This document shows positions 1 to 64,000 of a stretch of DNA of 64,000 nucleotides, in pieces. The notes beneath the pieces are model-generated. The model made no database searches. It had not been told where the DNA came from and saw only the letters and a list, made by a program, of their open reading frames with translations. Source of the DNA: Actinomycetota bacterium (GTDB lineage: Bacteria; Actinomycetota; Actinomycetes; Actinomycetales; Microbacteriaceae); NCBI GenBank assembly GCA_020160915.1, contig JAIUPK010000001.1, forward strand, positions 669,961 to 733,960, read 5' to 3'. The number at the start of each line of letters is the position of its first letter. Positions within the stretch are counted from its first letter, which is position 1. The position numbers and the translations under genes were made by a program.

Positions 1-549
1 CTCCCGGGCGAGCTTCTCGCGCGTCGAGAACTTCGAGGGGTCGGCCGAACCCGACACTCCCCCCTTGCTCTCCGACCAGGTGTTCTCCGTCACGGGAGTG
101 AGCCCGTGTCCATAGAGGCCGCGGATGCCGGCATCCTTCAGTCCCGTGACCGCGGCGTGCGCACACTCCGGGTTGAGGATGTTATGGCAGTAGTCGACGA
201 TGGAGGTCACGCCGCTGTTGAGCGCGTCAAGAGCGCCCAGGTAGTTGCCCACGTACATGTCCTGCGGGCGGTACCGTGGCGCCATCTGCAGTCGGATGCC
301 CCGCAGGTAGTCGGGAATGTTGCCGTCGGCGAGGACGCCGCGAAGCGCCGTCTGCCAGGTGTGGCGATGCGTGTCGACCATGCCCGGCATGGCGATCTTC
401 GTCGACGCATCGATGATCTCGGCGTCGGCCTCGATCTTCGGGGCGATCTTCACGATCGTGCCGTCGTCGATGAGGATGTCGGCCCGCTCGAAGTCTCCGA
501 GTGCGGGGTCCATCGTGACGACGGCGGCATTGGTGATCAGGGTGCGCAT
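1..549 (-). CDS. Amidohydrolase family protein (ATZ/TRZ type), N-terminal part, cut by the window edge
   Basis: The first 183 codons of a metal-dependent amidohydrolase are visible; the rest lies left of base 1. It starts at ATG 549 (MRTLITNAAVVTMDP) and has the usual small beta-domain followed by the HxH metal-binding motif of the barrel (VDTHRH, H61 and H63). It is closely similar to the complete amidohydrolase at 2021-3460 through that motif and the following WQTALRG, so the two are paralogues. Family members hydrolytically deaminate or dechlorinate N-heterocycles such as triazines and guanine-type purines. The true substrate cannot be read from the sequence. It is the last gene visible in a run of minus-strand catabolic genes. 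Confidence 0.85.
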   Translation of the reverse strand, partial: MRTLITNAAVVTMDPALGDFERADILIDDGTIVKIAPKIEADAEIIDASTKIAMPGMVDTHRHTWQTALRGVLADGNIPDYLRGIRLQMAPRYRPQDMYVGNYLGALDALNSGVTSIVDYCHNILNPECAHAAVTGLKDAGIRGLYGHGLTPVTENTWSESKGGVSGSADPSKFSTREKLARE

Positions 550-589
550 CGGTGCGCTCCTCTCGGGTACTGTGCGTGCGTGCTCTGGG

Positions 590-1663
590 CTAGGCGGTGT
601 GAACCGGATGCCGCGGCGCATCAATCCACGGGTCGACCAATGTCTTGATCTGCCGCGACTGGCCCACCACGAGTGGTTCGAGCCCATCCACCACGAGGGC
701 TTCGAGCGGGATGATCTCGCGGGTGAAGTCGGTCCAGTCGGGGCGCTGCCCGAGCAGTCGGACCGCTTCGGGAAGGTCGGTGGCGAACACGAGCGCAACC
801 GTGCCGACGATCGTGTACTCCCTCAGGGTCCACGTGCCGAGCGGCTCGGCCTGGGGTCGCTTCTGGATGCCCACGGGCACGATCGTCGCACCGGGCCGCG
901 CCGCTGCCAGCACGGACTCGAGGCCGGGCACTGAGCCGCTGACTTCGAAGAAGACCTCAGCCTCCATTCCGAGCTCGGCGAGGCGCTCGGAGATGGTGGC
1001 CTCCCCTGCCTTCAGTGTCGCGAAGGCACCGAGCGTCGTGGCCAGCTCCAGCCGCTCGGGGTCGAGGTCGACCACGAGCACCCGGGCACCGGTGGCGGCG
1101 GCCGCGTAGGTGAGGAACGCGCCGATGCCGCCCACGCCGACCACGACCGCGTCGATGCCAGCGGTCAGCCCGCTGCGGCGCACCGCGTGCACGGCGACGG
1201 CCATCGGCTGCGCGAGGGCGAGAGTGTCGAGCGGCAGCCCCGAGGCCGTCGCGTCGTAGACGATGCTGGCCGGCACCACCACGTAGCCGGCCAGCCCGCC
1301 ATCCCGGTGCAGGCCCACCGTGTGGTAGCTCCTGCAGAGGTTGGTGCGACCGCGGCGGCACATGAGACACTCGCCGCAGGAGATTCCAGCGCCGCAGACG
1401 ACGCGGGCGCCGATCTCGAATCCCGTTACGCCCTCACCGATCGCCTCGATCGTGCCGGCGAACTCGTGGCCCAGAACGATAGGGTCGACGTCGCCATTCT
1501 CGTGCTGAGGTACCAGCTGCGGGCCGAGCGAGAACTCAGCGGCATCCGAACCGCAGATGCCTGCGGCCGCAATGCGGATGAGCACCTCGCCGGGCGCGGG
1601 AGTCGGCGTCGGCCACTCCTGCACCTTGACGTCGCGCATTCCGCGGTAGACCGCTGCCTTCAT
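590..1663 (-). CDS. Zinc-dependent medium-chain alcohol dehydrogenase
   Basis: A 357-residue MDR-superfamily NAD(P)-dependent dehydrogenase. The catalytic zinc region GHEFAG, the structural-zinc cysteine cluster (CGAGISCGECLMCRRG and a following C) and the Rossmann turn VVGVGGIGAF are all present, so it should be active. The layout resembles 2,3-butanediol or sorbitol dehydrogenases. I chose ATG 1663 (MKAAVYRGMRDV) because family members begin there and because it overlaps the stop of the upstream Dabb gene in an ATGA, implying translational coupling. It presumably oxidises an alcohol intermediate of the pathway encoded by this block; the substrate is unknown. Confidence 0.88.
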   Translation of the reverse strand: MKAAVYRGMRDVKVQEWPTPTPAPGEVLIRIAAAGICGSDAAEFSLGPQLVPQHENGDVDPIVLGHEFAGTIEAIGEGVTGFEIGARVVCGAGISCGECLMCRRGRTNLCRSYHTVGLHRDGGLAGYVVVPASIVYDATASGLPLDTLALAQPMAVAVHAVRRSGLTAGIDAVVVGVGGIGAFLTYAAAATGARVLVVDLDPERLELATTLGAFATLKAGEATISERLAELGMEAEVFFEVSGSVPGLESVLAAARPGATIVPVGIQKRPQAEPLGTWTLREYTIVGTVALVFATDLPEAVRLLGQRPDWTDFTREIIPLEALVVDGLEPLVVGQSRQIKTLVDPWIDAPRHPVHTA

Positions 1664-1992
1664 CGCTGGTTCTCCGTCCACAGTGGGGCCCATTCCTCGG
1701 GCACCTCGATCTGCACGGCCTGCCGCTGTACGAGGAACGGCGCAATGCTGGCCGCCACGAGATCGACGTGTCCGGGTGAGTCAAGGTACGCATCGACGCC
1801 GGCCTGGTCATCCACGAGTGCTACCACTCCGAAGTCGGCCCCGCCCGGTCGCATCCTCAGGTTCGGTCCGGCCGCGTAGTGCTTGATGCTCGGGAGCGTG
1901 GCGGCCATGGCATGAAGATCTCGTGCCAGTTCTCTGGCCCGCTCCTCGGTCATCTCCGCACCGAACGTGAAGACGGCGACGTGGGCGATCAT
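1660..1992 (-). CDS. Dabb (stress-responsive A/B barrel) domain protein
   Basis: A small 110-residue protein (MIAHVAVFTFGAEMTEE) with the pattern of the dimeric alpha/beta-barrel Dabb family: N-terminal H/V strand, a helix with repeated E/R, a central FGVVALVDD strand and a final P-F segment. Members can be small enzymes, for example cyclases or decarboxylases, or have no known role. The start at 1992 is preferred because it opens the domain directly. It sits between an amidohydrolase and the alcohol dehydrogenase, overlapping the latter by four bases, so it probably acts in the same pathway. Confidence 0.75.
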   Translation of the reverse strand: MIAHVAVFTFGAEMTEERARELARDLHAMAATLPSIKHYAAGPNLRMRPGGADFGVVALVDDQAGVDAYLDSPGHVDLVAASIAPFLVQRQAVQIEVPEEWAPLWTENQR

Positions 1993-2020
1993 CGAGCGTT
2001 CACCTGGCTCACCCGCGACA

Positions 2021-3460
2021 TCACTCCTCGTCCTGGTAGCCGTACGGGTTGGCGATGCGCTCCTGCTCTTCGAGCGGCGGGTGCATGCCCTCCTCCCAGT
2101 CCTTCTCACCGAGCTGGGAGCGCACGTACTCGACCGACTTGGCGACGGCGTCGCGCGCAGGCGCGATGTCGAGGCCGATGCGCTTGCCGTCGTACTTGAG
2201 CACCCGGCCGTTGACAACAACGGTGTGCACGTCGGCCGTACCCGCCTGGTACACGACGTGGGCCGTGGGGTTCAGGATGGGCGTCATCGCCGGCGACTGG
2301 TCGTTCTTGATCAGCAGCAGGTCGGCCTTCTTCCCGGGGGTGATCGAACCGATCCTGTCCTCCATCCCCAGGGACTTCGCCCCACCCATGGTGGCCATCC
2401 AGATCACGTCTTCGGCACGAAGCTTGTTGACGTTGATGGTCTCGCCCTTGGCGTGAGCCTCGAGGTGGTCGCGCGAACGGTCGGAGCTCAGGGTCGCGCG
2501 CATCGCGGAGAAGTAGTCCGCGCTCCACCACACGCTGGTGTCCATCGACAGCGAGGCCGGGATGCCGTACTTGCGCAGCTCCCAGGTCGACGGGTAGCCC
2601 TGACCCGCGCTCTGCTCGCTCTCGGTGGCTACCGAGACGGTGCCGCCGGTCGCGGCGATCTTGTGGTAGCTGTCGGGCGACAGGGTCGCTGCGTGCACGT
2701 ACGTGATCTCGGGCGTCATGACGCCGGCCTTGTACATGTGGTCGATTCCCACGTCGGTCGTCGCACCCCACACACCGGCGTGGGTGGTGGCGCGCAGACC
2801 GTTGTCCCGCGCGAACTCGAACGCGGCCTTCTCGGGGAAGTCCTCCGAGTCGGGAACGTCGAACGCGATCTGCAGGCCGAGCATGTCCGTCTGCGGGTGA
2901 TTCTTGATCCACTGACGGAAGGTCGGATCGGCCGTCCACTCCCAGGGGGCTCCGAGGTAGTTTCCGTAGCCGAGCACGAATCGACCGGGAATCTCTTCGA
3001 ACGCCTGCAGCGCGGCATCCGCATACTCGGGAGTGCGCAGCGCGTGCGACCAGTCCAGGGTCGTGGTCACGCCGGTGTCGACGGACTCGAGGGCACTCAG
3101 GAGGTTGCCCGCGTAGATGTCCTCGGGGCGGAAGACCTGCCCGTGCTGCAGGTAGTAGAAGACGAAGTACTGGCTCAGAGCCCAGTCGCCGCCATAGCCG
3201 CGCAGGGCCGTCTGCCACATGTGGCGGTGCGTGTCGACCATGCCGGGCATGAGAATGCCGCCGGTCGCGTCGATCTCGACGGTGCCCTCGGGCACGGCGA
3301 GCGACTTGCCGACCGCGACGATCGTGTCATCGGCGATGTGCACGTCCCCGCCCAGAATGATTCCGGGGGTGTCGACGGTGATGACTGTCGCGTTACGGAA
3401 CACGACGGGACGACCTGGCGTGAAGTCGTCGGGGGTGACTGGTGTCGGGCTGGTGGCCAT
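2021..3460 (-). CDS. Amidohydrolase family protein (ATZ/TRZ / guanine deaminase type)
   Basis: A complete 479-residue metal-dependent hydrolase. It has the N-terminal beta-sandwich strand (VVFRNATVITVD), the HxH motif in MVDTHRHMWQTALRG (H78, H80), later metal-ligand histidines in TTHAGVWG and TYVHAATLS, and the acid in LSMDTSVWW. The start ATG 3460 is preceded by GAGGAGG six bases upstream. Relatives deaminate or dechlorinate triazines, guanine or related heterocycles. Its paralogue at the left edge suggests two steps, or two substrates, of one catabolic route. It is the first gene of the leftward operon and is divergent from the ketopantoate-reductase-like gene at 3611. Confidence 0.9.
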   Translation of the reverse strand: MATSPTPVTPDDFTPGRPVVFRNATVITVDTPGIILGGDVHIADDTIVAVGKSLAVPEGTVEIDATGGILMPGMVDTHRHMWQTALRGYGGDWALSQYFVFYYLQHGQVFRPEDIYAGNLLSALESVDTGVTTTLDWSHALRTPEYADAALQAFEEIPGRFVLGYGNYLGAPWEWTADPTFRQWIKNHPQTDMLGLQIAFDVPDSEDFPEKAAFEFARDNGLRATTHAGVWGATTDVGIDHMYKAGVMTPEITYVHAATLSPDSYHKIAATGGTVSVATESEQSAGQGYPSTWELRKYGIPASLSMDTSVWWSADYFSAMRATLSSDRSRDHLEAHAKGETINVNKLRAEDVIWMATMGGAKSLGMEDRIGSITPGKKADLLLIKNDQSPAMTPILNPTAHVVYQAGTADVHTVVVNGRVLKYDGKRIGLDIAPARDAVAKSVEYVRSQLGEKDWEEGMHPPLEEQERIANPYGYQDEE

Positions 3461-3489
3461 TGATCCTCCTCGTTGAGAATTTCAGCCTC

Positions 3490-3517
3490 ACTTTACATCG
3501 AACCGAGCAATTGTCCA
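3490..3517 (-). promoter_or_regulatory. Candidate sigma70-type promoter of the amidohydrolase operon
   Basis: On the minus strand TGGACA (3517-3512) and TAAAGT (3495-3490) are separated by 16 bases and lie about 30 bases before the start codon of the amidohydrolase at 3460. The -35 overlaps the string ATTGTCCAG, which recurs at the palindrome in front of pucR (41293-41301). This suggests, but does not show, control by the same regulator. Confidence 0.35.
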
Positions 3518-3610
3518 GTGCCGGGGGTGATTTGTTCATCTGAGCTTTATTTCTTCGCCCCCGCGTTCTAGCGTGGACACACATCCCGACGACGAAGACG
3601 AGGTACCGCC

Positions 3611-4639
3611 ATGTCCGACCTGAAGATAGCCGTGCTCGGATCAGGCGCCAACGGTGCCTCGATCGGTGCCGACCTGACCCGCGACGGGGTGGATGTCACG
3701 CTCATCGAGCAATGGCCCTCGCATGTCGAGGCGATGCGAGCCAACGGGCTCACGATCGACATGGCCGAGGGAGCGCTGCACGTGCAACCGCGCACCCTTC
3801 ACCTGTGCGAGGTGGCCGAGCTGAAGCACTCCTTCGACGTGGTGCTGCTGCTCATGAAGGCCTACGACACTCGGTGGGCCTGCCAGCTCATCGAGCCCTA
3901 TCTCGCTGCTGACGGCGTGATCGCGGGCGTGCAGAACGGCATGTCAACCGACACCATCGCCGAGGTCGTCGGAGCACATCGCACCATGGGCACGGTCATC
4001 GAGATCTCCTCCACCATGTACGAACCCGGCGTCGTTCACCGCCACTCCGGCCCCGCACGCTCGTGGTTCGCGGTCGGCGCAATGGACCCGGCTGCGGCCC
4101 ACCAGGAGCAGAGAGTGGCCGATCTGCTCGCCCATTCGGGCACCGTGGCGCGCGTGGACGACATCCGCGCGACCAAGTGGATGAAGCTCGTGAGCAACTC
4201 CACGGTGCTGGTGACCACCGCGATCCTCGGTGCGCCCATGCTCGACGCGATCTCGGTTCCCGGCATGCGGGAGCTCATGATTCGGGCGGGTCAGGAGGCC
4301 CTGGATACCGGCAGCGCGCTCGGCTACCCCATCCTGCCGATCTTCGGTCTGCTGGCGGCCGAGGTGGAGAAGCCCGAGACCGTGGTCGAGACCCTTCTCG
4401 ACAAGCTGTACGCGGGTTTCGTGCTGCCGGGGGCAACCACAACCGTTCTGCAGGACTGGTCGAAGGGCCGGCACAGCGAAGTGGATGACCTCAACGGCGA
4501 GGTCGTGCGTTCGGCCGCCGGGGTGGGCGTGGCAACGCCCGTCAATTCGGCCATCGTCGAGGTTGCCCACCGCATCGAACGCGGAGAACTGGCACCCGGC
4601 CCCGAGAGCATTGCTGTTCTGCAGGGGTTGATCTCTTAG
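3611..4639 (+). CDS. Ketopantoate reductase (ApbA/PanE) family oxidoreductase
   Basis: A 342-residue NADP-dependent reductase of the 2-dehydropantoate 2-reductase fold. The N-terminus has the nucleotide-binding turn VLGSGANGASIG. The catalytic lysine/asparagine motif is intact (TKWMKLVSN), as is the C-terminal acid in RHSEVDDLNGEVV. It is one of two tandem paralogues (the other starts at 4717) inside a catabolic block, so reduction of a 2-keto acid or oxidation of a hydroxy acid in that pathway is more likely than pantothenate synthesis. The start ATG 3611 follows the purine-rich ACGAAGACGAGG at normal distance. Confidence 0.85.
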   Translation: MSDLKIAVLGSGANGASIGADLTRDGVDVTLIEQWPSHVEAMRANGLTIDMAEGALHVQPRTLHLCEVAELKHSFDVVLLLMKAYDTRWACQLIEPYLAADGVIAGVQNGMSTDTIAEVVGAHRTMGTVIEISSTMYEPGVVHRHSGPARSWFAVGAMDPAAAHQEQRVADLLAHSGTVARVDDIRATKWMKLVSNSTVLVTTAILGAPMLDAISVPGMRELMIRAGQEALDTGSALGYPILPIFGLLAAEVEKPETVVETLLDKLYAGFVLPGATTTVLQDWSKGRHSEVDDLNGEVVRSAAGVGVATPVNSAIVEVAHRIERGELAPGPESIAVLQGLIS

Positions 4640-4678
4640 CTCAGCTGCAGGCGGCTTGTGCCGCAACACTGCACGGAC

Positions 4679-4697
4679 TGTATAGTTCAGCTGTACA
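4679..4697. promoter_or_regulatory. Imperfect palindrome overlapping a -10-like box
   Basis: The 19-base sequence TGTATAGTTCAGCTGTACA is an imperfect inverted repeat: seven of nine base pairs match around a central C. It contains TATAGT (4681-4686), a plausible -10 element, and lies 20 bases before the second ketopantoate-reductase-like gene. This is the usual geometry of a repressor operator of the GntR type. No regulator of that type is encoded nearby. Confidence 0.45.
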
Positions 4698-4716
4698 AAC
4701 GGGCAAGGAGGCCACA

Positions 4717-5748
4717 ATGTCGGCACCAAAGATCGCATTCCTCGGCACCGGCGCGCAGGGCGCGGGTATCGGCGCCGACCTGATCCGCGCAGGGTTGGAC
4801 GTCACGTTCATCGAACAGTGGCCAGCACATGTGGAGGCCATGCGCGAGCGCGGCATCGAGGTGCGGATGCCCGACGAGACGGTGATCACACCCGTCACGG
4901 TGTACCACCTGTGCGAGGTCGCAACCCTCCGCGAGCAGTACGACATCGTGTTCGTGCTGGTGAAGGCCTACGACACCCGCTGGGCGTGCGAGCTGATCAA
5001 GCCGCTGGTGAAGCCGACCGGGCTGGTCGTCGGGCTCCAGAACGGCATGAGCATCGACGACGTCGCCTCAATCATGGGGCCGGAGCGCACCATCGGCGCG
5101 GTCATCGAGATGGCCTCCAACATGTGGGAGCCCGGAATCGTCAACCGCCAGACCCCGCCGTCGAAGGCGTGGTTCGCGGTCGGATCGTTCGACTCGAGCA
5201 GCGCAGGACGCGCCGCGGAGGTGCAGGCGGTGCTCTCCCACGCGGGGACCGTGGAGATCTCCGACGACATCCGCTCCGCAAAGTGGATGAAGCTCATCGC
5301 CAACGCCGGCGAACTCGTGCCCTCCGCCATCCTCAACCTCCCGCTCGAGGACGCCATGAACCTCCCGGGCGTGCTCGACTTCATGATCGAGTGCGGCAGA
5401 GAAGCAGCACGGGTGGCGGTCGCCAACGGCGCCACTCTCGTGCCCATCTTCGGGATGACGCAGGCCGACGTCACCGGCCCCGACCAGTACGCCGAAGACC
5501 TGCTGGGGATGGTGCGCGGCCACTTCTCCCTGCCCGATACCAAGACAACCGTGCTCCAGGACTGGCAGAAGGGAAGGCGCGCAGAAGTGAATGAAGTCAA
5601 CGGACTCGTCGTCGAGTTGCAGAAGAAGATGGGAGGGTCAGCCCCCGGCAACGAGCGCACCGTCGAACTCGCCCGCCGAATCGAAGCCGGAACGCTCAAG
5701 GCAGACCCGTCCAACGTGGACCTTCTCCTCGGGGTGCGTGCGCTGTGA
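4717..5748 (+). CDS. Ketopantoate reductase (ApbA/PanE) family oxidoreductase, second copy
   Basis: A 343-residue paralogue of the preceding gene. It carries the Rossmann motif FLGTGAQGAGIG, followed by the same segment IEQWPAHVEAMR found in its neighbour, the catalytic AKWMKLIAN and the C-terminal RRAEVNEVNGLVV. Active-site residues look complete. A good ribosome binding site (AAGGAGG) precedes ATG 4717. The tandem pair differs enough to suggest different substrates or a heteromer. The stop codon overlaps the GTG start of the following SDR-like gene by four bases, so the two are translated together. Confidence 0.85.
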   Translation: MSAPKIAFLGTGAQGAGIGADLIRAGLDVTFIEQWPAHVEAMRERGIEVRMPDETVITPVTVYHLCEVATLREQYDIVFVLVKAYDTRWACELIKPLVKPTGLVVGLQNGMSIDDVASIMGPERTIGAVIEMASNMWEPGIVNRQTPPSKAWFAVGSFDSSSAGRAAEVQAVLSHAGTVEISDDIRSAKWMKLIANAGELVPSAILNLPLEDAMNLPGVLDFMIECGREAARVAVANGATLVPIFGMTQADVTGPDQYAEDLLGMVRGHFSLPDTKTTVLQDWQKGRRAEVNEVNGLVVELQKKMGGSAPGNERTVELARRIEAGTLKADPSNVDLLLGVRAL

Positions 5749-6455
5749 GCGACCAGAAGACCATCGTCGTCATCGGCGGAACGTCCGGCATCGGCCTCGA
5801 GATCGCCAAGGATGTCGTCGCTCGCGGCGACAAAGTCGTGCTCTCCGGGCGCGATCTCGGGCGGGCGCAGGAGATCGCGGCATCCATCGGTGAGGACGCC
5901 ACCGGTGTCGCGGTCGACCTGTCGGAGCCGCACTCCATCCGTGAGGGCCTCAAGGATGTCGGCATCGTCAACGGCCTCGTACTCGTCGCGATCGAGCGCG
6001 ACGCCAACACCGTGCGCGACTATGACATCGACCGTGCCACGCGGCTCGTCGTGCTCAAGCTCGTCGGCTACACCGAGACGATCCACGTGCTGTCCGATCG
6101 ACTGGTGCCCGACGGTGGCACCGGCATTGTGCTCTTCGGCGGGCGCGCCAAGGACCTCCCCTACCCGGGCTCGACGACCGTGTCATCCATCAACGGTGGC
6201 GTCGAGGGCATGACCGTGACGCTCGCCCTGGAGCTGGCGCCGATCCGCGTGAACGCGCTCCACCCCGGCATCATCGGCGACAGCCCGTTCTGGGCCGGCA
6301 AGCCCACCGAGGTGCTCGACGGTCACCGTCGCCGCACGCCGGGCGGCCAGCTCGCCGAGATGGTCGATGTCGTGGATGCCACGCAGTTCCTGCTCAACAA
6401 CAGGGGCATCTCGGGCACGAGCATCTACATCGACCGGGGCGTGCGGGTCACCTGA
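5745..6455 (+). CDS. SDR-fold protein lacking the catalytic Tyr-Lys pair
   Basis: A 236-residue short-chain dehydrogenase-like protein. The coenzyme-binding TGxxxGIG-type motif is present (VIGGTSGIGLEI), as is the C-terminal IRVNALHPG. At the place of the catalytic YxxxK the sequence reads VSSIN, so Tyr is replaced by Val and Lys by Asn, and the NNAG motif is also absent. It probably binds NAD(P) but cannot do standard SDR chemistry; it may be a subunit or regulator of the upstream reductases, or use other residues. GTG 5745 overlaps the stop of the upstream gene. Confidence 0.78.
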   Translation: MSDQKTIVVIGGTSGIGLEIAKDVVARGDKVVLSGRDLGRAQEIAASIGEDATGVAVDLSEPHSIREGLKDVGIVNGLVLVAIERDANTVRDYDIDRATRLVVLKLVGYTETIHVLSDRLVPDGGTGIVLFGGRAKDLPYPGSTTVSSINGGVEGMTVTLALELAPIRVNALHPGIIGDSPFWAGKPTEVLDGHRRRTPGGQLAEMVDVVDATQFLLNNRGISGTSIYIDRGVRVT

Positions 6456-6461
6456 TCTGCG

Positions 6462-6484
6462 GCGCCGCGGCTACTTCGCGGCGC
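6462..6484. terminator. Hairpin between convergent genes, likely bidirectional terminator
   Basis: GCGCCGCG (6462-6469) and CGCGGCGC (6477-6484) form a perfect 8-bp stem with a 7-base loop. The hairpin lies between the ends of two convergent SDR-family genes. No T-run follows, as is common for actinobacterial terminators. Confidence 0.5.
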
Positions 6485-6498
6485 GACTCAGACCGTGC

Positions 6499-7302
6499 CT
6501 ACTGCATGACCATTCCGCCGTCGATCATCAGCAGCTGTCCGGTCATGTAGTCGCTCTCGGGGCTGGCGAGGAACGCTGCGGTTCCGATCACGTCCTCGGG
6601 GTAGGAGTACCGCTTCATGAGGATCATGTTTGCGGCAATGCTGTCCATCGACTCGCCGGGCTTGTCGAACATGCCGATTTCGACCAGATCCTTGTCGAGC
6701 TGCTCCCACAGTTCGGTGCGAACCACGCCGGGCCCGTAGCCGTTGACTGTGATGTTGTGCTCGATGAGCGATTTGGCGCCAGCTTTGATCATGCCGAGCA
6801 CCGCGTGCTTGCTCGCCGTGTACACCGTGACATCGACGAATGCCTCGCGGGACAGGATCGAGCCGACGTTGATGATCTTGTAGGGGAAGCTCTGCTTACC
6901 CTGTGCCTTCATCTGCTTGGCCGCCTCCTGCATGCACACCAGGGTGCCCCAGGCGTTGACATCCATGATCCGCTCCCAGTTCTCCCGAGTGATGTCCAGG
7001 AAGAACAGGGGCTTGTTGATTCCGGCGTTGTTGAGGAGCACGTTGATGCTGCCGAACTCCTTGACCGTGTGTGCTACCGCTGCCGCGGCATCCTCACGCT
7101 TCGTGACATCGAGCCTGATCGACGTAGCGGTGCCGCCGGCGTCATTGATCTCCTGGGCAACGGCCGCGACGCCCTCCTCGTTGACGTCGCCCAGACAGAC
7201 CTTCGCGCCCTGGGCCGCATAGTGCTTGCCGACGGCAGCTCCCATGCCCTGGGCTCCGCCCGTGATGAGTACGTTCTTTCCTGCCAGTCGTGTGGTGTCC
7301 AT
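6499..7302 (-). CDS. Short-chain dehydrogenase/reductase
   Basis: A 267-residue classical SDR with all expected motifs: TGGAQGMGAAVG for coenzyme binding, LNNAG, an active-site serine in NVGSILS, the catalytic pair YTASK and the PGxV region. The aspartate in LGDVN after the second strand suggests NAD preference. It most resembles acetoin, sorbitol or 3-oxoacyl-type reductases. It lies downstream of the M24 enzyme gene on the same strand, 45 bases away, with GGAAGGA before ATG 7302. It is convergent with the SDR-like protein at 5745. Confidence 0.88.
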   Translation of the reverse strand: MDTTRLAGKNVLITGGAQGMGAAVGKHYAAQGAKVCLGDVNEEGVAAVAQEINDAGGTATSIRLDVTKREDAAAAVAHTVKEFGSINVLLNNAGINKPLFFLDITRENWERIMDVNAWGTLVCMQEAAKQMKAQGKQSFPYKIINVGSILSREAFVDVTVYTASKHAVLGMIKAGAKSLIEHNITVNGYGPGVVRTELWEQLDKDLVEIGMFDKPGESMDSIAANMILMKRYSYPEDVIGTAAFLASPESDYMTGQLLMIDGGMVMQ

Positions 7303-7347
7303 GATGCTGGGGCGTCCTTCCGGTTGATGTGAGTGTTCTGAGCGTGG

Positions 7348-8634
7348 TTAGTACTTGTTGGCGACGAAGAGTTCTTGCGCCGGAAACTTGGTGAGCACCT
7401 GGGCGCCGCTCCGCGTGATGACGACCTCTTCCTCAATTCTCGCCGCAGAGATGCCGTCCGAGGCAGGGCAGTACGTCTCCAGAGCGAAAACCATCCCCTC
7501 CTTGATCTCGACCGGGTGCGTGAGGGAATTGAGCCGCGAAATGATGGGCCGCTCGTGCAGTCCAAGGCCAAGACCGTGGCCGAACTGAAGACCGAACGCC
7601 TCCATTTCGTTAGCAATACCGATATCCGTGGCTTTCGGCCACAACTTGGCTATCTGATCGGTGCCGACCCCGTCGCGCACGGTGTCGATCGCAGCATCCA
7701 TCCATTCGCGCGCTCGGGCGTATGCGGAGTGCTGAGCGGGCGTCGAACTACCCACCGAGAAGGTGCGGTAGTAGCAGGTGCGGTAGCCATTGAACGAGTG
7801 GATGATGTCGAAGAAAGCCTGATCGCCCGGCCGAATGATTCGGTCGGTGAAGTTGTGGGGGTGCGGATTGCACCGTTCGCCGGAGACGGCATTGATGGCT
7901 TCGACCTGCTCTGAACCCATCTCGTACAGACGTTTGGATGCAAGCGCCACGATCTCGTTCTCCCGGATGCCCGGCTGGAGCGCGTTGGCGATGTCCTGGT
8001 ACACACCATCGACCATCGCGGCCGCCTGACTGAGCAGCATGATCTCGTCGACGTTCTTGATGGCGCGGGCATCGAGCATCGACTGCTGGATGTCCACGAC
8101 CACGAGGCCCTGGGCCTGCATCTCGAATAGGAAGGCGGGCTCAACGAGGTCGACGCCAACGGGCATGTTCGCCACACCGGCGTCGGCCAGAAGCCCCTTG
8201 ATGGTCTTGACGGCGTCTCTCATGAGACCGACATCGGGATTGATCGCTCCGCGCAACCCCATCATTCCCGCGTGGCTGTGGCCCTCCTCCAACCAGGGGG
8301 AGAACAGGCGATGATGCTTGGCAGCCGAGCCGAAGTCCCAGAGATGAGGCTTTCCATCGCGTGTCAGGAGGGCGTATCTCGACATCTTGTCGCCGAGGGC
8401 GCCGCCGATCCAGGTTTGGGTCGTGTAGCGGATGTTGTAGAAGTCGAAGAGCAGGAATGCGCCGCACTCGCTCGCCTCCAACGATAGGATGCTTCGAGCG
8501 AGGCGGTACCCGCGGAGCCGGTCGAAGTCCACCCGTTGTTCGAAGTCCACTCCCATGTGCCCGTGCGCCGGAATCATCCTGTTGTCGAAGTCCAGCGCCG
8601 CAATTTCGGGCTGTAGTTCGAGCTTGTCGGTCAT
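7348..8634 (-). CDS. M24 family metallopeptidase / creatinase-like hydrolase
   Basis: A 428-residue pita-bread-fold enzyme of the Xaa-Pro aminopeptidase/creatinase family. The C-terminal domain carries the metal ligands of true peptidases: aspartates in QAFFDIIHSF and the following strand, histidine in FGHGLGLGLHE, and glutamates in FALETYCP and RIEEEVVIT. I start it at ATG 8634 (MTDKLELQPE), which has AGGAG eight bases upstream; an extension to 8694 lacks support. In a block with amidohydrolases it may hydrolyse a small C-N substrate rather than a peptide. The hairpin at 8673-8704 separates it from the upstream ABC genes. Confidence 0.85.
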   Translation of the reverse strand: MTDKLELQPEIAALDFDNRMIPAHGHMGVDFEQRVDFDRLRGYRLARSILSLEASECGAFLLFDFYNIRYTTQTWIGGALGDKMSRYALLTRDGKPHLWDFGSAAKHHRLFSPWLEEGHSHAGMMGLRGAINPDVGLMRDAVKTIKGLLADAGVANMPVGVDLVEPAFLFEMQAQGLVVVDIQQSMLDARAIKNVDEIMLLSQAAAMVDGVYQDIANALQPGIRENEIVALASKRLYEMGSEQVEAINAVSGERCNPHPHNFTDRIIRPGDQAFFDIIHSFNGYRTCYYRTFSVGSSTPAQHSAYARAREWMDAAIDTVRDGVGTDQIAKLWPKATDIGIANEMEAFGLQFGHGLGLGLHERPIISRLNSLTHPVEIKEGMVFALETYCPASDGISAARIEEEVVITRSGAQVLTKFPAQELFVANKY

Positions 8635-8672
8635 GGTCAGTACTCCTGAAGATTGGGCGTCGCTGGTGACAC

Positions 8673-8704
8673 GGTTGGGTGGGTGCGCGGGCACCCACCC
8701 AACC
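8673..8704 (-). terminator. Strong hairpin after the ABC transporter genes
   Basis: GGTTGGGTGGGTGC (8673-8686) pairs perfectly with GCACCCACCCAACC (8691-8704), a 14-bp stem with a 4-base loop. It lies 28 bases after the stop of the substrate-binding protein gene and just before the M24 gene start. It probably ends or attenuates the ABC operon transcript. Confidence 0.7.
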
Positions 8705-8732
8705 TGTCAGTTGCTATCGGTTGATCTGCTCG

Positions 8733-9725
8733 TTACCACTCGGGTGCGACGGACGGGTCGGACGCGTTGTCCTTGGTGACCTTGACCGACGGCATGAAGA
8801 GGTTCTCCTCGACGGGCTTGCCTGTCAGCACGTTGTAGGCAAGAACGACAGCGTTCTCACCGTCCCACGATGAGGACTGGAAGACGGTTCCGTAGAGCTC
8901 GCCCGAGATGACAAGCGGGTTACCGAGCTTGGTGTTTCCAATCGAGGTGATGATCAGACTCGACGGATCGATTCCACGTGCCTTGAGAGCATCAATTGCG
9001 CCAGCGACCATCGTGTCATCTGCCGCGTAGATGCCCTGAACGTTCTCGGCACCGACCGAGGTGAGCATCTCGGATGCCGCGATCTGCGAGTCATCCTTGT
9101 TCCAGTTGCCCGGCTGCTCCGCGAGGATCGTTATGTTGGTGCAGCTCTTCGCGATGTAGTCGGCGAAACCGTCGTGGCGGTTGATGGCGGTCGAGTTGCC
9201 GGTGAGGCCATTGATAACGATGATGTTCGTCGGCGCCCCGGCGGCGGCGTCACACATCATCTCGGCTGAAGCCTGACCCTGACCGTAGGTGTCGGGTCCC
9301 GAGTAGCCCTTGATGAGGCTCTTGTCTTCGGGGTTGACGTCGGAGTTGGTTGCCGTGACAGGAATCCCGGCCGCCTTCGCAGCCTCGAGGCACGGGCGGA
9401 CGGTGTCTCCGACTGCCGGCCACAGGATGATCAGGTCAGGTTGTGCGGCGACGGCAACTTCGCAGTCGCTGGCTTGGGTGTCCGCATCATACTTCGAGTT
9501 GGTGATCGTCAGCTTGATCCCCAGTTCGTCCGCTTTGGCCTGCATGGCTGGCAGGTAGGTCGTGCCGTAGGGCTGGTCGGTACCCTGCGGGAGGAGTGCG
9601 TAGACGTTGTAGGTAGACGCTGACCCGTCCGAGGAGTCTCCGCCTGCGCCAGCACAACCGGACAGTAGGAGACCCGCGACCGCAAGCAGGCCTGCAGCGG
9701 GGAACATCGTGCGAGTGTTTCGCAT
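8733..9725 (-). CDS. Sugar-type ABC transporter substrate-binding lipoprotein
   Basis: A 330-residue secreted lipoprotein with a hydrophobic signal segment and lipobox LLSGC, then a Ser/Asp-rich linker and a type-I periplasmic-binding fold of the ribose/galactose (Peripla_BP_4) kind. It captures a small solute outside the cell and delivers it to the two permeases encoded just upstream. The family is best known for pentoses and polyols but also takes up autoinducers and purine-like compounds, so the ligand is open. It lies 58 bases downstream of the permease gene in the same operon. Confidence 0.9.
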   Translation of the reverse strand: MRNTRTMFPAAGLLAVAGLLLSGCAGAGGDSSDGSASTYNVYALLPQGTDQPYGTTYLPAMQAKADELGIKLTITNSKYDADTQASDCEVAVAAQPDLIILWPAVGDTVRPCLEAAKAAGIPVTATNSDVNPEDKSLIKGYSGPDTYGQGQASAEMMCDAAAGAPTNIIVINGLTGNSTAINRHDGFADYIAKSCTNITILAEQPGNWNKDDSQIAASEMLTSVGAENVQGIYAADDTMVAGAIDALKARGIDPSSLIITSIGNTKLGNPLVISGELYGTVFQSSSWDGENAVVLAYNVLTGKPVEENLFMPSVKVTKDNASDPSVAPEW

Positions 9726-9783
9726 TTTTCTGCCTCTTTCTCTCTTGATTCATGTTGAGGATGCCGGACCCGGCATCCGAAGC

Positions 9784-10815
9784 TCAGGTGGGGATCTGAG
9801 CCTTCTCGCGGCGCTGGAAGAAGGAACGAACACTTGCAGCTGCCGCGCGAAGTTGGGTGGGGTCGGTGATGACCGCGATGAGGAGGATGGACCCGATGAA
9901 GATGTCTTGGATGTCGGTCTGAACACCCGACAGCGTCAGGGCCACCTGCAAGATGCCTAGCGACAATGCCCCGATGAGTGTCCCCACGACGGAGCCGCGT
10001 CCGCCTGTCAGCACGACGCCACCGATGATGGCCGCCGCAAAGCTTGCCAGCAGTACTGACGACCCGGCCGTCGGATCTGCTGCCGTGCGCTCGAGGGTGT
10101 TGATCACACCGGCAAGGGCCGCGACGAATCCCGAGATCATGAACCCCGTGAATATACGCCGGCGAACCGGGATGCCCGCATCGAAAGCAGCCTGTCGGTT
10201 GCCGCCGACGGCATAGAACTCACGCCCGGCGCGCACCCGGGTCAGAAACACCTGGAGGGCGATGAACGCAACGATGAAGATCAGCACCCTGGGCGTCACC
10301 GGCCCGATGAGTGGTGCGCCGAAGGCGATGCCAGCATCGATGTTCGAGAGCCGCACCGGCTTCTCGTCAGAGATGACGAAGGCGAGCCCTCGTAGCGCGA
10401 ACAACATGCCGAGCGTCGCGATGAACGAGTTGATCCCGACGTAGACCACGAAAACGGCATTGACTATCCCGATCAGTATTCCTGCCGCGAGAGCCACAAC
10501 GATGCCCAGGCCGAGATCCGGGATGCTCGCCATGATCACCCCGGATACCGCGAGGGTGCTGGCGACGCTGAGGTCGAGCTCCCCCATCAGGATGACTGCG
10601 GTCAGACCCAGCGCGACCAACCCGATGAGGGCGACTCGACCGAGCGTGACCGAATATGCGGTGAACGCGGTGGGCTCCAGAATCGCGACGACGATGATCA
10701 CGAGTGCGAGGAGGATGAGCCCACGGCCCTCGGTGCGCCGTGCAGCGAGGTTGCGCACGCGGCCCAACAGCCCGCTCTGCTCTGTACCGAGTTTCATCGG
10801 TTGTGTGCTCGTCAC
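9784..10815 (-). CDS. Ribose-type ABC transporter permease (RbsC family)
   Basis: A 343-residue integral membrane protein with about eight to ten hydrophobic segments and the family signature LMGELDLSVAS after the third segment. It forms the membrane channel with the permease encoded at 10812-11828. The GTG start overlaps the stop of that gene by four bases, so the two subunits are translationally coupled, as expected for a heterodimer. Confidence 0.9.
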   Translation of the reverse strand: MTSTQPMKLGTEQSGLLGRVRNLAARRTEGRGLILLALVIIVVAILEPTAFTAYSVTLGRVALIGLVALGLTAVILMGELDLSVASTLAVSGVIMASIPDLGLGIVVALAAGILIGIVNAVFVVYVGINSFIATLGMLFALRGLAFVISDEKPVRLSNIDAGIAFGAPLIGPVTPRVLIFIVAFIALQVFLTRVRAGREFYAVGGNRQAAFDAGIPVRRRIFTGFMISGFVAALAGVINTLERTAADPTAGSSVLLASFAAAIIGGVVLTGGRGSVVGTLIGALSLGILQVALTLSGVQTDIQDIFIGSILLIAVITDPTQLRAAAASVRSFFQRREKAQIPT

Positions 10816-11828
10816 TTCTTGCCCACCCTTCGCGCCAAGGCGTCCACCGAGACAGCGAGAACGATCAGTGCTCCGATCGCGACCTGCTGAAGCCCGAACC
10901 CGATTCCGAGAAGGACGAGAATGTTGGTCAGCACGCTCACGAAGATCACGCCCAGCAGCGTGCGAAGCACACTCCCTTTGCCGCCGAACACGCTCGTGCC
11001 GCCGATGATGATCGCCGCCAGTGCGCTGAAGTCGTAGCCGTCAGACATCGTCGAGACGGCCGTGTTGGAGAATGCGGCGAGCACGAATCCGGCGAGCATT
11101 GCCGCCAGCGAAGTGATGACGAAGGCGCCCACCACCACGAGTGCCGTGTTGACGCCGGCCAGCCGGGTTGCGGCCTTGTTGGATCCGAAGGAGCGAATGA
11201 GAAAGCCGAAATTCGTGCGGGTGAGCACGAACCACAGCACTGCGGTGATCACGAGCAGGACGAGCGCCGAGAGCGGGATCGGTCCCAGCTTGGCTTGGCC
11301 GAAGGCGCGAATTGGACCATCTTCCGGGCCGAAGAAGATACTTCCCCCCGACAGCCAACGCAGGATGCCCAACCCGATGAAGGTGGTCGACAGCGTGACG
11401 ATAACCGCGTTTGCCTTGAACACTCCCACGGCGAGCCCGTTGACGACTCCGTAAAGCAGCGCGACGACCAGGGCGAGTCCGATGGCTGCAGGGAAGCCCG
11501 CAGTGTTGCTCACTCCGACGAGGATGACCGACGCGGTCGCGACCTGTGCGACGACCGACAGGTCGAGGTAGTTGGCGCTGATGACCACGAAGGTCATGCC
11601 GACGGCGACGATCCCGATAGGCGCCGCCCGGTAGAAGACGTCCGTGATGTTGGCCAGCGAGGCAAAGCCGTTGACGAACACGACTGCAACCACGACGAGT
11701 AGTGCCGTGAACAGGAAGACTCCGCGTTCGGACATCCACACCAAAAGGCTGAATCTGCCCTTGGCCAGTCCCGGTTCGTCGCTCGCAGCGCGAGGAGGCA
11801 CCGCAGCGGTCGTTGTCTGATCGGCCAT
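10812..11828 (-). CDS. Ribose-type ABC transporter permease (RbsC family), second subunit
   Basis: A 338-residue membrane protein of the same family as its neighbour. The equivalent signature reads ANYLDLSVV, less canonical than in the partner. The sequence GTGATG gives two possible starts; ATG 11828 shares one base with the ATPase stop and GTG 11831 overlaps it by four. Order in the operon is ATPase, permease, permease, binding protein. Two different permeases indicate a heterodimeric channel. Confidence 0.88.
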   Translation of the reverse strand: MADQTTTAAVPPRAASDEPGLAKGRFSLLVWMSERGVFLFTALLVVVAVVFVNGFASLANITDVFYRAAPIGIVAVGMTFVVISANYLDLSVVAQVATASVILVGVSNTAGFPAAIGLALVVALLYGVVNGLAVGVFKANAVIVTLSTTFIGLGILRWLSGGSIFFGPEDGPIRAFGQAKLGPIPLSALVLLVITAVLWFVLTRTNFGFLIRSFGSNKAATRLAGVNTALVVVGAFVITSLAAMLAGFVLAAFSNTAVSTMSDGYDFSALAAIIIGGTSVFGGKGSVLRTLLGVIFVSVLTNILVLLGIGFGLQQVAIGALIVLAVSVDALARRVGKK

Positions 11829-13342
11829 CACGCACCCACCAAATTCTCGCCCGATGCCAGCGACATCACCGATTTCTCATTGGCGTCTGCGGCGCTAAGC
11901 GTTCCCGTTATCCGGCCATCGCGAACCACGTGGATCACGTCGGACAGCTCCAGCAGTTCTGGCAGGTCCGAGCTCACGACCAGCACTGCGGCGCCGTTGT
12001 CTGCGAGTTCACGCACGATCCGGTGGATCTCGGCCTTGGCCCCCACGTCGACTCCGCGGGTCGGCTCATCGAGCACGATGAATCGGGGCTTGCGACCGAG
12101 CCACTTGGCGATCACCACCTTCTGCTGGTTGCCGCCGCTGTACTCGCCCACGTCACGAGTAATCACGGGCGGTCGTAGACCGACGGCATCCGCGAGATTG
12201 GAGGCGAATCGGGCCGTCTTTCCAGCCAGGATGACGCCGGCGGACGAGAGTTCGCGACGGTTGGGAAGGGCGATGTTGTCGGAGACGCTCATCGTCAGCG
12301 CGAGCCCATCTGTGCGGCGCTCCTCAGGCACGTACCCGATTCCGGCCCGCACGGCGGGCTGGTAGCTGGTGATGTTCCGGGGATGGCCATCGACCCAGAG
12401 AGTGACGGTGCCCCCATACCGCGGATCGGCGCCGACGATTGCCCGCACAAGCTCGGTGCGGCCAGCCCCGACCAGGCCTCCCAGCCCGATAATCTCACCG
12501 GAACGCACGTCGAGGTCGACCCCGTTGACGTTGTGGGCACGAATCCCCCGAGCAGACAGAACAAGAGCACCCGGTGTCGCCACGCGGCGCGAGGAGAGAT
12601 CGAGGCTCAGTTCGCGTCCGACCATTTTGTCGATGACGGCACTGGGGGTGGTCTCGACGAGGGGAGTCGAGTCAACCACCTTGCCATCCCGGAGGACGGT
12701 GATGGTCGTGCAGATCGTGAACACCTCAGGAATTCGGTGCGAGATATAGATGATCGCCATACCCCGATTCGCGAGCCGCTGGAGCATCGCAAGCAGGTGG
12801 TCCGTTTCGGCGGGGGTCAATGTAGCTGTCGGCTCGTCGAGAATGAGCACCCGGGGTTTGCGAGCAACTGCGCGAGCGATCTCCACGAACTGCCGCAATG
12901 CAACCGAAAGTCGAGCGACCGATTCGTTCAGATCGACGCTGACTCCGATCTCGTCGAGAGCCTCGGCCGCGGCCGCTTTGAGTTGGCGCGTTCTGATGAA
13001 ACCGTAGGAGGTCGGGGTGGAGCCGAGCATGATGTTCTCGGCGACCGTCATCTCGGGGATCAGGCTGAGCTCCTGATGAACGAGCGCGATTCCCGCCTCA
13101 AGGGAGCCCTTGGCGCCGCCCTCGAGCAGTTCCCCGCCAACCTTCACAGTGCCTTGATCGGCCGTGAGGATGCCCGCGAGGACGCGCATGAGTGTCGACT
13201 TACCCGCGCCGTTCTCGCCAACGACTGCGTGGATCTCTCCTGCTGACACCGCGATGCTCACGTCGTCGACTGCCACCGCGCCGCCGAATCGCTTGACGAT
13301 GCTAGACGCCTCGAGGACCGGTAGCGGCATGTCAGGCTTCAC
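11828..13342 (-). CDS. Ribose-type ABC transporter ATPase with two nucleotide-binding domains (RbsA family)
   Basis: A 504-residue fused ATPase. The N-terminal half has Walker A GENGAGKST and Walker B LILDEPTATL. The C-terminal half has the degenerate Walker A GLVGAGRTE typical of this family, a full signature YSGGNQQK and LDEPTRGVD. I chose GTG 13342 (MKPDMPLPVLEASS) because GGAGG lies nine bases before it and the domain begins at once; the open frame extends to 13465 with unlikely sequence. It drives uptake through the permeases encoded immediately downstream. Confidence 0.9.
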   Translation of the reverse strand: MKPDMPLPVLEASSIVKRFGGAVAVDDVSIAVSAGEIHAVVGENGAGKSTLMRVLAGILTADQGTVKVGGELLEGGAKGSLEAGIALVHQELSLIPEMTVAENIMLGSTPTSYGFIRTRQLKAAAAEALDEIGVSVDLNESVARLSVALRQFVEIARAVARKPRVLILDEPTATLTPAETDHLLAMLQRLANRGMAIIYISHRIPEVFTICTTITVLRDGKVVDSTPLVETTPSAVIDKMVGRELSLDLSSRRVATPGALVLSARGIRAHNVNGVDLDVRSGEIIGLGGLVGAGRTELVRAIVGADPRYGGTVTLWVDGHPRNITSYQPAVRAGIGYVPEERRTDGLALTMSVSDNIALPNRRELSSAGVILAGKTARFASNLADAVGLRPPVITRDVGEYSGGNQQKVVIAKWLGRKPRFIVLDEPTRGVDVGAKAEIHRIVRELADNGAAVLVVSSDLPELLELSDVIHVVRDGRITGTLSAADANEKSVMSLASGENLVGA

Positions 13343-13501
13343 GCTGGCCAACCTCCATTGGTTGTGTTCGACTTCGGTGTCATTGCCAGTGTAAACACAC
13401 ACAGCACACTCAGCGCAAGGATTGTCGCAAAAATGACCAGAATGTGATCCCTGAGAGAACAGCAAGCAAGATTTACTCAGGTCAACGGAGCTCAGATACG
13501 A

Positions 13502-14185
13502 CTAGGAACTGTGGTGAAAGTCCCCTGAGATGGCATCGGCAGCAGAATCAGGTCCCCTGGCGGAGTCGAGGATGAACCACACCGCCACGACCTGCGACGC
13601 TTTGCTGTTCCAGAATCGATGCGGGATGCTCGAATCGAAGGCGATCGAGTCGCCCGGCTGGAGCTCCGCCTCACCAAAGCCCACTTGCACGTTCAGGGAT
13701 CCGGAGATGATGATGCCGTACTCCCGCCCCACGTGACGGATGAAATCGACGGGAGGCTCGGCATCCGGGGCGGGCTTGTAGATCACCTCGATGAACTCGG
13801 CGCCGACCTCGGCCTTTGCGGTCAGGCGTTCCCAGCGCGGTCCCGAACGAAGATTGATGGTCGGTCTGGAGGTGCCGCGCAGGACAATTCCGGCTTCATC
13901 GAGCGGTGTGTACTCAGACGTGGCGATCACTTCGTCGAGAGGAACGGTCAGATCGGTGGAGAACACCTCTTCAAACAGGCTGTCCATCGAGATGCCGAGT
14001 GCGCTGACGACGTTGTACAGCGCGCGAACGCTGAAGGATGCCAAACCGCGTTCGACCTGCGAGACGTGACTGGCGGAGACACCAATGCGTCGGGAGAGTT
14101 CACGCACACTCATGCCGGCTGATTCGCGAGCGACACGGATTCGCTCGCCAGCCGTTGTCCACTCATGCGCGGTCTCTTCGTCCAC
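13502..14185 (-). CDS. XRE-family transcriptional regulator with C-terminal cupin
   Basis: A 227-residue protein with an N-terminal helix-turn-helix (about residues 12-65, MSVRELSRRIGVSASHVSQ) and a C-terminal cupin barrel (about 130-205, including GREYGIIISG and PGDSIAFDS). Proteins of this design sense a small metabolite through the cupin and control adjacent catabolic or transport genes. It lies 159 bases upstream of the ABC operon on the same strand and is its most likely local regulator. It starts at GTG 14185. Confidence 0.88.
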   Translation of the reverse strand: MDEETAHEWTTAGERIRVARESAGMSVRELSRRIGVSASHVSQVERGLASFSVRALYNVVSALGISMDSLFEEVFSTDLTVPLDEVIATSEYTPLDEAGIVLRGTSRPTINLRSGPRWERLTAKAEVGAEFIEVIYKPAPDAEPPVDFIRHVGREYGIIISGSLNVQVGFGEAELQPGDSIAFDSSIPHRFWNSKASQVVAVWFILDSARGPDSAADAISGDFHHSS

Positions 14186-14234
14186 CCCCGCACCTCGCCC
14201 TCGCTACGGGAAACACCGCGGTGCGTGCTCCCAC

Positions 14235-14274
14235 GCAGAACACTCTTTCACAACACGGAGCTAAAGCAGAACAC
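14235..14274. promoter_or_regulatory. Direct repeats upstream of the XRE-cupin gene
   Basis: GCAGAACAC occurs at 14235-14243 and again at 14266-14274, 31 bases apart (about three helical turns), in the 117-base gap before the XRE-cupin gene. They could be half-sites for autoregulation. There is no further support. Confidence 0.3.
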
Positions 14275-14302
14275 CCTGCGCTATGCGATCGGGTCTGCCG
14301 TG

Positions 14303-15421
14303 CTACTTCGCCGCGCGCAGCGTCGAGATCTGGTACAGCGTCACGCTTGCCGCGATGCCCGCGTTGAGCGATTCGGTGCCCGAGTTGATCGGAATCGAAA
14401 CCACAGCATCGCAGTTCTCGGTGACGAGTCGGGACAGACCCTTGCCCTCGCTGCCCACGACGATGAGCACGGGTTCCTTCGCGAGCTGCAGCTGCGGCAG
14501 CGAGACATCCCCGCCGCCATCGAGGCCGAGCACGAAGACGCCGCGCTGCTTGTAGTCCTTGATCGTCTGGTTGAGGTTGGCGGCCATCGCGACCGGTGTG
14601 CGCGCGGCGGCGCCCGCCGAGGTCTTCCACGCCGACGCGGTGAGACCCACCGAGCGACGCTGCGGTACGATCACGCCGTGGCCACCGAACGCGGCGACCG
14701 AGCGGATGATCGCGCCCAGATTGCGCGGGTCGGTGATGCCATCGAGCGCAACCAGCAGCGGCACCTGGCCGCGGGAGATCACCTTGTCGAGCAGCTCCAT
14801 CGGGTGGGCGTACTCATACGGCGGAACCTTCAGCGCGACGCCCTGATGCACCGAGTCGAAGCCGGCGAGGCGATCGAGCTCGGGGCGCATGACCTCCAGA
14901 ATCGGGATGCCACGGCTCGTCGCCAGCTGCAGGATCTCCTTGACGCGGTCATCGAACTCGATGCGCGCCGCCATGTACAACGTCGTCGCGGGGATCTTGG
15001 CACGCAGCGCCTCGAGCACGGAGTTGCGACCGGTCACCATCTCCGACTCGTCGCTCGACTTCGGCGCGCGACCTCCGGTGCCAGGTCGAGCCGCCCCCGC
15101 CGGTCGAGCCGCCCCCGGTGATCGAGCCTGGGCCCCCGAAGCCCGTACCTGACGGTTCGCAGAACCGGCAGGCGGTGCCTTCGGGGAGCGAGATCCGCCG
15201 CCCTCAGCAGCCGAGCCGACCTTCTTCTTGCCGCCCGCCGCCTCATACCGTTCGGCAGCTGCCTTGCGCTTACCCGCGGGGTGGTAGGGGCGATCCTCCG
15301 CCTTGGGGGTCGGCTTGCGTCCCTCGAGCGCCTGGCGCCCCTGCCCGCCGGAGCCGACCTGCGGGCCCTTACGGCCCTTGCGCACGGCTCCCGCTCGGGG
15401 CTTGTTGCCTGGGTTCTTCAT
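14303..15421 (-). CDS. rlmB: 23S rRNA 2'-O-methyltransferase, TrmH/SpoU family (RlmB)
   Basis: A 372-residue protein with a long basic low-complexity N-terminus (about 115 residues rich in K, R, G, A and P) followed by a SpoU methyltransferase domain: [32 protein letters not shown] and a knot segment [15 protein letters not shown]. RlmB methylates the ribose of G2251 in 23S rRNA. ATG 15421 overlaps the stop of cysS by four bases, the common actinobacterial cysS-rlmB pair. The linker around 15083-15120 contains GGTCGAGCC repeats related to the intergenic family found elsewhere here. Confidence 0.9.
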
Positions 15422-16842
15422 TGGACGCTCCACTGTGTTCCGGTCGGGCCGTCCTCGACCGCGATTCCCGCAGCCGCCAGTTCATCACGGATCCGGTCGG
15501 CCGTGGCGAAATCCTTGGCAGCGCGGGCCGCGTTGCGGTCGGCGATGAGCGATTCGACGAGGCTCGCGAGGGCCTGCTCGGTGGGTCCGGATGCCACGCC
15601 CGACCACTGCGGCGATCCCGGGTTGATCCCCAGCACCTCGACCATCGCAAGCACTTCGCCGCGGGCGGATGCCAGCGCTCCCAGGTCACCGGCGTCGTAC
15701 GCAAGGTTGCCCGCGCGCACCGTCTCGTGGAGCACGCCGAGGGCCTGCGGAACCGACAGGTCGTCGTCCATGGCGTCGGCGAACGCATCCGGGATCACTT
15801 CGAGCACCCCGTGGGTGGTGCCGGTGAGGCGGCGTTCGGAGCGGTCGAGGAAGACCTCGATGCGCTCGAGGGCTGCCTCGGCTTCGACGAGGGCGCCGTC
15901 GTGGTAGTCGATCGTCGAGCGGTAGTGGGCGGACCCGAGGAAGTAGCGCACGACGAGCGGGCGGGCGAGTTCGAGAAACTCGGCGGCATAGATCGAGTTG
16001 CCGAGGGACTTCGACATCTTCTGCCCGTTGATGTTGACCAGCCCGTTGTGCACCCAGTAGGTCGCGAAAGCGTCGCCCGCGGCGGTCGACTGGGCGAGCT
16101 CGTTCTCGTGGTGCGGGAAGCGCAGGTCGAGTCCGCCGCCGTGGATGTCGAAGGCGGGTCCCAGGTAGCGGCGTGACATGGCGGAGCACTCGATGTGCCA
16201 GCCCGGCCTGCCATCGCCCCAGGGGCTCGGCCATGCGGCATCCGCCGGCTCGTCTGTTTTGTGGCCCTTCCACAGGGCGAAGTCGCGGGGGTCGCGCTTG
16301 GCGCGCGGGTCGGCGTCGGTCGCCGCCTCCATGTTCTCGGGCTTCTGGCGAGTGAGCTCGCCGTAGGAAGGCCAGCTCGCCGTGTCGAAGTAGACGTCGC
16401 CCGAGCCATCCGTCGCCGGGTAGGCGTGGCCGGCCTCGATGAGGCGCTGGATGATCGCCTGCATCTCGGTGACGCTCGCGGTGGCGCGGGGCTCGTAGGT
16501 GGGGGGCTGGATGCCCAGCGCGGTGTAGCCGGCCGTGAACTCCAGCTCGTACCGGTAGGCGTGCGCCCACCAGGGCACGCTGGTTGAGCCCGTCGAAACC
16601 GCACTCGCCGCCGCCAGGATCTTGTCGTCAATGTCGGTGACGTTGCGCACGAGCGTCACGTCGTAGCCGCGGTAGTTGAACCAGCGCCGCCACAGGTCGT
16701 AGACGAGCGCGGAGCGCAGGTGGCCGATGTGGGGGCTCGACTGCACGGTGGGTCCGCAGAGGTACATGCCGACCTTGCCTGCCACGAGCGGCGCGAAGTC
16801 GACGAGGCCTTGGGCCTTCGAGTCATAGAGGCGGACTGTCAC
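15418..16842 (-). CDS. cysS: Cysteinyl-tRNA synthetase
   Basis: A 474-residue class I aminoacyl-tRNA synthetase. It contains the zinc cysteine and HIGH region ([19 protein letters not shown]), the second zinc-site block WHIECSAMS with HHENE, and KMSKS in [11 protein letters not shown]. It charges tRNA-Cys. An unusual feature is the insertion SAVSTGST just before [14 protein letters not shown]. Its DNA (16582-16600, GGTTGAGCCCGTCGAAACC on the plus strand) is a copy of a short repeat found between genes in this window, so the repeat has apparently been accommodated in frame in an essential gene. Confidence 0.95.
16582..16600. repeat. Short repeat (family 2) inside cysS
   Basis: GGTTGAGCCCGTCGAAACC is an interrupted inverted repeat identical in design to the intergenic copies at 44422-44462 and 63035-63053. 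Read on the coding strand it encodes VSTGST within CysS. Confidence 0.75.
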
Positions 16843-18286
<1,444 letters not shown>

Positions 18287-18294
18287 CTCGCCAG

Positions 18295-19479
18295 CTACCC
18301 GGCGCGCTGCACCAGCGCCGTCGCGACGCAGGCGACACCCTCGCCCTTGCCCGTGAAACCGAGGCCGTCGGATGTCGTGGCCGCCACGCTCACGGGAGCC
18401 CCCACCACCTGAGTCAGGTGCGCTTCGATCTCGCTGCGGCGCTCCCCGAGCCGCGGAGTGTTGGCCACCAACTGCACCGACACGTTGGAGATCGAGTAGC
18501 CGGCACCCGTCACCACGGCAACGGTCTCGGTGAGGAACACGTCGCCGTGCGCCCCCGCGAACCGCGGGTCGCTCGTGCCGAAGCGTGATCCGATATCGCC
18601 GAGGCCGGCTGCCGACAGCAGCGCGTCGCAGATCGCGTGGCACATCGCGTCGCCGTCGGAGTGGCCTGAGAGCCCCACCTCGTCGGGCCAGTACAGGCCT
18701 CCCAGCCAGAGCGGCTCGGCCGCGTCGTAGGCGTGCACGTCGATGCCGACGCCGGTGCGGAAGCCTGTCATCCCGGTGCGCGCGCCGATAGTCGAGCCGG
18801 TCGAGACGCCCTCAGAGTCCGGCACACCAACCTCCAGTTCGGCCCGGCGCAGGTCGGCGGGCGTAGTGATCTTGTGGGAGCGCGCGTCCCCCGCGACCGA
18901 GGTGACCACTCCCCCGGCGGCGGCGAAGAGGGAGGCGTCGTCGGTGTGTTCTGCGGTCGCCGCGCGGTACGCGGCATCCAGCGCCTCTCGGGGGAAGCCC
19001 TGCGGCGTCTGCACCTGCACGAGTGCGGAGCGGTCGATCGTCTCGAGCACCGAGGCGCCGTCGACGCGCTTGATGGTGTCGATCACCGGCAGCACCGGGA
19101 TGACCCCGCCACCCGTCGACGCGACCGCGGCGATCACTCGCTCGAACACCTCCGCCGGTGTGAACGCGCGTGCCGCGTCGTGCACGAGCACGGTGCGGAT
19201 GCCCGGCTCAACAACAGCGAGCCCCGCCGCAACCGACGCCTGCCGGGTGTCGCCACCCGCAACAACCGCGGCGCGGGGCGCGAGGGCCCGGGATTCCGCG
19301 AGGTGCGACTCGGGCGCAACGATCACGAGTTGTGCGGCCTCAGGCACCGCGGCGAGCGCGTGTTCGAGCAGCGACCGCCCGGCGACATCCACGAAGGCTT
19401 TGGGCAGGCCAGCGCCGAGGCGCGTGCCGGAGCCGGCGGCGACGACGATAACCGCGACCATCGGTGGAGTCGCGTTCAT
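18295..19479 (-). CDS. ispDF: Bifunctional IspD-IspF of the MEP isoprenoid pathway
   Basis: A 394-residue fusion. The N-terminal IspD part (2-C-methyl-D-erythritol 4-phosphate cytidylyltransferase) has AAGSGTRLGAGLPKAF and VHDAARAF. The C-terminal IspF part (MECDP synthase) has GVGIDVHAY, the zinc and catalytic region GHSDGDAMCHA and the conserved ATTSDGLGFTGKGEG. The linker contains GVSTGST, encoded by a family 2 repeat (18790-18808). ATG 19479 is chosen because it lies just outside the dispersed hairpin repeat at 19496; an in-frame ATG at 19461 is an alternative. No clear ribosome binding site is visible. Confidence 0.93.
   Translation of the reverse strand: MNATPPMVAVIVVAAGSGTRLGAGLPKAFVDVAGRSLLEHALAAVPEAAQLVIVAPESHLAESRALAPRAAVVAGGDTRQASVAAGLAVVEPGIRTVLVHDAARAFTPAEVFERVIAAVASTGGGVIPVLPVIDTIKRVDGASVLETIDRSALVQVQTPQGFPREALDAAYRAATAEHTDDASLFAAAGGVVTSVAGDARSHKITTPADLRRAELEVGVPDSEGVSTGSTIGARTGMTGFRTGVGIDVHAYDAAEPLWLGGLYWPDEVGLSGHSDGDAMCHAICDALLSAAGLGDIGSRFGTSDPRFAGAHGDVFLTETVAVVTGAGYSISNVSVQLVANTPRLGERRSEIEAHLTQVVGAPVSVAATTSDGLGFTGKGEGVACVATALVQRAG
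18790..18808. repeat. Short repeat (family 2) in the IspD-IspF linker
   Basis: AGTCGAGCCGGTCGAGACG matches the GGTCGAGCnnGTCGAGACC family. On the coding strand it yields VSTGST, the same peptide as in CysS. Placement at a domain junction explains why it is tolerated. Confidence 0.6.
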
Positions 19480-19495
19480 CCGACGAAGCATAGCT

Positions 19496-19555
19496 TCGTC
19501 GGCGCTGGCGTCGCGCGATTGCGATGCAATCGCCATAGCTCCAGCGCGCCCAACC
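19496..19555. repeat. Hairpin repeat A with variable core, next to ispDF
   Basis: An outer arm GGCGCTGG (19501-19508) pairs with CCAGCGC (19541-19547), around an inner perfect hairpin GCGATTGC-GAT-GCAATCGC (19515-19533). The outer arms and flanks (GCTGGAGCTATG, CGACGCCAGCGCCGACGA on the minus strand) recur at 45361-45420, where the inner stem is completely different. A GGTTG motif abuts it as in that copy. Confidence 0.65.
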
Positions 19556-19566
19556 AGCCGGGAAGC

Positions 19567-20049
19567 CTAGGAGGCCAGAACCTCGTCGAGAACGCTCGAG
19601 GCCTTCTCCTCGTCAGTCTTCTCGGCGAGCGCGAGCTCGGAGATCAGGATCTGGCGTGCCTTCGCGAGCATGCGCTTCTCACCGGCGGACAGGCCGCGGT
19701 CCTGGTCGCGACGCCACAGGTCGCGCACGACCTCGGAGACCTTGATGACGTCGCCGGAGGCGAGCTTCTCGAGGTTGGCCTTGTAGCGGCGGCTCCAGTT
19801 GGTGGGCTCCTCGGTGAACGGGGCGCGCAGCACCTCGAAGACCTTGTCGAGGCCCTCCTTGCCGATCACGTCGCGAACGCCGACCAGGTCGACGTTCTCA
19901 GCAGGAACCTCGATGGTCAGATCGCCCTGAGTGACGCGCAGCTTGAGGTAGAGCTTCTCCTCGCCCTTGACGATCCTCGTCTTCACCTCGGAGATGGTTG
20001 CTGCACCGTGGTGGGGATAAACGACAGTCTCGCCGACCTCAAACAACAT
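19567..20049 (-). CDS. carD: CarD-family transcriptional regulator
   Basis: A 160-residue protein with the N-terminal RNA-polymerase-binding Tudor-like domain ([17 protein letters not shown]) and the C-terminal helical DNA-binding domain ([17 protein letters not shown]). CarD binds the RNAP beta subunit and stabilises open complexes at rRNA and other promoters; it is essential in mycobacteria. It is close upstream of ispDF on the same strand, the common actinobacterial order. Confidence 0.95.
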
Positions 20050-20074
20050 GTGGGGGACCCTTTCGAAGACACCC

Positions 20075-20103
20075 AGTTTACCACAGGGGATTAATGGTAA
20101 GGC
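20075..20103 (-). promoter_or_regulatory. Candidate carD promoter
   Basis: On the minus strand GCCTTA (20103-20098) and TAAACT (20080-20075) are 17 bases apart, with TGTGG just before the -10. It lies about 25 bases before the carD start codon. The same TGG-TAAACT combination occurs before the candidate RNA at 62918-62996. Confidence 0.4.
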
Positions 20104-20148
20104 TGCCCTAACTCAGCGCCCGCATGCCCCGGTCGGTATGCTTGAGGC

Positions 20149-20646
20149 GTGATAGCACGCACCCCCTTCGCCCGCGCTGCGGCATCCGTGATTCTGGCAT
20201 CGGCACTGGTCTTCGGTACGACCGGATGCACGTTCATCACCAGCCAGGCGACCCTCAACCAGTACGACCCGAGCGATGGCATCAGCGGCCGCGTCGGCGA
20301 CCTGCAGTTGCGCAACGTGCTCGCGATCGAAGGCGAAGACGGCAAGGCGGTCAGCCTGCTGCTCACCGTGGTGAACAGCGGCGGACCGCACTCGCTGACC
20401 ATTCAGTACGACGTCGACGGCGAGAAGACCACGGTCACTCAGGTGATCGACGGCAACAGCACCACCTCGTTCGGCAACACAGTCGACGAGGAGCAGATCG
20501 TGCTGCTGAACCCGGGCGTGCCCGCGGGCGGTCTGCTGCCGATCTACTTCCAGTACGGGCAGGCCGAGGGAACGCAGCTGCTGGTTCCCGTGCTCGAAGC
20601 CACCGGCATCTACTCCGAGCTCGCGCCGCCCGCGATCCTGCGCTAA
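20149..20646 (+). CDS. Predicted lipoprotein of unknown function
   Basis: A 165-residue secreted protein starting at GTG 20149. It has an Arg-containing N-terminus, a hydrophobic stretch and a lipobox-like FGTTGC, so it is probably lipid-anchored at the membrane. The remainder is predicted beta-rich with a repeated pattern (LQLRNVLAIEGEDGK, LLLTVVNSG, FQYGQ) resembling small immunoglobulin-like lipoproteins. It is divergent from carD and convergent with regX3, across a block of repeats. I do not recognise a specific function. Confidence 0.8.
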   Translation: MIARTPFARAAASVILASALVFGTTGCTFITSQATLNQYDPSDGISGRVGDLQLRNVLAIEGEDGKAVSLLLTVVNSGGPHSLTIQYDVDGEKTTVTQVIDGNSTTSFGNTVDEEQIVLLNPGVPAGGLLPIYFQYGQAEGTQLLVPVLEATGIYSELAPPAILR

Positions 20647-20658
20647 GCGCGTTCCGCC

Positions 20659-20838
20659 GGTTGAGTAGCCGCGAAGCGGCGTATCGAAACCGCCTTCCGC
20701 GGGTTGAGTAGCCGCGAAGCGGCGTATCGAAACCGCAGTCCGCCGGGTTTCGATACGCGCCTCCGGCGCTACTCAACCAGCCAGCCGCGCCTTCGGCGCT
20801 ACTCAACCAGCCAGCCGCGCCTTCGGCGCTACTCAACC
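20659..20838. repeat. Cluster of five family 1 repeat units
   Basis: Two direct copies of GGTTGAGTAG...GTATCGAAACC (20659-20691, 20702-20734) are followed by an inverted full copy (20746-20778) and two tandem half copies with a 30-base period (20779-20808, 20809-20838). The units form strong hairpins between two convergent genes and may act as terminator. Short unequal spacing and imperfect copies exclude a CRISPR array. Confidence 0.85.
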
Positions 20839-20842
20839 AGCC

Positions 20843-21523
20843 CTACGCCTCGAAGCGGTAACCCAGCCCGCGCACGGTAACCAGCATTGTCGGTTCGCCC
20901 GGAATCTTCTCGATCTTCGAGCGGATCCGCTTGATGTGCACGTCGAGAGTCTTCGTGTCTCCGAAGTAGTCGGCACCCCACACCCGGTCGATCAGCTGAC
21001 CCCGCGTGAGCACCCGGCCCGAGTTGCGCAGCAGCAGCTCCAGCAGCTCGAACTCCTTGAGTGGCATCGGCACATCCTTGCCGTCGACGCTAACGGTGTG
21101 GCGCTCCACATCCATGCGCACGGTGCCCGACTCCAAAACCTGGTTGTCATCGAGGTCGGTGTCGACCCGCCGACGGAGCACGGCACGGATGCGCGCCAGC
21201 AGTTCCCGGGTCGAGTACGGCTTGGTCACGTAGTCGTCGGCGCCCAGCTCGAGCCCCACGACGATGTCGACCTCGCTGTCTTTCGCGGTCAGCATGATGA
21301 TCGGCACCGACGAGCGGGTGCGGATCTCCCGGCACACCTCGGTGCCGCTCATCCCGGGCAGCATGAGGTCGAGTAGCACCAGGTCGGCGCCGGTGCGGTC
21401 GAAGTCGGCGACCGCCTGCAGGCCGTCGGCGGCGATCGACGTCTCGTAGCCCTCGCGTTCCAGCAGGTACGCGAGCGGTTCGCTCAGCGAGGACTCGTCT
21501 TCGACGATCAGGATTCGGGTCAT
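20843..21523 (-). CDS. regX3: Response regulator RegX3/PhoB type of the phosphate-sensing system
   Basis: A 226-residue OmpR-family regulator: receiver domain (residues 1-120, phosphoacceptor Asp in LVLLDLMLPG, Lys in VTKPYS) and winged-helix DNA-binding domain (130-226, ending VRGLGYRFEA). It is the partner of the sensor kinase encoded upstream. Neighbouring phoU and the pst/ppk genes with PHO boxes identify the system as the phosphate-starvation regulator. The ATG overlaps the kinase stop by four bases. Confidence 0.9.
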   Translation of the reverse strand: MTRILIVEDESSLSEPLAYLLEREGYETSIAADGLQAVADFDRTGADLVLLDLMLPGMSGTEVCREIRTRSSVPIIMLTAKDSEVDIVVGLELGADDYVTKPYSTRELLARIRAVLRRRVDTDLDDNQVLESGTVRMDVERHTVSVDGKDVPMPLKEFELLELLLRNSGRVLTRGQLIDRVWGADYFGDTKTLDVHIKRIRSKIEKIPGEPTMLVTVRGLGYRFEA

Positions 21524-22677
21524 GATGCTGCTGCTCCCAATGATGTGGCCGAAGCATGGGATGCCTCGGGAAGTCGAATGGTGAAGGTGGACCCGCTGCC
21601 CGGCTGCGACCAGACCCGCACGTCGCCGCCATGGTTCTGCACCACGTGCTTGACGATGCTGAGGCCCAGACCGCTGCCGCCGGTGTTGCGACTGCGCGCC
21701 GGGTCGGTGCGGAAGAACCGCTCGAAGACGCGATCCTGCTCGTCCTCCTCGATGCCCACGCCCTGGTCGGTCACCGCGATCTCCACGATGCCGTCACTCT
21801 GGTTGACGCCGACACCCACTCGCGAGCCATCCGGCGAGTACTGGATCGCGTTGGCCACCAGATTGTGAAGCGCGGTCACCAGCAGCTCCTCGTCGCCGTA
21901 CACCTCGGCACCCGCGTCGCCGCCGGAGACGAGGTGCACGCGGTGGGCTTCCGCTACGACGCGGTTCTGGTCGATCGCTCGGGCGACCACGTGGTCGATG
22001 TCGACGAGGTCGGCCTTGGTGAGGGCATCCGTCGCCTGAAGGCGGGAGAGTTCGATGATCTCCTGCGTGATGCGGGCGAGGCGCTCACTCTCCTTGGTGA
22101 GGCGCTTGGCGAAACGCTTGACCTGCTCCGGCTCCTTGGATGCGCTGACCAGCGCCTCGGCGAGCAGGCCGACGGCGCCGATCGGCGTCTTCAGCTCGTG
22201 GCTGATGTTGGCGATGAAGTCGCGGCGCACCTCCTCGAGGCGGTACGACTCGGTGCGGTCCTCGGCCAGCAGCAGGATGTACCGCGCGCCCAGTCGCGCC
22301 ACGCGCACTGACAGGTGGATGACCGCCTCGCCGAACGGGCCACGACTGAGGCTGAGTTCCTCGGTGATGGGCTCGCCGTTGCGGCGCACGGTGTCGACGA
22401 GTTTCACGAGCTCCGGATGCACCAGCGCCTGGTTGAAGACGAGGCCGAACGCCAAGGCGCCCGGCGAGGCCTTCACGACGTTGTTCGAGGGGTCAAGCAC
22501 GACGCCGGCGGACTCGAGTGCGTCGATCACCTGATCGACGCCATCCGGAACCGCGGAACTGACGACCGCGACCGCCCTCTGGCCGCGGGCGTGGGCGACC
22601 ATGACGATCGCGAAGATGCCTGCGCCGAGCACCGCGCCAACGGCGAGGGCGGCGGGCACCAGCCACGCGGAGTCCAT
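21520..22677 (-). CDS. senX3: Sensor histidine kinase SenX3/PhoR type
   Basis: A 385-residue membrane kinase. One N-terminal membrane segment (residues 4-26) is followed by a PAS-like domain (about 50-150), the H-box FIANISHELKTPIG, N-box NLVANAIQYSPDG, G1 VTDQGVGIEEDEQ, F and G2 boxes (GSGLGLSI). It autophosphorylates in response to low phosphate, probably through PhoU/Pst contact, and passes the phosphate to RegX3. ATG 22677 begins directly before the membrane segment; the open frame reaches 22797 but has no support there. Confidence 0.9.
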   Translation of the reverse strand: MDSAWLVPAALAVGAVLGAGIFAIVMVAHARGQRAVAVVSSAVPDGVDQVIDALESAGVVLDPSNNVVKASPGALAFGLVFNQALVHPELVKLVDTVRRNGEPITEELSLSRGPFGEAVIHLSVRVARLGARYILLLAEDRTESYRLEEVRRDFIANISHELKTPIGAVGLLAEALVSASKEPEQVKRFAKRLTKESERLARITQEIIELSRLQATDALTKADLVDIDHVVARAIDQNRVVAEAHRVHLVSGGDAGAEVYGDEELLVTALHNLVANAIQYSPDGSRVGVGVNQSDGIVEIAVTDQGVGIEEDEQDRVFERFFRTDPARSRNTGGSGLGLSIVKHVVQNHGGDVRVWSQPGSGSTFTIRLPEASHASATSLGAAAS

Positions 22678-22748
22678 AGCGACTAGATTAGTTACATCTG
22701 CCGTGCGGCCTTGCGCTGGTTGGCGAAAGCCTAGGCACTTTGGGTGAT

Positions 22749-22781
22749 GTTCAGGCGTGCAACACCTGCCGTTCACCTGAC
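22749..22781. promoter_or_regulatory. PHO box: three 11-bp direct repeats between senX3 and phoU
   Basis: Units starting at 22749 (GTTCAGGCGTG), 22760 (CAACACCTGCC) and 22771 (GTTCACCTGAC) follow the 11-base spacing and GTTCACC consensus of actinobacterial PhoP/RegX3 sites. They lie in the divergent gap and could control both phoU and the autoregulated senX3-regX3 operon. Confidence 0.65.
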
Positions 22782-22841
22782 GCGGGCAGTCTGACAACGC
22801 CGTGCGGGTAGTCTCATGCCCGTAGCGAAGGGACTTTCAAC

Positions 22842-23498
22842 GTGCGCGAAGTTTTTCAGGCCGAACTGCGAGAAGTGCAGGACCGGCTAGTCGAGATTGC
22901 GACTCTGGTATCGGTATCGATCGAGAACGCGACTCGCGCCTTCAACGAGTCCAACGTTTCTCTCGCCGAGACGGTGATCGCTGACGACGAGAAGATCGAC
23001 GTCGCCGCCCTCGAGCTCGATGAGCTGGCCATCCAGATCCTGGCCCGCCAGCAGCCGGTCGCCCGCGACCTGCGCATCGTGGTGTCGGCGCTGCGCATCT
23101 CCGCGTCGCTGGAGCGCATGGGCGACATGGCCGAGCACATCGCTCAGCTGGCGCGCTACCGCTTCCCCGACAAGGTCGTGCCGAAGAGCCTGCGCTCGAC
23201 GTTCGCACAGCTCGGTGAGCTGGATGTCGAGATCGCCAAGAAGCTCGTCGAGTTGCTGAAGACCGAGGACGCGAAGCTCGCGGAGGAGATCCGCAACGAC
23301 GACGACAAGATCGACGCGCTGCACCTCTCCGTGTTCGACAAGGTGCTGGGCGAGACCTGGAAGGGTGCCGCGGTCGACACCGTGGATGCCACGCTCGCCT
23401 CGCGCTACCACGAGCGTTTCGCAGACCACGCGGTCTCGATCGCCAAGAAGGTGCAGTACCTGGCGACGGGCGACTGGGTCACCCCCTCCGCTGGTTGA
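22842..23498 (+). CDS. phoU: Phosphate transport system regulatory protein PhoU
   Basis: A 218-residue all-helical protein made of two three-helix PhoU domains with the repeated pattern R-x-DL-R-VS-LR (QPVARDLRIVVSALRISASLERMGD) and a second-domain equivalent ending YHERFADHAVSIAKKVQ. PhoU links the Pst transporter to the histidine kinase and keeps the PHO response off when phosphate is ample. GTG 22842 follows GAAGGG. The last codons (Ala-Gly and stop) come from the family 1 repeat that begins inside the gene. Confidence 0.93.
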   Translation: MREVFQAELREVQDRLVEIATLVSVSIENATRAFNESNVSLAETVIADDEKIDVAALELDELAIQILARQQPVARDLRIVVSALRISASLERMGDMAEHIAQLARYRFPDKVVPKSLRSTFAQLGELDVEIAKKLVELLKTEDAKLAEEIRNDDDKIDALHLSVFDKVLGETWKGAAVDTVDATLASRYHERFADHAVSIAKKVQYLATGDWVTPSAG

Positions 23499-23570
23499 GT
23501 AGCGCGCGCAGCGCGCGTATCGAAACCGCTCCCCGCTGGTTGAGTAGCCGCGAAGCTGCGTATCGAAACC
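23493..23570. repeat. Two direct family 1 repeats overlapping the end of phoU
   Basis: Copies at 23493-23527 and 23538-23570 both read GGTTGAGTAG...TATCGAAACC with internal hairpins (GCGCGC-type and CGCGAAGC-type cores). The TGA of GGTTGAG is the phoU stop codon. Confidence 0.85.
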
Positions 23571-23580
23571 GGCTATCCGC

Positions 23581-24324
23581 CTAGCACCCCGGCCCGCTCG
23601 GGTTCACCCTGCAGTCATTCTCGACAAGCACCGTCTTCGCAGACCCCACAGTGACAGTCAGCGGATTCGACGGCAGACTCAGCACGCCAGCGATCGGCAC
23701 CCATGCGCCCGAACCCAGCCGGTACTCGGCGACGTAGTCGATCGTGAGCGTGATCGTGTAGGTGCCCTTCGCGGCGTACACGTGACTCGTGGGCGTCGCA
23801 TCGAACTCGGGGATGCCCAGCTCGGCCCACAGGCCGCCGGCCGTCGTCGCGCGCCGAGTCGCACCGTCGCCGTAGGACCAGGTCCAGGCAACGGGCGTGA
23901 ACCGCACCTCCGCGGGGCCACCGAGGAGAGTGCCCGCAACCACGTCCGCTCCCCCGCGCGACAGGAAGTTGGTGTCCAGCCCGACGACCGCCCACCCGTT
24001 CGGCTGCATGGCGTTCGAGCCGACGTCTGGGCGGAACGCCGCGACATCGGAGAGGGTGACCGTGGTGGGGATGTTTCGAAGGCAGGGCTCAGGCGGCTCG
24101 GGAACTAGGCAGTAGTCGGGAACTGCCTCTGCGGCGTCTGGTAGCTGCGACCCCGAATCGCCGCCTTGAATAAGGCCTTCCAGAGTGGCGCCGTCCTCAC
24201 CCAGCGTGCTGACTATTGAGGTGCAGCCATCCGTAGAAGACATCCCGTTGTCGCAGCCTGAGCTGAGCTCCAGGCTGCCGGCTAGGAGAACCAAGGCGAG
24301 GGTCAGCATGCCCGGTCGTCCCAT
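23581..24324 (-). CDS. Secreted protein with PKD-like domain
   Basis: A 247-residue exported protein. It has a hydrophobic N-terminus (MLTLALVLLAGSLELSSGC, possibly a lipoprotein signal), several cysteines, and a C-terminal PKD-type beta-sandwich with the hallmark WSYGDG and HVYAAKGTYTITLTI. PKD modules mediate surface binding. It overlaps the upstream lipoprotein gene by 22 bases if started at 24324; ATG 24309, directly before the hydrophobic stretch, is an alternative. The binding partner is unknown. Confidence 0.72.
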   Translation of the reverse strand: MGRPGMLTLALVLLAGSLELSSGCDNGMSSTDGCTSIVSTLGEDGATLEGLIQGGDSGSQLPDAAEAVPDYCLVPEPPEPCLRNIPTTVTLSDVAAFRPDVGSNAMQPNGWAVVGLDTNFLSRGGADVVAGTLLGGPAEVRFTPVAWTWSYGDGATRRATTAGGLWAELGIPEFDATPTSHVYAAKGTYTITLTIDYVAEYRLGSGAWVPIAGVLSLPSNPLTVTVGSAKTVLVENDCRVNPSGPGC

Positions 24325-24848
24325 CGCTGGCGCCCCGAGATGCGAAGGACAAGAGCATCATCCACGTCGAAGGTCACTTGGAAGTAGTAGGTATCAGGAC
24401 GATCCGCGGACACTACTGAAGACCCGGTCGCATCGACCACATCGACATCCGTAATGTCCTCGCAAAGGTAAACAATCACCGCACTTTCTGGGCCTGCCGA
24501 GTACTGCTGTAGCGCAGCGTCACGGAAGGTGGTCGACCCCACTTGTCGCCACCCCTTATCGACCCATCTGCTAAGTCCTTCAACAGACTGATCCAAGAAC
24601 TCCCCCACAACGACCTCACTAAACCGTGCCGCGTCTCGGCCGCCATCGTGACCGATCTCGTCACCGAGCTCGACGTATCTTGAATACACGTTGGTGGCGG
24701 CCGCCAGCGCCTCCTCCTCCGAAGCAAATGCCGCCGTCGGCGAGTGCGCCGTATCCGACTTGTGCCCTCGCTTGTCCACTCCCCCGCATCCAGTCAGGGC
24801 GAGGGTGAGCGCGACGAGCAGGGCGAGGGGTGCGTGAGTGCGTGACAT
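24303..24848 (-). CDS. Putative lipoprotein of unknown function
   Basis: A 181-residue secreted protein with signal segment LALLVALTLALTGC (lipobox) and a mature part with alternating helix (EEEALAAATNVYSRYVELGDE) and beta-strand regions (AVIVYLCEDI, TYYFQVTFDV). The pattern resembles small NTF2-like lipoproteins common in Microbacteriaceae, but this is tentative. It is co-oriented and overlapping with the PKD-domain gene, so the two probably form one operon. Confidence 0.7.
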   Translation of the reverse strand: MSRTHAPLALLVALTLALTGCGGVDKRGHKSDTAHSPTAAFASEEEALAAATNVYSRYVELGDEIGHDGGRDAARFSEVVVGEFLDQSVEGLSRWVDKGWRQVGSTTFRDAALQQYSAGPESAVIVYLCEDITDVDVVDATGSSVVSADRPDTYYFQVTFDVDDALVLRISGRQRWDDRAC

Positions 24849-24925
24849 CCACCCGACGGTAGAGAAGCCGCACCGCGCGCGTGCCAGCTTTCCACAGCAG
24901 CGGCGGAGTGCAGCACACTGGTCTC

Positions 24926-25858
24926 ATGAGTGACGAGCAGTCCATCGCCGCCGACCTGCGCGCCTCCGAGTCACGGCTGTACGAGCACTTCGGCCTGCGG
25001 CACACCGAGCGGTTCGTGGATGCCGCCGGCACGAGCATCCGGGTGGTCGAAGTGCCGGGCGACCCCACGAAAACTCCCGTGCTCCTGCTGCACGGAATCG
25101 CCTCCGTCACCGCGGCGGCGATCCCGCTGATTCCCGCGTTCGGCGGAGCCACTGTCATCGCGCCCGATTGGCCCGGCCACGGGCTGAGCGGTCCGTACAA
25201 GTTCGGGCCGCACACCGACCTGCGCGCGTTCTCCGTCGAGGTGATCGACGCGGTCGCCGACGCCTACGGACTCGAGAAGTTCGACATCGTCGCGCACTCG
25301 CTCGGCGGCCAGTTCGCGCTGTACTACTGCCTCACGCGGAGCGATCGCGTGCGCCGACTCGTGCTGCCGGGCGCGCCCGGCGCTGCGTTCGTCGAGATGA
25401 TGCCCCCGAGCGGGATGCGCCTGGTCGCCATCCCCGGCGTCGGTGCCCTGCTGCTGCGCCGGCCGGTGACCTACGAGCAGTATCGCGCGAACTCCGCGAT
25501 GACGTTGGGACGCGGCACGGTCGACCCGTGGCCCGCCGAGCTCGTCGAGGTCGGGTACGACGCGTCGCTGCGGCGGTCGTTCCACGAGACGTTGCCCGGC
25601 CTGTTCCGCGCGATCGCGCGGTTCGGTGGGGTGCGGGCGGGGGTGGCGATCCCGCATGCTGAGCTCGGCACGATCCCGGTGCCGACGCTGTTCGTGTGGG
25701 GTGACGAGGATGTGTTCCTGTCGCCCGAGGGGGCGCGCGGCTCGATCACGAGCATCCCGAACTCGACGCTTGTCGAACTGCACGCGGGGCATGCGCCCTG
25801 GCTCAACAAGCCGGAGGAGTCGGTTGTAGCGGTGCGGGAGTTTCTCACCGCTGGTTGA
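24926..25858 (+). CDS. Alpha/beta hydrolase
   Basis: A 310-residue cytoplasmic alpha/beta-hydrolase. Seen are the oxyanion region LLHGIAS, DWPGHGLSG, the nucleophile elbow AHSLGGQ, the acid in VWGDEDVFLSP and the histidine in LHAGHAPWLNKPEE; a cap domain lies between the third and fourth. The substrate is not predictable (esters, epoxides or haloalkanes are hydrolysed by relatives). The stop codon and the last residues (Ala-Gly) come from a family 1 repeat. ATG 24926 follows a conserved-looking start (MSDEQS). Confidence 0.85.
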   Translation: MSDEQSIAADLRASESRLYEHFGLRHTERFVDAAGTSIRVVEVPGDPTKTPVLLLHGIASVTAAAIPLIPAFGGATVIAPDWPGHGLSGPYKFGPHTDLRAFSVEVIDAVADAYGLEKFDIVAHSLGGQFALYYCLTRSDRVRRLVLPGAPGAAFVEMMPPSGMRLVAIPGVGALLLRRPVTYEQYRANSAMTLGRGTVDPWPAELVEVGYDASLRRSFHETLPGLFRAIARFGGVRAGVAIPHAELGTIPVPTLFVWGDEDVFLSPEGARGSITSIPNSTLVELHAGHAPWLNKPEESVVAVREFLTAG

Positions 25859-25885
25859 GTAGCCGCAGAACGGCGTATCGAAACC
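25853..25885. repeat. Family 1 repeat joining the hydrolase and VapC genes
   Basis: GGTTGAGTAG...GTATCGAAACC. It supplies the TGA stop of the hydrolase on the plus strand and abuts the TAG stop of the PIN toxin gene on the minus strand. Confidence 0.85.
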
Positions 25886-26292
25886 TACTCCGCGCCACCC
25901 TCGAGCAGCTTCATCCCCGGCAGCCGAGCCGCACGCCTGTCGAACGTGACGGTGTAGTCGCAGCCGTAGCTGATGCCCAGGTGGGCAATGAGCAGGTCAG
26001 CGAAGTCCACATACGTGGAGACGCTCTCGCGGGCGACGCGTCGCACGATGTCGGGCTCCTGCACGAGAAGCTCCTGCGCGCCGAGGAGACCACCGATCAG
26101 CGCTCCGACCGTCTCGTTGTCGACGTGGTAACTCTTGCGCAGGGTCCACGCCAACTCGACCAGCGTCACCAGGCTGATGAATCCCGGATCCTCCGGGGTC
26201 AACGACTCCATGAAGGCGCGCGCTTGCGCCGACTGAACCGGGTCATCCTGGGTGGTGTGTCGCAGCAGAACGTTGGTGTCGACACCGATCAC
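25885..26292 (-). CDS. PIN-domain toxin (VapC family)
   Basis: A 135-residue PIN-domain ribonuclease. The acidic active-site residues are visible: IGVDTNVLLRH at the N-terminus, a glutamate in LVELAWTL, and DFADLLIAHLG plus TFDRRAARL near the C-terminus. It presumably cleaves RNA when its antitoxin is lost. The GTG start overlaps the stop of the AbrB-type antitoxin gene by four bases, so toxin translation is coupled to the antitoxin. Confidence 0.88.
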   Translation of the reverse strand: MIGVDTNVLLRHTTQDDPVQSAQARAFMESLTPEDPGFISLVTLVELAWTLRKSYHVDNETVGALIGGLLGAQELLVQEPDIVRRVARESVSTYVDFADLLIAHLGISYGCDYTVTFDRRAARLPGMKLLEGGAE

Positions 26293-26534
26293 AACATCGT
26301 CTCCGCGGCTCCCTCAGCGATCGCGGCATCCATCTCTTCCAGCGTCACGGGCGGGCCGTCCCACTTGATGAAGCCAGCTAGATCCATCACAGAAGCCGTG
26401 AGGGGGATGAAGTCCCACGTGCCGTCGCTCTTGGGCAGGAACTGAACTCGCGTTCCCGTGCGGATGTTGAGTGCATCACGCACCTCGGCCGGGATCGTGA
26501 TCTGGCCCTTGCTGGTAACCGTGGCGATCGGCAT
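26289..26534 (-). CDS. AbrB/MazE-type antitoxin
   Basis: An 81-residue protein with an N-terminal SpoVT-AbrB swapped-hairpin domain (TVTSKGQITIPAEVRDAL) and a C-terminal tail that would wrap the toxin. It should bind its own promoter: a perfect inverted repeat lies 20 bases upstream at 26554-26571. GGGAGG precedes ATG 26534. Confidence 0.9.
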   Translation of the reverse strand: MPIATVTSKGQITIPAEVRDALNIRTGTRVQFLPKSDGTWDFIPLTASVMDLAGFIKWDGPPVTLEEMDAAIAEGAAETML

Positions 26535-26553
26535 CCTTACCTCCCGAGACTTT

Positions 26554-26571
26554 CCTTACTTAAGTGTAAGG
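26554..26571. promoter_or_regulatory. Operator of the AbrB-VapC module
   Basis: CCTTAC (26554-26559) and GTAAGG (26566-26571) form a perfect 6-bp inverted repeat with a 6-base spacer. On the minus strand it includes TACACT, a possible -10. Its position just before the antitoxin gene fits autorepression. Confidence 0.5.
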
Positions 26572-26583
26572 CGTCTTCCGGCG

Positions 26584-26613
26584 GGTTGAGCAAGGCGAAG
26601 CCCGTATCGAACC
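26584..26613. repeat. Family 1 repeat, short-core variant
   Basis: GGTTGAGCAAGGCGAAGCCCG followed by TATCGAACC; the core hairpin is reduced to GGCGAAGCC. Confidence 0.75.
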
Positions 26614-26706
26614 GCCCCCGCAAGACCCTGTCAACCCCCTGCCCGCACCGCCACATCTGCGGTTGGGTGGGGTTGCGGCACTTCGCCGCCGACGAGAGGA
26701 GCCCGC

Positions 26707-26916
26707 ATGAGCGACCCCCTGAACCCGCAGCCCGACGAGCTTGGTGGCGGCGGAGCCGAGTCGATCCCCGCACCGGATGCCCCGACCACACCCACGGCGC
26801 CCGATACGCCCGGCGTTCCTGACGAGCCCACCCCGCCTGGCGGACACACCACCATCGCCATGAGCGTCGCCGAACTGGCCGAGGCGCTGCACGGTCCGCG
26901 GCACCGCGCCGAGTAA
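26707..26916 (+). CDS. Small Pro/Thr-rich protein of unknown function
   Basis: A 69-residue ORF with ATG 26707 preceded by GAGGAG at good distance. The first 48 residues are a disordered Pro/Thr/Gly/Asp tract; the last 20 (IAMSVAELAEALHGPRHRAE) could form an amphipathic helix. It lies directly upstream of the encapsulated-ferritin homologue, separated only by a family 1 repeat. A disordered tail plus short helix is reminiscent of cargo-type adaptors, but I have no evidence for that. Confidence 0.5.
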   Translation: MSDPLNPQPDELGGGGAESIPAPDAPTTPTAPDTPGVPDEPTPPGGHTTIAMSVAELAEALHGPRHRAE

Positions 26917-26927
26917 TCCGAGCCGCC

Positions 26928-26958
26928 GGTTGAGTAGGGCGAAGCCCGTATCGAAACC
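26928..26958. repeat. Family 1 repeat, short-core variant
   Basis: GGTTGAGTAGGGCGAAGCCC followed by GTATCGAAACC, between two small co-oriented genes. Confidence 0.8.
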
Positions 26959-26977
26959 CCCAACACAAGGAGCCATC

Positions 26978-27292
26978 ATGGGCGCTGACCAATATCACGA
27001 GCCACCGGAAGAGCTGAGCCAGGAGGTGCGCACCTTCGCGAGGATGTGCGCGAGCCTCGCCGAGGAGGCCGAAGCGATCGGCTGGTACGCGCAGCGCATC
27101 GCTGTGGAGAAGGATGCCGACGCGGTCGCGATCCTGGAGGACTCCATGGGCGAGGAGTTCAAGCACTTCAGCATGGAGCTCGAGTTTCTGCTGCGAAAGA
27201 CGCCGAAGTGGCGCAAGACCGCTCAGGGCATCCTGTTCACGAAGGGCGACATCGTGAAGCACGGTGAGGCGGCGGAGGAAGCTGCAGGGTAG
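26978..27292 (+). CDS. Encapsulated-ferritin (EncFtn) homologue
   Basis: A 104-residue helical protein. It aligns with the Rhodospirillum rubrum encapsulated ferritin with a constant offset of two residues: E30, E32, W36, Y37, E60 and H63 correspond to the known ferroxidase and dimer-interface residues, and KTPKWRKTAQGILFTKGDI matches the following conserved segment. EncFtn oxidises Fe(II) inside encapsulin shells. Here the C-terminus (HGEAAEEAAG) has no recognisable encapsulin-targeting peptide and no shell gene is in the window. The start ATG 26978 follows AAGGAG; the open frame continues into the upstream repeat. Confidence 0.75.
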   Translation: MGADQYHEPPEELSQEVRTFARMCASLAEEAEAIGWYAQRIAVEKDADAVAILEDSMGEEFKHFSMELEFLLRKTPKWRKTAQGILFTKGDIVKHGEAAEEAAG

Positions 27293-27302
27293 CGCGGCCG
27301 CG

Positions 27303-27335
27303 GGTTGAGTAGCGGCGAAGCCGCATATCGAAACC
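27303..27335. repeat. Family 1 repeat
   Basis: GGTTGAGTAGCGGCGAAGCC followed by GCATATCGAAACC, between convergent genes. Confidence 0.8.
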
Positions 27336-27339
27336 GCCC

Positions 27340-27519
27340 CTAGGCGAACTCAACCTCACACACGGGGCAAGCCCAACGCGGCTCCTCCCCGTCGACGACG
27401 CACCCACCCAACCGCACTTCCCCACGGTCGGCCGCCTCGAACACCTCGAACCCCGGCAGCCCATACACGATCGGGATGCTCGCACTCGAGCAGCGCGGGC
27501 ATGGCGGTGGTTTGGACAT
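27340..27519 (-). CDS. Small zinc-ribbon protein
   Basis: A 59-residue protein (MSKPPPCPRCSS...) with CPRC near the N-terminus and CPVC near the C-terminus, a four-cysteine zinc ribbon, and the middle segment RGEVRLGGCVVDGEEPRW. Proteins of this size and pattern are common in actinobacteria and of unknown role. I start it at ATG 27519, placing CxxC at residues 7-10; an in-frame extension to 27561 is possible but unlikely. Confidence 0.65.
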   Translation of the reverse strand: MSKPPPCPRCSSASIPIVYGLPGFEVFEAADRGEVRLGGCVVDGEEPRWACPVCEVEFA

Positions 27520-27702
27520 GCCGTGAGTATTGCGCGGGCGGGTGACACCCGGCACAGGCACACAACTCCCAGCGAGCGCACGCCGTGGGAGGGCGACTGA
27601 TGGATGCCCGCTCCCAGCGCTTTTGCGGGGTGGGCGGGCAGTCGGCCGAGCCGGGCGGCGAGCCCGTCGAAGGTTGTCTGACCGCTGGGTTAGTCTCCAT
27701 CC

Positions 27703-28914
27703 ATGCGTTCTGTTGAGCTCTTCGCTGGCGCCGGCGGCCTTGCCCTGGGATCCGAGATCGCCGGATTCGAACCGGCCCTGACCGTCGAGTGGGACAGGTG
27801 GGCGTGCGACACAATTCGGGAGAACCAGAAAAGCGGATTCCCACTCGTACAGGGCTGGCGGGTTTACGAAGGTGACGTTCGCACGGTGGACTGGTCCGGA
27901 GTGAACGATGTTGATCTTGTTACAGGTGGGCCGCCCTGTCAGCCCTTCTCAATGGGCGGTAAAGCGCTCGCGCAAACCGACCCTCGGGACATGTTCCCTG
28001 CCACAGCCGAGGTTGTGCGTACTCTCCAGCCCAGGGCGTTTCTCATCGAGAATGTCAAGGGTCTTACACGAGCGACCTTCGCAAACTACTTCCAATACAT
28101 CGTCCTGCGATTGGAGCATCCGGCGAATGTGATTCACGAAGGTGAGGCGTGGGACGCCCATCTTCGGCGACTTCAAGGGGAACACACGGCGACGTTGACG
28201 GACCAGATTCGCTACAACGTCGTCGTAAGCACCGCCAACGCTGCGGACTTTGGGGTGCCTCAACAGCGCCATCGAGTCTTCTTCGTTGGGTTCAGAAGTG
28301 ACGTCAACGCTGAGTATGAGTTCCCCTCTCCGACTCACACCCTTGACGCGCTGTTGCACGACCAGTGGGTTACCGGCACCTATTGGGATCGTCACGCGAT
28401 CGGTGTCGCGCAGAGGCCGACGCTTAGCAGGTCCACTGCTGCACGAGTTGAGCGTCTTCGGGGCTCCGAGAGAGCCAGCCTGGGAGAGGCCTGGGTTACT
28501 GTTCGCGACGCGCTGGCTGGACTCCCCGAGCCCACAGGCGGGCGGTCTGAGCACCTTAACCACAAGCTTCAGCAAGGGGCTCGATCATACGCGGGGCACA
28601 CAGGTTCACCGCTCGACATGCCCTCCAAAGCCCTGAAGGCTGGAGCACACGGGGTCCCCGGGGGAGAGAACATGCTTCGGCGGTTGGATGGCACCGTTCG
28701 CTATTTCACCGTTCGCGAAGCTGCCAGGCTCCAGACGTTCCCCGACAACTACGAACTTCATGGCTCATGGAGTGAAGCAATGCGGCAGCTGGGCAACGCA
28801 GTGCCAGTTCGCTTAGCCGAAGTGGTTTCAAGATCAGTTCACACTCATCTGCTGCTTGCCTCGGCCACGGAGGGCTCAAGCGCGATGGGAGTGTCCCGGG
28901 ATCTGACTATCTAG
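27703..28914 (+). CDS. DNA (cytosine-5)-methyltransferase
   Basis: A 403-residue C5 methyltransferase with motif I FAGAGGLALGSE, motif IV GGPPCQPFS with catalytic cysteine, motif VI ENVKG, motif VIII QQRHRVFFVGF and motif X QLGNAVP. It modifies cytosine within a specific site, presumably protecting the genome from the endonuclease encoded convergently downstream; their stop codons overlap in CTAG. Base composition is visibly less GC-rich than the flanking housekeeping genes, consistent with acquisition by transfer. The target-recognition region lies around residues 210-320. Confidence 0.92.
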   Translation: MRSVELFAGAGGLALGSEIAGFEPALTVEWDRWACDTIRENQKSGFPLVQGWRVYEGDVRTVDWSGVNDVDLVTGGPPCQPFSMGGKALAQTDPRDMFPATAEVVRTLQPRAFLIENVKGLTRATFANYFQYIVLRLEHPANVIHEGEAWDAHLRRLQGEHTATLTDQIRYNVVVSTANAADFGVPQQRHRVFFVGFRSDVNAEYEFPSPTHTLDALLHDQWVTGTYWDRHAIGVAQRPTLSRSTAARVERLRGSERASLGEAWVTVRDALAGLPEPTGGRSEHLNHKLQQGARSYAGHTGSPLDMPSKALKAGAHGVPGGENMLRRLDGTVRYFTVREAARLQTFPDNYELHGSWSEAMRQLGNAVPVRLAEVVSRSVHTHLLLASATEGSSAMGVSRDLTI

Positions 28915-29768
28915 TCGAACATCTCTTCTTCGTTCACGGACTCATCAAGGACAGGTCCCGAACTGTAGGTTGGCCGATGAGGCCTAAATTCGGTTGCGCC
29001 GTTCGAGCCAAGGGTCCATGAACCCGTGCGACTCGCGCATGTTATGGGATCCAGAGCGGCGTATGCGATCAAATAGCCGGGCAGTGCCACGACTACCCAC
29101 GCTGCGGGCAGCAGGGGAACCAGCCAGTCAATCCAAGCTGCCACTGATCTTGTCTCGTGGCCCGAAAGCCGACCGCTGACATCGATTGCCTCCAGCTTGC
29201 GGACTGTCGCCTTGTCACTTTGGAACCGGAAGTTGTACGGGAGCTTCTTCTTGAAGCTAACGAGGAAGTCCGCAAGGCTATGGATCTCTCCGCCCACCAT
29301 GGTGACGGACAAGTCAAGGTCGATCGGGAAGAGGCTGTCGAAGTGACCAGCTTCGACAACTGAGGTATCGCGGTTCTTGCCCGGATCCTTGTTCCCGAAG
29401 CCGTTCGTGTTCCACGTAGCCTGACCCACCCGACGGAACTGCCCGATGAGCATCTTCTCTGGCGCGAGCGCGTCAAGGTCCTCCGCCACGTAGACGCACT
29501 TGAAGGTCGTACGCTCGAGTACACCGCCGACTCGTCCCGAGAGCTTCTTTCGATGCTGACCCAGCCTGCTTCGAAGGTTGCCGGTCGACTTGCCGACGTA
29601 TACGAGATGACCATTCTCGAACAATTGATAGACGCCTCCACGAGTGGCAACCCGCAGCAGGTTGTCCTCCGAGAGCTCAACCGATTCAAGCGACTCAAGG
29701 CTCGCCGCCAGCTGGTCACGTAGCGCGACGGTCACGCTCAGATTGAAGTCAGCTGCAAAGTTGGGCAC
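28911..29768 (-). CDS. GIY-YIG restriction endonuclease, Eco29kI-like
   Basis: A 285-residue nuclease with a GIY-YIG core at residues 45-130: GVYQLFENGHLVYVGKS (Y47, Y57), LRSRLGQH (R66/R68, H72), the catalytic glutamate E104 in APEKML, and NGFGNKDPGK, a segment typical of the Eco29kI family of type II endonucleases (R.Eco29kI recognises CCGCGG). It should cleave unmodified DNA and is paired with the convergent C5 methyltransferase. The C-terminal about 150 residues are additional and may determine specificity. GTG 29768 is the only early start; its ribosome binding site is weak. Confidence 0.8.
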   Translation of the reverse strand: MPNFAADFNLSVTVALRDQLAASLESLESVELSEDNLLRVATRGGVYQLFENGHLVYVGKSTGNLRSRLGQHRKKLSGRVGGVLERTTFKCVYVAEDLDALAPEKMLIGQFRRVGQATWNTNGFGNKDPGKNRDTSVVEAGHFDSLFPIDLDLSVTMVGGEIHSLADFLVSFKKKLPYNFRFQSDKATVRKLEAIDVSGRLSGHETRSVAAWIDWLVPLLPAAWVVVALPGYLIAYAALDPITCASRTGSWTLGSNGATEFRPHRPTYSSGPVLDESVNEEEMFD

Positions 29769-29795
29769 GCGATGAAGGATAAACCAATCGAAAGG

Positions 29796-30866
29796 CTATG
29801 CGCTGAATACCGCAGGATCAGCGAGGTAGTCCTTGAGGACCTGGAGTCGGAACTTGAGCGCTGACTGATCGTTGGGGCTCTGCGAAAGCCTGTCGAATTC
29901 CAGCAAGCGACGCTGCGCCGCGCTCAGTTCCTCTTCATCATTGTCGTAGCGCACTCTTCGCGCCTCCTCGAACGCCTGCAGGGAATTGCGCGCTGGAGGC
30001 GCAGCTCCCGTTGCGGCGAGCTCAAGGTAGAGAAGGAAGTAGACGGAGACCATGCCAATGCTCGAAAGCAGGCGATCCTTTGAAGTGAAGGTCTGTTCGA
30101 GCATGGTGATTGCAGAGGCCGCGCGTTCTCGAAGGGCCTGCGCCAACGCGTCACCATCAGCAGCGGTGCGCAATTCATCCCAGAACTCATCAAGGCGGCT
30201 CTTCTTTGTGTCAGACGGCCCTTCACTCTGTGACCAGGCAAGGAACTTCGTGGCGAGGTCCAGGTGGCGAAACCTTCGATTCGAGAAGGGCAATCGATCG
30301 ACAAAGAAGGGAGATTCGATCAGCTCCCTGGTTGCTTGTCTCAGGGGCCCGCCTCGCCCATTTCGTTTCTCTGCAGCGTTGAGAGGTACAGCCTCGTTGA
30401 GACGGCTAAACATCTCTTCCACCAGTTCGAGGTCGTTAGTCCTAATGAGCATCACGTCGAGCGACGTAGCCGAGAAAAGCGCAGCAGTCTCCGGGAATTG
30501 CGTTTGGAGCTCAGAGTAGGTAAGCCCAGCCGGGCCGGTTGAACCGGTCTCGAGTTCGACGTAGTCGGCGGAAAGCGCAAATCTCCCATCCAAGAAGTCC
30601 CACAAGGCTTCGAGGCGCTGCCTGCCGTCTACGAGGGCGTAACGATACTCTCGGCCCGCTTCAAGCTCCCAGCCTGCAAGGTCATGGAGATAGATCTTGG
30701 GTAGATCAAAGCCGTTCAGCAGGCTGTCAATAAGTAGCTGCTGTTTCGGCCTCGTCCAAACTTCGCCCTGTCGTTGATAGGGCGGAGCTACGTTTATCGA
30801 GTTTCTCAGGCCGTGAAGAAACGCCACCGAGGTGGTTCGCATTGGGCTCACATCGAAGTGACTCAT
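29796..30866 (-). CDS. DUF262 domain protein
   Basis: A 356-residue protein with an N-terminal DUF262 (GmrSD-N/ParB-like) domain: PPYQRQGEVWT, LLIDSLLNGFDLPKIYL and the nucleotide-handling motif LVDGRQRLEAL. Unlike GmrSD enzymes it has no C-terminal DUF1524 HNH nuclease; the rest is helical. DUF262 proteins take part in phage restriction of modified DNA and in other defence systems. ATG 30866 overlaps the stop of the FRG gene by four bases, and the endonuclease gene follows 27 bases downstream, so the three appear co-transcribed. Confidence 0.82.
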   Translation of the reverse strand: MSHFDVSPMRTTSVAFLHGLRNSINVAPPYQRQGEVWTRPKQQLLIDSLLNGFDLPKIYLHDLAGWELEAGREYRYALVDGRQRLEALWDFLDGRFALSADYVELETGSTGPAGLTYSELQTQFPETAALFSATSLDVMLIRTNDLELVEEMFSRLNEAVPLNAAEKRNGRGGPLRQATRELIESPFFVDRLPFSNRRFRHLDLATKFLAWSQSEGPSDTKKSRLDEFWDELRTAADGDALAQALRERAASAITMLEQTFTSKDRLLSSIGMVSVYFLLYLELAATGAAPPARNSLQAFEEARRVRYDNDEEELSAAQRRLLEFDRLSQSPNDQSALKFRLQVLKDYLADPAVFSA

Positions 30867-31645
30867 GAGTCGAAACCATTCCTAATCGAGAGGGCGAGGT
30901 GGTCAAGGTCTGGATAAACGGTACTCGCGCTGATGTTCACGTCTGCGAGCTGTTCCTTGATCTCAGTCTTGTGCTGCGCAGGAATAACGATCTTGCTTGT
31001 TGGCCCACCTGGGGAGTTCAGGGCTCTAGCGCTATGGTCCCCGGACGAGACCGTAAACGTGCCTGCCTGGGCAATAATGCGCCCGAATGTACGACCCGCG
31101 AGAACAGCTGCGGGCTGTAGCACGGGACCGCCACCAGCATCTGGAAGGTACGCGTCGAGATCATTGTCGTGTTCGAGCATCAAGGTGCCTCGCCCATTCC
31201 CAAGTGCCGACAGGTTTAGTTCGTCGGGGCTCAGCTCAAAGAGCGCTCCTGAGACTGGACCAGGCTGATCGGCCGCCAGATCATCGACAGCAAAGAAGAG
31301 CCCCACGAGTGGGTTTTCACTCCAATCCAGTAGCCGCGTCGGAAGTCCATGATGTTGCGCCAAGCAAATCCACTCCCACTCGCTTGCAGGGCGATCCGTG
31401 AGACGACTTGCTGCGTCTTGTTTGAACTGGCGGAGCATCACAAGCTCGTTCTCCAGATAACGTCGATTGCGCGCAACTCTTGGCTCAAGCGGCCAGATTT
31501 CATTTGCTTGACCGCGATACCAGAGTCTCTGACCTGCGGCCCTCGTCGCTCTCAGCCTGGACATCATGTCCTCGAGGCTCGTGACGACTACCGGCTCGGC
31601 AGCCTCAGGCTCGTCGACTGGTTCGTTCGGCACATCGCCAATCAT
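30863..31645 (-). CDS. FRG-domain protein
   Basis: A 260-residue protein with a FRG domain (about residues 20-130: LWYRGQANEIWPLEP and CLAQHHGLPTRLLDWSENP with LVGLFFAV). FRG proteins occur in abortive-infection and other defence loci; the biochemical activity is not settled. I chose ATG 31645 (MIGDVPNEP); an extension to 31723 is open but lacks a good ribosome binding site. It is the first gene of the minus-strand FRG, DUF262, endonuclease set, and is divergent from the NERD gene. Confidence 0.8.
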   Translation of the reverse strand: MIGDVPNEPVDEPEAAEPVVVTSLEDMMSRLRATRAAGQRLWYRGQANEIWPLEPRVARNRRYLENELVMLRQFKQDAASRLTDRPASEWEWICLAQHHGLPTRLLDWSENPLVGLFFAVDDLAADQPGPVSGALFELSPDELNLSALGNGRGTLMLEHDNDLDAYLPDAGGGPVLQPAAVLAGRTFGRIIAQAGTFTVSSGDHSARALNSPGGPTSKIVIPAQHKTEIKEQLADVNISASTVYPDLDHLALSIRNGFDS

Positions 31646-31850
31646 GGCCCAAATATTCCTCAAGTGGATGCGGCCGGGTTGCTCACTTACCCAACGGGCC
31701 GGGGCGGTCAGGCCGCGCGACAAGGCCGCGCGACGCCATGATCACTATCTAGCTCGCAGCTACTTCGACTGGTGGCGTCGCGGAGCCAACCAGGCACCGA
31801 CCCCCGAACTCGGGCTACTGGCATCCGCCCCCTAGGGCCAGGCTGGAAAC

Positions 31851-32810
31851 ATGAGTGACCTTCGAGAGCGTGTGCCGGGCCATGCGCTGATCGACGAGCT
31901 TCTGCACCAGTGGGATCTGGGCACGATCCACGTCGACGAGCGGTCCAACGGGATCGTCATCGACGACGAGGCCGAGGGCTGGTACCGCGGTGTGCTCGGC
32001 GAGCGCCGGGTCGCCGCCATCCTCGACCAGCTGAGCGCCGCACAGGCGCAGTCACCGTGGACCGTGCTGCACTCGGTCCCCGTGGGTCGCGGCGAGAGCG
32101 ACATCGACCACGTGGTGATCGGCCCGCCCGGGGTGTTCACGATCAACACCAAGTTCAGCCCAGGCAAGGATGTCTGGGTCGCCGGCCGTGGCATGTATGT
32201 CGGAGGAGCGAAGCAGCACTACGTGGTCAATGCGCTGTATGAGGCGCGGCGGGCATCCACCTATCTGACCAGGCGGTGCGGGCTGACCGTTCCCGTCACC
32301 GGGATCATCGTGTTCGTCGACCCGAACCGCATCACGCACAAGGCGCCCGCCGGCGGAGGTGAAGCCGACCCGCCCATCAAGGTCGTGCGCGACACCGAGC
32401 TGTTCAATGCCCTGCTGGTGCGCCGCGAGTTCAGCGACGAGCAGATCGCCCGAATCGTGGATGCCGCGATCCGCCCCGACACGTGGAGCGACAGCACCAC
32501 CCCCTCAAGCCTCGGGACTCACGTAGCCCGCGAGTTCCAGGCGCTTGAGCAGGAGGTCGGGCCGCGACTATCGCTGCCCCGCGGGGTGGCGCGCAGCGCA
32601 GAACCTCGGGCCTACTCGGGGCGGAGCTACTCGCGCGGGTCGACCGCGCCACGGCGGCAGTACAAGGGGCCTCGGCGAACTGGGCGCAAGAAGACGTCGC
32701 TGCTCGAGCGGTTTCTCGTTGCAGTATTCGGTATGGCCGCACTGATGCTTCTTGCATTCTTCGGGTTGCCTTTGTTTGTGCGGCTCCTCACTGACGCGTT
32801 GGTACCTTAG
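31851..32810 (+). CDS. NERD-domain protein with C-terminal membrane anchor
   Basis: A 319-residue protein with a nuclease-related domain (about residues 45-160). Recognisable are GERRVAAIL, the catalytic-type acid in GESDIDHVVIGPPGVFTINTK and the lysine that follows. After a basic linker (RRQYKGPRRTGRKK) residues 284-310 form one hydrophobic segment, so the nuclease-like domain would face the cytoplasm at the membrane. NERD proteins are linked to DNA processing. ATG 31851 follows GGAAAC at short distance. Its codon use looks like the host core genome more than the adjacent defence genes. Confidence 0.8.
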   Translation: MSDLRERVPGHALIDELLHQWDLGTIHVDERSNGIVIDDEAEGWYRGVLGERRVAAILDQLSAAQAQSPWTVLHSVPVGRGESDIDHVVIGPPGVFTINTKFSPGKDVWVAGRGMYVGGAKQHYVVNALYEARRASTYLTRRCGLTVPVTGIIVFVDPNRITHKAPAGGGEADPPIKVVRDTELFNALLVRREFSDEQIARIVDAAIRPDTWSDSTTPSSLGTHVAREFQALEQEVGPRLSLPRGVARSAEPRAYSGRSYSRGSTAPRRQYKGPRRTGRKKTSLLERFLVAVFGMAALMLLAFFGLPLFVRLLTDALVP

Positions 32811-32945
32811 GCGCAATTCCGCGTGCTGCGAGTCGGTCCCAGCGGTGCACCCGTACGCAACTGCGGAGATTCTCGGGGGCGTGCGGCGTGTCGAAGGCGA
32901 CACGCCGCACTCGGCACGGAATCCGCCGCAGTCGCGCACGCGACG

Positions 32946-32978
32946 GGTCTCGATACGCCGCTGCGCGGCTACTCGACC
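32946..32978. repeat. Family 1 repeat, diverged copy
   Basis: GGTCTCGATACGCCGCTGCG followed by CGGCTACTCGACC, the inverted form with G-for-A changes at the ends. Confidence 0.7.
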
Positions 32979-33039
32979 GGCGAGTTGCCACTTCTCGCCC
33001 TGCACCGCCACCGTCGCCCCGCTGCTACGGCCTCGAAAA

Positions 33040-33474
33040 CTACGGCAGCACCAGCACGTGCCGCCGATCGCCGGCCGCGAGCATCTTCTCGATGCCCCGA
33101 TCGAAGGTCGCGAGCAGCACCCCGGAGGATGCGGCGAGGTTCACGAGGTGGGCATCCGTCACCTGGCGGGTCGTCGCCAGGGCCGTGAGCGATACGGCGG
33201 GCTGGGCAAGGCTCGATGCGTCGGGCAGGAACTGGTGACCGGGAACAGCACGCATCGCGGCGAGCAGGGCGAGTGCATCAGCCATGGAGATCCGCTCGGT
33301 CACGACGGCCGGGTTCGTCGACAGCCGTACGAATCCAGACTCTGTCACCGGGGTCGTCATCCAGTCACCGCGACGTGCAGCGAACCAGGTGTGGGCGCGC
33401 CGGTGATGCACGTGCTGCGGCCACGCCAGTGCGACGAGAACGTTCACGTCGAGAAGGTGCGATTCAGTCGGCAT
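33040..33474 (-). CDS. PIN-domain toxin (VapC family), second module
   Basis: A 144-residue PIN-domain ribonuclease: LLDVNVLVAL with the first acid, SGFVRLSTNP, TDAHLVNLA with the third acid and ATFDRGIEKM with the last. It overlaps the antitoxin gene by 11 bases. It is unrelated in detail to the PIN toxin at 25885. Confidence 0.88.
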   Translation of the reverse strand: MPTESHLLDVNVLVALAWPQHVHHRRAHTWFAARRGDWMTTPVTESGFVRLSTNPAVVTERISMADALALLAAMRAVPGHQFLPDASSLAQPAVSLTALATTRQVTDAHLVNLAASSGVLLATFDRGIEKMLAAGDRRHVLVLP

Positions 33475-33694
33475 CGCGCTGATCGTTCACCATGTCGAGC
33501 GTGATCGGTGCAGCATCGGCACTCACGGTGAAGACCGGAAATCCGCTCGGGCCAGTGGTGGACGAGTCACCCGTGGCCTTGAGGCCCCGTTCAGCGAGAC
33601 GCGAGACGGCTGCTCCGAGCGAGATGCCTTCATCGCGGGCGATCGCGCGCGCGACGGCGATGACTGTGTCGTCGAGATCAAGCGTGGTGCGCAT
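33464..33694 (-). CDS. VapB-type antitoxin
   Basis: A 76-residue protein beginning MRTTLDLDDTVIAVARAIA, a ribbon-helix-helix-type DNA-binding N-terminus as in VapB antitoxins, with a C-terminal toxin-binding tail. The start is taken as ATG 33694; the -10 box at 33701-33706 lies so close that the mRNA is probably leaderless. Confidence 0.85.
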   Translation of the reverse strand: MRTTLDLDDTVIAVARAIARDEGISLGAAVSRLAERGLKATGDSSTTGPSGFPVFTVSADAAPITLDMVNDQRDAD

Positions 33695-33700
33695 CACCGC

Positions 33701-33706
33701 ATCATA
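33701..33706 (-). promoter_or_regulatory. Extended -10 of the vapBC operon
   Basis: On the minus strand TGCTATGAT gives an extended -10 (TGC plus TATGAT). Six bases separate it from the ATG of vapB, which places transcription start at or next to the start codon, i.e. a leaderless mRNA. Confidence 0.45.
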
Positions 33707-33815
33707 GCATCACGATCGCGTCGGTGCGGCGCTACCGAGACGCGTTTCCCCAGGTTCGGGTCGTCGCACCGTAGGTGCAGCTGCAGTCGCTACACCGCTG
33801 CGAGAGCAGCAAAGA

Positions 33816-33843
33816 GAGGGCCCGACCGAGTGGTCGGGCCCTC
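33816..33843 (-). terminator. Terminator of the ureide/permease operon
   Basis: GAGGGCCCGACC (33816-33827) and GGTCGGGCCCTC (33832-33843) form a perfect 12-bp stem with a 4-base loop, about 60 bases beyond the permease stop. On the minus strand TCTTTGC follows the stem. Confidence 0.8.
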
Positions 33844-33859
33844 CTTGCGGCGGGGCGCT

Positions 33860-33892
33860 GGTCTCGTTACGCGGCTTCGCCGCTACTCGACC
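33860..33892. repeat. Family 1 repeat, diverged copy
   Basis: GGTCTCGTTACGCGGCTTCG followed by CCGCTACTCGACC, between the permease gene and its terminator hairpin. Confidence 0.7.
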
Positions 33893-33902
33893 GGCGGACT
33901 AC

Positions 33903-35834
33903 CTACGGCTGCATGTGGTCGCGCCAGTTGCCGCTCTCGATCACCGGATGCTTCTTGGCCATCGCCTCGTCGTAGAGCACGCCCGGCACTATGCGACCGT
34001 CAGCGAGCTCGACGGGGCCGCGGTACAGGCCAGGGGGTTCGCCTTCGATGACACGAAGCAACACGTCGATCGGCAGCGTGTACAGCTCGCCGGAGACGGC
34101 CACGCCATCCTTCTCCACCTCGTACATGCCGGGGTGAACGCCACCGATGTCGTGCATCCGGTACTTCGGAGCCGTCTTCATCTCGGCGATGAACTCGGCA
34201 CCCTGCAGGTTGCCGTGCAGTCCGAGGCCACGCATGAGGGTTCCGTTGACGAAGAGCAGGTCATCCTGAAGCACGACCTCCTTGTCCTTGCGCGCCGCCC
34301 AACCGAAGCCGAGCAGCAGGATCATGAGGAAGGCGTACCCGAGCGAGACACCCGGTGAGGCGTTGATCCCGACCTGCGCAGCGTTGATCAGGCCGAAGAA
34401 TGACAGCACCATACAGATGCCCGACGTCACCGCCGCCGCGTACATCCGTCGGTCGATCACGAACACGGCAATCGAGCCCAGCAACACGCCCGCCAACACC
34501 GCGCCCGACCCGAACAGCGCGAGCCCCTGGTAGATCACGCCATTGCCCGCGAGCTTGTCGAGGCCCACCTCCGCGGCATTGGTGCCAGCCGCACCGAGCG
34601 AGTTGTCGATCAGGCCGGATGCCCACTGCGCCAAGCTCGGCAACATCGCAAGGATGATCGCCGGGGCGTAGCGCAGCGCGCTCACGTTGGTCGCCTGTGC
34701 GCCGATCACCAGACCGATGAACAGCAGGATCGGCACCAGCGCCTGCATCGGGAATATCGCGAGGAACAGACCGACCAGACCGCTGAAGCAGACCAGCGCA
34801 ACGACGATTCCGGTGACCAGCGAGTAGCCGATGCGACCACCGACCTTCTTCCAGCCGGGGTGGCCGATGTAGACGGCCGGCGGGAACGGCGAGCCGAGGA
34901 ACGACCCGATGATCGCGCCCAGGCCATCGGCGGTCAGAACCGCGCGAGCCGAGTACCGGTCACCGGCGGCCGCCGCCGATTCGACGTTGGTCATGGCCTC
35001 GGTGAAGTTGTAGATACCGAGCGGGATGGCCGTCGCCAGCAGCGGGGCGATGTCCTGAAGGCCCGCGAGAACCTCACCACCGGGAATCGGGAAGTAGATG
35101 CCGATCGACGCGATCGACTCAGCGACCGCGCTCGGCTTGAGGATGTCCGACCACCCGAGCAGCACGGCGATCCACGCGATCACGGTGCCCGCAACCACGG
35201 CGACGAGGCCGACGGGAGCGTTGAACGGCATCTTCCGGAACCCGAGCCAGCCGACGAGGATGAAGCCGAAGGTCACGAATGCGATCCACGGCGCCTCCCA
35301 CATCTGAGCGGCCGGGCTCATCGAGATGAACGTGATGGAGATACCCGCGAGGGCACCGAGCATTGCCGCGCGCGGCGTCCACTTGCGAATCCAAGGACCG
35401 AAGATCGCACCCAGCAGAATGATGAACCCGACAATGAACGCCCACGCAAGTCCCGCGTGCCACGCCTTCAGCGGGTCACCCGACTGCAGGAACACCGGCA
35501 GCATGACGACGAGCACGACGATGAACATGTGCGGCACGCTCGGCCCGTAGGGCAGAGCCGCGACATCCGTTCGGTTCTCCCGTCTGGCGAGGCGTCTGGC
35601 AAGAATCGCGTACCAGATGTTGCCCAACGGCAGCGCAATACCCAGCGCCGGGAGGATGCGACCGAAGACGACGTTGTCTGGCATCTGGATGACCGCCAGG
35701 CAGAGCCCGGACAGCACGATCACGTTGAGCAGGACGTTGGTGCCGAGCCCGAACAGCCCGTTCCAGTCGCCCTTGACCCACCACTTGATCTGCACCGGTG
35801 CAGAAGTGGTGGTCGCGGTGGAGTTGCTACTCAT
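33903..35834 (-). CDS. NCS2-family permease fused to an allophanate-hydrolase C-terminal-like domain
   Basis: A 643-residue protein. Residues about 30-515 form a polytopic permease of the xanthine/uracil (NCS2) superfamily, with TDVAALPYGPSVPHMF near the third segment and many hydrophobic helices. Residues about 526-643 are a soluble domain: LLFVNGTLMRGLGL, APKYRMHDIGGVHPGMYEV, VSGELYTLP and EPPGLYRGPVELADGR. This pattern is that of the gamma-glutamylcyclotransferase-like C-terminal domain of allophanate hydrolase (AtzF/DUR1,2). Fusion to a transporter is unusual and points to a ureide or related substrate. It is the last gene of the operon, overlapping the hydrolase gene by four bases. Confidence 0.85.
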   Translation of the reverse strand: MSSNSTATTTSAPVQIKWWVKGDWNGLFGLGTNVLLNVIVLSGLCLAVIQMPDNVVFGRILPALGIALPLGNIWYAILARRLARRENRTDVAALPYGPSVPHMFIVVLVVMLPVFLQSGDPLKAWHAGLAWAFIVGFIILLGAIFGPWIRKWTPRAAMLGALAGISITFISMSPAAQMWEAPWIAFVTFGFILVGWLGFRKMPFNAPVGLVAVVAGTVIAWIAVLLGWSDILKPSAVAESIASIGIYFPIPGGEVLAGLQDIAPLLATAIPLGIYNFTEAMTNVESAAAAGDRYSARAVLTADGLGAIIGSFLGSPFPPAVYIGHPGWKKVGGRIGYSLVTGIVVALVCFSGLVGLFLAIFPMQALVPILLFIGLVIGAQATNVSALRYAPAIILAMLPSLAQWASGLIDNSLGAAGTNAAEVGLDKLAGNGVIYQGLALFGSGAVLAGVLLGSIAVFVIDRRMYAAAVTSGICMVLSFFGLINAAQVGINASPGVSLGYAFLMILLLGFGWAARKDKEVVLQDDLLFVNGTLMRGLGLHGNLQGAEFIAEMKTAPKYRMHDIGGVHPGMYEVEKDGVAVSGELYTLPIDVLLRVIEGEPPGLYRGPVELADGRIVPGVLYDEAMAKKHPVIESGNWRDHMQP

Positions 35835-36541
35835 TTCTTTGCTCCAATCTCGGTGGTTGCCGAATCGACTGCGTCTAGGAGACTCGTCGACGTGCCGACC
35901 CAGCCGACGATTCCGCCCTGGGCCTTGAACATGTTGAGCGCCGACTCGTAGAACTCAGCGAAGTACGAGCCGGTGCAGTCGGACAGGATGAGGCACTCGA
36001 AACCGCGGTCGTTCGCCTCGCGGGCTGTCGACTGAACGCACACCTCAGTGGTGACCCCCGTGATGATGAGCTGCTCGATCCCCTTGGCGCGCAGGATCGT
36101 CTCGAGGTCGGTGGCGTAGAACGCCCCCTTGCCGGGCTTGTCGAGCACCACTTCGCCCTCGATGGGTGCGAGCTCCGGAATGATCTCGTGCCCGGCCGAG
36201 CCGCGAGTCAGCAATCGACCCATCGGGCCGTCGTCGCCGATGCGAAGCGTCGGGTTGCCACGATCCCGCTTGGCCGGGAACAGGTCGGCGAGATCCTCGC
36301 GATGGCCCTCCCTGGTGTGGATGACCATCCACCCCTTCTCACGGAACATGTCGAGCACTGCGCGGGTCGGCTTGATCGAGCCGCGCAGTGTGGAGACGTC
36401 GTTGCCGAGTGACTCCCCGAAGCCACCCGTCTCCATGAAGTCGCGCTGGAAGTCGATACACAGCAGCGCCACCTTCTTCGGGTCGAACGTGAACCCGTAC
36501 GGTTCTGCCGGCACCGTGACGGTGCCAGTCGTCTCATTCAT
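35831..36541 (-). CDS. Cysteine hydrolase of the isochorismatase superfamily, biuret-hydrolase-like
   Basis: A 236-residue hydrolase with the catalytic triad Asp30 (LLCIDFQRDF), Lys135 (VLDKPGKGAF) and Cys168 (GVTTEVCVQSTA) including the usual cis-peptide TT. Beyond the superfamily signature it shares HTREGHREDLADL, ATDLETIL and the glutamine in FKAQGG (Q208) with biuret hydrolases (BiuH) and triuret hydrolase, which convert ureides by amide hydrolysis. Neighbours (carbamate kinase, FdrA set) fit a ureide substrate. Other options are an oxamate or ureidoacrylate-type amidase. It is 15 bases after the carbamate kinase gene. Confidence 0.8.
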   Translation of the reverse strand: MNETTGTVTVPAEPYGFTFDPKKVALLCIDFQRDFMETGGFGESLGNDVSTLRGSIKPTRAVLDMFREKGWMVIHTREGHREDLADLFPAKRDRGNPTLRIGDDGPMGRLLTRGSAGHEIIPELAPIEGEVVLDKPGKGAFYATDLETILRAKGIEQLIITGVTTEVCVQSTAREANDRGFECLILSDCTGSYFAEFYESALNMFKAQGGIVGWVGTSTSLLDAVDSATTEIGAKK

Positions 36542-36556
36542 GCGTGACCTCTCTAC

Positions 36557-37528
36557 TCAGCCGTTCTTCGTGACGATAGTTCCCGCGGTGCCGGCGAGAG
36601 CATCCGGAAGCTTGGAGATCGAGGTGATGATGGCGCGCGTTCCGCCCGCCTCGATGAAGTCGATCGCTGACGCCACCTTCGGGCCCATCGACCCCGGGGG
36701 AAACTGCCCGGCAGCGAGGTGCTCGCGGAGCTCATCGACGCCCACAGTGCGCAGCGCACGCTGCCCGGGAGCGTTGAAGTCGACATAGACCTCGTCGACC
36801 CCGGTGACGAGAACTAGAGTGCCGACGCCGATCTGCCCGGCCAGCAGTGCAGATGCCCGATCCTTGTCGATGACCGCATCGACCGGATGCCACCCCGCCG
36901 AGTCGCGCACCACCGGAATGCCTCCCCCGCCGGCCGCGATCACGACAGCGCCGCTGTCGACCAGGGTGCGGATCTGGCTCGCCTCGATGATCGTCTTCGG
37001 AATCGGGCTCGCCACAACGCGGCGGTAGGTGTTCTCCCCCATCTCGGTCACCACCCACCCCTCCTCAGCGACGCGCAGCCGCGCCACCTCGGCGGTGAGC
37101 TGCCCACCGATCGGCTTGGTCGGCTTCTCGAAGGCCGGATCGTCGGCGTCCACCTCGGCGTGAGTCAGAACCGCAACCGCCCGGATGCCGCTGTGCCGCG
37201 CATCGAGGGCGGAGTCGATCGCGACGGCGAGCATGTGACCGATGCCACCCTGCGAGTCGGCGACCGCGAGCCACAACGGAAGGGCGGGCAGGCCCTCGAC
37301 CATGGCATCCGGTGCCACGAGCTCGCCGCGGCGCAGAATGTAGCCCACCTGCGGGCCATTGCCGTGGGTGACGACGGCGGTCCAGCCGTCGACCACCAGG
37401 GCGGCGACCGACTCCGCGAAGGTGGCGGCGCGCTCGAGCTGACGGTCGACAGAGCCGGGCTCGCCGTCGAGCACCAGGGCGTTACCGCCGATGGCGATCA
37501 GTACGGTGTCGTCGTTCGTGGCCGTCAT
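36557..37528 (-). CDS. Carbamate kinase
   Basis: A 323-residue amino-acid-kinase-fold enzyme with LIAIGGNAL at the N-terminus, THGNGPQVGYI, AAGGGGIPV, DKDRASALLA and GSMGPKVASAIDF. It makes ATP from carbamoyl phosphate and ADP, releasing carbamate that decays to ammonia and CO2. No arginine deiminase genes are nearby. It lies next to FdrA/YlbE homologues, as in the E. coli allantoin region, where a catabolic carbamate kinase takes carbamoyl phosphate from oxalurate phosphorolysis. ATG 37528 overlaps the DUF1116 stop. Confidence 0.92.
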   Translation of the reverse strand: MTATNDDTVLIAIGGNALVLDGEPGSVDRQLERAATFAESVAALVVDGWTAVVTHGNGPQVGYILRRGELVAPDAMVEGLPALPLWLAVADSQGGIGHMLAVAIDSALDARHSGIRAVAVLTHAEVDADDPAFEKPTKPIGGQLTAEVARLRVAEEGWVVTEMGENTYRRVVASPIPKTIIEASQIRTLVDSGAVVIAAGGGGIPVVRDSAGWHPVDAVIDKDRASALLAGQIGVGTLVLVTGVDEVYVDFNAPGQRALRTVGVDELREHLAAGQFPPGSMGPKVASAIDFIEAGGTRAIITSISKLPDALAGTAGTIVTKNG

Positions 37529-38922
37529 GTGTGTGCTCTCTGCTCGGCGAGGAATCGGGCTGCCTTGAGGAAGACCTCGCTCGGCGCGGTCACGATGCCC
37601 GCGCCGATCTGGCCGACGCCCGCCTCCTTGTGCGCGATGCCCGTGTTGATGAGCGGCAGCACGCCGGTGTCGAGAACCTTGAGCACGTCGATACCCGACG
37701 GGGTGCCAGCGAAGTTCAGCGGCGGCAGAGGGTACGCCGGGTGCGGACCGAGCGTGATGCGGCGCATCGAGCGGGTCGCGGCGAGCGCATCGTTCGGGGT
37801 GCCCCCGACGAACTGGGTGATCGCGGGGGATGCCGCCATCGCGAATCCGCCGAGGCCGAGAGTCTCGGTGATGGCCGAGTCCCCGAGGTCAGGGTTGGCG
37901 TCTTCGGGTCCGAAGCCGGGGAAGAACAGTCCATCCGCGGGGCCGACGGGGGTGGTGAACCACTCGGTTCCGCTCCCGGCGACCCGAAGGCCGAACTCCA
38001 CCCCATTGCGCGCCATCGCGGTGACGAGAGTGGAGTTCTCGACGCCGATCGCGGCATCCAGAGCCAGCTTGGCGGCGGCCATGGAGATGTTGAGAGCGAA
38101 GTGATCGTTGCCCGCCAGGAAGGCGAGCACCGCGACGCTGTCGGAATTGGGTTCCAGCTCGGCGATCGTCGGCGCGAGTCGGCGGGCCAGGAGCGAGGTC
38201 GCTGCGACGTTGCGGTTGTGACCCTCGTCGCCCATCGACAGTGCCTGACCGATGAGCGAGGTGACGTCGATCGGGCCGTACTTCTCGAGCGTGCGGTCGA
38301 GCACCGGGCCGAGCACATCGCGCATCCAGGTGAGCCGAGTGATGACTTCGGAGTCGTACGCACCGAACCGCAGCACCTTGCCGAGGCCCTCGTTGAGGCT
38401 CGCAAACGCCTGCCTGCCGTCGTCGAGGTCGGTCGCCACCAGCACCGGCATGGATGGCGCGATGACTCCCGCCATCGGGCCAACAGCCCCGTGGTGGTGA
38501 CAGGGTGCGACTGCGATCTCGCCGGAGTCGAGCATCCTGATCGCCTCGTCGGCGTTGTCGGCCCAGCCTTCGAACAGTGTCGCGCCGATGAGCGCGCCTC
38601 GCATCGGGCCGCACATGCGCTCAACCTCGATGGGCGGACCGGCGTGCAGCAACGTGCGGCCCTCGGCGATGCCGGGCATCACCTCGCGGGCGGGTCGGAT
38701 GCGCGTGAGCTGCGGCTTCACGGCGTGCACCTTCGCGATGGCGACGGCGTTCGCGGCATCCGTCACCTCGGTGTCGAGGGTCAGCGCGAGGCGAGCCACG
38801 TCGGCGTCGCCGAATGCCGGCGGACGCCAGTCGAGCTGCGTCACCTGCGCCGCGGGAACGCCCTCTACGATCAACGGGAGGCCAGCGTTGATCACGCTGA
38901 GTTCGTCGGTAAGGATGCTCAT
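37525..38922 (-). CDS. DUF1116 protein, YlbE-like carbamoyltransferase subunit
   Basis: A 465-residue protein of the DUF1116/YlbE family: GPPIEVERMCGPMRGALIGA, SGEIAVAPCHHHGAVGPMAG, MGDEGHNRN and IAHKEAGVGQIGAG are conserved blocks. In E. coli YlbE works with FdrA and a DUF2877 protein; as far as I recall these were reported as the oxamate (oxalurate) carbamoyltransferase, which releases carbamoyl phosphate. All three partners are consecutive here with four-base overlaps, indicating a fixed-stoichiometry complex. The start ATG 38922 overlaps the fdrA stop. Confidence 0.9.
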   Translation of the reverse strand: MSILTDELSVINAGLPLIVEGVPAAQVTQLDWRPPAFGDADVARLALTLDTEVTDAANAVAIAKVHAVKPQLTRIRPAREVMPGIAEGRTLLHAGPPIEVERMCGPMRGALIGATLFEGWADNADEAIRMLDSGEIAVAPCHHHGAVGPMAGVIAPSMPVLVATDLDDGRQAFASLNEGLGKVLRFGAYDSEVITRLTWMRDVLGPVLDRTLEKYGPIDVTSLIGQALSMGDEGHNRNVAATSLLARRLAPTIAELEPNSDSVAVLAFLAGNDHFALNISMAAAKLALDAAIGVENSTLVTAMARNGVEFGLRVAGSGTEWFTTPVGPADGLFFPGFGPEDANPDLGDSAITETLGLGGFAMAASPAITQFVGGTPNDALAATRSMRRITLGPHPAYPLPPLNFAGTPSGIDVLKVLDTGVLPLINTGIAHKEAGVGQIGAGIVTAPSEVFLKAARFLAEQRAHT

Positions 38923-40376
38923 GCAACACCTCCCGCGGCCAGTCGGGCCGCCGCCGCATTGGTCTCGGCGAGCACGACGCCCGCACTGGTCAGGATGCCG
39001 CGCTGCCGCGCCAGCCCCTGCGGATCACCCGCCGTACCGCACACCGAGCCAACAACCAGCAGCGTTCTGCCGTCCGCCGCGGCCGCGGCTTTCGCCTGAG
39101 CCACCGCCGTCGCCACGGGTGTTGCGGGGTCGGTGTTCGCCCCGTAGCCGAGAACGAGGTCGAGCAGGATCGTGCCGACGGTGGCATCCGAGCCCGCCGC
39201 CGCGATCCTCTCGGCCCGCGACTCGGGGTCGATCATCGGATGCGGCTTGCCCGCCGTGTACTCGTCGTCGCCGAGGTCGATGATCTCGGCGACGACTCCG
39301 GCGCGCTTGAGGATGATCTTCGACTCCGACGCGAGCGTGCCACCCGTGTAGAGGCCGAGCACGCGACCGGGCGGCGCATGCACCGGCTCGGGCTCCGTGA
39401 CCGTGAACGGGTGCCCAGCGAGCCCGGCCGCGGCGAGCGCGCCCCCCTCGAGAGTGCCGCGCACCAGGACGCCGTCGGTGTCAGAGTCGTCTTGGCCGAG
39501 GAAGCAGGCGACGACCGGGGTTCCCTTGGCGGCGATGCCGGAGAGCCGGGCCAGCAGCGCGTCGGCGACCTCGGGTGCCGGGGGCTTCGAGACCATCATG
39601 ATGACCGTCGTGTCGGGGTCGTCGATCAGGAAGTCGAGAGCGAGGTTCGCCATCAGGCCGCCCACCTCGGCCGACAGGTCGCGACCGCCGACACCGATCA
39701 GCTGCGACACTCCGGCGCCCGCGCCGTCGAGCAGCCCCGACACCTCCTGTGCGCCGGTTCCCGAGGCGGCGACGATGCCGACCGACCCTCGCGCCACCGC
39801 GTTCGCGAAACCGAGCGGCACGCCGTCGAGGATCGCGGTGCCGCAGTCCGGGCCCATCATGAGCAGTCGCTTCTCAACTGCGAGTGTCTTGAGCCGCACC
39901 TCGTCGGCCACGGCCACGTTGTCGGAGAAGCAGAGAACGTGCATTCCCCCGCGCAGCGCCTGCTCGGCAACGACGGGCGCGTAGGTTCCGGCGATCGAGA
40001 TTGCGACCAGGTTGGCGGGATGCTCCGCCAGGGCTGCGACGCTGACGCCCTCGTCGATCGTCCCCGGTCGTTGCTCCTCGGTTGCCGACCCGGCGTCCAC
40101 AGCCGTCAGCCCCGCCTCGGCTGCGTCGAGTGCCGCCGTCACGATCTCGGAGTCGGTGCCGCGCACCACGAAGACAAGATCGTCGGGGGCTGCGGTGAGT
40201 CCGTCGGGAAGCATGCCCGAGTCGGCCAGGATGCCGAGGTTCGCGGGAGTAGCCATGACAGCACCGACCCGCACGACCCCGTCGCGCTTCTCCGTCGTCG
40301 ATGCGATCGCCATCAGGGCGACCGAGTCGCGGTAGAAGTGCGGGAGCACTCGGGAGGAGAGAACCGTGTCGCTCAT
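38919..40376 (-). CDS. fdrA: FdrA family protein (acyl-CoA synthetase-like fold)
   Basis: A 485-residue FdrA homologue. It has succinyl-CoA-synthetase-like Rossmann modules (GPDCGTAILDGVPLGFAN, GIVAASGTGAQEVSGLLD, GVGGRDLSAEVGG and a C-terminal VLGLYTGGTLASESK). It is a presumed carbamoyltransferase subunit with the DUF1116 and DUF2877 proteins. ATG 40376 (MSDTVLSSRVLP) is chosen because it overlaps the upstream stop in an ATGA; the open frame extends to 40475. The family name reflects an old E. coli suppressor phenotype, not the enzyme activity. Confidence 0.92.
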   Translation of the reverse strand: MSDTVLSSRVLPHFYRDSVALMAIASTTEKRDGVVRVGAVMATPANLGILADSGMLPDGLTAAPDDLVFVVRGTDSEIVTAALDAAEAGLTAVDAGSATEEQRPGTIDEGVSVAALAEHPANLVAISIAGTYAPVVAEQALRGGMHVLCFSDNVAVADEVRLKTLAVEKRLLMMGPDCGTAILDGVPLGFANAVARGSVGIVAASGTGAQEVSGLLDGAGAGVSQLIGVGGRDLSAEVGGLMANLALDFLIDDPDTTVIMMVSKPPAPEVADALLARLSGIAAKGTPVVACFLGQDDSDTDGVLVRGTLEGGALAAAGLAGHPFTVTEPEPVHAPPGRVLGLYTGGTLASESKIILKRAGVVAEIIDLGDDEYTAGKPHPMIDPESRAERIAAAGSDATVGTILLDLVLGYGANTDPATPVATAVAQAKAAAAADGRTLLVVGSVCGTAGDPQGLARQRGILTSAGVVLAETNAAAARLAAGGVA

Positions 40377-41224
40377 GCGGCACCCTTCGTTCGATGCGCG
40401 AGCTCCGCTCGCAGTGTGGCGGCCAAGCCGGTGAGAAGGTCGACGCCGGATGTCGCGCCCCACCGGCTCGCACACGCGAGGATCGTGCGGGCGGGCATCC
40501 CGTCGACCATGCCGTCGACGAGCTGGTAGACGTGCTCCGCGAAGCGACCGGATGCCGCGGCCACGATGTAGTGGCGCGAGGCCGCCGTCGTCGCGGCGAG
40601 CAGTGGGGTCACCGCTGCGGACAGTCGGCTCGCCGCATCCGCCAGGCCGAGTGCAGCGAGGGCGGCAAGCGTGCCGACCACCATGTCGTCACCGGACGGG
40701 GTGGTGCCGGGGCCAGCACCGATGAGCTCCGGCAGCAGCACGCGCGGGTCGCCGTGGAGGGCAGCCTCAGCGAGTGCCGGGGCGAGTGACCGCACCCGGG
40801 CGAGGCCGCCGTCGAAGGATGCCGCGGGGGCAGCGTTGCCCCGTGCGAGCTCGGCGCTGACCGCATGCACCGCGCGGGCATCGAGGTGTCGGGGGGTGAA
40901 GTGCAGATCGACCGGCACGAGAGTTGCGACCCGCGACCAGGCGGAGAGGTCCACGGGATGCCCGGGCGCGACGGCCGAGAGGTCGCGACGGACACGGGCG
41001 AACTCGGCCCCATTCGGAAGGCACACACCTCCGGGGGTGACGCCGCCGCTCGCGTTGGCAATCGTCAGCAGGCGCTGGGTCGTGGTCGATCGGAGTACGA
41101 CGGCCGATTGTCCGAGATGGACGATCAGCTGGTATCCAGCTGAGAACCCGTCGGCGTCGCTGACACCGAGCGTCGCATCGATGCGAGCGAGATCGGGTTC
41201 CGCAATCATTGCCGCCATCGCCAT
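40373..41224 (-). CDS. DUF2877 protein (YlbF-like)
   Basis: A 283-residue protein with the DUF2877 hallmark GAGPGTTPSGDDMVVGTLAAL (residues about 175-195) and an Ala-rich C-terminus. It is the third partner of the FdrA-YlbE group in E. coli and many other bacteria. It opens the leftward operon and is divergent from pucR, 96 bases away. The start is uncertain: ATG 41224 is taken; ATG 41209 or TTG 41245 are alternatives, none with a strong ribosome binding site. Confidence 0.85.
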   Translation of the reverse strand: MAMAAMIAEPDLARIDATLGVSDADGFSAGYQLIVHLGQSAVVLRSTTTQRLLTIANASGGVTPGGVCLPNGAEFARVRRDLSAVAPGHPVDLSAWSRVATLVPVDLHFTPRHLDARAVHAVSAELARGNAAPAASFDGGLARVRSLAPALAEAALHGDPRVLLPELIGAGPGTTPSGDDMVVGTLAALAALGLADAASRLSAAVTPLLAATTAASRHYIVAAASGRFAEHVYQLVDGMVDGMPARTILACASRWGATSGVDLLTGLAATLRAELAHRTKGAA

Positions 41225-41293
41225 ACTTGGGAATAGTAGGGTCAACGATCACGGTATGGCTCGGTCCGGAAAGGACGACAATCCGGGCGGCGA

Positions 41294-41310
41294 TTGTCCA
41301 GAAGGGACAA
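41294..41310. promoter_or_regulatory. Perfect palindrome over the pucR ribosome binding site
   Basis: TTGTCC (41294-41299) and GGACAA (41305-41310) are an exact inverted repeat with a 5-base spacer. The right arm runs into the ribosome binding site AAAGGAG (41309-41315) of pucR. It fits a PucR operator or an RNA hairpin masking the site. The left half with its neighbours (ATTGTCCAG) recurs at 3510-3518. Confidence 0.55.
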
Positions 41311-41320
41311 AGGAGTTGAT

Positions 41321-42820
41321 GTGAGCACGATCACAGTGCGTGAGGTTCTCACTCTGCCCGTGCTCCGCGGCACGTTCGTCGTCGCCGGGCAACGCGGTCT
41401 GAGCCGCGCCGTCACCGGGGTGAACGTGATGGAGGTTCCCGACATCGAGTCGTTCGTCAAGGGGGGCGAGCTCCTCCTCACGACGGCGTACCCGCTGCGA
41501 GAGCATCCCGAAGATCTGAGCACCCTCGTGCGCACACTCTCTCGCCTCGGTCTGGCCGGTCTTGCGGTCAAGACCGGCCGGTACCTGGAGAAGCTTCCCG
41601 ACGAAGCCTTGGCGGTGGCGAACGAGCTCGACTTTCCGGTGATGCTGGTCGCCGAGCACACCTCGTTCAACGAGGTCATCGGCGCCGTGCTCGCCGTCGT
41701 GCTGACCGAGTATGGGGCCGAGCCGGCGGGCGCGGAAGCGATCCGGGAGCGTCTCACCGGTGTGGCGCTCGCCGGCGGTGGGCTCGTCGAGATCGCCCGA
41801 ACCCTGGCCGGGGCACTGGGACGGCACGTCGGCATCCTCGATCCCGACGGTGCATTGCTCGGCGAGGGGGGCGGCGGCGAACGCTCCGGCAACGACGAGA
41901 CACACGAGTCATGGTCGTTCCCGATCACCGTGGGTGGCACCGAACGGGGGCGCATCGTCGTGCGCGGCGACGACGAACCGACGCTGGGCCAGCGGCGACT
42001 CATCCGGCAAGCCTGCTTCGCAGCCGGGATGCACATCGCGCAGGCCGTGGCGAGCCTCGAACTCGACCGCCAGATGCGGGTGCTCTTCCTCGAGGAGCTG
42101 CTCGCGGGCAAGACCATCGACGAATCCCTTGCTCGCGAGCGGTCACGTCTGTTCGGCTGGGACTTCGGCTCCGATCACGTCGTCGTGCTCGCCCGGCTGA
42201 GTCACGAGCTTGCGGATGCCACGGTCGCCCGCGCCGCCGAGACCGGGTTCATCAGGGGAGCGGTCGCGTGGGCGCGCGGGCAGGAGGCGGTCGCGATCGT
42301 GCCGGCGGCGAGCATCCCGGGGGACGGGACGCCGTGGGTCGAGGCGGCGCATTGGGGTGAGACGCTCGCGCGGCTCGGCGGCGGGAAGGTCACGGTCGCC
42401 ACGGGAAGCGTCGCGGAGTCACCGTCGCGGCTCGCGGAATCCCACAGCGCCGCCCGGTCAACGCTCGCTATCGCCCAGGCGACCGGACGCGCGAACGCCC
42501 GCCACGACCTGCTCGCGCTCGAGCGAGTGATTCTCTCGGTGCCCGACGACCTGCTCGCCGAGCTCGTCGCTGCCGAGCTCGGCCCGCTGATCGCGGTCGA
42601 CGCCGCTACCGGCTCGGAGCTGTGCGAGACGCTCGAGATGTTTCTCGGCACGGGCAACGCCGCGGATGCCGCTCGCCGACTGTTCATCCACTACAACACG
42701 ATGAAGCACCGGATGTCGCGCATCTCCGACCTCATCGGTGTCGACCTGCACGACCCGCGTGCCCGCCTCAAGCTCGCCTTCGCGCTGCAGGTGCGCAAGT
42801 TGGTGGCGCTTCCGGAGTGA
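41321..42820 (+). CDS. PucR-family transcriptional regulator
   Basis: A 499-residue regulator. The N-terminal PucR domain (residues 1-125, VREVLTLPVLRGTFVVAG, GGELLLTTAYPL, VKTGRYLEKLP) is followed by a GAF-like/GGDEF-like middle part and a C-terminal PucR helix-turn-helix (FIHYNTMKHRMSRISDLIGVDL). Members control purine, ureide or other nitrogen catabolism and respond to pathway metabolites. Divergent orientation to the FdrA/carbamate-kinase operon marks that operon as its likely target. GTG 41321 lies five bases after AAAGGAG. Confidence 0.92.
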   Translation: MSTITVREVLTLPVLRGTFVVAGQRGLSRAVTGVNVMEVPDIESFVKGGELLLTTAYPLREHPEDLSTLVRTLSRLGLAGLAVKTGRYLEKLPDEALAVANELDFPVMLVAEHTSFNEVIGAVLAVVLTEYGAEPAGAEAIRERLTGVALAGGGLVEIARTLAGALGRHVGILDPDGALLGEGGGGERSGNDETHESWSFPITVGGTERGRIVVRGDDEPTLGQRRLIRQACFAAGMHIAQAVASLELDRQMRVLFLEELLAGKTIDESLARERSRLFGWDFGSDHVVVLARLSHELADATVARAAETGFIRGAVAWARGQEAVAIVPAASIPGDGTPWVEAAHWGETLARLGGGKVTVATGSVAESPSRLAESHSAARSTLAIAQATGRANARHDLLALERVILSVPDDLLAELVAAELGPLIAVDAATGSELCETLEMFLGTGNAADAARRLFIHYNTMKHRMSRISDLIGVDLHDPRARLKLAFALQVRKLVALPE

Positions 42821-42848
42821 TCTCGGCAGACCCAGTCGCGGCCGGGTG

Positions 42849-43595
42849 CTACTTCTTCGCGCCCTGCGCGGCCACCGCCGCGGCACCGGCGGCCGCGGCC
42901 TCCGGGTCGAGGTACTGGCCCGGGCCGGCGGGGGCGAACGCGTCATCCAACTCGTAGACGAGGGGGATGCCCGTGGGAATGTTGAGCTCCGCGATGTCGT
43001 CGTCGCTGATGTGGTCGAGGTGCTTGACCAGGGCGCGCAGGGAGTTGCCGTGCGCGGTCACGAGCACGGTCTTACCCGCGGCGAGATCGACGGTGATGTC
43101 GCTGAACCAGTACGGCAGCATCCGGTCGATCACGATCTTGAGGCTCTCGGTGCGGGGGATCTCGCCGTCGATGCCCACGTACCGCTCGTCGTGCACCTGG
43201 CTGTACTCGGCGTCGTCATCGAGCGGGGGCGGCGGCACGTCGAAGCTGCGGCGCCACTCCATGAACTTCTCGGGTCCGTACTTCTCCAGGGTCTCCGCCT
43301 TGTCGAGCCCCTGCAGCGAACCGTAGTGGCGCTCGTTGAGACGCCAGCTGCGCTTCACCGGAATCCACAGTCGGTCGGCCACCTCGAGTGCGAGGTTCGC
43401 GGTCTGGATGGCGCGGGTCAGCACACTCGTGTACAGCACGTCGGGTTTGAGACCGGATGCCGCGAGCAGCTCCCCCGCGCGCTTCGCCTCGGTCACGCCC
43501 TGCTCGCTGAGCCGCACGTCGACCCAGCCGGTGAAGAGGTTCTTCTGGTTCCAGTCGGAGTTGCCGTGGCGGAGCAGGATCAGGGTGTGCGTCAT
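42849..43595 (-). CDS. gpmA: 2,3-bisphosphoglycerate-dependent phosphoglycerate mutase
   Basis: A 248-residue glycolytic enzyme interconverting 3- and 2-phosphoglycerate. It has the phosphohistidine motif [20 protein letters not shown], the [12 protein letters not shown] block and [12 protein letters not shown] with the second histidine. The last about 20 residues ([14 protein letters not shown]) are an Ala-rich tail. Remarkably the ATG overlaps the stop of the SRPBCC gene by four bases, so this central metabolic gene sits at the end of an arsR-SRPBCC operon. Confidence 0.95.
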
Positions 43596-44035
43596 GCCTC
43601 CAGCGTAGCGAGCACGCGCTCCATCGAGTCGTAGAAGCTGTTGTAGCCGTCGATGGTCGCCTGCACCTGCTCGTCGCTGAAGTCGCCGCGGTCCTGCGTG
43701 AGCGAGACCTCGGTGCCGCCGTCGACGGGCGTGAACGTGGCGACGATCGGCACGCCGGCGTACTCGTCGGGGTTGTCGGAGAGCGTGAAAGCCAGGCGAC
43801 GCGGACGATCCACCTCCGTGTACTCGCCCTCCCAGGTGATCGTCGGACCACCCGGAATGTTCATGATCGCGGCCAGCTTGCCGCCCACCCGTACGTCGAG
43901 GGTGACGCTGTCGAGCGGTACCTCCACGGCCTCGGTGCCGAACCAGACGGCGAAGTGCTCGGGCTTGGTCCAGACATCCCACACCAGCTCGGGCGGGGCT
44001 GCGAGGGTGCGCGTGATGGTGAAACTCTCGGTCAT
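43592..44035 (-). CDS. SRPBCC (AHSA1-type) domain protein
   Basis: A 147-residue START/AHSA1-like protein: [29 protein letters not shown] at the N-terminus, a central [17 protein letters not shown] and a long C-terminal helix ([22 protein letters not shown]). The fold binds hydrophobic ligands; the role is unknown. ATG 44035 overlaps the ArsR stop, and its stop overlaps gpmA. ArsR-SRPBCC pairs are frequent in actinobacteria. Confidence 0.88.
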
Positions 44036-44367
44036 TCTGTTTCTCCTTGTTGCAGGGTGGTGAGGAGGGCGTCGATTGCCCCCAGGTTGTCTTTCCAGAA
44101 CCGCTCGTAGTCGCCGATCCAACCGGATGCCGCGGCGAGGGGCCGAGCGTCCAGTCGGGCTGGGCGGTACCGGGCGTCGCGTCCGCGGCTTACGAGGCCC
44201 GCGGACTCGAGCACCCCAAGGTGTTTCGACACCGCTGCGAACGTGAGCGGGAACGGGTCAGCCAGTTCACCGACCGTCGCCTCGCCCTGCGCCAGGCGCG
44301 CGAGCATGGCCCGGCGCGTGGGGTCGGCGAGGGCCGCGAAGGTGCGGCTGAGCTGGTCGGTGGGCAT
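44032..44367 (-). CDS. ArsR-family transcriptional regulator
   Basis: A 111-residue winged-helix repressor: [51 protein letters not shown] is the typical N-terminal half. There is no cysteine-based metal site, so it is of the metal-independent kind usually paired with SRPBCC proteins. The first gene of the three-gene arsR-SRPBCC-gpmA operon. Confidence 0.9.
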
Positions 44368-44421
44368 GGGCCAAGTTTCTCCGGATCGTCATTCAACTTG
44401 TTGGTTGAATGTAGCATCCGG

Positions 44422-44462
44422 GGTCGAGCTTGTCGAGACCGGTGGCCGAGCTTGTCGAGACC
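44422..44462. repeat. Two tandem family 2 repeats
   Basis: GGTCGAGCTTGTCGAGACC at 44422-44440 and a copy with one change at 44444-44462, followed by related fragments (GGCTCGATCACCGAAGG, GGCTCGACCACCGAAGG) up to 44510, in the gap between arsR and the methyltransferase gene. Confidence 0.75.
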
Positions 44463-44535
44463 GGATCTCGGCAGGCTCGATCACCGAAGGCGGCTCGACC
44501 ACCGAAGGCCGATCTGCGCGCGGCACAATGGGTGC

Positions 44536-45342
44536 ATGCCCATCGGCCAGGTCACCCGCGGAACCACCGGCACCAACCGCCTGCGCCGCATCGACCGGTG
44601 GATCGCGCAGCTGCCGGCACTGAGGCGAGCCGAGTATCCGCTGGTCGTCGACCTCGGGTACGGGGCCAGCGCGACGACCACTCTCGAACTGCACCAGCGG
44701 CTGGCGCGGGTGCGGCCCGACGTCGAGGTCGTCGGACTCGAGATCGAACCGTCGCGGGTGACGGCTGCGATCCCGTTCGCGCGGCCCGGCGTGCAGTTCG
44801 CGGTGGGCGGATTCGAGGTGCCGCTGCCCGGCAGGGGGCGGGATGCCCGGGCCACGGTCATCCGCGCGCTGAATGTTCTGCGGCAGTACGACGAGGCCGA
44901 AGTGCTGCCCGCGTGGCGCCTCATGGTGTCGCGCCTGCAGCCCGACGGACTGCTCGTCGAAGGCACCTGCAACGAGATCGGGCGCATCGCCTCGTGGGTG
45001 GCGGTGGGTGCCGGCGGGCCGGAGTCGTTCACGGTGGCGCTGCATCTGGCGGCGCTGTCGGAGGCGGGCGAGGTTCCGTCGGTGGTCGCCGAGCGTCTGC
45101 CGAAGGTGCTGATCCACCGCAACGTCGACGGCGAGAAGGTGCACTCCTTTCTCATGGAGCTCGACCGGTGGTGGGCGGTGCACGCGCCGCTCGGTGTGTA
45201 CGGAGGGCCACAGCGGTGGCTTGCGACGTGCGGTTCTCTGCGGGATGCGGGGTGGCCGGTTCTCGGCACCCGCGCGCGCTGGCGGCTCGGCGAGCTGACC
45301 GTCGCGTGGGAGGCGGTGGCGCCGCGCGGGTTCGCGTGGTGA
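44536..45342 (+). CDS. Class I SAM-dependent methyltransferase-like protein
   Basis: A 268-residue protein with a Rossmann-type SAM site: VVDLGYGASATTTLEL (motif I), VVGLEIEPSRV (motif II acid) and RALNVLRQYDEAEV. The C-terminal part (RWWAVHAPLGVYGGPQRW) is specific to this actinobacterial family. The methyl acceptor is unknown. ATG 44536 is chosen because upstream codons run through repeats. Confidence 0.75.
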   Translation: MPIGQVTRGTTGTNRLRRIDRWIAQLPALRRAEYPLVVDLGYGASATTTLELHQRLARVRPDVEVVGLEIEPSRVTAAIPFARPGVQFAVGGFEVPLPGRGRDARATVIRALNVLRQYDEAEVLPAWRLMVSRLQPDGLLVEGTCNEIGRIASWVAVGAGGPESFTVALHLAALSEAGEVPSVVAERLPKVLIHRNVDGEKVHSFLMELDRWWAVHAPLGVYGGPQRWLATCGSLRDAGWPVLGTRARWRLGELTVAWEAVAPRGFAW

Positions 45343-45353
45343 GGCGGCCGGCC

Positions 45354-45459
45354 GGTTGAGCGCGCTGGAGCTATGAGCGACGGCCATTTCTGGCCGTCGC
45401 CGCGACGCCAGCGCCGACGACCGTCCCGGGCGTCGGTTGCGCGGCGGCGTATCGAAACC
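45354..45459. repeat. Hairpin repeat B: family 1 ends enclosing a GCGCTGG...CCAGCGC element
   Basis: GGTTGAG (45354-45360) and TATCGAAACC (45450-45459) are family 1 ends. Between them is CGCGCTGGAGCTATG, then a perfect inner hairpin GCGACGGCCA-TTTC-TGGCCGTCGC, then CGACGCCAGCGCCGACGA. The outer parts match the copy at 19496-19555; the inner stem does not. Confidence 0.65.
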
Positions 45460-45469
45460 GCCGCGACCC

Positions 45470-46576
45470 CTACACCTCCGGCAGCAGCTCGCGAGCCTCG
45501 TCGATCGGCATGCCCGACCCGGCCAGCAAATCAACGGCCAACGGGCGCAGCATGAGCACGAGAGCGGCGTCAGTCACGTGGGCATCCGGCATCACGCCTG
45601 CCGGGTCGAGGCGTCGAGCCAGGTCACCGACCAGCGACCGGGACGCGCCCGCGAGCTGCGGGTCGTCCAGCTCCTCATTGAGCAGGCGGATGCCGGTGGC
45701 GATCTGCGTCATCAGCTCGGCCAGGGCCGGCCGGGGCACGCCGTCGCGCACGAGAAACTCGACCCGTCGCGCGACGGACCGCAGGTGACGCGCGGTGAGG
45801 TCCGCGGCGGTCAGCACCCGGGCATCCCGATGCAGTTCGGGCAGGCGGGGGCGCAGCCACGGGGAGATGCGCGACACGGCGATCGCGCTGTCGAGGCTCG
45901 TCGTCCACGCGTCGACCAGCGGCTGGGTGGTACGCAGTCGACTCAACGCGAGCTCGCCGGCACCGGTGTCGGCGTTGCTGAGGCAGTCGATGATTGACTG
46001 CATGCTCTGATCGATCGCCGAGAACAGGATGCGACGGTCCCGGGTGGCGGCGCGCTGCGGGTCCCGCGGGATGAGTGCCGTGGCGAGCAGGGCCACAGCG
46101 CCGCCGATCGCGGCATCCACGGTGCGGACGAACGGACCCCCCTCGGGAATCGGCAGGATCACCACGAGAGCGGACGGCGTAGCCGCCGCCAGCGCGAACG
46201 CCGGGTTCGAGCGCAGCGCCCGACCGACGATGAACACGACGAGCAGCACGACCACCAGCTGCCATAACCCCTTGCCGAGGATGAGCGACATCCCGTCACT
46301 CAGGGCGACGCCCAGAAGAATTCCGATCACCGTCTCGACCACGCGCCGCGGTCGGGCGTCGCGGGTGAAGCCGAGCGAGTTGATGGTGACCGTGACCGCG
46401 AGGATCGGCACCGAGTGGCCGAGGCCGTAGTGGGCGATCGAGTACGCGGCCGCGACGGCGGAAACGATCTGGATGATCGCGGGCAGCGACTCCCACACCC
46501 GTCGGCCGGCCATGCGCACATCCAGGCGCCTGCGCACCTGGCGCTCGAGCTTGCGCAGAGCCGGGGAGTCGGTCAC
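45470..46576 (-). CDS. FUSC-family membrane protein
   Basis: A 368-residue protein. Residues 25-170 hold about six hydrophobic segments of the FUSC/aromatic-acid-exporter type (FTRDARPRRVVETVIGILLGV is the conserved loop), followed by a helical cytoplasmic domain. It is a possible exporter component; the substrate is unknown. GTG 46576 overlaps the stop of ygfZ by four bases. Confidence 0.82.
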   Translation of the reverse strand: MTDSPALRKLERQVRRRLDVRMAGRRVWESLPAIIQIVSAVAAAYSIAHYGLGHSVPILAVTVTINSLGFTRDARPRRVVETVIGILLGVALSDGMSLILGKGLWQLVVVLLVVFIVGRALRSNPAFALAAATPSALVVILPIPEGGPFVRTVDAAIGGAVALLATALIPRDPQRAATRDRRILFSAIDQSMQSIIDCLSNADTGAGELALSRLRTTQPLVDAWTTSLDSAIAVSRISPWLRPRLPELHRDARVLTAADLTARHLRSVARRVEFLVRDGVPRPALAELMTQIATGIRLLNEELDDPQLAGASRSLVGDLARRLDPAGVMPDAHVTDAALVLMLRPLAVDLLAGSGMPIDEARELLPEV

Positions 46577-47760
46577 CGGCGCACGGCGCCCAGTCGCGGC
46601 AATCGGGGAACGTTGGCTTCGGCGCCCGCGTCGGTCGGCACGATGACCTCCTGCGCGGCAGCGACCTGCGCACCGTCGGCGGCGACCACGAGGTCGGCTG
46701 CGGGGTCGACGTTGCGTTTGATCACGGCGAGCGCGATCGGGCCGAGCTCGTGGTGGATCGCGGCCGAGGTGATGCGTCCGACCTCGGTGGACGCGGAGTC
46801 ATCCGCGCTGGGCAGCAGCACCGCGTCGCCGGGCGCGGGCAGCACACCCTCCGACCCGTCGAGGTGCAGCATCACGAGCCGCCGCGGCGGGTGACCGAGG
46901 TTGTGCACCTTGGCGACAGTCTCCTGGCCGCGGTAGCAGCCCTTGTTGAGGTGCACGGCCGAGCGCAGCCAGTCCAGCTCGTGCGGAATCGTCTTCTCGT
47001 CGGCCTCGGTCGACAACCGCGGACGCCACGCCGCGATCCGCAGAGCCTCCAGCGCGAGGGTGCCAGCCGCCGGTACGTCGGCGAGGGATGCCACGGCGGC
47101 GGCATCCGCGCGGTCCACGAGCACCTCGGCATACGTCCAGCCCGCGGCGGGGTGCTGCGCGGGGTGCGCGTACTGGTGGCCGCCGGGGGCGACATCCAGC
47201 CACGGGTCGCGCCAGATCAGGGGGATGCCGTTGGGGGCGGCGGCGGGGATCTGCGACGGGGAGGTCTCGACCAGCTCGACCACCGGAGCGAGCGTGCCGA
47301 ACGTCGCGTAGTCGGCCGAGCGATCGGCGACCTCGACGCGCAGCATGAACCGCATGCGCTCGAGCCAGGCCGCCAGGGGCGCACCCTCGGCACCATCGAC
47401 CAGCAGCCACGCGGTGACCCCGTCGTCGATGACGCGGATGGCGTGCTCGAGACGTCCGGTCGGGTCGAGCAGCAGGGTCTCGGCAGACGCCCCCGCCGCG
47501 AGGCCGGCCAAGGACTGCGACGTCAGCGAGTCGAGCCAGGTGAGGCGATCGGGCCCGGTGACGGTGACGACCGCGCGGTCGGACAGATCGACGATCGCGG
47601 AGCCCGCCGCGAGCTCGCGCTGCTCGCCGAGCGGGTTGCCATAGTGCTGGGGCGGGGAGCCGACCGCGTTGGGGCGGCGGGAGAAGGGGGTGGGAGTCTC
47701 GACAGGCTCGATCACCGGGGCCTCAGCCACCGAAGCCTCGGGCACCGGATCAGTCGACAC
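46573..47760 (-). CDS. ygfZ: YgfZ/GcvT-domain folate-binding protein
   Basis: A 395-residue homologue of the folate-dependent Fe-S cluster repair protein YgfZ. The diagnostic motif KGCYRGQE is intact within LNKGCYRGQETVAKV. Two peptides, VIEPVETP near residue 17 and VVELVETS in the middle, are encoded by family 2 repeats (47696-47716 and 47263-47286), so this protein has been enlarged twice by the same mobile-looking sequence. GTG 47760 overlaps the end of the nitrobindin-like gene by 11 bases. Confidence 0.9.
   Translation of the reverse strand: MSTDPVPEASVAEAPVIEPVETPTPFSRRPNAVGSPPQHYGNPLGEQRELAAGSAIVDLSDRAVVTVTGPDRLTWLDSLTSQSLAGLAAGASAETLLLDPTGRLEHAIRVIDDGVTAWLLVDGAEGAPLAAWLERMRFMLRVEVADRSADYATFGTLAPVVELVETSPSQIPAAAPNGIPLIWRDPWLDVAPGGHQYAHPAQHPAAGWTYAEVLVDRADAAAVASLADVPAAGTLALEALRIAAWRPRLSTEADEKTIPHELDWLRSAVHLNKGCYRGQETVAKVHNLGHPPRRLVMLHLDGSEGVLPAPGDAVLLPSADDSASTEVGRITSAAIHHELGPIALAVIKRNVDPAADLVVAADGAQVAAAQEVIVPTDAGAEANVPRLPRLGAVRR
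47263..47286. repeat. Family 2 repeat inside ygfZ
   Basis: GGTCTCGACCAGCTCGACC followed by ACCGG; the coding strand gives VVELVET. Confidence 0.65.
47696..47716. repeat. Family 2 repeat at the 5' end of ygfZ
   Basis: GTCTCGACAGGCTCGATCAC and following C; the coding strand gives VIEPVET in the N-terminal extension, with related Pro/Glu-rich copies before it. Confidence 0.6.
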
Positions 47761-48346
47761 GAGCGAGCCTGCCCGACGCGTGGGTCTTCAGCTGCTGGCC
47801 GAGGGCCGCGATGTCCCACGCCCACAGCAGGTGCGAGTCGACCAGGCCGTAGAGGCGGGTGGCCGCGGCGTACTCCTTCGCGCTGGCGCTGCGCACGACC
47901 GCATCCGTGGCCAGGTCGATGCGGGCGCCCTTGACCTGGCCCAGGTAGAGCTCGCTCACGCCGTTGGGGTGCACGATCGCCGCCTCGATGTCGAAGCCAC
48001 CGTCGGAGTTGCGCAGAGTCTCGACCGCCGAGGCGGTGGTGAAGGGCTTGTCACCCGTGCCGGCGAGCATGCCAGGCCCCGGGTCGCCCTCCGCAGCGGG
48101 GCGGCTGAGCCGCCAGTAACCCGTCTCGGTGATGTGCGGGGTGAGCGCGTCATCCAGAAGCCAGGCATAGGAGTTGTAGTTGAGGTGCGGCAGGCCGTCG
48201 TGGGTGATGCTGACCCGGTGGCCGAACTCGAGCGTCATGGTCTCGTCGCCGACGCCATAGTGCACGACGCCGGTGCCCTCCCAGACGCCGAGCAGCCACG
48301 AGAGAGGCGCGAGTTCGGCCGGAATATCGGCGTTGAGCGAGATCAT
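47750..48346 (-). CDS. FABP-like heme-binding protein (nitrobindin family)
   Basis: A 198-residue beta-barrel protein. The N-terminal motif LLGVWEGTGVVHYG corresponds to the GxWxGxG signature of nitrobindins, and LPHLNYNSYAWLLDD and TETGYWRL continue the barrel. Nitrobindins bind heme and isomerise peroxynitrite or bind NO. A C-terminal histidine-bearing segment (GLVDSHLLWAWDIAALG) may be the heme ligand. ATG 48346 begins the domain; the longer open frame to 48589 covers the next small gene. Confidence 0.82.
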   Translation of the reverse strand: MISLNADIPAELAPLSWLLGVWEGTGVVHYGVGDETMTLEFGHRVSITHDGLPHLNYNSYAWLLDDALTPHITETGYWRLSRPAAEGDPGPGMLAGTGDKPFTTASAVETLRNSDGGFDIEAAIVHPNGVSELYLGQVKGARIDLATDAVVRSASAKEYAAATRLYGLVDSHLLWAWDIAALGQQLKTHASGRLARVD

Positions 48347-48368
48347 GGTCGCCTCAGGCGCCCAGCGA

Positions 48369-48479
48369 CTAGCGCTGGCCGCGGTACAGGTTGTAAAGCA
48401 CGACGACCGAAACGAACCCGATCGAGAGCGTGGCCAGCAGCAACAGGCCGACGAAGAAGAGCTCAAGGGCGAGAAGCAT
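48369..48479 (-). CDS. 36-residue single-pass membrane protein
   Basis: The peptide MLLALELFFVGLLLLATLSI followed by GFVSVVVLYNLYRGQR is almost entirely one hydrophobic helix with a basic end, i.e. an N-out or N-in anchor with a short RGQR cytoplasmic tail. It lies between two co-oriented genes with 22- and 48-base gaps and is too short for automatic calling. The role is unknown. Confidence 0.55.
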   Translation of the reverse strand: MLLALELFFVGLLLLATLSIGFVSVVVLYNLYRGQR

Positions 48480-48527
48480 GAGTCAATACTATCGGGTGGT
48501 TTCGACCGGCTGTCCCGTGCGATCCAA

Positions 48528-48785
48528 CTAGCCGACCAGCGCGAACACGCCGGAGGCGATGGCCAGCACGACGATCGCGCCGGTGACACTCGCCATGGCG
48601 CGAACCACGAAGCCCTCTTTGCGCTGAATCGCCAGCTGGATGAAGAACGTCACGATGACGGCACCGGCGAGCGCCACTCCGAGCCAGGTCACGCGCGCCT
48701 CGGGTGCGGACGTCAGCCCGATGATCACTGCTGCGGCTACCGCCGCCAGCCACACGGGCACCACACTCCAGATCTGCCACGTCAT
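48528..48785 (-). CDS. Small three-helix membrane protein
   Basis: An 85-residue protein with hydrophobic segments at about 8-25, 33-52 and 63-84 and a QRKEG loop. It heads the operon with the 36-residue membrane protein and nitrobindin-like genes and is divergent from glnR. Function unknown. Confidence 0.75.
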   Translation of the reverse strand: MTWQIWSVVPVWLAAVAAAVIIGLTSAPEARVTWLGVALAGAVIVTFFIQLAIQRKEGFVVRAMASVTGAIVVLAIASGVFALVG

Positions 48786-48837
48786 ACAGTGATCCTAGAG
48801 TGGGTCGTAGACTGTCCCCTACGCACTTGGAGGTCGA

Positions 48838-49536
48838 TTGGCGCAGCTGTTGATCCTTACCTCTGCGGTCGACAGTGAAGTCTTCCCCGCATTGGGGCTC
48901 CTGAGCCACACCACGAAGCAGATACCCGCCTCACCTGCTTCGCTCATCTCCGCGCCCACCTGCGACCTCATATTTGTGGATGCTCGCCAGGATCTCGCCA
49001 GCGCGAAGTCCCTGTGCAAGATCCTCACCACGACGGGCGTGACCGTTCCGCTCATCCTCATCCTCACCGAGGGCGGCCTGACCGCAGTCTCGGCCGACTG
49101 GGGTGTCGATGACGTCATCCTCGCGACCGCCGGTCCCGCCGAAGCGGATGCCCGCATCCGGCTCGCTCTCGGCCGCCAGGCACTCGACTCCTCCAGCTCC
49201 AAGATCCAGGCCTCGGGTGTCGTCATCGACGAGGCCAGCTACTCCGCGAAGGTGCACGGCCGACCGCTCGATCTCACGTTCAAGGAGTTCGAGCTGCTGC
49301 GCTTCCTCGCGACGCACCCGTCGCGGGTGTTCACGCGCGAGCAGCTGCTCAGCGAGGTCTGGGGCTACGACTACTTCGGCGGCACCCGCACGGTCGACGT
49401 GCACGTGCGGCGCCTGCGTGCCAAGCTCGGCGACCTCGAGTCGCTCATCGGCACCGTGCGCAATGTGGGCTACCGCTTCAACGTCTACGACGACGACGCC
49501 GAGCGACTGACGCCGGCTCCCGTAGCCTCGAGCTGA
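48838..49536 (+). CDS. glnR: GlnR-type orphan OmpR-family regulator
   Basis: A 232-residue protein. The N-terminal half is a receiver-like domain that keeps an aspartate at position 48 (LIFVDAR) but lacks the usual acidic pocket, as in GlnR. The C-terminal half is a winged helix ([46 protein letters not shown]). GlnR controls nitrogen assimilation genes in actinobacteria, and the adjacency to mshD matches mycobacteria. TTG 48838 lies eight bases after TTGGAGG. No kinase gene is adjacent. Confidence 0.8.
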
Positions 49537-49549
49537 GAGCGCTCCCGCA

Positions 49550-50446
49550 GTGGGGTCGGGTGGTGGGAGCAACGCGGGCAGCGGTGCCGTGGGCGCCCGG
49601 CTCGCGCGGCTGATCGTGCGCGCTCGGGCGGCGGACGGGCATCCGCCGTTCTCTGACGGAGCGCTGGCCGAACTCGCGACCGGCGCGCGCGAGGTCGTGT
49701 GGCTCGATGACGTCGCCGCCGCCGTACGCACGATCACTGGCGCTTCGAGTGCGTCGGCGACCGAGGCCGAGTTCGTCGTCGACCCGGATGCCCGGCGCCA
49801 CGGTCACGGACGCGCCATGCTCCACCGCCTGCTCGTCGACGCCCCGGGTGACCTGCTCGTCTGGGCACACGGCGCCCACCCCGGTGCGCGCCGCCTCGCG
49901 GCCAGCCATGGACTCGAGCCGGTGCGGGAGCTGCTGCATCTGCGCGGGGAGGTCCCCTCCGGCGCCGAGTTCGCTTGGAAGACCCATGCGGCGGGCGAAC
50001 CATTGGCCACCTTGGCGAACTCGGTGCACGGCGACGTGGATGCCCTGCTCGCCGTCAATGCACGGGCGTTTGCCGAGCATCCGGAGCAGGGGCGGCTCAC
50101 GCGTGCCGAGTTCGATGCGCTCGCTGCCGAACCCTGGTTCGACCCGGAAGATGTGCTGCTGGCGTGGGACGGGGACCGGCTTGCGGGGTTCTGCTGGTTG
50201 AAGGTGGAGGGCGGCGGCAGCGGCGAGTTCTACGTGGTCGGGGTCGATCCGGACTACCAGGGGCAGGGATGGGGACGGCGGCTGGTCGAGGCGGGCATGG
50301 CGCGGTTGGCGAGCCGCGGCATCCGCGAGGCCGACCTCTATGTCGAAGCGGACAACGCGCCGGCGCTGCGGCTGTACCGGGAGTTCGGGTTCCGCGAAGA
50401 CAGCATCGACATCCAGTACCGCTGGCGCAGCGACCCCGGCCACTAG
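49550..50446 (+). CDS. mshD: Mycothiol synthase
   Basis: A 298-residue tandem GNAT acetyltransferase. The first domain is degenerate, while the second has the acetyl-CoA motif VGVDPDYQGQGWGRRLVEAG and the terminal ALRLYREFGFREDSIDIQYR. It acetylates Cys-GlcN-Ins, the last step in making mycothiol, the main low-molecular-weight thiol of actinobacteria. It follows glnR by 13 bases; GTG 49550 is the likely start. Confidence 0.92.
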   Translation: MGSGGGSNAGSGAVGARLARLIVRARAADGHPPFSDGALAELATGAREVVWLDDVAAAVRTITGASSASATEAEFVVDPDARRHGHGRAMLHRLLVDAPGDLLVWAHGAHPGARRLAASHGLEPVRELLHLRGEVPSGAEFAWKTHAAGEPLATLANSVHGDVDALLAVNARAFAEHPEQGRLTRAEFDALAAEPWFDPEDVLLAWDGDRLAGFCWLKVEGGGSGEFYVVGVDPDYQGQGWGRRLVEAGMARLASRGIREADLYVEADNAPALRLYREFGFREDSIDIQYRWRSDPGH

Positions 50447-50464
50447 ACCGGCCACTGAGCCCGA

Positions 50465-50486
50465 CTTAACCCCCAGTTCACCATGC
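50465..50486 (+). promoter_or_regulatory. PHO box upstream of ppk
   Basis: CTTAACCCCCA (50465-50475) and GTTCACCATGC (50476-50486) are two 11-bp direct repeats of the actinobacterial PHO-box type. They end 18 bases before the chosen ppk start. Confidence 0.6.
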
Positions 50487-50503
50487 AGTGGCAGGATGAA
50501 CGG

Positions 50504-52684
50504 ATGGACAGTGACCAGAGCCTCGCCGACATCGGGGAGGCGACCGACTCGCTCGACGAGTACGACCTCGACGAGTCGTCGAGCGTCGACGACGGCTCCC
50601 TCGCGCCCGAACGCTACCTCGACCGCGAACTGAGCTGGCTCGCATTCAACCAGCGCGTGCTCGATCTCGCCGAAGACGAGATGCTGCCGCTGCTGGAGCG
50701 CACCAACTTCCTCGCAATCTTCGCGAGCAACCTCGACGAGTTCTTCATGGTGCGCGTCGCCGGCCTGAAGCGCCGCATCGCCACCGGTCTCGCCGTTCCC
50801 ACCAACATCGGCACCCCGCCCGCGCAGGTGCTGGCCGAGGTGAGCGCGAAGGCGCACGAGCTGCAGGAGCGGCACGCGCGAGCGTTCCGCGAGAGCCTCA
50901 AGCCGCAGCTCGACGACGCGGGCATCCACGTGGAGACCTGGGCCGACCTCGGCGAGGCCGACCGGCTGTCGCTCGACGAGATCTTCTCCAGCCAGATCTT
51001 CCCGGTGCTCATGCCGCTCGCCGTCGACCCGGCGCATCCGTTCCCCTATATCTCGGGGCTCAGCCTCAACCTGTCGATCCGGGTGCGCAACCCGAAGTCG
51101 GGCAAGGAGGAGTTCGCGCGGCTGAAGGTTCCCACGAACCTGCCCCGCTTCATCCAGTTGCCGGATGACGCCTCGGGCCGCCTGCGCTACATCCCCCTAG
51201 AAGACCTCATCTCCAACCACCTGGGCGACCTGTTCCCGGGCATGGAGATCATCGCCCACCACGAGTTCCGCGTCACCCGCAACGAAGACGTCGAGGTCGA
51301 GGAGGACGAGAGCGAGAACCTCATCCAGGCTCTCGAGAAGCAGATCCTCAACCGTCGGTTCGGTCCGCCGATCCGTCTCGAGATCACCGATGACATGGAT
51401 GCCGTCACCCTCGGCCTGCTCGTGCGTGAGCTCGACATCACGGAGCAGGAGGTGTACCGGCTTCCCGCACCCCTGGACCTGGGCGGCCTGTTCCAGCTGA
51501 ACCGCATCGATCGACCCGAGCTCAAGTACCCGCGGCACGTGCCGACGACCAGCGTCAACCTGCTGCCGGTGGAGCCGAACGCCGCGCCGGACATCTTCGC
51601 GTCGATCGCCCGGCAGGACGTGCTCGTGCACCACCCGTACGAGTCGTTCTCGACGAGCGTGCAGGCGTTCCTCGAGCAGGCCGCACTCGACCCCAACGTG
51701 CTGGCCATCAAGCAGACGCTCTACCGCACCTCCGGTGACAGCCCCATCGTCGAGGCGCTTATCGCCGCGGCCGAGGCCGGCAAGGCCGTGCTCGCGCTCG
51801 TCGAGATCAAGGCGCGCTTCGACGAGACCGCGAACATCTCGTGGGCGCGCAAGCTGGAGAAGGCCGGCGTTCACGTCGTCTACGGTCTCGTCGGTCTGAA
51901 GACGCACTGCAAGCTCGCCCTCGTGGTGCGGCAGGAGGGTGGCGTGCTGCGCCACTACAGCCACATCGGCACCGGCAACTACAACCCGAAGACCAGCCGC
52001 ATCTACGAAGACCTCGGCCTGTTCACCGCCGATGACCAGGTCGGCAAAGACCTGACACGCCTCTTCAACGAACTCTCCGGCTACGCGATCGAGAAGAAGT
52101 TCAAGCGGTTGCTCGTCGCCCCGCTCCACTTGCGCAACGGTCTGCTCAAGCGCATCAACGCCGAGGCCGCCAACGCGCGTGAGGGTCTTGCGTCGGGCAT
52201 CCGCATCAAACTGAACTCGATCGTCGACGAGGCCATCATCGACGCGCTCTACCGCGCGAGCAACGCGGGCGTTCCCGTTGAACTCGTCGTTCGCGGCATC
52301 TGCGGCCTCAAGCCCGGCCAGCCCGGACTCAGCGAGAACATCAAGGTGCGCTCGATACTCGGGCGCTACCTGGAGCACGCGCGCATCTTCTCGTTCCACA
52401 ACAACGGCGACCCGCAGGTGTTCATCGGCAGCGCCGACATGATGCACCGCAACCTCGACCGTCGCGTTGAGGCACTCGTGCGCCTCACCAGCCCCGACCA
52501 CCTGCGCGAGCTCGACGACCTCTTCGATCTGGCGATGTCGGATGACACGTCCAGCTGGTGGCTCGAACCCGACGGCACCTGGACTCGCCACAACCGCGCG
52601 CAGGACGGCGCTCCCCTTCAGGACATGCAGAATGTACTCATGAAGCAGATCTCCCAGAGGAAGCGCGGCGGAGTGCTGCGGTGA
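50504..52684 (+). CDS. ppk: Polyphosphate kinase 1
   Basis: A 726-residue enzyme that builds polyphosphate from ATP and the reverse. It contains the N-terminal four-helix part ([17 protein letters not shown]), [13 protein letters not shown], the phosphohistidine region [22 protein letters not shown] and [17 protein letters not shown]. An acidic N-terminal extension of about 40 residues precedes the domain. I chose ATG 50504, with AGGA seven bases upstream, because the earlier ATG 50483 falls inside the PHO box. Confidence 0.95.
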
Positions 52685-52694
52685 GTGCCACCGA

Positions 52695-53639
52695 GTGAGC
52701 CCCATAACGCAACCACCTGTGCTGGCTGCAGGCGCCGTCTGCTGGCGCCTCGTCGGAGGAGTGGCGAAGATCCTCGTCGTGCATCGTGACGCGCGGGCCG
52801 ACGTCTCCCTGCCCAAGGGCAAGGTCGACCCCGGCGAAATGCTGCCGCAGACGGCCGTGCGCGAGATCGCCGAGGAGACCGGCCTTGCCGTCAACCTGGG
52901 TGCGCCGCTGGGAACCGTCGAGTACACCCTGCCGAGCGGGCGCGAGAAGGTCGTGCACTACTGGGCGGCCGAGGTCGACGAGCACGCCCTCGAGCTGGCG
53001 AAGTTCACGCCGAACTCGGAGATCGCCTCCCTCGAGTGGCTGCCGATCGACGAGGTTCACGATCGGCTCAGCTACCCGCACGACCGCGAGGTCATCGACC
53101 GCTTCGCAGAACTGCTCATGACGGGCCGGGCCCGCACCTTTGCCATCATCGCCGTGCGCCACGGCAAGGCGGTGCCGCCGGGAGCGTGGGACGGCCCGGA
53201 TTCATCGCGACCGCTCATGCAGCGCGGGGCAGATCAGGCCACGCAGATCGCCGCAGCCATCGCCGCGTACGGACCCACGAAGATCATCTCGAGCACCGCC
53301 GTGCGCTGCCGCTCGACCATCGAACCCCTGTCGCAGCTGACAGCGCTGCCGGTCAAGACTACGGCCGGCATCAGCCAGGACGCGTTCGAACACGGCCAGG
53401 CCACGGTCGAGAAGATCGTGGGCAAGCGACTGCGCAAGCAGAAGACCGTGGTGCTCTGCAGCCACGGTCCGGTTCTGCCGCAGATCGTCGGCGAGGTGGC
53501 GGCGCAGACGAAGTCGGCGGTCACCGCCGACATGCGCCGGTCCGTTTCGCTCGGCACGGGCGACTTCACGGTGCTGCATGTTTCGTGCGAGCATCCGCTC
53601 TCGGGCCTGGTTGCCGTCGAAACCCACAGCCCCGACTGA
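52695..53639 (+). CDS. Nudix hydrolase fused to a histidine phosphatase (MutT1-like)
   Basis: A 314-residue two-domain protein. The Nudix box GKVDPGEMLPQTAVREIAEE is complete (residues about 37-58). The C-terminal domain starts with the histidine-phosphatase motif VRHGKA and ends with a second histidine in LCSHGPVLP. Mycobacterial MutT1 has this architecture and cleans up 8-oxo-(d)GTP and diadenosine polyphosphates in two steps. It lies 10 bases after ppk, so it is probably part of the PHO-controlled operon. Confidence 0.88.
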   Translation: MSPITQPPVLAAGAVCWRLVGGVAKILVVHRDARADVSLPKGKVDPGEMLPQTAVREIAEETGLAVNLGAPLGTVEYTLPSGREKVVHYWAAEVDEHALELAKFTPNSEIASLEWLPIDEVHDRLSYPHDREVIDRFAELLMTGRARTFAIIAVRHGKAVPPGAWDGPDSSRPLMQRGADQATQIAAAIAAYGPTKIISSTAVRCRSTIEPLSQLTALPVKTTAGISQDAFEHGQATVEKIVGKRLRKQKTVVLCSHGPVLPQIVGEVAAQTKSAVTADMRRSVSLGTGDFTVLHVSCEHPLSGLVAVETHSPD

Positions 53640-53672
53640 AACACGCGGCGAACACACGCAGGTGCGCCAGTC

Positions 53673-53705
53673 GTTACGGCGTCGTTCACCTTCCGTTTAC
53701 CTTGC
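53673..53705 (+). promoter_or_regulatory. PHO box upstream of pstS, three 11-bp direct repeats
   Basis: Units start at 53673 (GTTACGGCGTC), 53684 (GTTCACCTTCC) and 53695 (GTTTACCTTGC), a regular 11-base array matching the PhoP/RegX3 consensus. It lies about 90 bases before the pstS start codon. Confidence 0.8.
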
Positions 53706-53793
53706 GGGCCGAGCGTGGTTAACCCCAGTGCTTAGGTTCGTCAGGTGGGTCGCACTGGCCCGCAGTAACAATCACACTTCCGAAGGGTTTAAC

Positions 53794-54885
53794 GTGAACT
53801 TCAAGCGCCTTGGCACCATCGGTGCCATTGCAGTTGCAGGCACCATCCTCCTCTCCTCTTGTGCAGCAAACGAGGGTGGAACCACCGAGCCGACCACGGG
53901 TCCGGCTCTCTCCGGCACGATCGATGGCGCTGGCGCGTCGTCGCAGGGATCGGCGCAGGAGGCCTGGATCGCAGCGTTCCAGACCGCCAACCCCGACCTG
54001 ACCATCAACTACGACCCCTCGGGTTCCGGCGCTGGCCGTGAGGCGTTCATCGCCGGCGGCGTCGCGTTCGCGGGCACCGACTCCTCGCTCAAGCAGGAGG
54101 AGATCGACGGTGGCTTCGCGGGTTGCACCCCCGACACCGGTTACATCCAGGTTCCGGCCTACATCTCCCCGATCGCCGTGATCTTCAACGTGGAGGGTGT
54201 TGACAAGCTCAACCTCGACGCCGTGACCCTCGCCAAGATCTTCAAGGGCGACATCACCACGTGGGATGACGCAGCCATCGTTGCTCTGAACAAGGACGCC
54301 AAGCTTCCGTCGGCCCCCATCACCGCCGTGCACCGCTCGGACGACTCGGGTACCACGAAGAACTTCGCTGACTACCTGTTCCAGAACGCTCCCGACGTGT
54401 GGACCGAGAAGCCCGCTGACCCGTTCCCCTACGCGACCGGTGAGGCCGCTCAGGGCACCTCGGGTGTTGTCGACGCAGTGACCAACGGCACCAACACCAT
54501 CGGTTACGCTGACGCCTCCAAGGCTGGCGACCTCGGAACGGCGGCCATCCAGGTCGGCACCGAGTTCGTGAACTACTCGGCAGAGGCTGCGGCCAAGGTT
54601 GTCGACGAGTCCCCCGCCGGTGACACGAACAACGGCACCACGGACCTGTCGATCAAGATCAACCGCACCACGACCGACGCGACCCACTACCCGCTCGTTC
54701 TGGTGAGCTACATCGTCACCTGCACCGAGTTCGTTGACGCTGAGGTTGCCCCGCTGGTCAAGGGTTACATCACCTACATCACCAGCCAGGATGGCCAGGC
54801 TGAGGCTGCCGCTTCCGCCGGCTCGGCGCCGCTCTCGGCCGCCCTGTCGGACAAGGTTGCGACCGCTCTCGAGGCGATCAAGTAG
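53794..54885 (+). CDS. pstS: Phosphate ABC transporter substrate-binding lipoprotein PstS
   Basis: A 363-residue phosphate-binding lipoprotein with lipobox LLSSC, then IDGAGASSQGSAQEAWIAAF, YDPSGSGAGREAFIAG, FAGTDSSL and HRSDDSGTTKNFADYLF, which are the phosphate-contact blocks of PstS. It binds inorganic phosphate outside the membrane for PstCA. GTG 53794 follows GAAGGG; the open frame to 53578 overlaps the upstream gene and is not used. Codon use is strongly biased to preferred codons, suggesting high expression. Confidence 0.95.
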   Translation: MNFKRLGTIGAIAVAGTILLSSCAANEGGTTEPTTGPALSGTIDGAGASSQGSAQEAWIAAFQTANPDLTINYDPSGSGAGREAFIAGGVAFAGTDSSLKQEEIDGGFAGCTPDTGYIQVPAYISPIAVIFNVEGVDKLNLDAVTLAKIFKGDITTWDDAAIVALNKDAKLPSAPITAVHRSDDSGTTKNFADYLFQNAPDVWTEKPADPFPYATGEAAQGTSGVVDAVTNGTNTIGYADASKAGDLGTAAIQVGTEFVNYSAEAAAKVVDESPAGDTNNGTTDLSIKINRTTTDATHYPLVLVSYIVTCTEFVDAEVAPLVKGYITYITSQDGQAEAAASAGSAPLSAALSDKVATALEAIK

Positions 54886-54900
54886 CACCTGTGCAGTAAC

Positions 54901-54948
54901 TGTCGGGCTGCGGCTGGCGTGCATTGCACGCAGGGTCGCAGCCCGACA
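54901..54948 (+). terminator. Long hairpin between pstS and pstC
   Basis: TGTCGGGCTGCG (54901-54912) pairs perfectly with CGCAGCCCGACA (54937-54948), enclosing a second perfect stem GCGTGCA/TGCACGC (54917-54931). Such intercistronic hairpins protect the pstS mRNA and reduce read-through, giving an excess of binding protein. Confidence 0.8.
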
Positions 54949-55021
54949 GACTGTAGAGCACCGGCCCTCCCCGAATCCTCCCCCAAGATCCACACCACCC
55001 AGGTCGCGCAGGAAGACAGGA

Positions 55022-55960
55022 ATGACGACAGGAACCCCGTCGCTGCGAGCGAAAGCCCGCCCGGCCGACCGAATCTTCGCCGGCAGCACCATCGTCGCTG
55101 GCAGCCTCATCCTCGCGGCCCTCGCCGCGGTCGCCGTCTTCCTGGTCGCACAGAGCATCCCCGCACTGGTCGCCGACCCCGCCGAGCTCAAGGGCTCACC
55201 GTCGAGCTTCTGGGCCTACGTCGGGCCGCTCGCGTTCGGAACCGTCTGGGCAGCACTGCTCGCCCTGATCATGGCACTGCCGCTCTCGCTCGGCATCGCC
55301 CTCTTCATCTCGCACTACGCCCCGCGGCGCGTCGCCCAGGGCCTCGGCTACGTCATCGACCTGCTGGCCGCCGTGCCGTCGGTCGTCTTCGGCCTGTGGG
55401 GCATCAAGGTTCTGGCCCCCGCCGTCACCCCGCTCTACGGCTGGCTGGTCGACAACCTGGGCTGGATCCCGCTGTTCGCCCCTCCGGTCTCCGGAACCGG
55501 TCGCACCATCCTCACCGTCGCGATCGTGCTCGCCGTCATGATCATCCCGATCATCACCGCCATCACCCGCGAGGTCTTCCTGCAGACCCCCGTGCTCCAC
55601 GAGGAGGCCGCGCTCGCGCTCGGCGCCACCCGCTGGGAGATGATCCAGATGGCGGTGCTGCCGTTCGGTCGCCCCGGCATCATCTCGGCCGCCATGCTCG
55701 GTCTGGGTCGCGCCCTCGGCGAGACCATGGTGGTCGCCATGGTGCTCTCCCCCGCGGCCCTCATCACGATCGTGCTCACGGGTTCGCAGAACCCCTCGAC
55801 CATCGCCGGCAACATCGCCCTGAACTTCCCTGAGGCTCACGGAGTCGGCGTCAACGCCCTCATCGCAACCGGACTCATCCTGTTCGTCATCACGCTCGTG
55901 ATCAACTCGATCGCGCGCTTCGTGATCAACCGCCGCAAGGCATTCTCGGGAGCCAACTGA
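55022..55960 (+). CDS. pstC: Phosphate ABC transporter permease PstC
   Basis: A 312-residue membrane protein with about six helices, the permease EAA-type loop EEAALALGATRWEMIQMAVLPF and the conserved GRALGETMVVAMV. It pairs with PstA to form the phosphate channel. ATG 55022 follows GGAAGACAGG; its stop shares one base with the pstA start. Confidence 0.95.
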   Translation: MTTGTPSLRAKARPADRIFAGSTIVAGSLILAALAAVAVFLVAQSIPALVADPAELKGSPSSFWAYVGPLAFGTVWAALLALIMALPLSLGIALFISHYAPRRVAQGLGYVIDLLAAVPSVVFGLWGIKVLAPAVTPLYGWLVDNLGWIPLFAPPVSGTGRTILTVAIVLAVMIIPIITAITREVFLQTPVLHEEAALALGATRWEMIQMAVLPFGRPGIISAAMLGLGRALGETMVVAMVLSPAALITIVLTGSQNPSTIAGNIALNFPEAHGVGVNALIATGLILFVITLVINSIARFVINRRKAFSGAN

Positions 55961-57042
55961 TGACCACGACGACCGCCAGCACGGGCATCGTGAACTCCCT
56001 GACCACCGGCAGACTTCCCAAGTGGGCGCCGTGGGCGCTCCTGGCCGGCAGTTGGCTCGCCATGTGCGCCGTGTTCGCTCTCGTCGCCGCCGCGAACGGC
56101 AGCGAGTTCAACATCGTGCTGTCGATCTTCCTCGGCACCGTGCTCTTCGACGCGCTGATCTTCGTCGTCGCCTACCTGGTCGAGGGCGTTCGTCAGGCCA
56201 AGAACCGCCTCGTCACCTCGCTCGTGCTCACGGCGTTCATCATCGCCCTGCTGCCGCTGATCTCGCTGCTCTTCACCGTCGTCGTCAGCGGAGCCGCCCG
56301 CTTCGACCCGCTGTTCTTCACCAGCTCGATGCGCAACGTGGTCGGCGAAGGTGGCGGTGCGCTGCACGCGATCATGGGCACGCTGCTGATCACCGGCATG
56401 GCGACGCTCATCTCCGTGCCCGTCGGTCTGCTCACCGCGATCTACCTGGTCGAGTACGGTCGCGGAATGCTCGCGCGCTCGATCACCTTCTTCGTGGATG
56501 TTATGACGGGCATCCCGTCGATCGTGGCCGGTCTGTTCGCTTTCGCCTTCTTCGCCCTGGTGTTCTCAGACCCGGGCATCCGGTTCGGCTTCGGTGGCTC
56601 GGTAGCGCTGTCGCTGCTGATGATCCCCGTGGTGGTGCGCTCGAGCGAGGAGATGCTCAAGATCGTGCCCAACGAGCTGCGCGAGGCCTCGTACGCGCTG
56701 GGTGTGCCGAAGTGGCTGACGATCCTCAAGATCGTCATCCCCACGTCGATCGCCGGCATCACGACCGGTGTCACGCTGGCCATCGCCCGCGTCATCGGCG
56801 AGACCGCGCCCCTGCTCATCATCTCCGGATTCACCGCGAGCATGAACTACGACCTGTTCAGCGACCGCATGATGAGCCTGCCGGTGTTCGTGTACACGCA
56901 GTACGCGAACCCCGGCTCGGTCGTGCAGCCCTACCTCGACCGCGCTTGGGCGGGCGCACTCACCCTGATCCTGATCGTGATGGCGCTCAACCTCATCGCG
57001 CGACTCATTGCCCGCATCTTCTCCCCCAAGCTCGGCCGCTAG
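55960..57042 (+). CDS. pstA: Phosphate ABC transporter permease PstA
   Basis: A 360-residue membrane protein. Two extra N-terminal helices precede the standard permease part (ALHAIMGTLLITGMATLISVPVG), the loop REASYALGVPKWLTILKIVIP and RVIGETAPLLIISGF. The channel partner of PstC. Confidence 0.95.
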   Translation: MTTTTASTGIVNSLTTGRLPKWAPWALLAGSWLAMCAVFALVAAANGSEFNIVLSIFLGTVLFDALIFVVAYLVEGVRQAKNRLVTSLVLTAFIIALLPLISLLFTVVVSGAARFDPLFFTSSMRNVVGEGGGALHAIMGTLLITGMATLISVPVGLLTAIYLVEYGRGMLARSITFFVDVMTGIPSIVAGLFAFAFFALVFSDPGIRFGFGGSVALSLLMIPVVVRSSEEMLKIVPNELREASYALGVPKWLTILKIVIPTSIAGITTGVTLAIARVIGETAPLLIISGFTASMNYDLFSDRMMSLPVFVYTQYANPGSVVQPYLDRAWAGALTLILIVMALNLIARLIARIFSPKLGR

Positions 57043-57066
57043 GCCTCAGCACAGATAAGGAAACCC

Positions 57067-57846
57067 GTGTCCAAGCGCATCGAGGTCAACGACCTGAACG
57101 TCTACTACGGCAAGTTCAAGGCCGTCGAGGATGTCACGCTCAGAATCGAACCCCGCACCGTGACGGCCTTCATCGGCCCCTCCGGCTGTGGCAAGTCGAC
57201 GTTCCTGCGCACGCTCAACCGCATGCACGAGGTCATCCCCGGCGCCTGGGTGGACGGTGAGGTGCTGATCGACGGCAACAACCTCTACGGCCCCGGCGTC
57301 GACCCGGTGCTCGTGCGCCGCCAGGTGGGCATGGTGTTCCAGCGCCCCAACCCGTTCCCCACCATGTCGATCCGCGACAACGTGCTCGCCGGGGTCAAGC
57401 TCAATAACACCCGCATGTCGAAGTCGGATGGCGACGCTCTCGTCGAGAAGAGCCTGCAGGGCGCCAACCTCTGGAACGAGGTCAAGGACCGCCTGCACCT
57501 GCCCGGCTCGGGTCTCTCCGGTGGTCAGCAGCAGCGCCTCTGCATCGCTCGCGCGATCGCGGTCTCGCCCGAGGTCATCCTCATGGACGAGCCCTGCTCG
57601 GCACTCGACCCGATCTCCACCCTCGCTATCGAGGACCTGATCGAGGAGCTCAAGACCGAGTACACGATCGTGATCGTCACGCACAACATGCAGCAGGCAT
57701 CCCGTGTCTCAGACCGCACGGCGTTCTTCAACATCGCGGGAACCGGCAAGCCGGGCAAGCTCATCGAGTACGACGACACCACGACGATCTTCTCGAAGCC
57801 GAGCGTTCAGGCCACTGAGGACTACGTCTCGGGCAAGTTCGGTTGA
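57067..57846 (+). CDS. pstB: Phosphate ABC transporter ATPase PstB
   Basis: A 259-residue ATPase: Walker [11 protein letters not shown]-loop VFQRPNPFP, signature LSGGQQQR, Walker [14 protein letters not shown] and H-loop VTHNMQQ. It powers phosphate import and, with PhoU, feeds the SenX3-RegX3 signal. GTG 57067 follows AAGGAAA. Confidence 0.96.
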
Positions 57847-57859
57847 TCTAGCCTCCGGT

Positions 57860-57892
57860 GGTTGAGTAGCAGCGAAGCGGCGTATCGAAAGC
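57860..57892. repeat. Family 1 repeat after pstB
   Basis: GGTTGAGTAGCAGCGAAGCG followed by GCGTATCGAAAGC; the last CC is changed to GC. Confidence 0.75.
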
Positions 57893-57906
57893 AGTGGTCG
57901 CCCCCT

Positions 57907-57964
57907 CGAGATGACCGAAATGGTGGGTGCGCGGTCGCGTCAACCCACCATTTCGGTCATCTCG
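57907..57964. terminator. Perfect 22-bp inverted repeat between pstB and the OsmC gene
   Basis: The arms 57907-57928 (CGAGATGACCGAAATGG...) and 57943-57964 (...CCATTTCGGTCATCTCG) are exact reverse complements around a 14-base loop. Placed between convergent genes it will terminate both transcripts. Its length and perfection are greater than needed for a simple terminator. Confidence 0.7.
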
Positions 57965-57975
57965 GCGCTGGTTAG

Positions 57976-58401
57976 TCAGGAGTCGACCACCACGATTGTG
58001 CCGTGCACGTCGCACGCCGCTGCGAGGGTGTTGTAGATCGTGCCGAACTGGATCAGGTTGCGATGCAGCAGGTCGACCCTGCGCTCGCTCTCGCCAGTCA
58101 CAATGCGAAGCTCGTATTCGAGCTCAGTGAACTTCGGCGGAACATCCTGACGATGGGCCGTGACGCTCACCTCGGCGCTCTCGTAGTCGAACGGCATCAT
58201 CGCGCGCGCTCGCTCGAGACCCTTGAGCAGGCATCCGGCCAATGCAGCCGACAGCAGTTCGGCGGGGCCGGGCAGACCCGACGGCGAAGGAGGCTGCCAG
58301 GCCGAGTCAAGTGGGATGACGGCCTCGCCCGCCGTGATACTGGATGCGCGGTCGGCGGTGGTGCGCGCCCTCACGCTGTAGGTTCCGGACGAATCAGTCA
58401 T
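57976..58401 (-). CDS. OsmC/Ohr-family protein
   Basis: A 141-residue OsmC-fold protein: GPAELLSAALAGCLLKGLERA contains the peroxidatic-type cysteine, followed by the conserved strand ESAEVSVTAHRQ. The second active-site cysteine may be C129 in AAACDVHGT. Members reduce organic peroxides. It is near the DipZ-like gene, another redox function. Confidence 0.82.
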   Translation of the reverse strand: MTDSSGTYSVRARTTADRASSITAGEAVIPLDSAWQPPSPSGLPGPAELLSAALAGCLLKGLERARAMMPFDYESAEVSVTAHRQDVPPKFTELEYELRIVTGESERRVDLLHRNLIQFGTIYNTLAAACDVHGTIVVVDS

Positions 58402-58452
58402 GAGTCCAGCGTGAACGGCGGATGCGACTGGTGCCAGAGCCGATGGTCCCGT

Positions 58453-58539
58453 CTACCGCGGCAGCTCGCGGTCGAGCAGGGCGAGCACCATCGAGGGCAG
58501 CGCCAGTGCGCACATCTCGACGAACCAGAACACCGCCAT
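58453..58539 (-). pseudogene. Possible remnant: short hydrophobic reading frame
   Basis: In the gap between the OsmC and DipZ-like genes, a 28-codon frame (MAVFWFVEMCALALPSMVLA and eight more residues) looks like one membrane helix with a charged end. It abuts a family 1 repeat at 58564 and may be the tail of a lost gene. Weak evidence. Confidence 0.2.
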
Positions 58540-58563
58540 GCCGGTCTCCGCCGTGATACCGCT

Positions 58564-58640
58564 GGTTGAGTAGCCGCGAAGCGGCGTATCGAAACCAGCA
58601 CGGTGGCCCGGTTTCGATACGCGCTTCGCGCTACTCAACC
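58564..58640. repeat. Inverted pair of family 1 repeats
   Basis: GGTTGAGTAG...GTATCGAAACC at 58564-58596 and its inverse GGTTTCGATACGC...CTCAACC at 58610-58640 can fold into one long hairpin, ten bases before the end of the DipZ-like gene, and probably act as its terminator. Confidence 0.85.
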
Positions 58641-58649
58641 CGCCGGCGC

Positions 58650-60371
58650 CTACCCGAAGGTGAACGAGTAGGCCTCGAGCCCTGGCGATAGCGTCACCTC
58701 GAGGGCGCCCTTGACGGCCCCACCCATCGGGATGATCGAGTACGAGTTGGGCGTGCCCGACACCTCGAACTCGCGCTCCTGGCCGTTGACCGTGACGGTC
58801 ACCGTGCCCTCGCCGCCCAGCACCATCCGCACCTCGCGGGCGGTGTAGTTGAGCCGGATGCTCGCGGGCCCGTTCGCCGGCTGGGCGTTCTGGAAGTCGA
58901 GCGTCCAGTCACCCTTCAGCGCGAACGAGTCGTCGGCCAGGGTCGACGGGTAGCGATAGCTGTTCGTGCCCGACGCGTACTTCTCGTCGCCGCCGAAGTT
59001 CACGACCTTGCCGAGGCTGAGGTAGGTCTCCGGGGTGGTGGAGCCGGCGTCAGGGGTGTCGTCCGAGACATCCGTTGCCGGGGGCAGTTTCACGTCGGGG
59101 TTGGCAGCCACGAGCAACTGGCGGATGAGCTCCTCGGTGTTGGCATAGCCGCCCTCGCCGAACTTCACGTGGCGCACGACGCCCTCGGCATCGATCAGGT
59201 AGTGCGCGGGCCAGTAGCGGTTGCGGTAGTTGGTCCACGTGCTGAGGTTGTTGTCGAGTGCCACGGGGTAGGTGATGCCGAAGTTGCGCGCCCCCGCCAT
59301 GACGTTGGCGGGCACCTTCTCGAAGGCGTACTCGGGCGAGTGGATGCCGATGACCTCGAGTCCGGCATCCTTGTAGGCGTCGTACCAGGCCGTGATGTGC
59401 GGGATCGAGCGCTGGCAGTTGATGCAGGAGTAGGCCCAGAAGTCGACCAGCACGACCTTGCCCTTGAGCTCGGCCAGGTCGACCGGCTGGTCGTTCTCCG
59501 TGTTGAACCACTGCTGGATTCCCGTGATGTCGGGCGCGGTACCGCAGCTCTCGAGCTCGGTGGCGCCGTTGGTGCAGAGATCGAGATCCTTGTTCTGGTC
59601 GTTCTCGAGCCCGCCCAGGTCGAGCTGCTCGGCGATGGCTTCCGAGTTGGAGAACTGGTCCTGCAGGGCGCTCGTGTAGTCGGGGATGAGCCGCTGGATG
59701 AGCTGCGGCACGTTGAACACCAGGCCGATCGACAGGGCGATCATGAGCACGCCGCCGATGACCCGGATGCGCTGCTGGTGCTTGCGGAACGTCTTCACCC
59801 GCTCGGCGACTCGGCGGCCGGCGAGGGCGAACACGAGCAGGGGCAGGGCGGCGCCGAGCGCGAAGCTCACCGTGAGCACGATCGTCTCGGTGCCGATGCG
59901 GCCGGTCGAGCCGGCCACCGTGATCGCCGCCAGCACCGGTCCGGCGCACGGCACGTACACGGCGCCGAGCGCGAGGCCGAGCACGAATCCGCCGCGGTCG
60001 GTGCCGACGTTCTTCTGCGGGATCCACGAGAACGGCTTCTCCAGGATGTGCTGGAACTTCGGCACGATGAGGCCGACGCCGATGAGCACCAGCACCACGA
60101 TGCCAGCCCACCGCAGGAAGTCCTGCGGCAGGTTCAGCAGCGCGAGGATCAGCGAGCCGATCAGGGTGAAGACGCTGAACGCCACCACGAGGCCCGAGAT
60201 GACGAGGTAGGGGCGCCAGCGCGAGACGGTGGGTGCGGCATCCGGAGCCCCATCGGCGCGGGCGCTGAGCGCGCCACCCGACAGGAAGATGACCGGCAGC
60301 ACCGGGAGTATGCAGGGCGAGATTCCGGTGATGAGGCCACCGAGGAATCCGATGAGGGCGAGGCTGAACAC
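58650..60371 (-). CDS. DipZ-like protein: CcdA membrane domain, thioredoxin-like domain, C-terminal beta domain
   Basis: A 573-residue protein. Residues 1-240 are a CcdA-type electron transporter with about six helices, cysteine C18 in GISPCILPVLP and a second one in VPCAGPVL. Residues about 300-440 are a thioredoxin-like module with active site CINC in VDFWAYSCINCQRSIPH. The remaining about 120 residues form a beta-rich domain. It carries reducing power to exported proteins, as DipZ in mycobacteria. GTG 60371 has GGAGG five bases upstream; the open frame to 60620 is not used. Divergent from the fasciclin gene. Confidence 0.88.
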   Translation of the reverse strand: MFSLALIGFLGGLITGISPCILPVLPVIFLSGGALSARADGAPDAAPTVSRWRPYLVISGLVVAFSVFTLIGSLILALLNLPQDFLRWAGIVVLVLIGVGLIVPKFQHILEKPFSWIPQKNVGTDRGGFVLGLALGAVYVPCAGPVLAAITVAGSTGRIGTETIVLTVSFALGAALPLLVFALAGRRVAERVKTFRKHQQRIRVIGGVLMIALSIGLVFNVPQLIQRLIPDYTSALQDQFSNSEAIAEQLDLGGLENDQNKDLDLCTNGATELESCGTAPDITGIQQWFNTENDQPVDLAELKGKVVLVDFWAYSCINCQRSIPHITAWYDAYKDAGLEVIGIHSPEYAFEKVPANVMAGARNFGITYPVALDNNLSTWTNYRNRYWPAHYLIDAEGVVRHVKFGEGGYANTEELIRQLLVAANPDVKLPPATDVSDDTPDAGSTTPETYLSLGKVVNFGGDEKYASGTNSYRYPSTLADDSFALKGDWTLDFQNAQPANGPASIRLNYTAREVRMVLGGEGTVTVTVNGQEREFEVSGTPNSYSIIPMGGAVKGALEVTLSPGLEAYSFTFG

Positions 60372-60642
60372 GTAGTCCTCCGTGAGGTGAGGCGAGGCGG
60401 GCGGGGTTCCGCCGGTCTCACGCAGTTCGGAACGGTGGCGTCGAACGGTTGGCTCTGCCGACCGAACTGCCCAGAATTGGGCCGCCGAAGGCCGCCAACC
60501 TGAGCGAAGCCTGCGAACGTCACGCGAAGCGCACCCAATTCCAAACCGCTGCGCCGAGGTGTCCGAACTGACCTGTGATGGCCGACACACCGGTTGGCCC
60601 TCACGGCCTTCGGGGGCCACTCACATTCACAAGGAGAATCCC
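60372..60642. other. 271-base divergent control region of the DipZ-like and fasciclin genes
   Basis: No gene. It contains inverted repeats GCAGTTCGG (from 60421) with CCGAACTGC (before 60471), and AATTGGG/CCCAATT further right. SigK control would be expected from gene content, but I cannot point to a convincing SigK-type -35/-10 pair. Confidence 0.5.
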
Positions 60643-61290
60643 ATGCGAGTTCTGAAGCGCAACACCTTCGCTGCACTTACTCTCGCTGCCGTGGCCACTT
60701 TCGGCCTCGCAGCGTGTGCACCTGCCGCAACCGACACCGCGACCGAGCCGTCGTCGCCCGCCGCCGAGGCGCCGATGGACGACTACACGGGCGACCTGGT
60801 CGGCGCCGGCTGCGCCGCCTACGCCGAGGCTGTGCCCGACGGCGGTGGCTCGATCGTGGGTATGGCCCAGGATCCGGTTGCGGTCGCGGCATCCAACAAC
60901 CCGCTGCTGAAGACCCTGGTCGCGGCGGTCAGCGGACAGCTGAACCCCGACGTCAACCTCGTCGACACGCTGAACGGCTCCGAGTTCACCGTCTTCGCTC
61001 CGGTGGATGACGCGTTCGCGAAGCTCCCGGCCGAGACCGTCGAGGCGCTCAAGCTGCCGGAGAACGCCGCGCTGCTGACCAGCATCCTCACCTACCACGT
61101 CGTGCCCGGCCAGATCCTGCCGTCGGACATCGATGGTGAGCTCACCACCGTCAACGGCGCCAAGGTGACCGTGACCGGCAGTGGCGACAACATCAAGGTG
61201 AACGACGCGACCGTCATCTGCGGTGGCGTGCACACCGCCAACGCCACGGTGTACCTCATCGACACCGTGCTCACGCCTCCGGCCAGCTAA
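60643..61290 (+). CDS. Fasciclin-domain lipoprotein (MPT83-like)
   Basis: A 215-residue lipoprotein with lipobox LAACAP, a Thr/Ser/Pro/Ala linker and a fasciclin domain (about 70-215): [33 protein letters not shown] and [11 protein letters not shown]. Fasciclin domains mediate adhesion. The set of fasciclin lipoprotein, DipZ-like protein and sigK-rskA matches the mycobacterial mpt83/mpt70-dipZ SigK regulon. ATG 60643 follows AAGGAG. Confidence 0.9.
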
Positions 61291-61308
61291 CACTGCCGGA
61301 AGACAACG

Positions 61309-61336
61309 GGGGCCCGCGTGACGTCACGCGGGCCCC
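61309..61336 (+). terminator. Terminator of the fasciclin gene
   Basis: GGGGCCCGCGTGAC (61309-61322) and GTCACGCGGGCCCC (61323-61336) are a perfect 14-bp palindrome followed by TCTTC, 18 bases after the stop codon. Confidence 0.85.
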
Positions 61337-61448
61337 TCTTCGTGCGCCGGGGCATCCGCTGCAGATTCGGGCAAACCGATCGAGCGGATGCTCCGAACCA
61401 GCTGCATGAGGACCATGACGACGAGAGCCATCGGGCGGGAGATCTGCG

Positions 61449-62051
61449 ATGCTTGAACTCGTGCCGGGGGAACGTAACGTGAGCGACCCTGCCAGCGAGA
61501 CTCCCGCCTCTCGCCTGCAGGAGTTGCTCGCCCGGGTCGGTCGGGGGGACCGCCAGGCGTTCAGCGCCCTCTACGACGAGATGGCGCCGCGCGTGCTCGG
61601 CCTCGTGACCCGCCTGCTGCGCGACCCCGCGCAGTCCGAGGAGGTCACCCAGGAGATCTTCCTCGAGATCTGGCAAACCTCTTCACGTTTTGATCCGAAC
61701 AAAGGGGGAGCGTCAACCTGGATTCTCACCATGACCCATCGTCGGGCCGTGGACCGGGTGCGCGCCTCACAGGCGTCCCGTGACCGCGATGTGAAGGTCG
61801 GCATCCGGGATCTCGACGCCGACTACGACCACGTAGCAGAATCCGTTGAAGTACGAATCGAACATGAAAGGGTGGAGAAGGCCATGGCACGACTGACCGA
61901 CATGCAGCGCCAGGCGATCACCCTGTCGTACTACGGCGGCTACAGCAACAGCGAGGTCGCCGAGATTCTCAGCGTGCCGATCGGCACGATCAAGACACGT
62001 ATCCGTGACGGAATGATCCGCCTGCGCGACGAGATGGGGGTGGCATCGTGA
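61449..62051 (+). CDS. sigK: ECF sigma factor SigK
   Basis: A 200-residue group-4 sigma factor with region 2 (QAFSALYDEMAPRVLGLVTRLLRDPAQSEEVTQEIFLEIWQ) and region 4 (DMQRQAITLSYYGGYSNSEVAEILSVPIGTIKTRIRDGMIRLRDEM). It directs RNA polymerase to promoters of secreted redox and surface proteins, held inactive by RskA. ATG 61449 has GGGAG upstream; GTG 61479 with GGGGGA is an equally good start and gives 190 residues. Confidence 0.9.
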   Translation: MLELVPGERNVSDPASETPASRLQELLARVGRGDRQAFSALYDEMAPRVLGLVTRLLRDPAQSEEVTQEIFLEIWQTSSRFDPNKGGASTWILTMTHRRAVDRVRASQASRDRDVKVGIRDLDADYDHVAESVEVRIEHERVEKAMARLTDMQRQAITLSYYGGYSNSEVAEILSVPIGTIKTRIRDGMIRLRDEMGVAS

Positions 62052-62806
62052 CGAGCGACAAGGAACTCGGCAACCTGTCCGGCTCCTACGCCCTCAATGG
62101 GCTGGATGCCGCTGACCTCGCCGAATTCGAGACTCACCTTCAGCAGTCCCAGGCCACCCGCGACGAGGTCACCGAGCTGACGGACACCGCGGTGCTGCTC
62201 GGACTCGCCGTCGAGCCGGTGCAGCCCTCGGCCGGACTCAAGGCGTCGATCATGGACCAGCTGGATGCGCATCCGCAGCTTCCGGTTGCGGCTGCGTCGT
62301 CCGCGGCTTTCGCGTCTCCCGCCGGCCGCAAGGCTCAGGCGCGCTGGTTCACCCGCCCGGTGACCGCGCTGGCCGCGGTGGCTGCCGCGATCGCGCTGTT
62401 CGTCGGCGGTGGGGTCATCACGACCTCGCTCGCCCAGAACAGTTTCGCCCAGCAGCAGGCCGATCAGCTCGCCGCCATCAACTCGGCGGATGACGCGCAG
62501 CGCGCCAGCGTCGACCTCGCCGACGGCGGCACCGCCACGCTCGTCTGGTCGAACACGCTGCTGAGCTCGGCGCTCATCGTGGACGGCCTCGCTCCCCTGC
62601 CAGCCGACCGCACCTACGAGCTCTGGTACATCAACGACGCGGGCGCACGCCCCGCCGGCACCTTCGGGGTCGCCGGCAGCGGCAGCACCTGGCGCGTGCT
62701 CGACGGAACGATGAAGGCCGGCGACACCGTCGGCGTCACCGTGGAGCCGCGCGGCGGGTCTGACGCACCGACGACCGACCCGGTGGTCGTGATCGCTTCC
62801 GCGTAG
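62048..62806 (+). CDS. rskA: Anti-sigma-K factor RskA
   Basis: A 252-residue single-pass membrane protein. The N-terminal zinc-less anti-sigma domain (GSYALNGLDAADLAEFETHLQQS) faces the cytoplasm, one helix spans residues about 100-125 (VTALAAVAAAIALFVGGGVI), and the C-terminal RskA domain is extracytoplasmic (YELWYINDAGARPAGTF, VTVEPRGGSDAPT). Its GTG start overlaps the sigK stop by four bases. Redox-triggered loss of RskA would free SigK. Confidence 0.93.
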   Translation: MTSDKELGNLSGSYALNGLDAADLAEFETHLQQSQATRDEVTELTDTAVLLGLAVEPVQPSAGLKASIMDQLDAHPQLPVAAASSAAFASPAGRKAQARWFTRPVTALAAVAAAIALFVGGGVITTSLAQNSFAQQQADQLAAINSADDAQRASVDLADGGTATLVWSNTLLSSALIVDGLAPLPADRTYELWYINDAGARPAGTFGVAGSGSTWRVLDGTMKAGDTVGVTVEPRGGSDAPTTDPVVVIASA

Positions 62807-62815
62807 CACCCCGCT

Positions 62816-62901
62816 GGTTGAGTAGCCGACGGAGTCGGCGTATCGAAACCAACATCGCGGTTGCATGGTTTCGATACGCGGCCCTTGGCCGCTACTCAAC
62901 C
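62816..62901. repeat. Inverted pair of family 1 repeats after rskA
   Basis: Copies at 62816-62850 (core GCCGACGGAGTCGGC) and, inverted, 62867-62901 (core GCGGCCCTTGGCCGC). Each has its own perfect core stem although the core sequences differ, and the ends pair with one another. Confidence 0.85.
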
Positions 62902-62917
62902 AGCGGGCAGAAGTAAT

Positions 62918-62996
62918 GCCGGGCCGCAGAACGCCTCTCGGCGCAAGGCCGCTCGAAGCGGCTATTAGTGGAGCCCGGGGTTACTGCGGCCCGGCC
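62918..62996 (-). ncRNA. Candidate structured small RNA
   Basis: Read on the minus strand, a perfect 12-bp closing stem (GCCGGGCCGCAG, 62995-62984, with CTGCGGCCCGGC, 62929-62918) encloses two perfect hairpins: GCCGC-TTCGA-GCGGC (62962-62948, six pairs including the inner U-A) and CGCC-GAGA-GGCG (62943-62932) with a GNRA tetraloop. The tetraloop exists only on this strand. A 20-base single-stranded segment (TAACCCCGGGCTCCACTAAT) can alternatively pair around 62912-62924. A -10 box TAAACT sits six bases before the stem. This is a three-way-junction RNA shape; I do not recognise a known family. Confidence 0.4.
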
Positions 62997-63001
62997 GAAC
63001 T

Positions 63002-63007
63002 AGTTTA
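63002..63007 (-). promoter_or_regulatory. Extended -10 before the candidate RNA
   Basis: TTTGG-TAAACT on the minus strand; the predicted transcription start (62995-62996) coincides with the first base of the closing stem. No good -35 is seen. Confidence 0.35.
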
Positions 63008-63034
63008 CCAAAGCGAAGCGGTGGTGGAGCCGGT

Positions 63035-63053
63035 GGTCGAGCTTGTCGAGACC
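63035..63053. repeat. Family 2 repeat
   Basis: GGTCGAGCTTGTCGAGACC, identical to the copy at 44422-44440. Confidence 0.75.
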
Positions 63054-63075
63054 GGATGCCGCGCGCTGACCCCGC

Positions 63076-63172
63076 TCGCGCGCATGCTGCGGACACGCAC
63101 GCCGGTTCGCGCGCATGCTGCGGACACGCGCGGGCGCTACGGCAGGCCGAAATGTCCGCAGCGTGCGCGCGA
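63076..63172. repeat. Direct repeat with a third, inverted copy
   Basis: The 23-base unit TCGCGCGCATGCTGCGGACA plus CGC occurs at 63076-63098 and 63107-63129. At 63153-63172 the reverse complement TGTCCGCAGCGTGCGCGCGA recurs with one mismatch and can pair with the second copy as a 20-bp hairpin, 12 bases beyond the end of the downstream minus-strand gene. Confidence 0.75.
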
Positions 63173-63184
63173 GAGCGGGCCGAC

Positions 63185-63814
63185 CTAGTCCAGGCTGCCG
63201 ATCCGGTAGAGGCGGGCCGCACCCGTCAACTCCTCGGCGGTGAGGGTGAGGCGGTTGGCTCGAGTGGTCAGTTCGGTGGCACGTTCGGGGTTGGTGGGGT
63301 CTGCGTCATCCGCGATGCTGGTGGCCCCGGCGCTCAGGATGCGGCAGAACGCGGCGGCGCGCTCCAGCGCGATGGCGAAGTCGCCGCGAAACAGGCCGCG
63401 CAGGATCTGGTCGGCGAGTTCGGTGATCTCGTCGGGTCCGGCCGGTTGGGGTGCGCCGGCCACGGCGGCGTCGATGGTCGCCAGCACCTCGGTGCCGCGC
63501 TGGAACAGGAGGGCCGTGCCATCCGGGTCCTGGCGGATGACGACCCGCACCAGGTAGATGCGCCACAGCGCGCCCGGCAGGCTGCGCGGGCTGGAGCGCG
63601 CCCACAACTCGGCGAGCGCGTCGATTCCGTGCGAGTCGGTGTAGGCGACGAGCCGCTCGAGCACGGCGGGGTCGTCGGTCTCGCGCGCGCGGTTGACGAG
63701 GGCGTGGGCGGTGTCGTGGGCGACGCGCAGAATCTGGGCGGGGTCTTCGCCGCCCTCGTACTCGTCGAACTTGTCGCCCGAGTACTGGGTGGGTTTGTGG
63801 AAATCGTCGGCCAT
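63185..63814 (-). CDS. Conserved-looking hypothetical protein
   Basis: A 209-residue soluble, mostly helical protein (HDTAHALVNRARETDDPAVLERLV, GALWRIYLVRVVIRQ, LADQILRGLFRGDFAIALERAAAFCRIL). No signal peptide, membrane helix or catalytic motif is visible. It starts at ATG 63814 shortly before tRNA-Lys on the opposite strand. I do not recognise the family. Confidence 0.75.
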   Translation of the reverse strand: MADDFHKPTQYSGDKFDEYEGGEDPAQILRVAHDTAHALVNRARETDDPAVLERLVAYTDSHGIDALAELWARSSPRSLPGALWRIYLVRVVIRQDPDGTALLFQRGTEVLATIDAAVAGAPQPAGPDEITELADQILRGLFRGDFAIALERAAAFCRILSAGATSIADDADPTNPERATELTTRANRLTLTAEELTGAARLYRIGSLD

Positions 63815-63840
63815 CAACTCAACGGTACGCTTGATCTGTA

Positions 63841-63913
63841 GGGCCTGTAGCTCAGTTGGTAGAGCATCGGACTTTTAATCCGCGGGTCGCGGGTTCGAGC
63901 CCCGCCGGGCCCA
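63841..63913 (+). tRNA. tRNA-Lys (anticodon TTT)
   Basis: A complete 73-base cloverleaf. Acceptor arms GGGCCTG and CGGGCCC pair with one G-T; D-arm region TAGCTCAGTTGGTAGAGC; anticodon loop CTTTTAA with TTT at 63874-63876; T-arm GCGGGTTCGAGCCCCGC; discriminator A. The CCA end is not encoded. Confidence 0.97.
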
Positions 63914-64000
63914 CGCGTCGGTGTGTATGACTTCGCCTGATTCTGGACGTTTGGTCTTCGGGTGATGGTTGACGGTGTTCCGGATGATGCTTGACAGTTC
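63914..64000. other. 87 bases after tRNA-Lys at the window edge
   Basis: No gene or terminator is evident. It is AT-richer than the average of the window and ends in TTGACAGTTC, a perfect -35-like hexamer whose -10 would lie outside. A tRNA 3' end is a typical integration site, but nothing here shows an attachment site. Confidence 0.4.

Follow-up and report, generated by a model that had tools for sequence, protein, structure and literature searches.

Gene content of the locus

The analysed DNA, hereafter the window, is a stretch of 64,000 nucleotides from an Actinomycetota genome of the family Microbacteriaceae. Open reading frames called on the window place six genes on its minus strand (Table 1); neighbouring genes overlap by 4 bases at four junctions and lie 15 bases apart at the fifth. 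The overlaps are ATGA junctions between AllH and AllF, AllF and AllG, AllG and the kinase, and the hydrolase and the transporter; the 15 bases separate the kinase from the hydrolase. This layout had been described in an earlier note made from the sequence alone, and the reading frames, their order and the junctions bear it out. The domain scan of AllF was run on 38919-40379 and that of AllH from 41245. An alternative upstream TTG start of AllH at 41245 is possible.

Table 1. Genes of the operon and its divergent regulator (positions in the window)
Feature	Position	Strand	Basis
Importer, UraA/SLC26-type membrane part (~residues 1-515) fused to AH_C (527-641)	33903..35834	-	PF21986, AlphaFold/Foldseek
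Isochorismatase-like hydrolase, triuret-hydrolase (TrtA) type	35831..36541	-	PDB match 6xix, residues, tree
Carbamate kinase, AllK/ArcC-like	36557..37528	-	NF009007 310.6 bits
AllG (DUF1116) subunit, FdrA-type carbamoyltransferase	37525..38922	-	PF06545 303.5 bits
AllF (FdrA) subunit	38919..40376	-	NF004760 421.8 bits; Ligase_CoA 107.8 bits
AllH (DUF2877) subunit	40373..41224	-	PF11392 75.7 bits
PucR-family regulator, divergent to operon	41294..42820	+	PF07905 121.8 bits

Three further genomes of the family (L043-L045), as well as L091 and L092, contain these parts in unchanged order, with identities of 62-89% for the parts but 38-51% for AllH; the regulator is 57-75% identical in L043-L045 and L091. 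Given this recurrence, the gene arrangement is not due to chance.

All three subunits of the carbamoyltransferase are present. PF06545 and PF11392 score over their cut-offs and the FdrA match falls just below its own (433 bits). The kinase lies above the NF009007 cut-off of 266 bits; on the stricter arcC equivalog it reaches 314.5 bits, short of 358.25. The idea of a single linked pathway, in which carbamoyl phosphate would yield ATP, finds support here. The allophanate-type domain reported on the transporter is confirmed as AH_C (PF21986, 89.9 bits). No Pfam family matches the membrane part of this importer at E values up to 1; the AlphaFold model (pTM 0.69) gives SVCT1, UraA and SLC26 as best Foldseek matches, with AZG1 lower.

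The hydrolase is of the triuret type

The hydrolase (PF00857, 152 bits) had been likened to biuret and triuret hydrolases alike, and only the second half of this comparison stands. Its best PDB match is TrtA (6xix, 266 bits), the catalytic triad D24/K129/C162 of TrtA is present, and E72 and Q202, which bind triuret in TrtA, are kept. At every residue that discriminates TrtA from BiuH (positions taken from PMC7948467) the window hydrolase has the TrtA state, F35/N41/E160/I205, and not the Y/Y/D/V of BiuH. In the hydrolase tree it is sister to the TrtA clade (97/93), with the BiuH clade apart (100/100), and its score on the BiuH model NF050097, 272.6 bits, is below the cut-off of 370. We dropped a BiuH identity on score, residues and tree.

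The discriminators are fully TrtA-type in 29 of the 34 AllG loci that bear a hydrolase; the hydrolases of L103, L141 and L151 are TrtA-type at the readable positions and L109 has H at 160. A BiuH-type copy lies beside a TrtA-type one in L103 and L173, and L101 is the sole locus with a BiuH-type copy only. In a Pseudomonadota control, AllG was found in the stretches surrounding 5/34 TrtA-type, 0/32 BiuH-type and 0/6 other hydrolases. Elsewhere TrtA-type hydrolases adjoin homologues of AtzE and AtzH (L209, L214; also, with a BiuH-type copy, L219, L251 and L255).

The expected product of such a hydrolase is 1-carboxybiuret, and conversion of biuret to allophanate is not the first step that its residues would predict. 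The characterised TrtA is ultraspecific. Since, in addition, the copies from triuret operons sit on long branches of the tree, the hydrolases of the module could act on another substrate.

AllG relatives point to 1-carboxybiuret

Two neighborhoods help to place the carbamoyltransferase. Firstly, AllG sequences linked to AllD form their own group in the AllG tree (support 95) with Q236/Q274, and the window AllG, N236/H274/V308, falls outside it. With E. coli AllD as query (E 1e-50), no match was obtained in any of the 34 hydrolase-linked AllG loci, nor is an AllD-like gene among the scanned window genes; conversely, the hydrolase is absent from all four AllD-linked rows. These observations agree with the note in favouring a route other than that of oxalurate. 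N236/H274 are common to the window and to AllG linked with ring-opening and XDH-like enzymes, a separate clade with T308.

Secondly, four plasmids (L038, L040, L041, L173) couple AllFGHK to AtzD, a cyanuric acid hydrolase; their ring-opening enzymes fall into one group with AtzD of Pseudomonas ADP (100/98). AllG of L040 and L173 is nested among the rows with hydrolase and AH_C (99), the L038/L041 pair goes with L059 (99), and both placements recur in the AllF tree. AtzD and TrtA form the same product, carboxybiuret (PMC7948467). Because close relatives of the window AllG, at two places in its tree, and relatives of its AllF thus accompany an AtzD-type enzyme in place of the hydrolase, a second enzyme making 1-carboxybiuret, this compound, and not allophanate as the note had it, is probably what AllFGH phosphorolyses.

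The association is not without irregularities. In the free AllF tree the window-clade AllF lies outside the hydrolase clade (support below 95); constraining it into that clade, a set chosen after the AllG tree, gave a likelihood difference of +16.9 (p-AU 0.78). No AllF specificity position passed our filter. In L130 the AllG belongs to the hydrolase set while its ring-opening enzyme clusters among those linked to XDH; L133 and L158 are XDH-linked, yet their ring-opening enzyme is closer to AtzD. L157 has AllG of the hydrolase set with XDH and without hydrolase, and four loci with hydrolase (L066, L069, L109, L141) have their AllG elsewhere in the tree.

Allophanate and the AH_C domain

According to the note, the window encodes neither an allophanate hydrolase nor a urease. 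This holds, and it extends to the whole genome (99.75% complete), with 0 matches to urease alpha and nothing over cut-off in the search for atzF. Only one of five weaker matches to allophanate hydrolase concerns the AH_C part, and this is the tail of the transporter itself. The architecture of AtzF, an amidase joined to AH_C, was not encountered over cut-off in the genome; AH_C stands alone, on the transporter. The genome thus has no recognisable enzyme for allophanate, and 11 of the 32 genomes examined likewise have neither AtzF over cut-off nor urease.

AH_C is not a chance tail of the transporter. In 14 of the AllG loci with a hydrolase it is a small protein of its own. In-frame fusions join it not only to the transporter (the window, L043-L045, L091, L092) but also to the kinase (L051, L136, L166) and the hydrolase (L131). 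Judged by these sequences, it is a recurring part of the pathway. AH_C accompanies 27/34 AllG loci with hydrolase versus 4/92 without, all four as allophanate hydrolase; in a tree-aware pair test this association is not significant, the independent pairs being too few. What AH_C does is the weakest step of our scheme. AtzF has the loop GAHL where the window has GTLM; the His occurs in 9/9 AtzF rows, Leu replaces it in 24/27 other AH_C rows, and the window carries E where 19/27 have R. Loss of the His and this E make its reaction uncertain.

Proposed pathway

We suggest that the operon is an ATP-conserving module of ureide phosphorolysis for triuret or a very similar polyurea, a reading to which we give about even weight. 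The importer would take up this compound and the TrtA-type hydrolase would strip one ammonia from it, leaving 1-carboxybiuret. As a complex paralogous to oxamic transcarbamylase, AllF, AllG and AllH would then convert 1-carboxybiuret and phosphate to carbamoyl phosphate and allophanate. The kinase would transfer phosphate to ADP, with formation of ATP and of carbamate, which would decay to ammonia and CO2. Lastly, AH_C tethered to the importer might remove allophanate, or a similar product bearing an N-carboxyl group, and possibly does so by decarboxylating it to urea. Removal of allophanate would pull the unfavourable phosphorolysis. The broader claim is somewhat more tentative: the AllFGH family would consist of acyl-urea phosphorylases, with a minimum of three compounds (oxalurate, ureidomalonate and 1-carboxybiuret) as natural substrates, the operons of the window and of E. 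coli ATP-conserving routes for triuret, and AH_C a new allophanate enzyme, free or fused.

Four other readings were weighed. The scheme of the note, in which the hydrolase forms allophanate from biuret and AllFGH splits allophanate to carbamoyl phosphate and carbamate without AtzF or urease, is unlikely. Its merit is a self-contained route to ammonia, which the window genome and the 11 others would need because they show neither AtzF over cut-off nor urease, and the hydrolase family does include BiuH. Nevertheless, BiuH-type copies stand alone in L101 only and never adjoin AllG in the control, an allophanate-making first step leaves the AtzD-linked AllFGHK unexplained, and the other compounds inferred as substrates of this family are longer than allophanate.

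Another acyl-urea, for example one derived from pyrimidines, as the E. coli island is read in PMC12928451, is distinctly improbable as substrate. AllFG adjoining XDH-like and ring-opening enzymes is common and the E. coli copy has a permease of cytosine/purine type. We dropped the pyrimidine reading on the contents of the hydrolase loci, none of which has such enzymes except L173, with one of AtzD type, and on the AllG tree, where the ring-opening and XDH group is a different clade.

Nor do we expect, at a slightly lower probability still, the reversed order, in which AH_C would turn 1-carboxybiuret into biuret and AllFGH would split biuret to carbamoyl phosphate and urea, with the same net reaction as ours. 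AH_C belongs to a decarboxylating protein. Moreover, 1-carboxybiuret decarboxylates readily, and the decarboxylase TrtB is said to perform this elsewhere (PMC7948467, PMC6219798). Against this order, oxalurate and the ureidomalonate inferred for another group have a terminal carboxylate, which biuret lacks, and the AtzF-bearing loci L097, L105 and L111 fit allophanate, not urea, as product of AllFGH.

The oxalurate route, in which AllFGH would yield oxamate besides carbamoyl phosphate and the hydrolase would split oxamate to oxalate and ammonia, was dropped as the least probable: E. coli AllFGH does interconvert oxalurate with oxamate and carbamoyl phosphate (kinetics for the latter two in PMC11326118), but AllD and hydrolase exclude each other in the loci above, AllG is of a different group without Q236/Q274, the triuret-binding residues are kept, and two operons would be redundant in at least 1494 E. 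coli genomes.

Relation to known systems

The module spans several phyla and is present in 1547/5426 complete E. coli genomes (28.5%); in at least 1494 of these the oxalurate allFGHK operon is present as well. Silvimonas amylolytica and Dyella silvae are examples of environmental carriers. The hydrolase of the E. coli copy (L171) is 60.9% identical to that of the window. Of the distinct ureide route proposed in the note, the linked ATP-conserving pathway is supported; it is not particular to the window genome, and co-location of biuH-like genes with allFGHK is already known from nitrifiers (2025) and an E. coli island (2026) (PMC12625717, PMC12928451).

E. coli allFGHK, an oxamic transcarbamylase with a catabolic carbamate kinase, draws on the same four gene families and forms ATP by the same logic (PMC11326118, PMC9843812); the window differs in its AllG clade, the lack of AllD, and the added TrtA-type hydrolase, AH_C and importer. 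Expression of the K-12-type fdrA and ylbE is treated in PMC7439467. The triuret pathway of Herbaspirillum, trtA-trtB-biuH-atzF, begins with the same enzyme type and has 1-carboxybiuret as expected intermediate (PMC7948467), but every step there is a hydrolysis or decarboxylation; in the window AllFGHK would replace trtB, biuH and atzF. The cyanuric acid pathway of pADP-1 (atzDGEHF) also shares 1-carboxybiuret, and its AtzEG, AtzH and AtzF are non-phosphorolytic and save no ATP.

In ammonia-oxidising archaea and comammox Nitrospira biuH adjoins allFGHK, as here (PMC12625717); that work reads the genes as two separate pathways, one for biuret and one for oxalurate, and names a GatA-like protein as candidate allophanate hydrolase; its available text mentions no free AH_C. 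Region GR29 of E. coli matches L171 in gene sizes and order and is read as serving pyrimidine nitrogen use, with AH_C and AllH unnamed in the accessible part of the paper (PMC12928451). The ureidoglycine carbamoyltransferase of Rubrobacter also performs ureide phosphorolysis beside a carbamate kinase, but it is ATCase-related and acts on allantoate (PMC4016543). Our literature search found no paper that brings together allophanate, carbamoyl phosphate and phosphorolysis; the combination of cyanuric acid hydrolase and carbamate kinase turned up in PMC12625717 alone.

Implications

E. coli c4763, which we take to be an AH_C protein, is presumably the protein of structure 5c5z. Work on the c4763 structure is cited in PMC7558591. 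The proposed pathway offers a single testable function for a poorly explained operon of 1547 E. coli genomes and several phyla, a candidate role for 5c5z, a solved structure whose role is unclear, and a role beyond oxalurate for the DUF1116 and DUF2877 families. If our assumptions are true, ATP would be gained from compounds whose breakdown has been regarded as plain hydrolysis. Triuret forms on urate oxidation, and this source would then be linked to the nitrogen and energy supply of bacteria.

Operon and host genome

The module is real and conserved. The tight arrangement of six genes described in the earlier note was found again: four joints read from the sequence are ATGA overlaps and a gap of 15 bases separates kinase and hydrolase. 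Genes of the adjoining defence-like island encode a DNA methyltransferase, a GIY-YIG/Eco29kI-like nuclease and GmrSD_N, FRG (PDC-S15), NERD and PIN proteins; GC falls to 0.59 at 28-32 kb, within the island region.

Positions of features in the window
Feature	Position	Strand	Basis
AllH, AllF, AllG, carbamate kinase, isochorismatase-like hydrolase, transporter (in this order)	41224 to 33903	-	ORFs and domain matches
PucR regulator, divergent from operon	41294	faces away	
Defence-like island, adjoining the operon	27703-33474		

The host genome (2.93 Mb, 99.75% complete) contains one AllG copy and one strong hydrolase match, with two further matches at 54 bits or less. Lack of allophanate hydrolase (AtzF) and urease, initially stated for the window, holds genome-wide: a whole-genome search gave 0 matches to urease alpha and no allophanate hydrolase over the cut-off, the sole match to the AtzF C-terminal domain (AH_C) being the transporter. 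AllG is present in 6 of 299 genomes of the host's family, its own counted, and absent from five same-genus genomes among those listed. This patchy occurrence suggests lateral gain of the locus.

The hydrolase and the AH_C domain

Among solved structures, triuret hydrolase TrtA comes closest to the hydrolase (266 bits), with chains of biuret hydrolase BiuH scoring lower (241 and 229). According to the accessible part of PMC7948467, F35, N41, E160 and I205 tell TrtA from BiuH, which has Y, Y, D and V. At each of these positions the window protein has the TrtA letter, and at 157 it has V instead of the I of BiuH. In the hydrolase tree, characterised BiuH form their own clade (100/100), and characterised TrtA with triuret-operon-like copies are sister to the window's clade (97/93). 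On residues, tree and scores, the triuret half of the former "biuret/triuret-like" assignment stands and the biuret half falls. Among comparison loci from other genomes (L-numbers), the full TrtA set occurs in 29 of the 34 hydrolase-bearing AllG loci; L103, L141 and L151 are TrtA-type at readable positions, L109 has H at 160, and L101 has a BiuH-type copy only. Such a copy is additionally present in L103 and L173.

That the transporter bears an allophanate-type domain was correct: residues 527-641 of its 643 are AH_C. We rejected the idea that AH_C is a peculiarity of this transporter, since elsewhere it forms separate genes or is fused to kinase or hydrolase. It is a separate gene downstream of the transporter in L093 (Chloroflexi) and directly follows the kinase in 14 loci (L050, L051, L099, L102, L104, L108, L116, L119, L123, L124, L125, L136, L153, L166). 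By reading-frame check, it is fused to the transporter in the window, L043-L045, L091 and L092, to the kinase in L051, L136 and L166, and to the hydrolase in L131; in 14 AllG loci with hydrolase it is a free-standing protein. In L091 a single open frame contains both kinase and hydrolase.

Whatever its form, AH_C occurs in 27/34 AllG loci with hydrolase versus 4/92 without; the 126 loci, collected through similarity of AllG, are not independent of one another, and a tree-aware test, with too few pairs, gave no significance. The four exceptions are allophanate hydrolases, whole or split. The AtzF amidase domain is missing from the stretch in 23 of the 27 loci with hydrolase and AH_C. In AtzF, AH_C decarboxylates the product of the amidase. 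Because its loop reads GTLM outside AtzF and GAHL within (Leu in 24/27 rows versus His in 9/9), a shifted substrate, for example allophanate itself, is plausible. We recognise AH_C as part of the pathway.

At E values up to 1, Pfam gives no match to the membrane part of the transporter. Its AlphaFold model (14 sequences, mean pLDDT 72.9, pTM 0.69, AH_C part below 50) retrieves SVCT1, UraA and SLC26 structures with Foldseek (E about 1e-6 to 1e-5, TM up to 0.67 by target), and the protein is thus predicted to be a distant UraA/SLC26-fold importer. Two copies, adjacent or on either side of the hydrolase, occur in L094, L109 and L112. The same transporter accompanies a TrtA-type hydrolase in ten stretches with neither AllG nor AtzF (L208, L214-L216, L220-L222, L224, L225, L227); L214 also carries AtzE and AtzH homologues.

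Substrate of AllFGH

In the AllG tree, rows linked to the oxalurate-forming enzyme AllD, K-12 among them, form one group (95); this enzyme converts oxalurate to oxamate plus carbamoyl phosphate and back, and kinetics are reported for the latter two (PMC11326118, in part). A separate group is formed by loci that encode both a ring-opening enzyme and a xanthine-dehydrogenase-like protein (XDH); there we infer ureidomalonate from barbiturate as the substrate. Clusters of AllFG (some with AllH and kinase) and XDH-like and barbiturase-like enzymes (L052, L054, L058, L068, L078, L080, L145, L148, L156, L165) suggest an oxidative pyrimidine route in which ureidomalonate is phosphorolysed to give carbamoyl phosphate.

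The window's AllG groups with hydrolase-linked rows, and within this set cyanuric acid hydrolase of AtzD type replaces the hydrolase twice. AllG of clinical plasmids L040 and L173 nests among hydrolase and AH_C rows (99), that of L038/L041 pairs with L059 (99), and both placings recur in the AllF tree. Ring-opening enzymes of these four group with pADP-1 AtzD (100/98); the hydrolases of L173 sit in a separate operon with AtzF. Klebsiella and Aminobacter plasmids (L040 2446-11375; L038 7034-20846; L173) couple the AtzD-type enzyme to AllFGHK, beside a conserved 411/454-residue protein without Pfam match.

As a reverse control, 349 Pseudomonadota genomes were searched, 40 with a strong hydrolase match. 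The 56 stretches retrieved, which in most cases reach 6 to 8 kb to either side, cover the matches listed except L116's own place; one flank of the L224 BiuH-type copy is incomplete. Among these matches, AllG lies near 5/34 TrtA-type, 0/32 BiuH-type and 0/6 other copies, and allophanate hydrolase near 10/34, 13/32 and 1/6. Most TrtA-type copies in this sample are thus not beside AllG, and the copies that are beside it are all TrtA-type and with AH_C. TrtA-type hydrolases without AllG adjoin AtzE and AtzH homologues in L209, L214 and, with a BiuH-type copy in addition, L219, L251 and L255. Substrates of AtzE and AtzH are 1-carboxybiuret and 1,3-dicarboxyurea.

The available portions of PMC7948467 and PMC6219798 give 1-carboxybiuret as a product common to TrtA and AtzD. 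Because of this shared product, the exchange of AtzD within the AllG set and the AtzE/AtzH homologues beside TrtA-type copies, 1-carboxybiuret would be the simplest common denominator for hydrolase-linked AllFGH.

Several results speak against it. L130 has its AllG in the hydrolase set and a ring-opening enzyme that groups with the XDH-linked kind; in the XDH-linked loci L133 and L158 this enzyme lies closer to AtzD; L157 lies within the set without hydrolase; and L066, L069, L109 and L141 have hydrolase, with AllG outside the set. In L066 and L069 a very divergent AllG lies opposite a hydrolase-transporter pair, and neither AllF nor kinase can be recognised in these stretches; L066 also has full AtzF. 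In the free AllF tree the six rows of the window's clade fall outside the set (support below 95); holding them together, in a set picked after the AllG tree was seen, gave likelihood +16.9 and p-AU 0.78.

AllG positions 236/274 are N/H in 37/37 rows of the hydrolase-linked set (L066, L069, L109 and L141 left out) and 15/15 ring-opening and XDH rows, and Q/Q in 4/4 AllD rows; 308 is V in the first and T in the second. The left-out rows have H, Q, V (L066, L069) or N, H, T (L109, L141), and N/H is common elsewhere too (XDH 31/31). The AllD rows are few, and the residue pattern is no more than a correlate.

The E. coli copy and earlier reports

E. coli plasmid NZ_CP019909.1 (L171 9980-17190) carries hydrolase, AllH, FdrA, DUF1116, kinase, a 129-residue AH_C protein, a LysR regulator and a permease of the cytosine/purine type. 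The AH_C protein and PDB 5c5z align along their whole length. In the collection as sampled, 1547/5426 complete E. coli genomes contain this DNA (at least 80% covered in 1543), at 1488 chromosomal and 127 plasmid places. K-12 type allFGHK is present in 5373/5426, and at least 1494 hold both, arguing for different substrates. Triuret is present in human urine under oxidative stress (PMC7948467, in part).

An E. coli island with a suggested role in pyrimidine nitrogen use has, in the accessible part of PMC12928451, the same gene sizes as this module. In PMC12625717, as far as available, biuH is described together with allFGHK in comammox and nitrifying archaea, and the two are placed in different pathways, one for biuret and one for oxalurate. 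Joining of these genes into one phosphorolytic route was not found in the literature searched.

Proposed route

Phosphorolysis by AllFGH would yield carbamoyl phosphate, passed to carbamate kinase, and allophanate. For the latter, L097, L103, L105 and L111 have an AtzF at hand, whole or split. In 32 genomes selected because they carry the module or a close variant of it, AtzF exceeds the cut-off in 10, urease is present in 19, and 11 have neither (several of these MAGs). In genomes without AtzF and urease, the window's included, AH_C, where present, is the candidate allophanate enzyme.

The earlier note pointed to a biuret-hydrolase-like enzyme and to possible phosphorolysis of allophanate. 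The TrtA-type hydrolase and the AtzD-linked AllG and AllF move the substrate to triuret/1-carboxybiuret, and the ATP-conserving ureide route itself is retained. The module is made up of known families, and we keep for it a putative ATP-conserving triuret/1-carboxybiuret route that would include AH_C.
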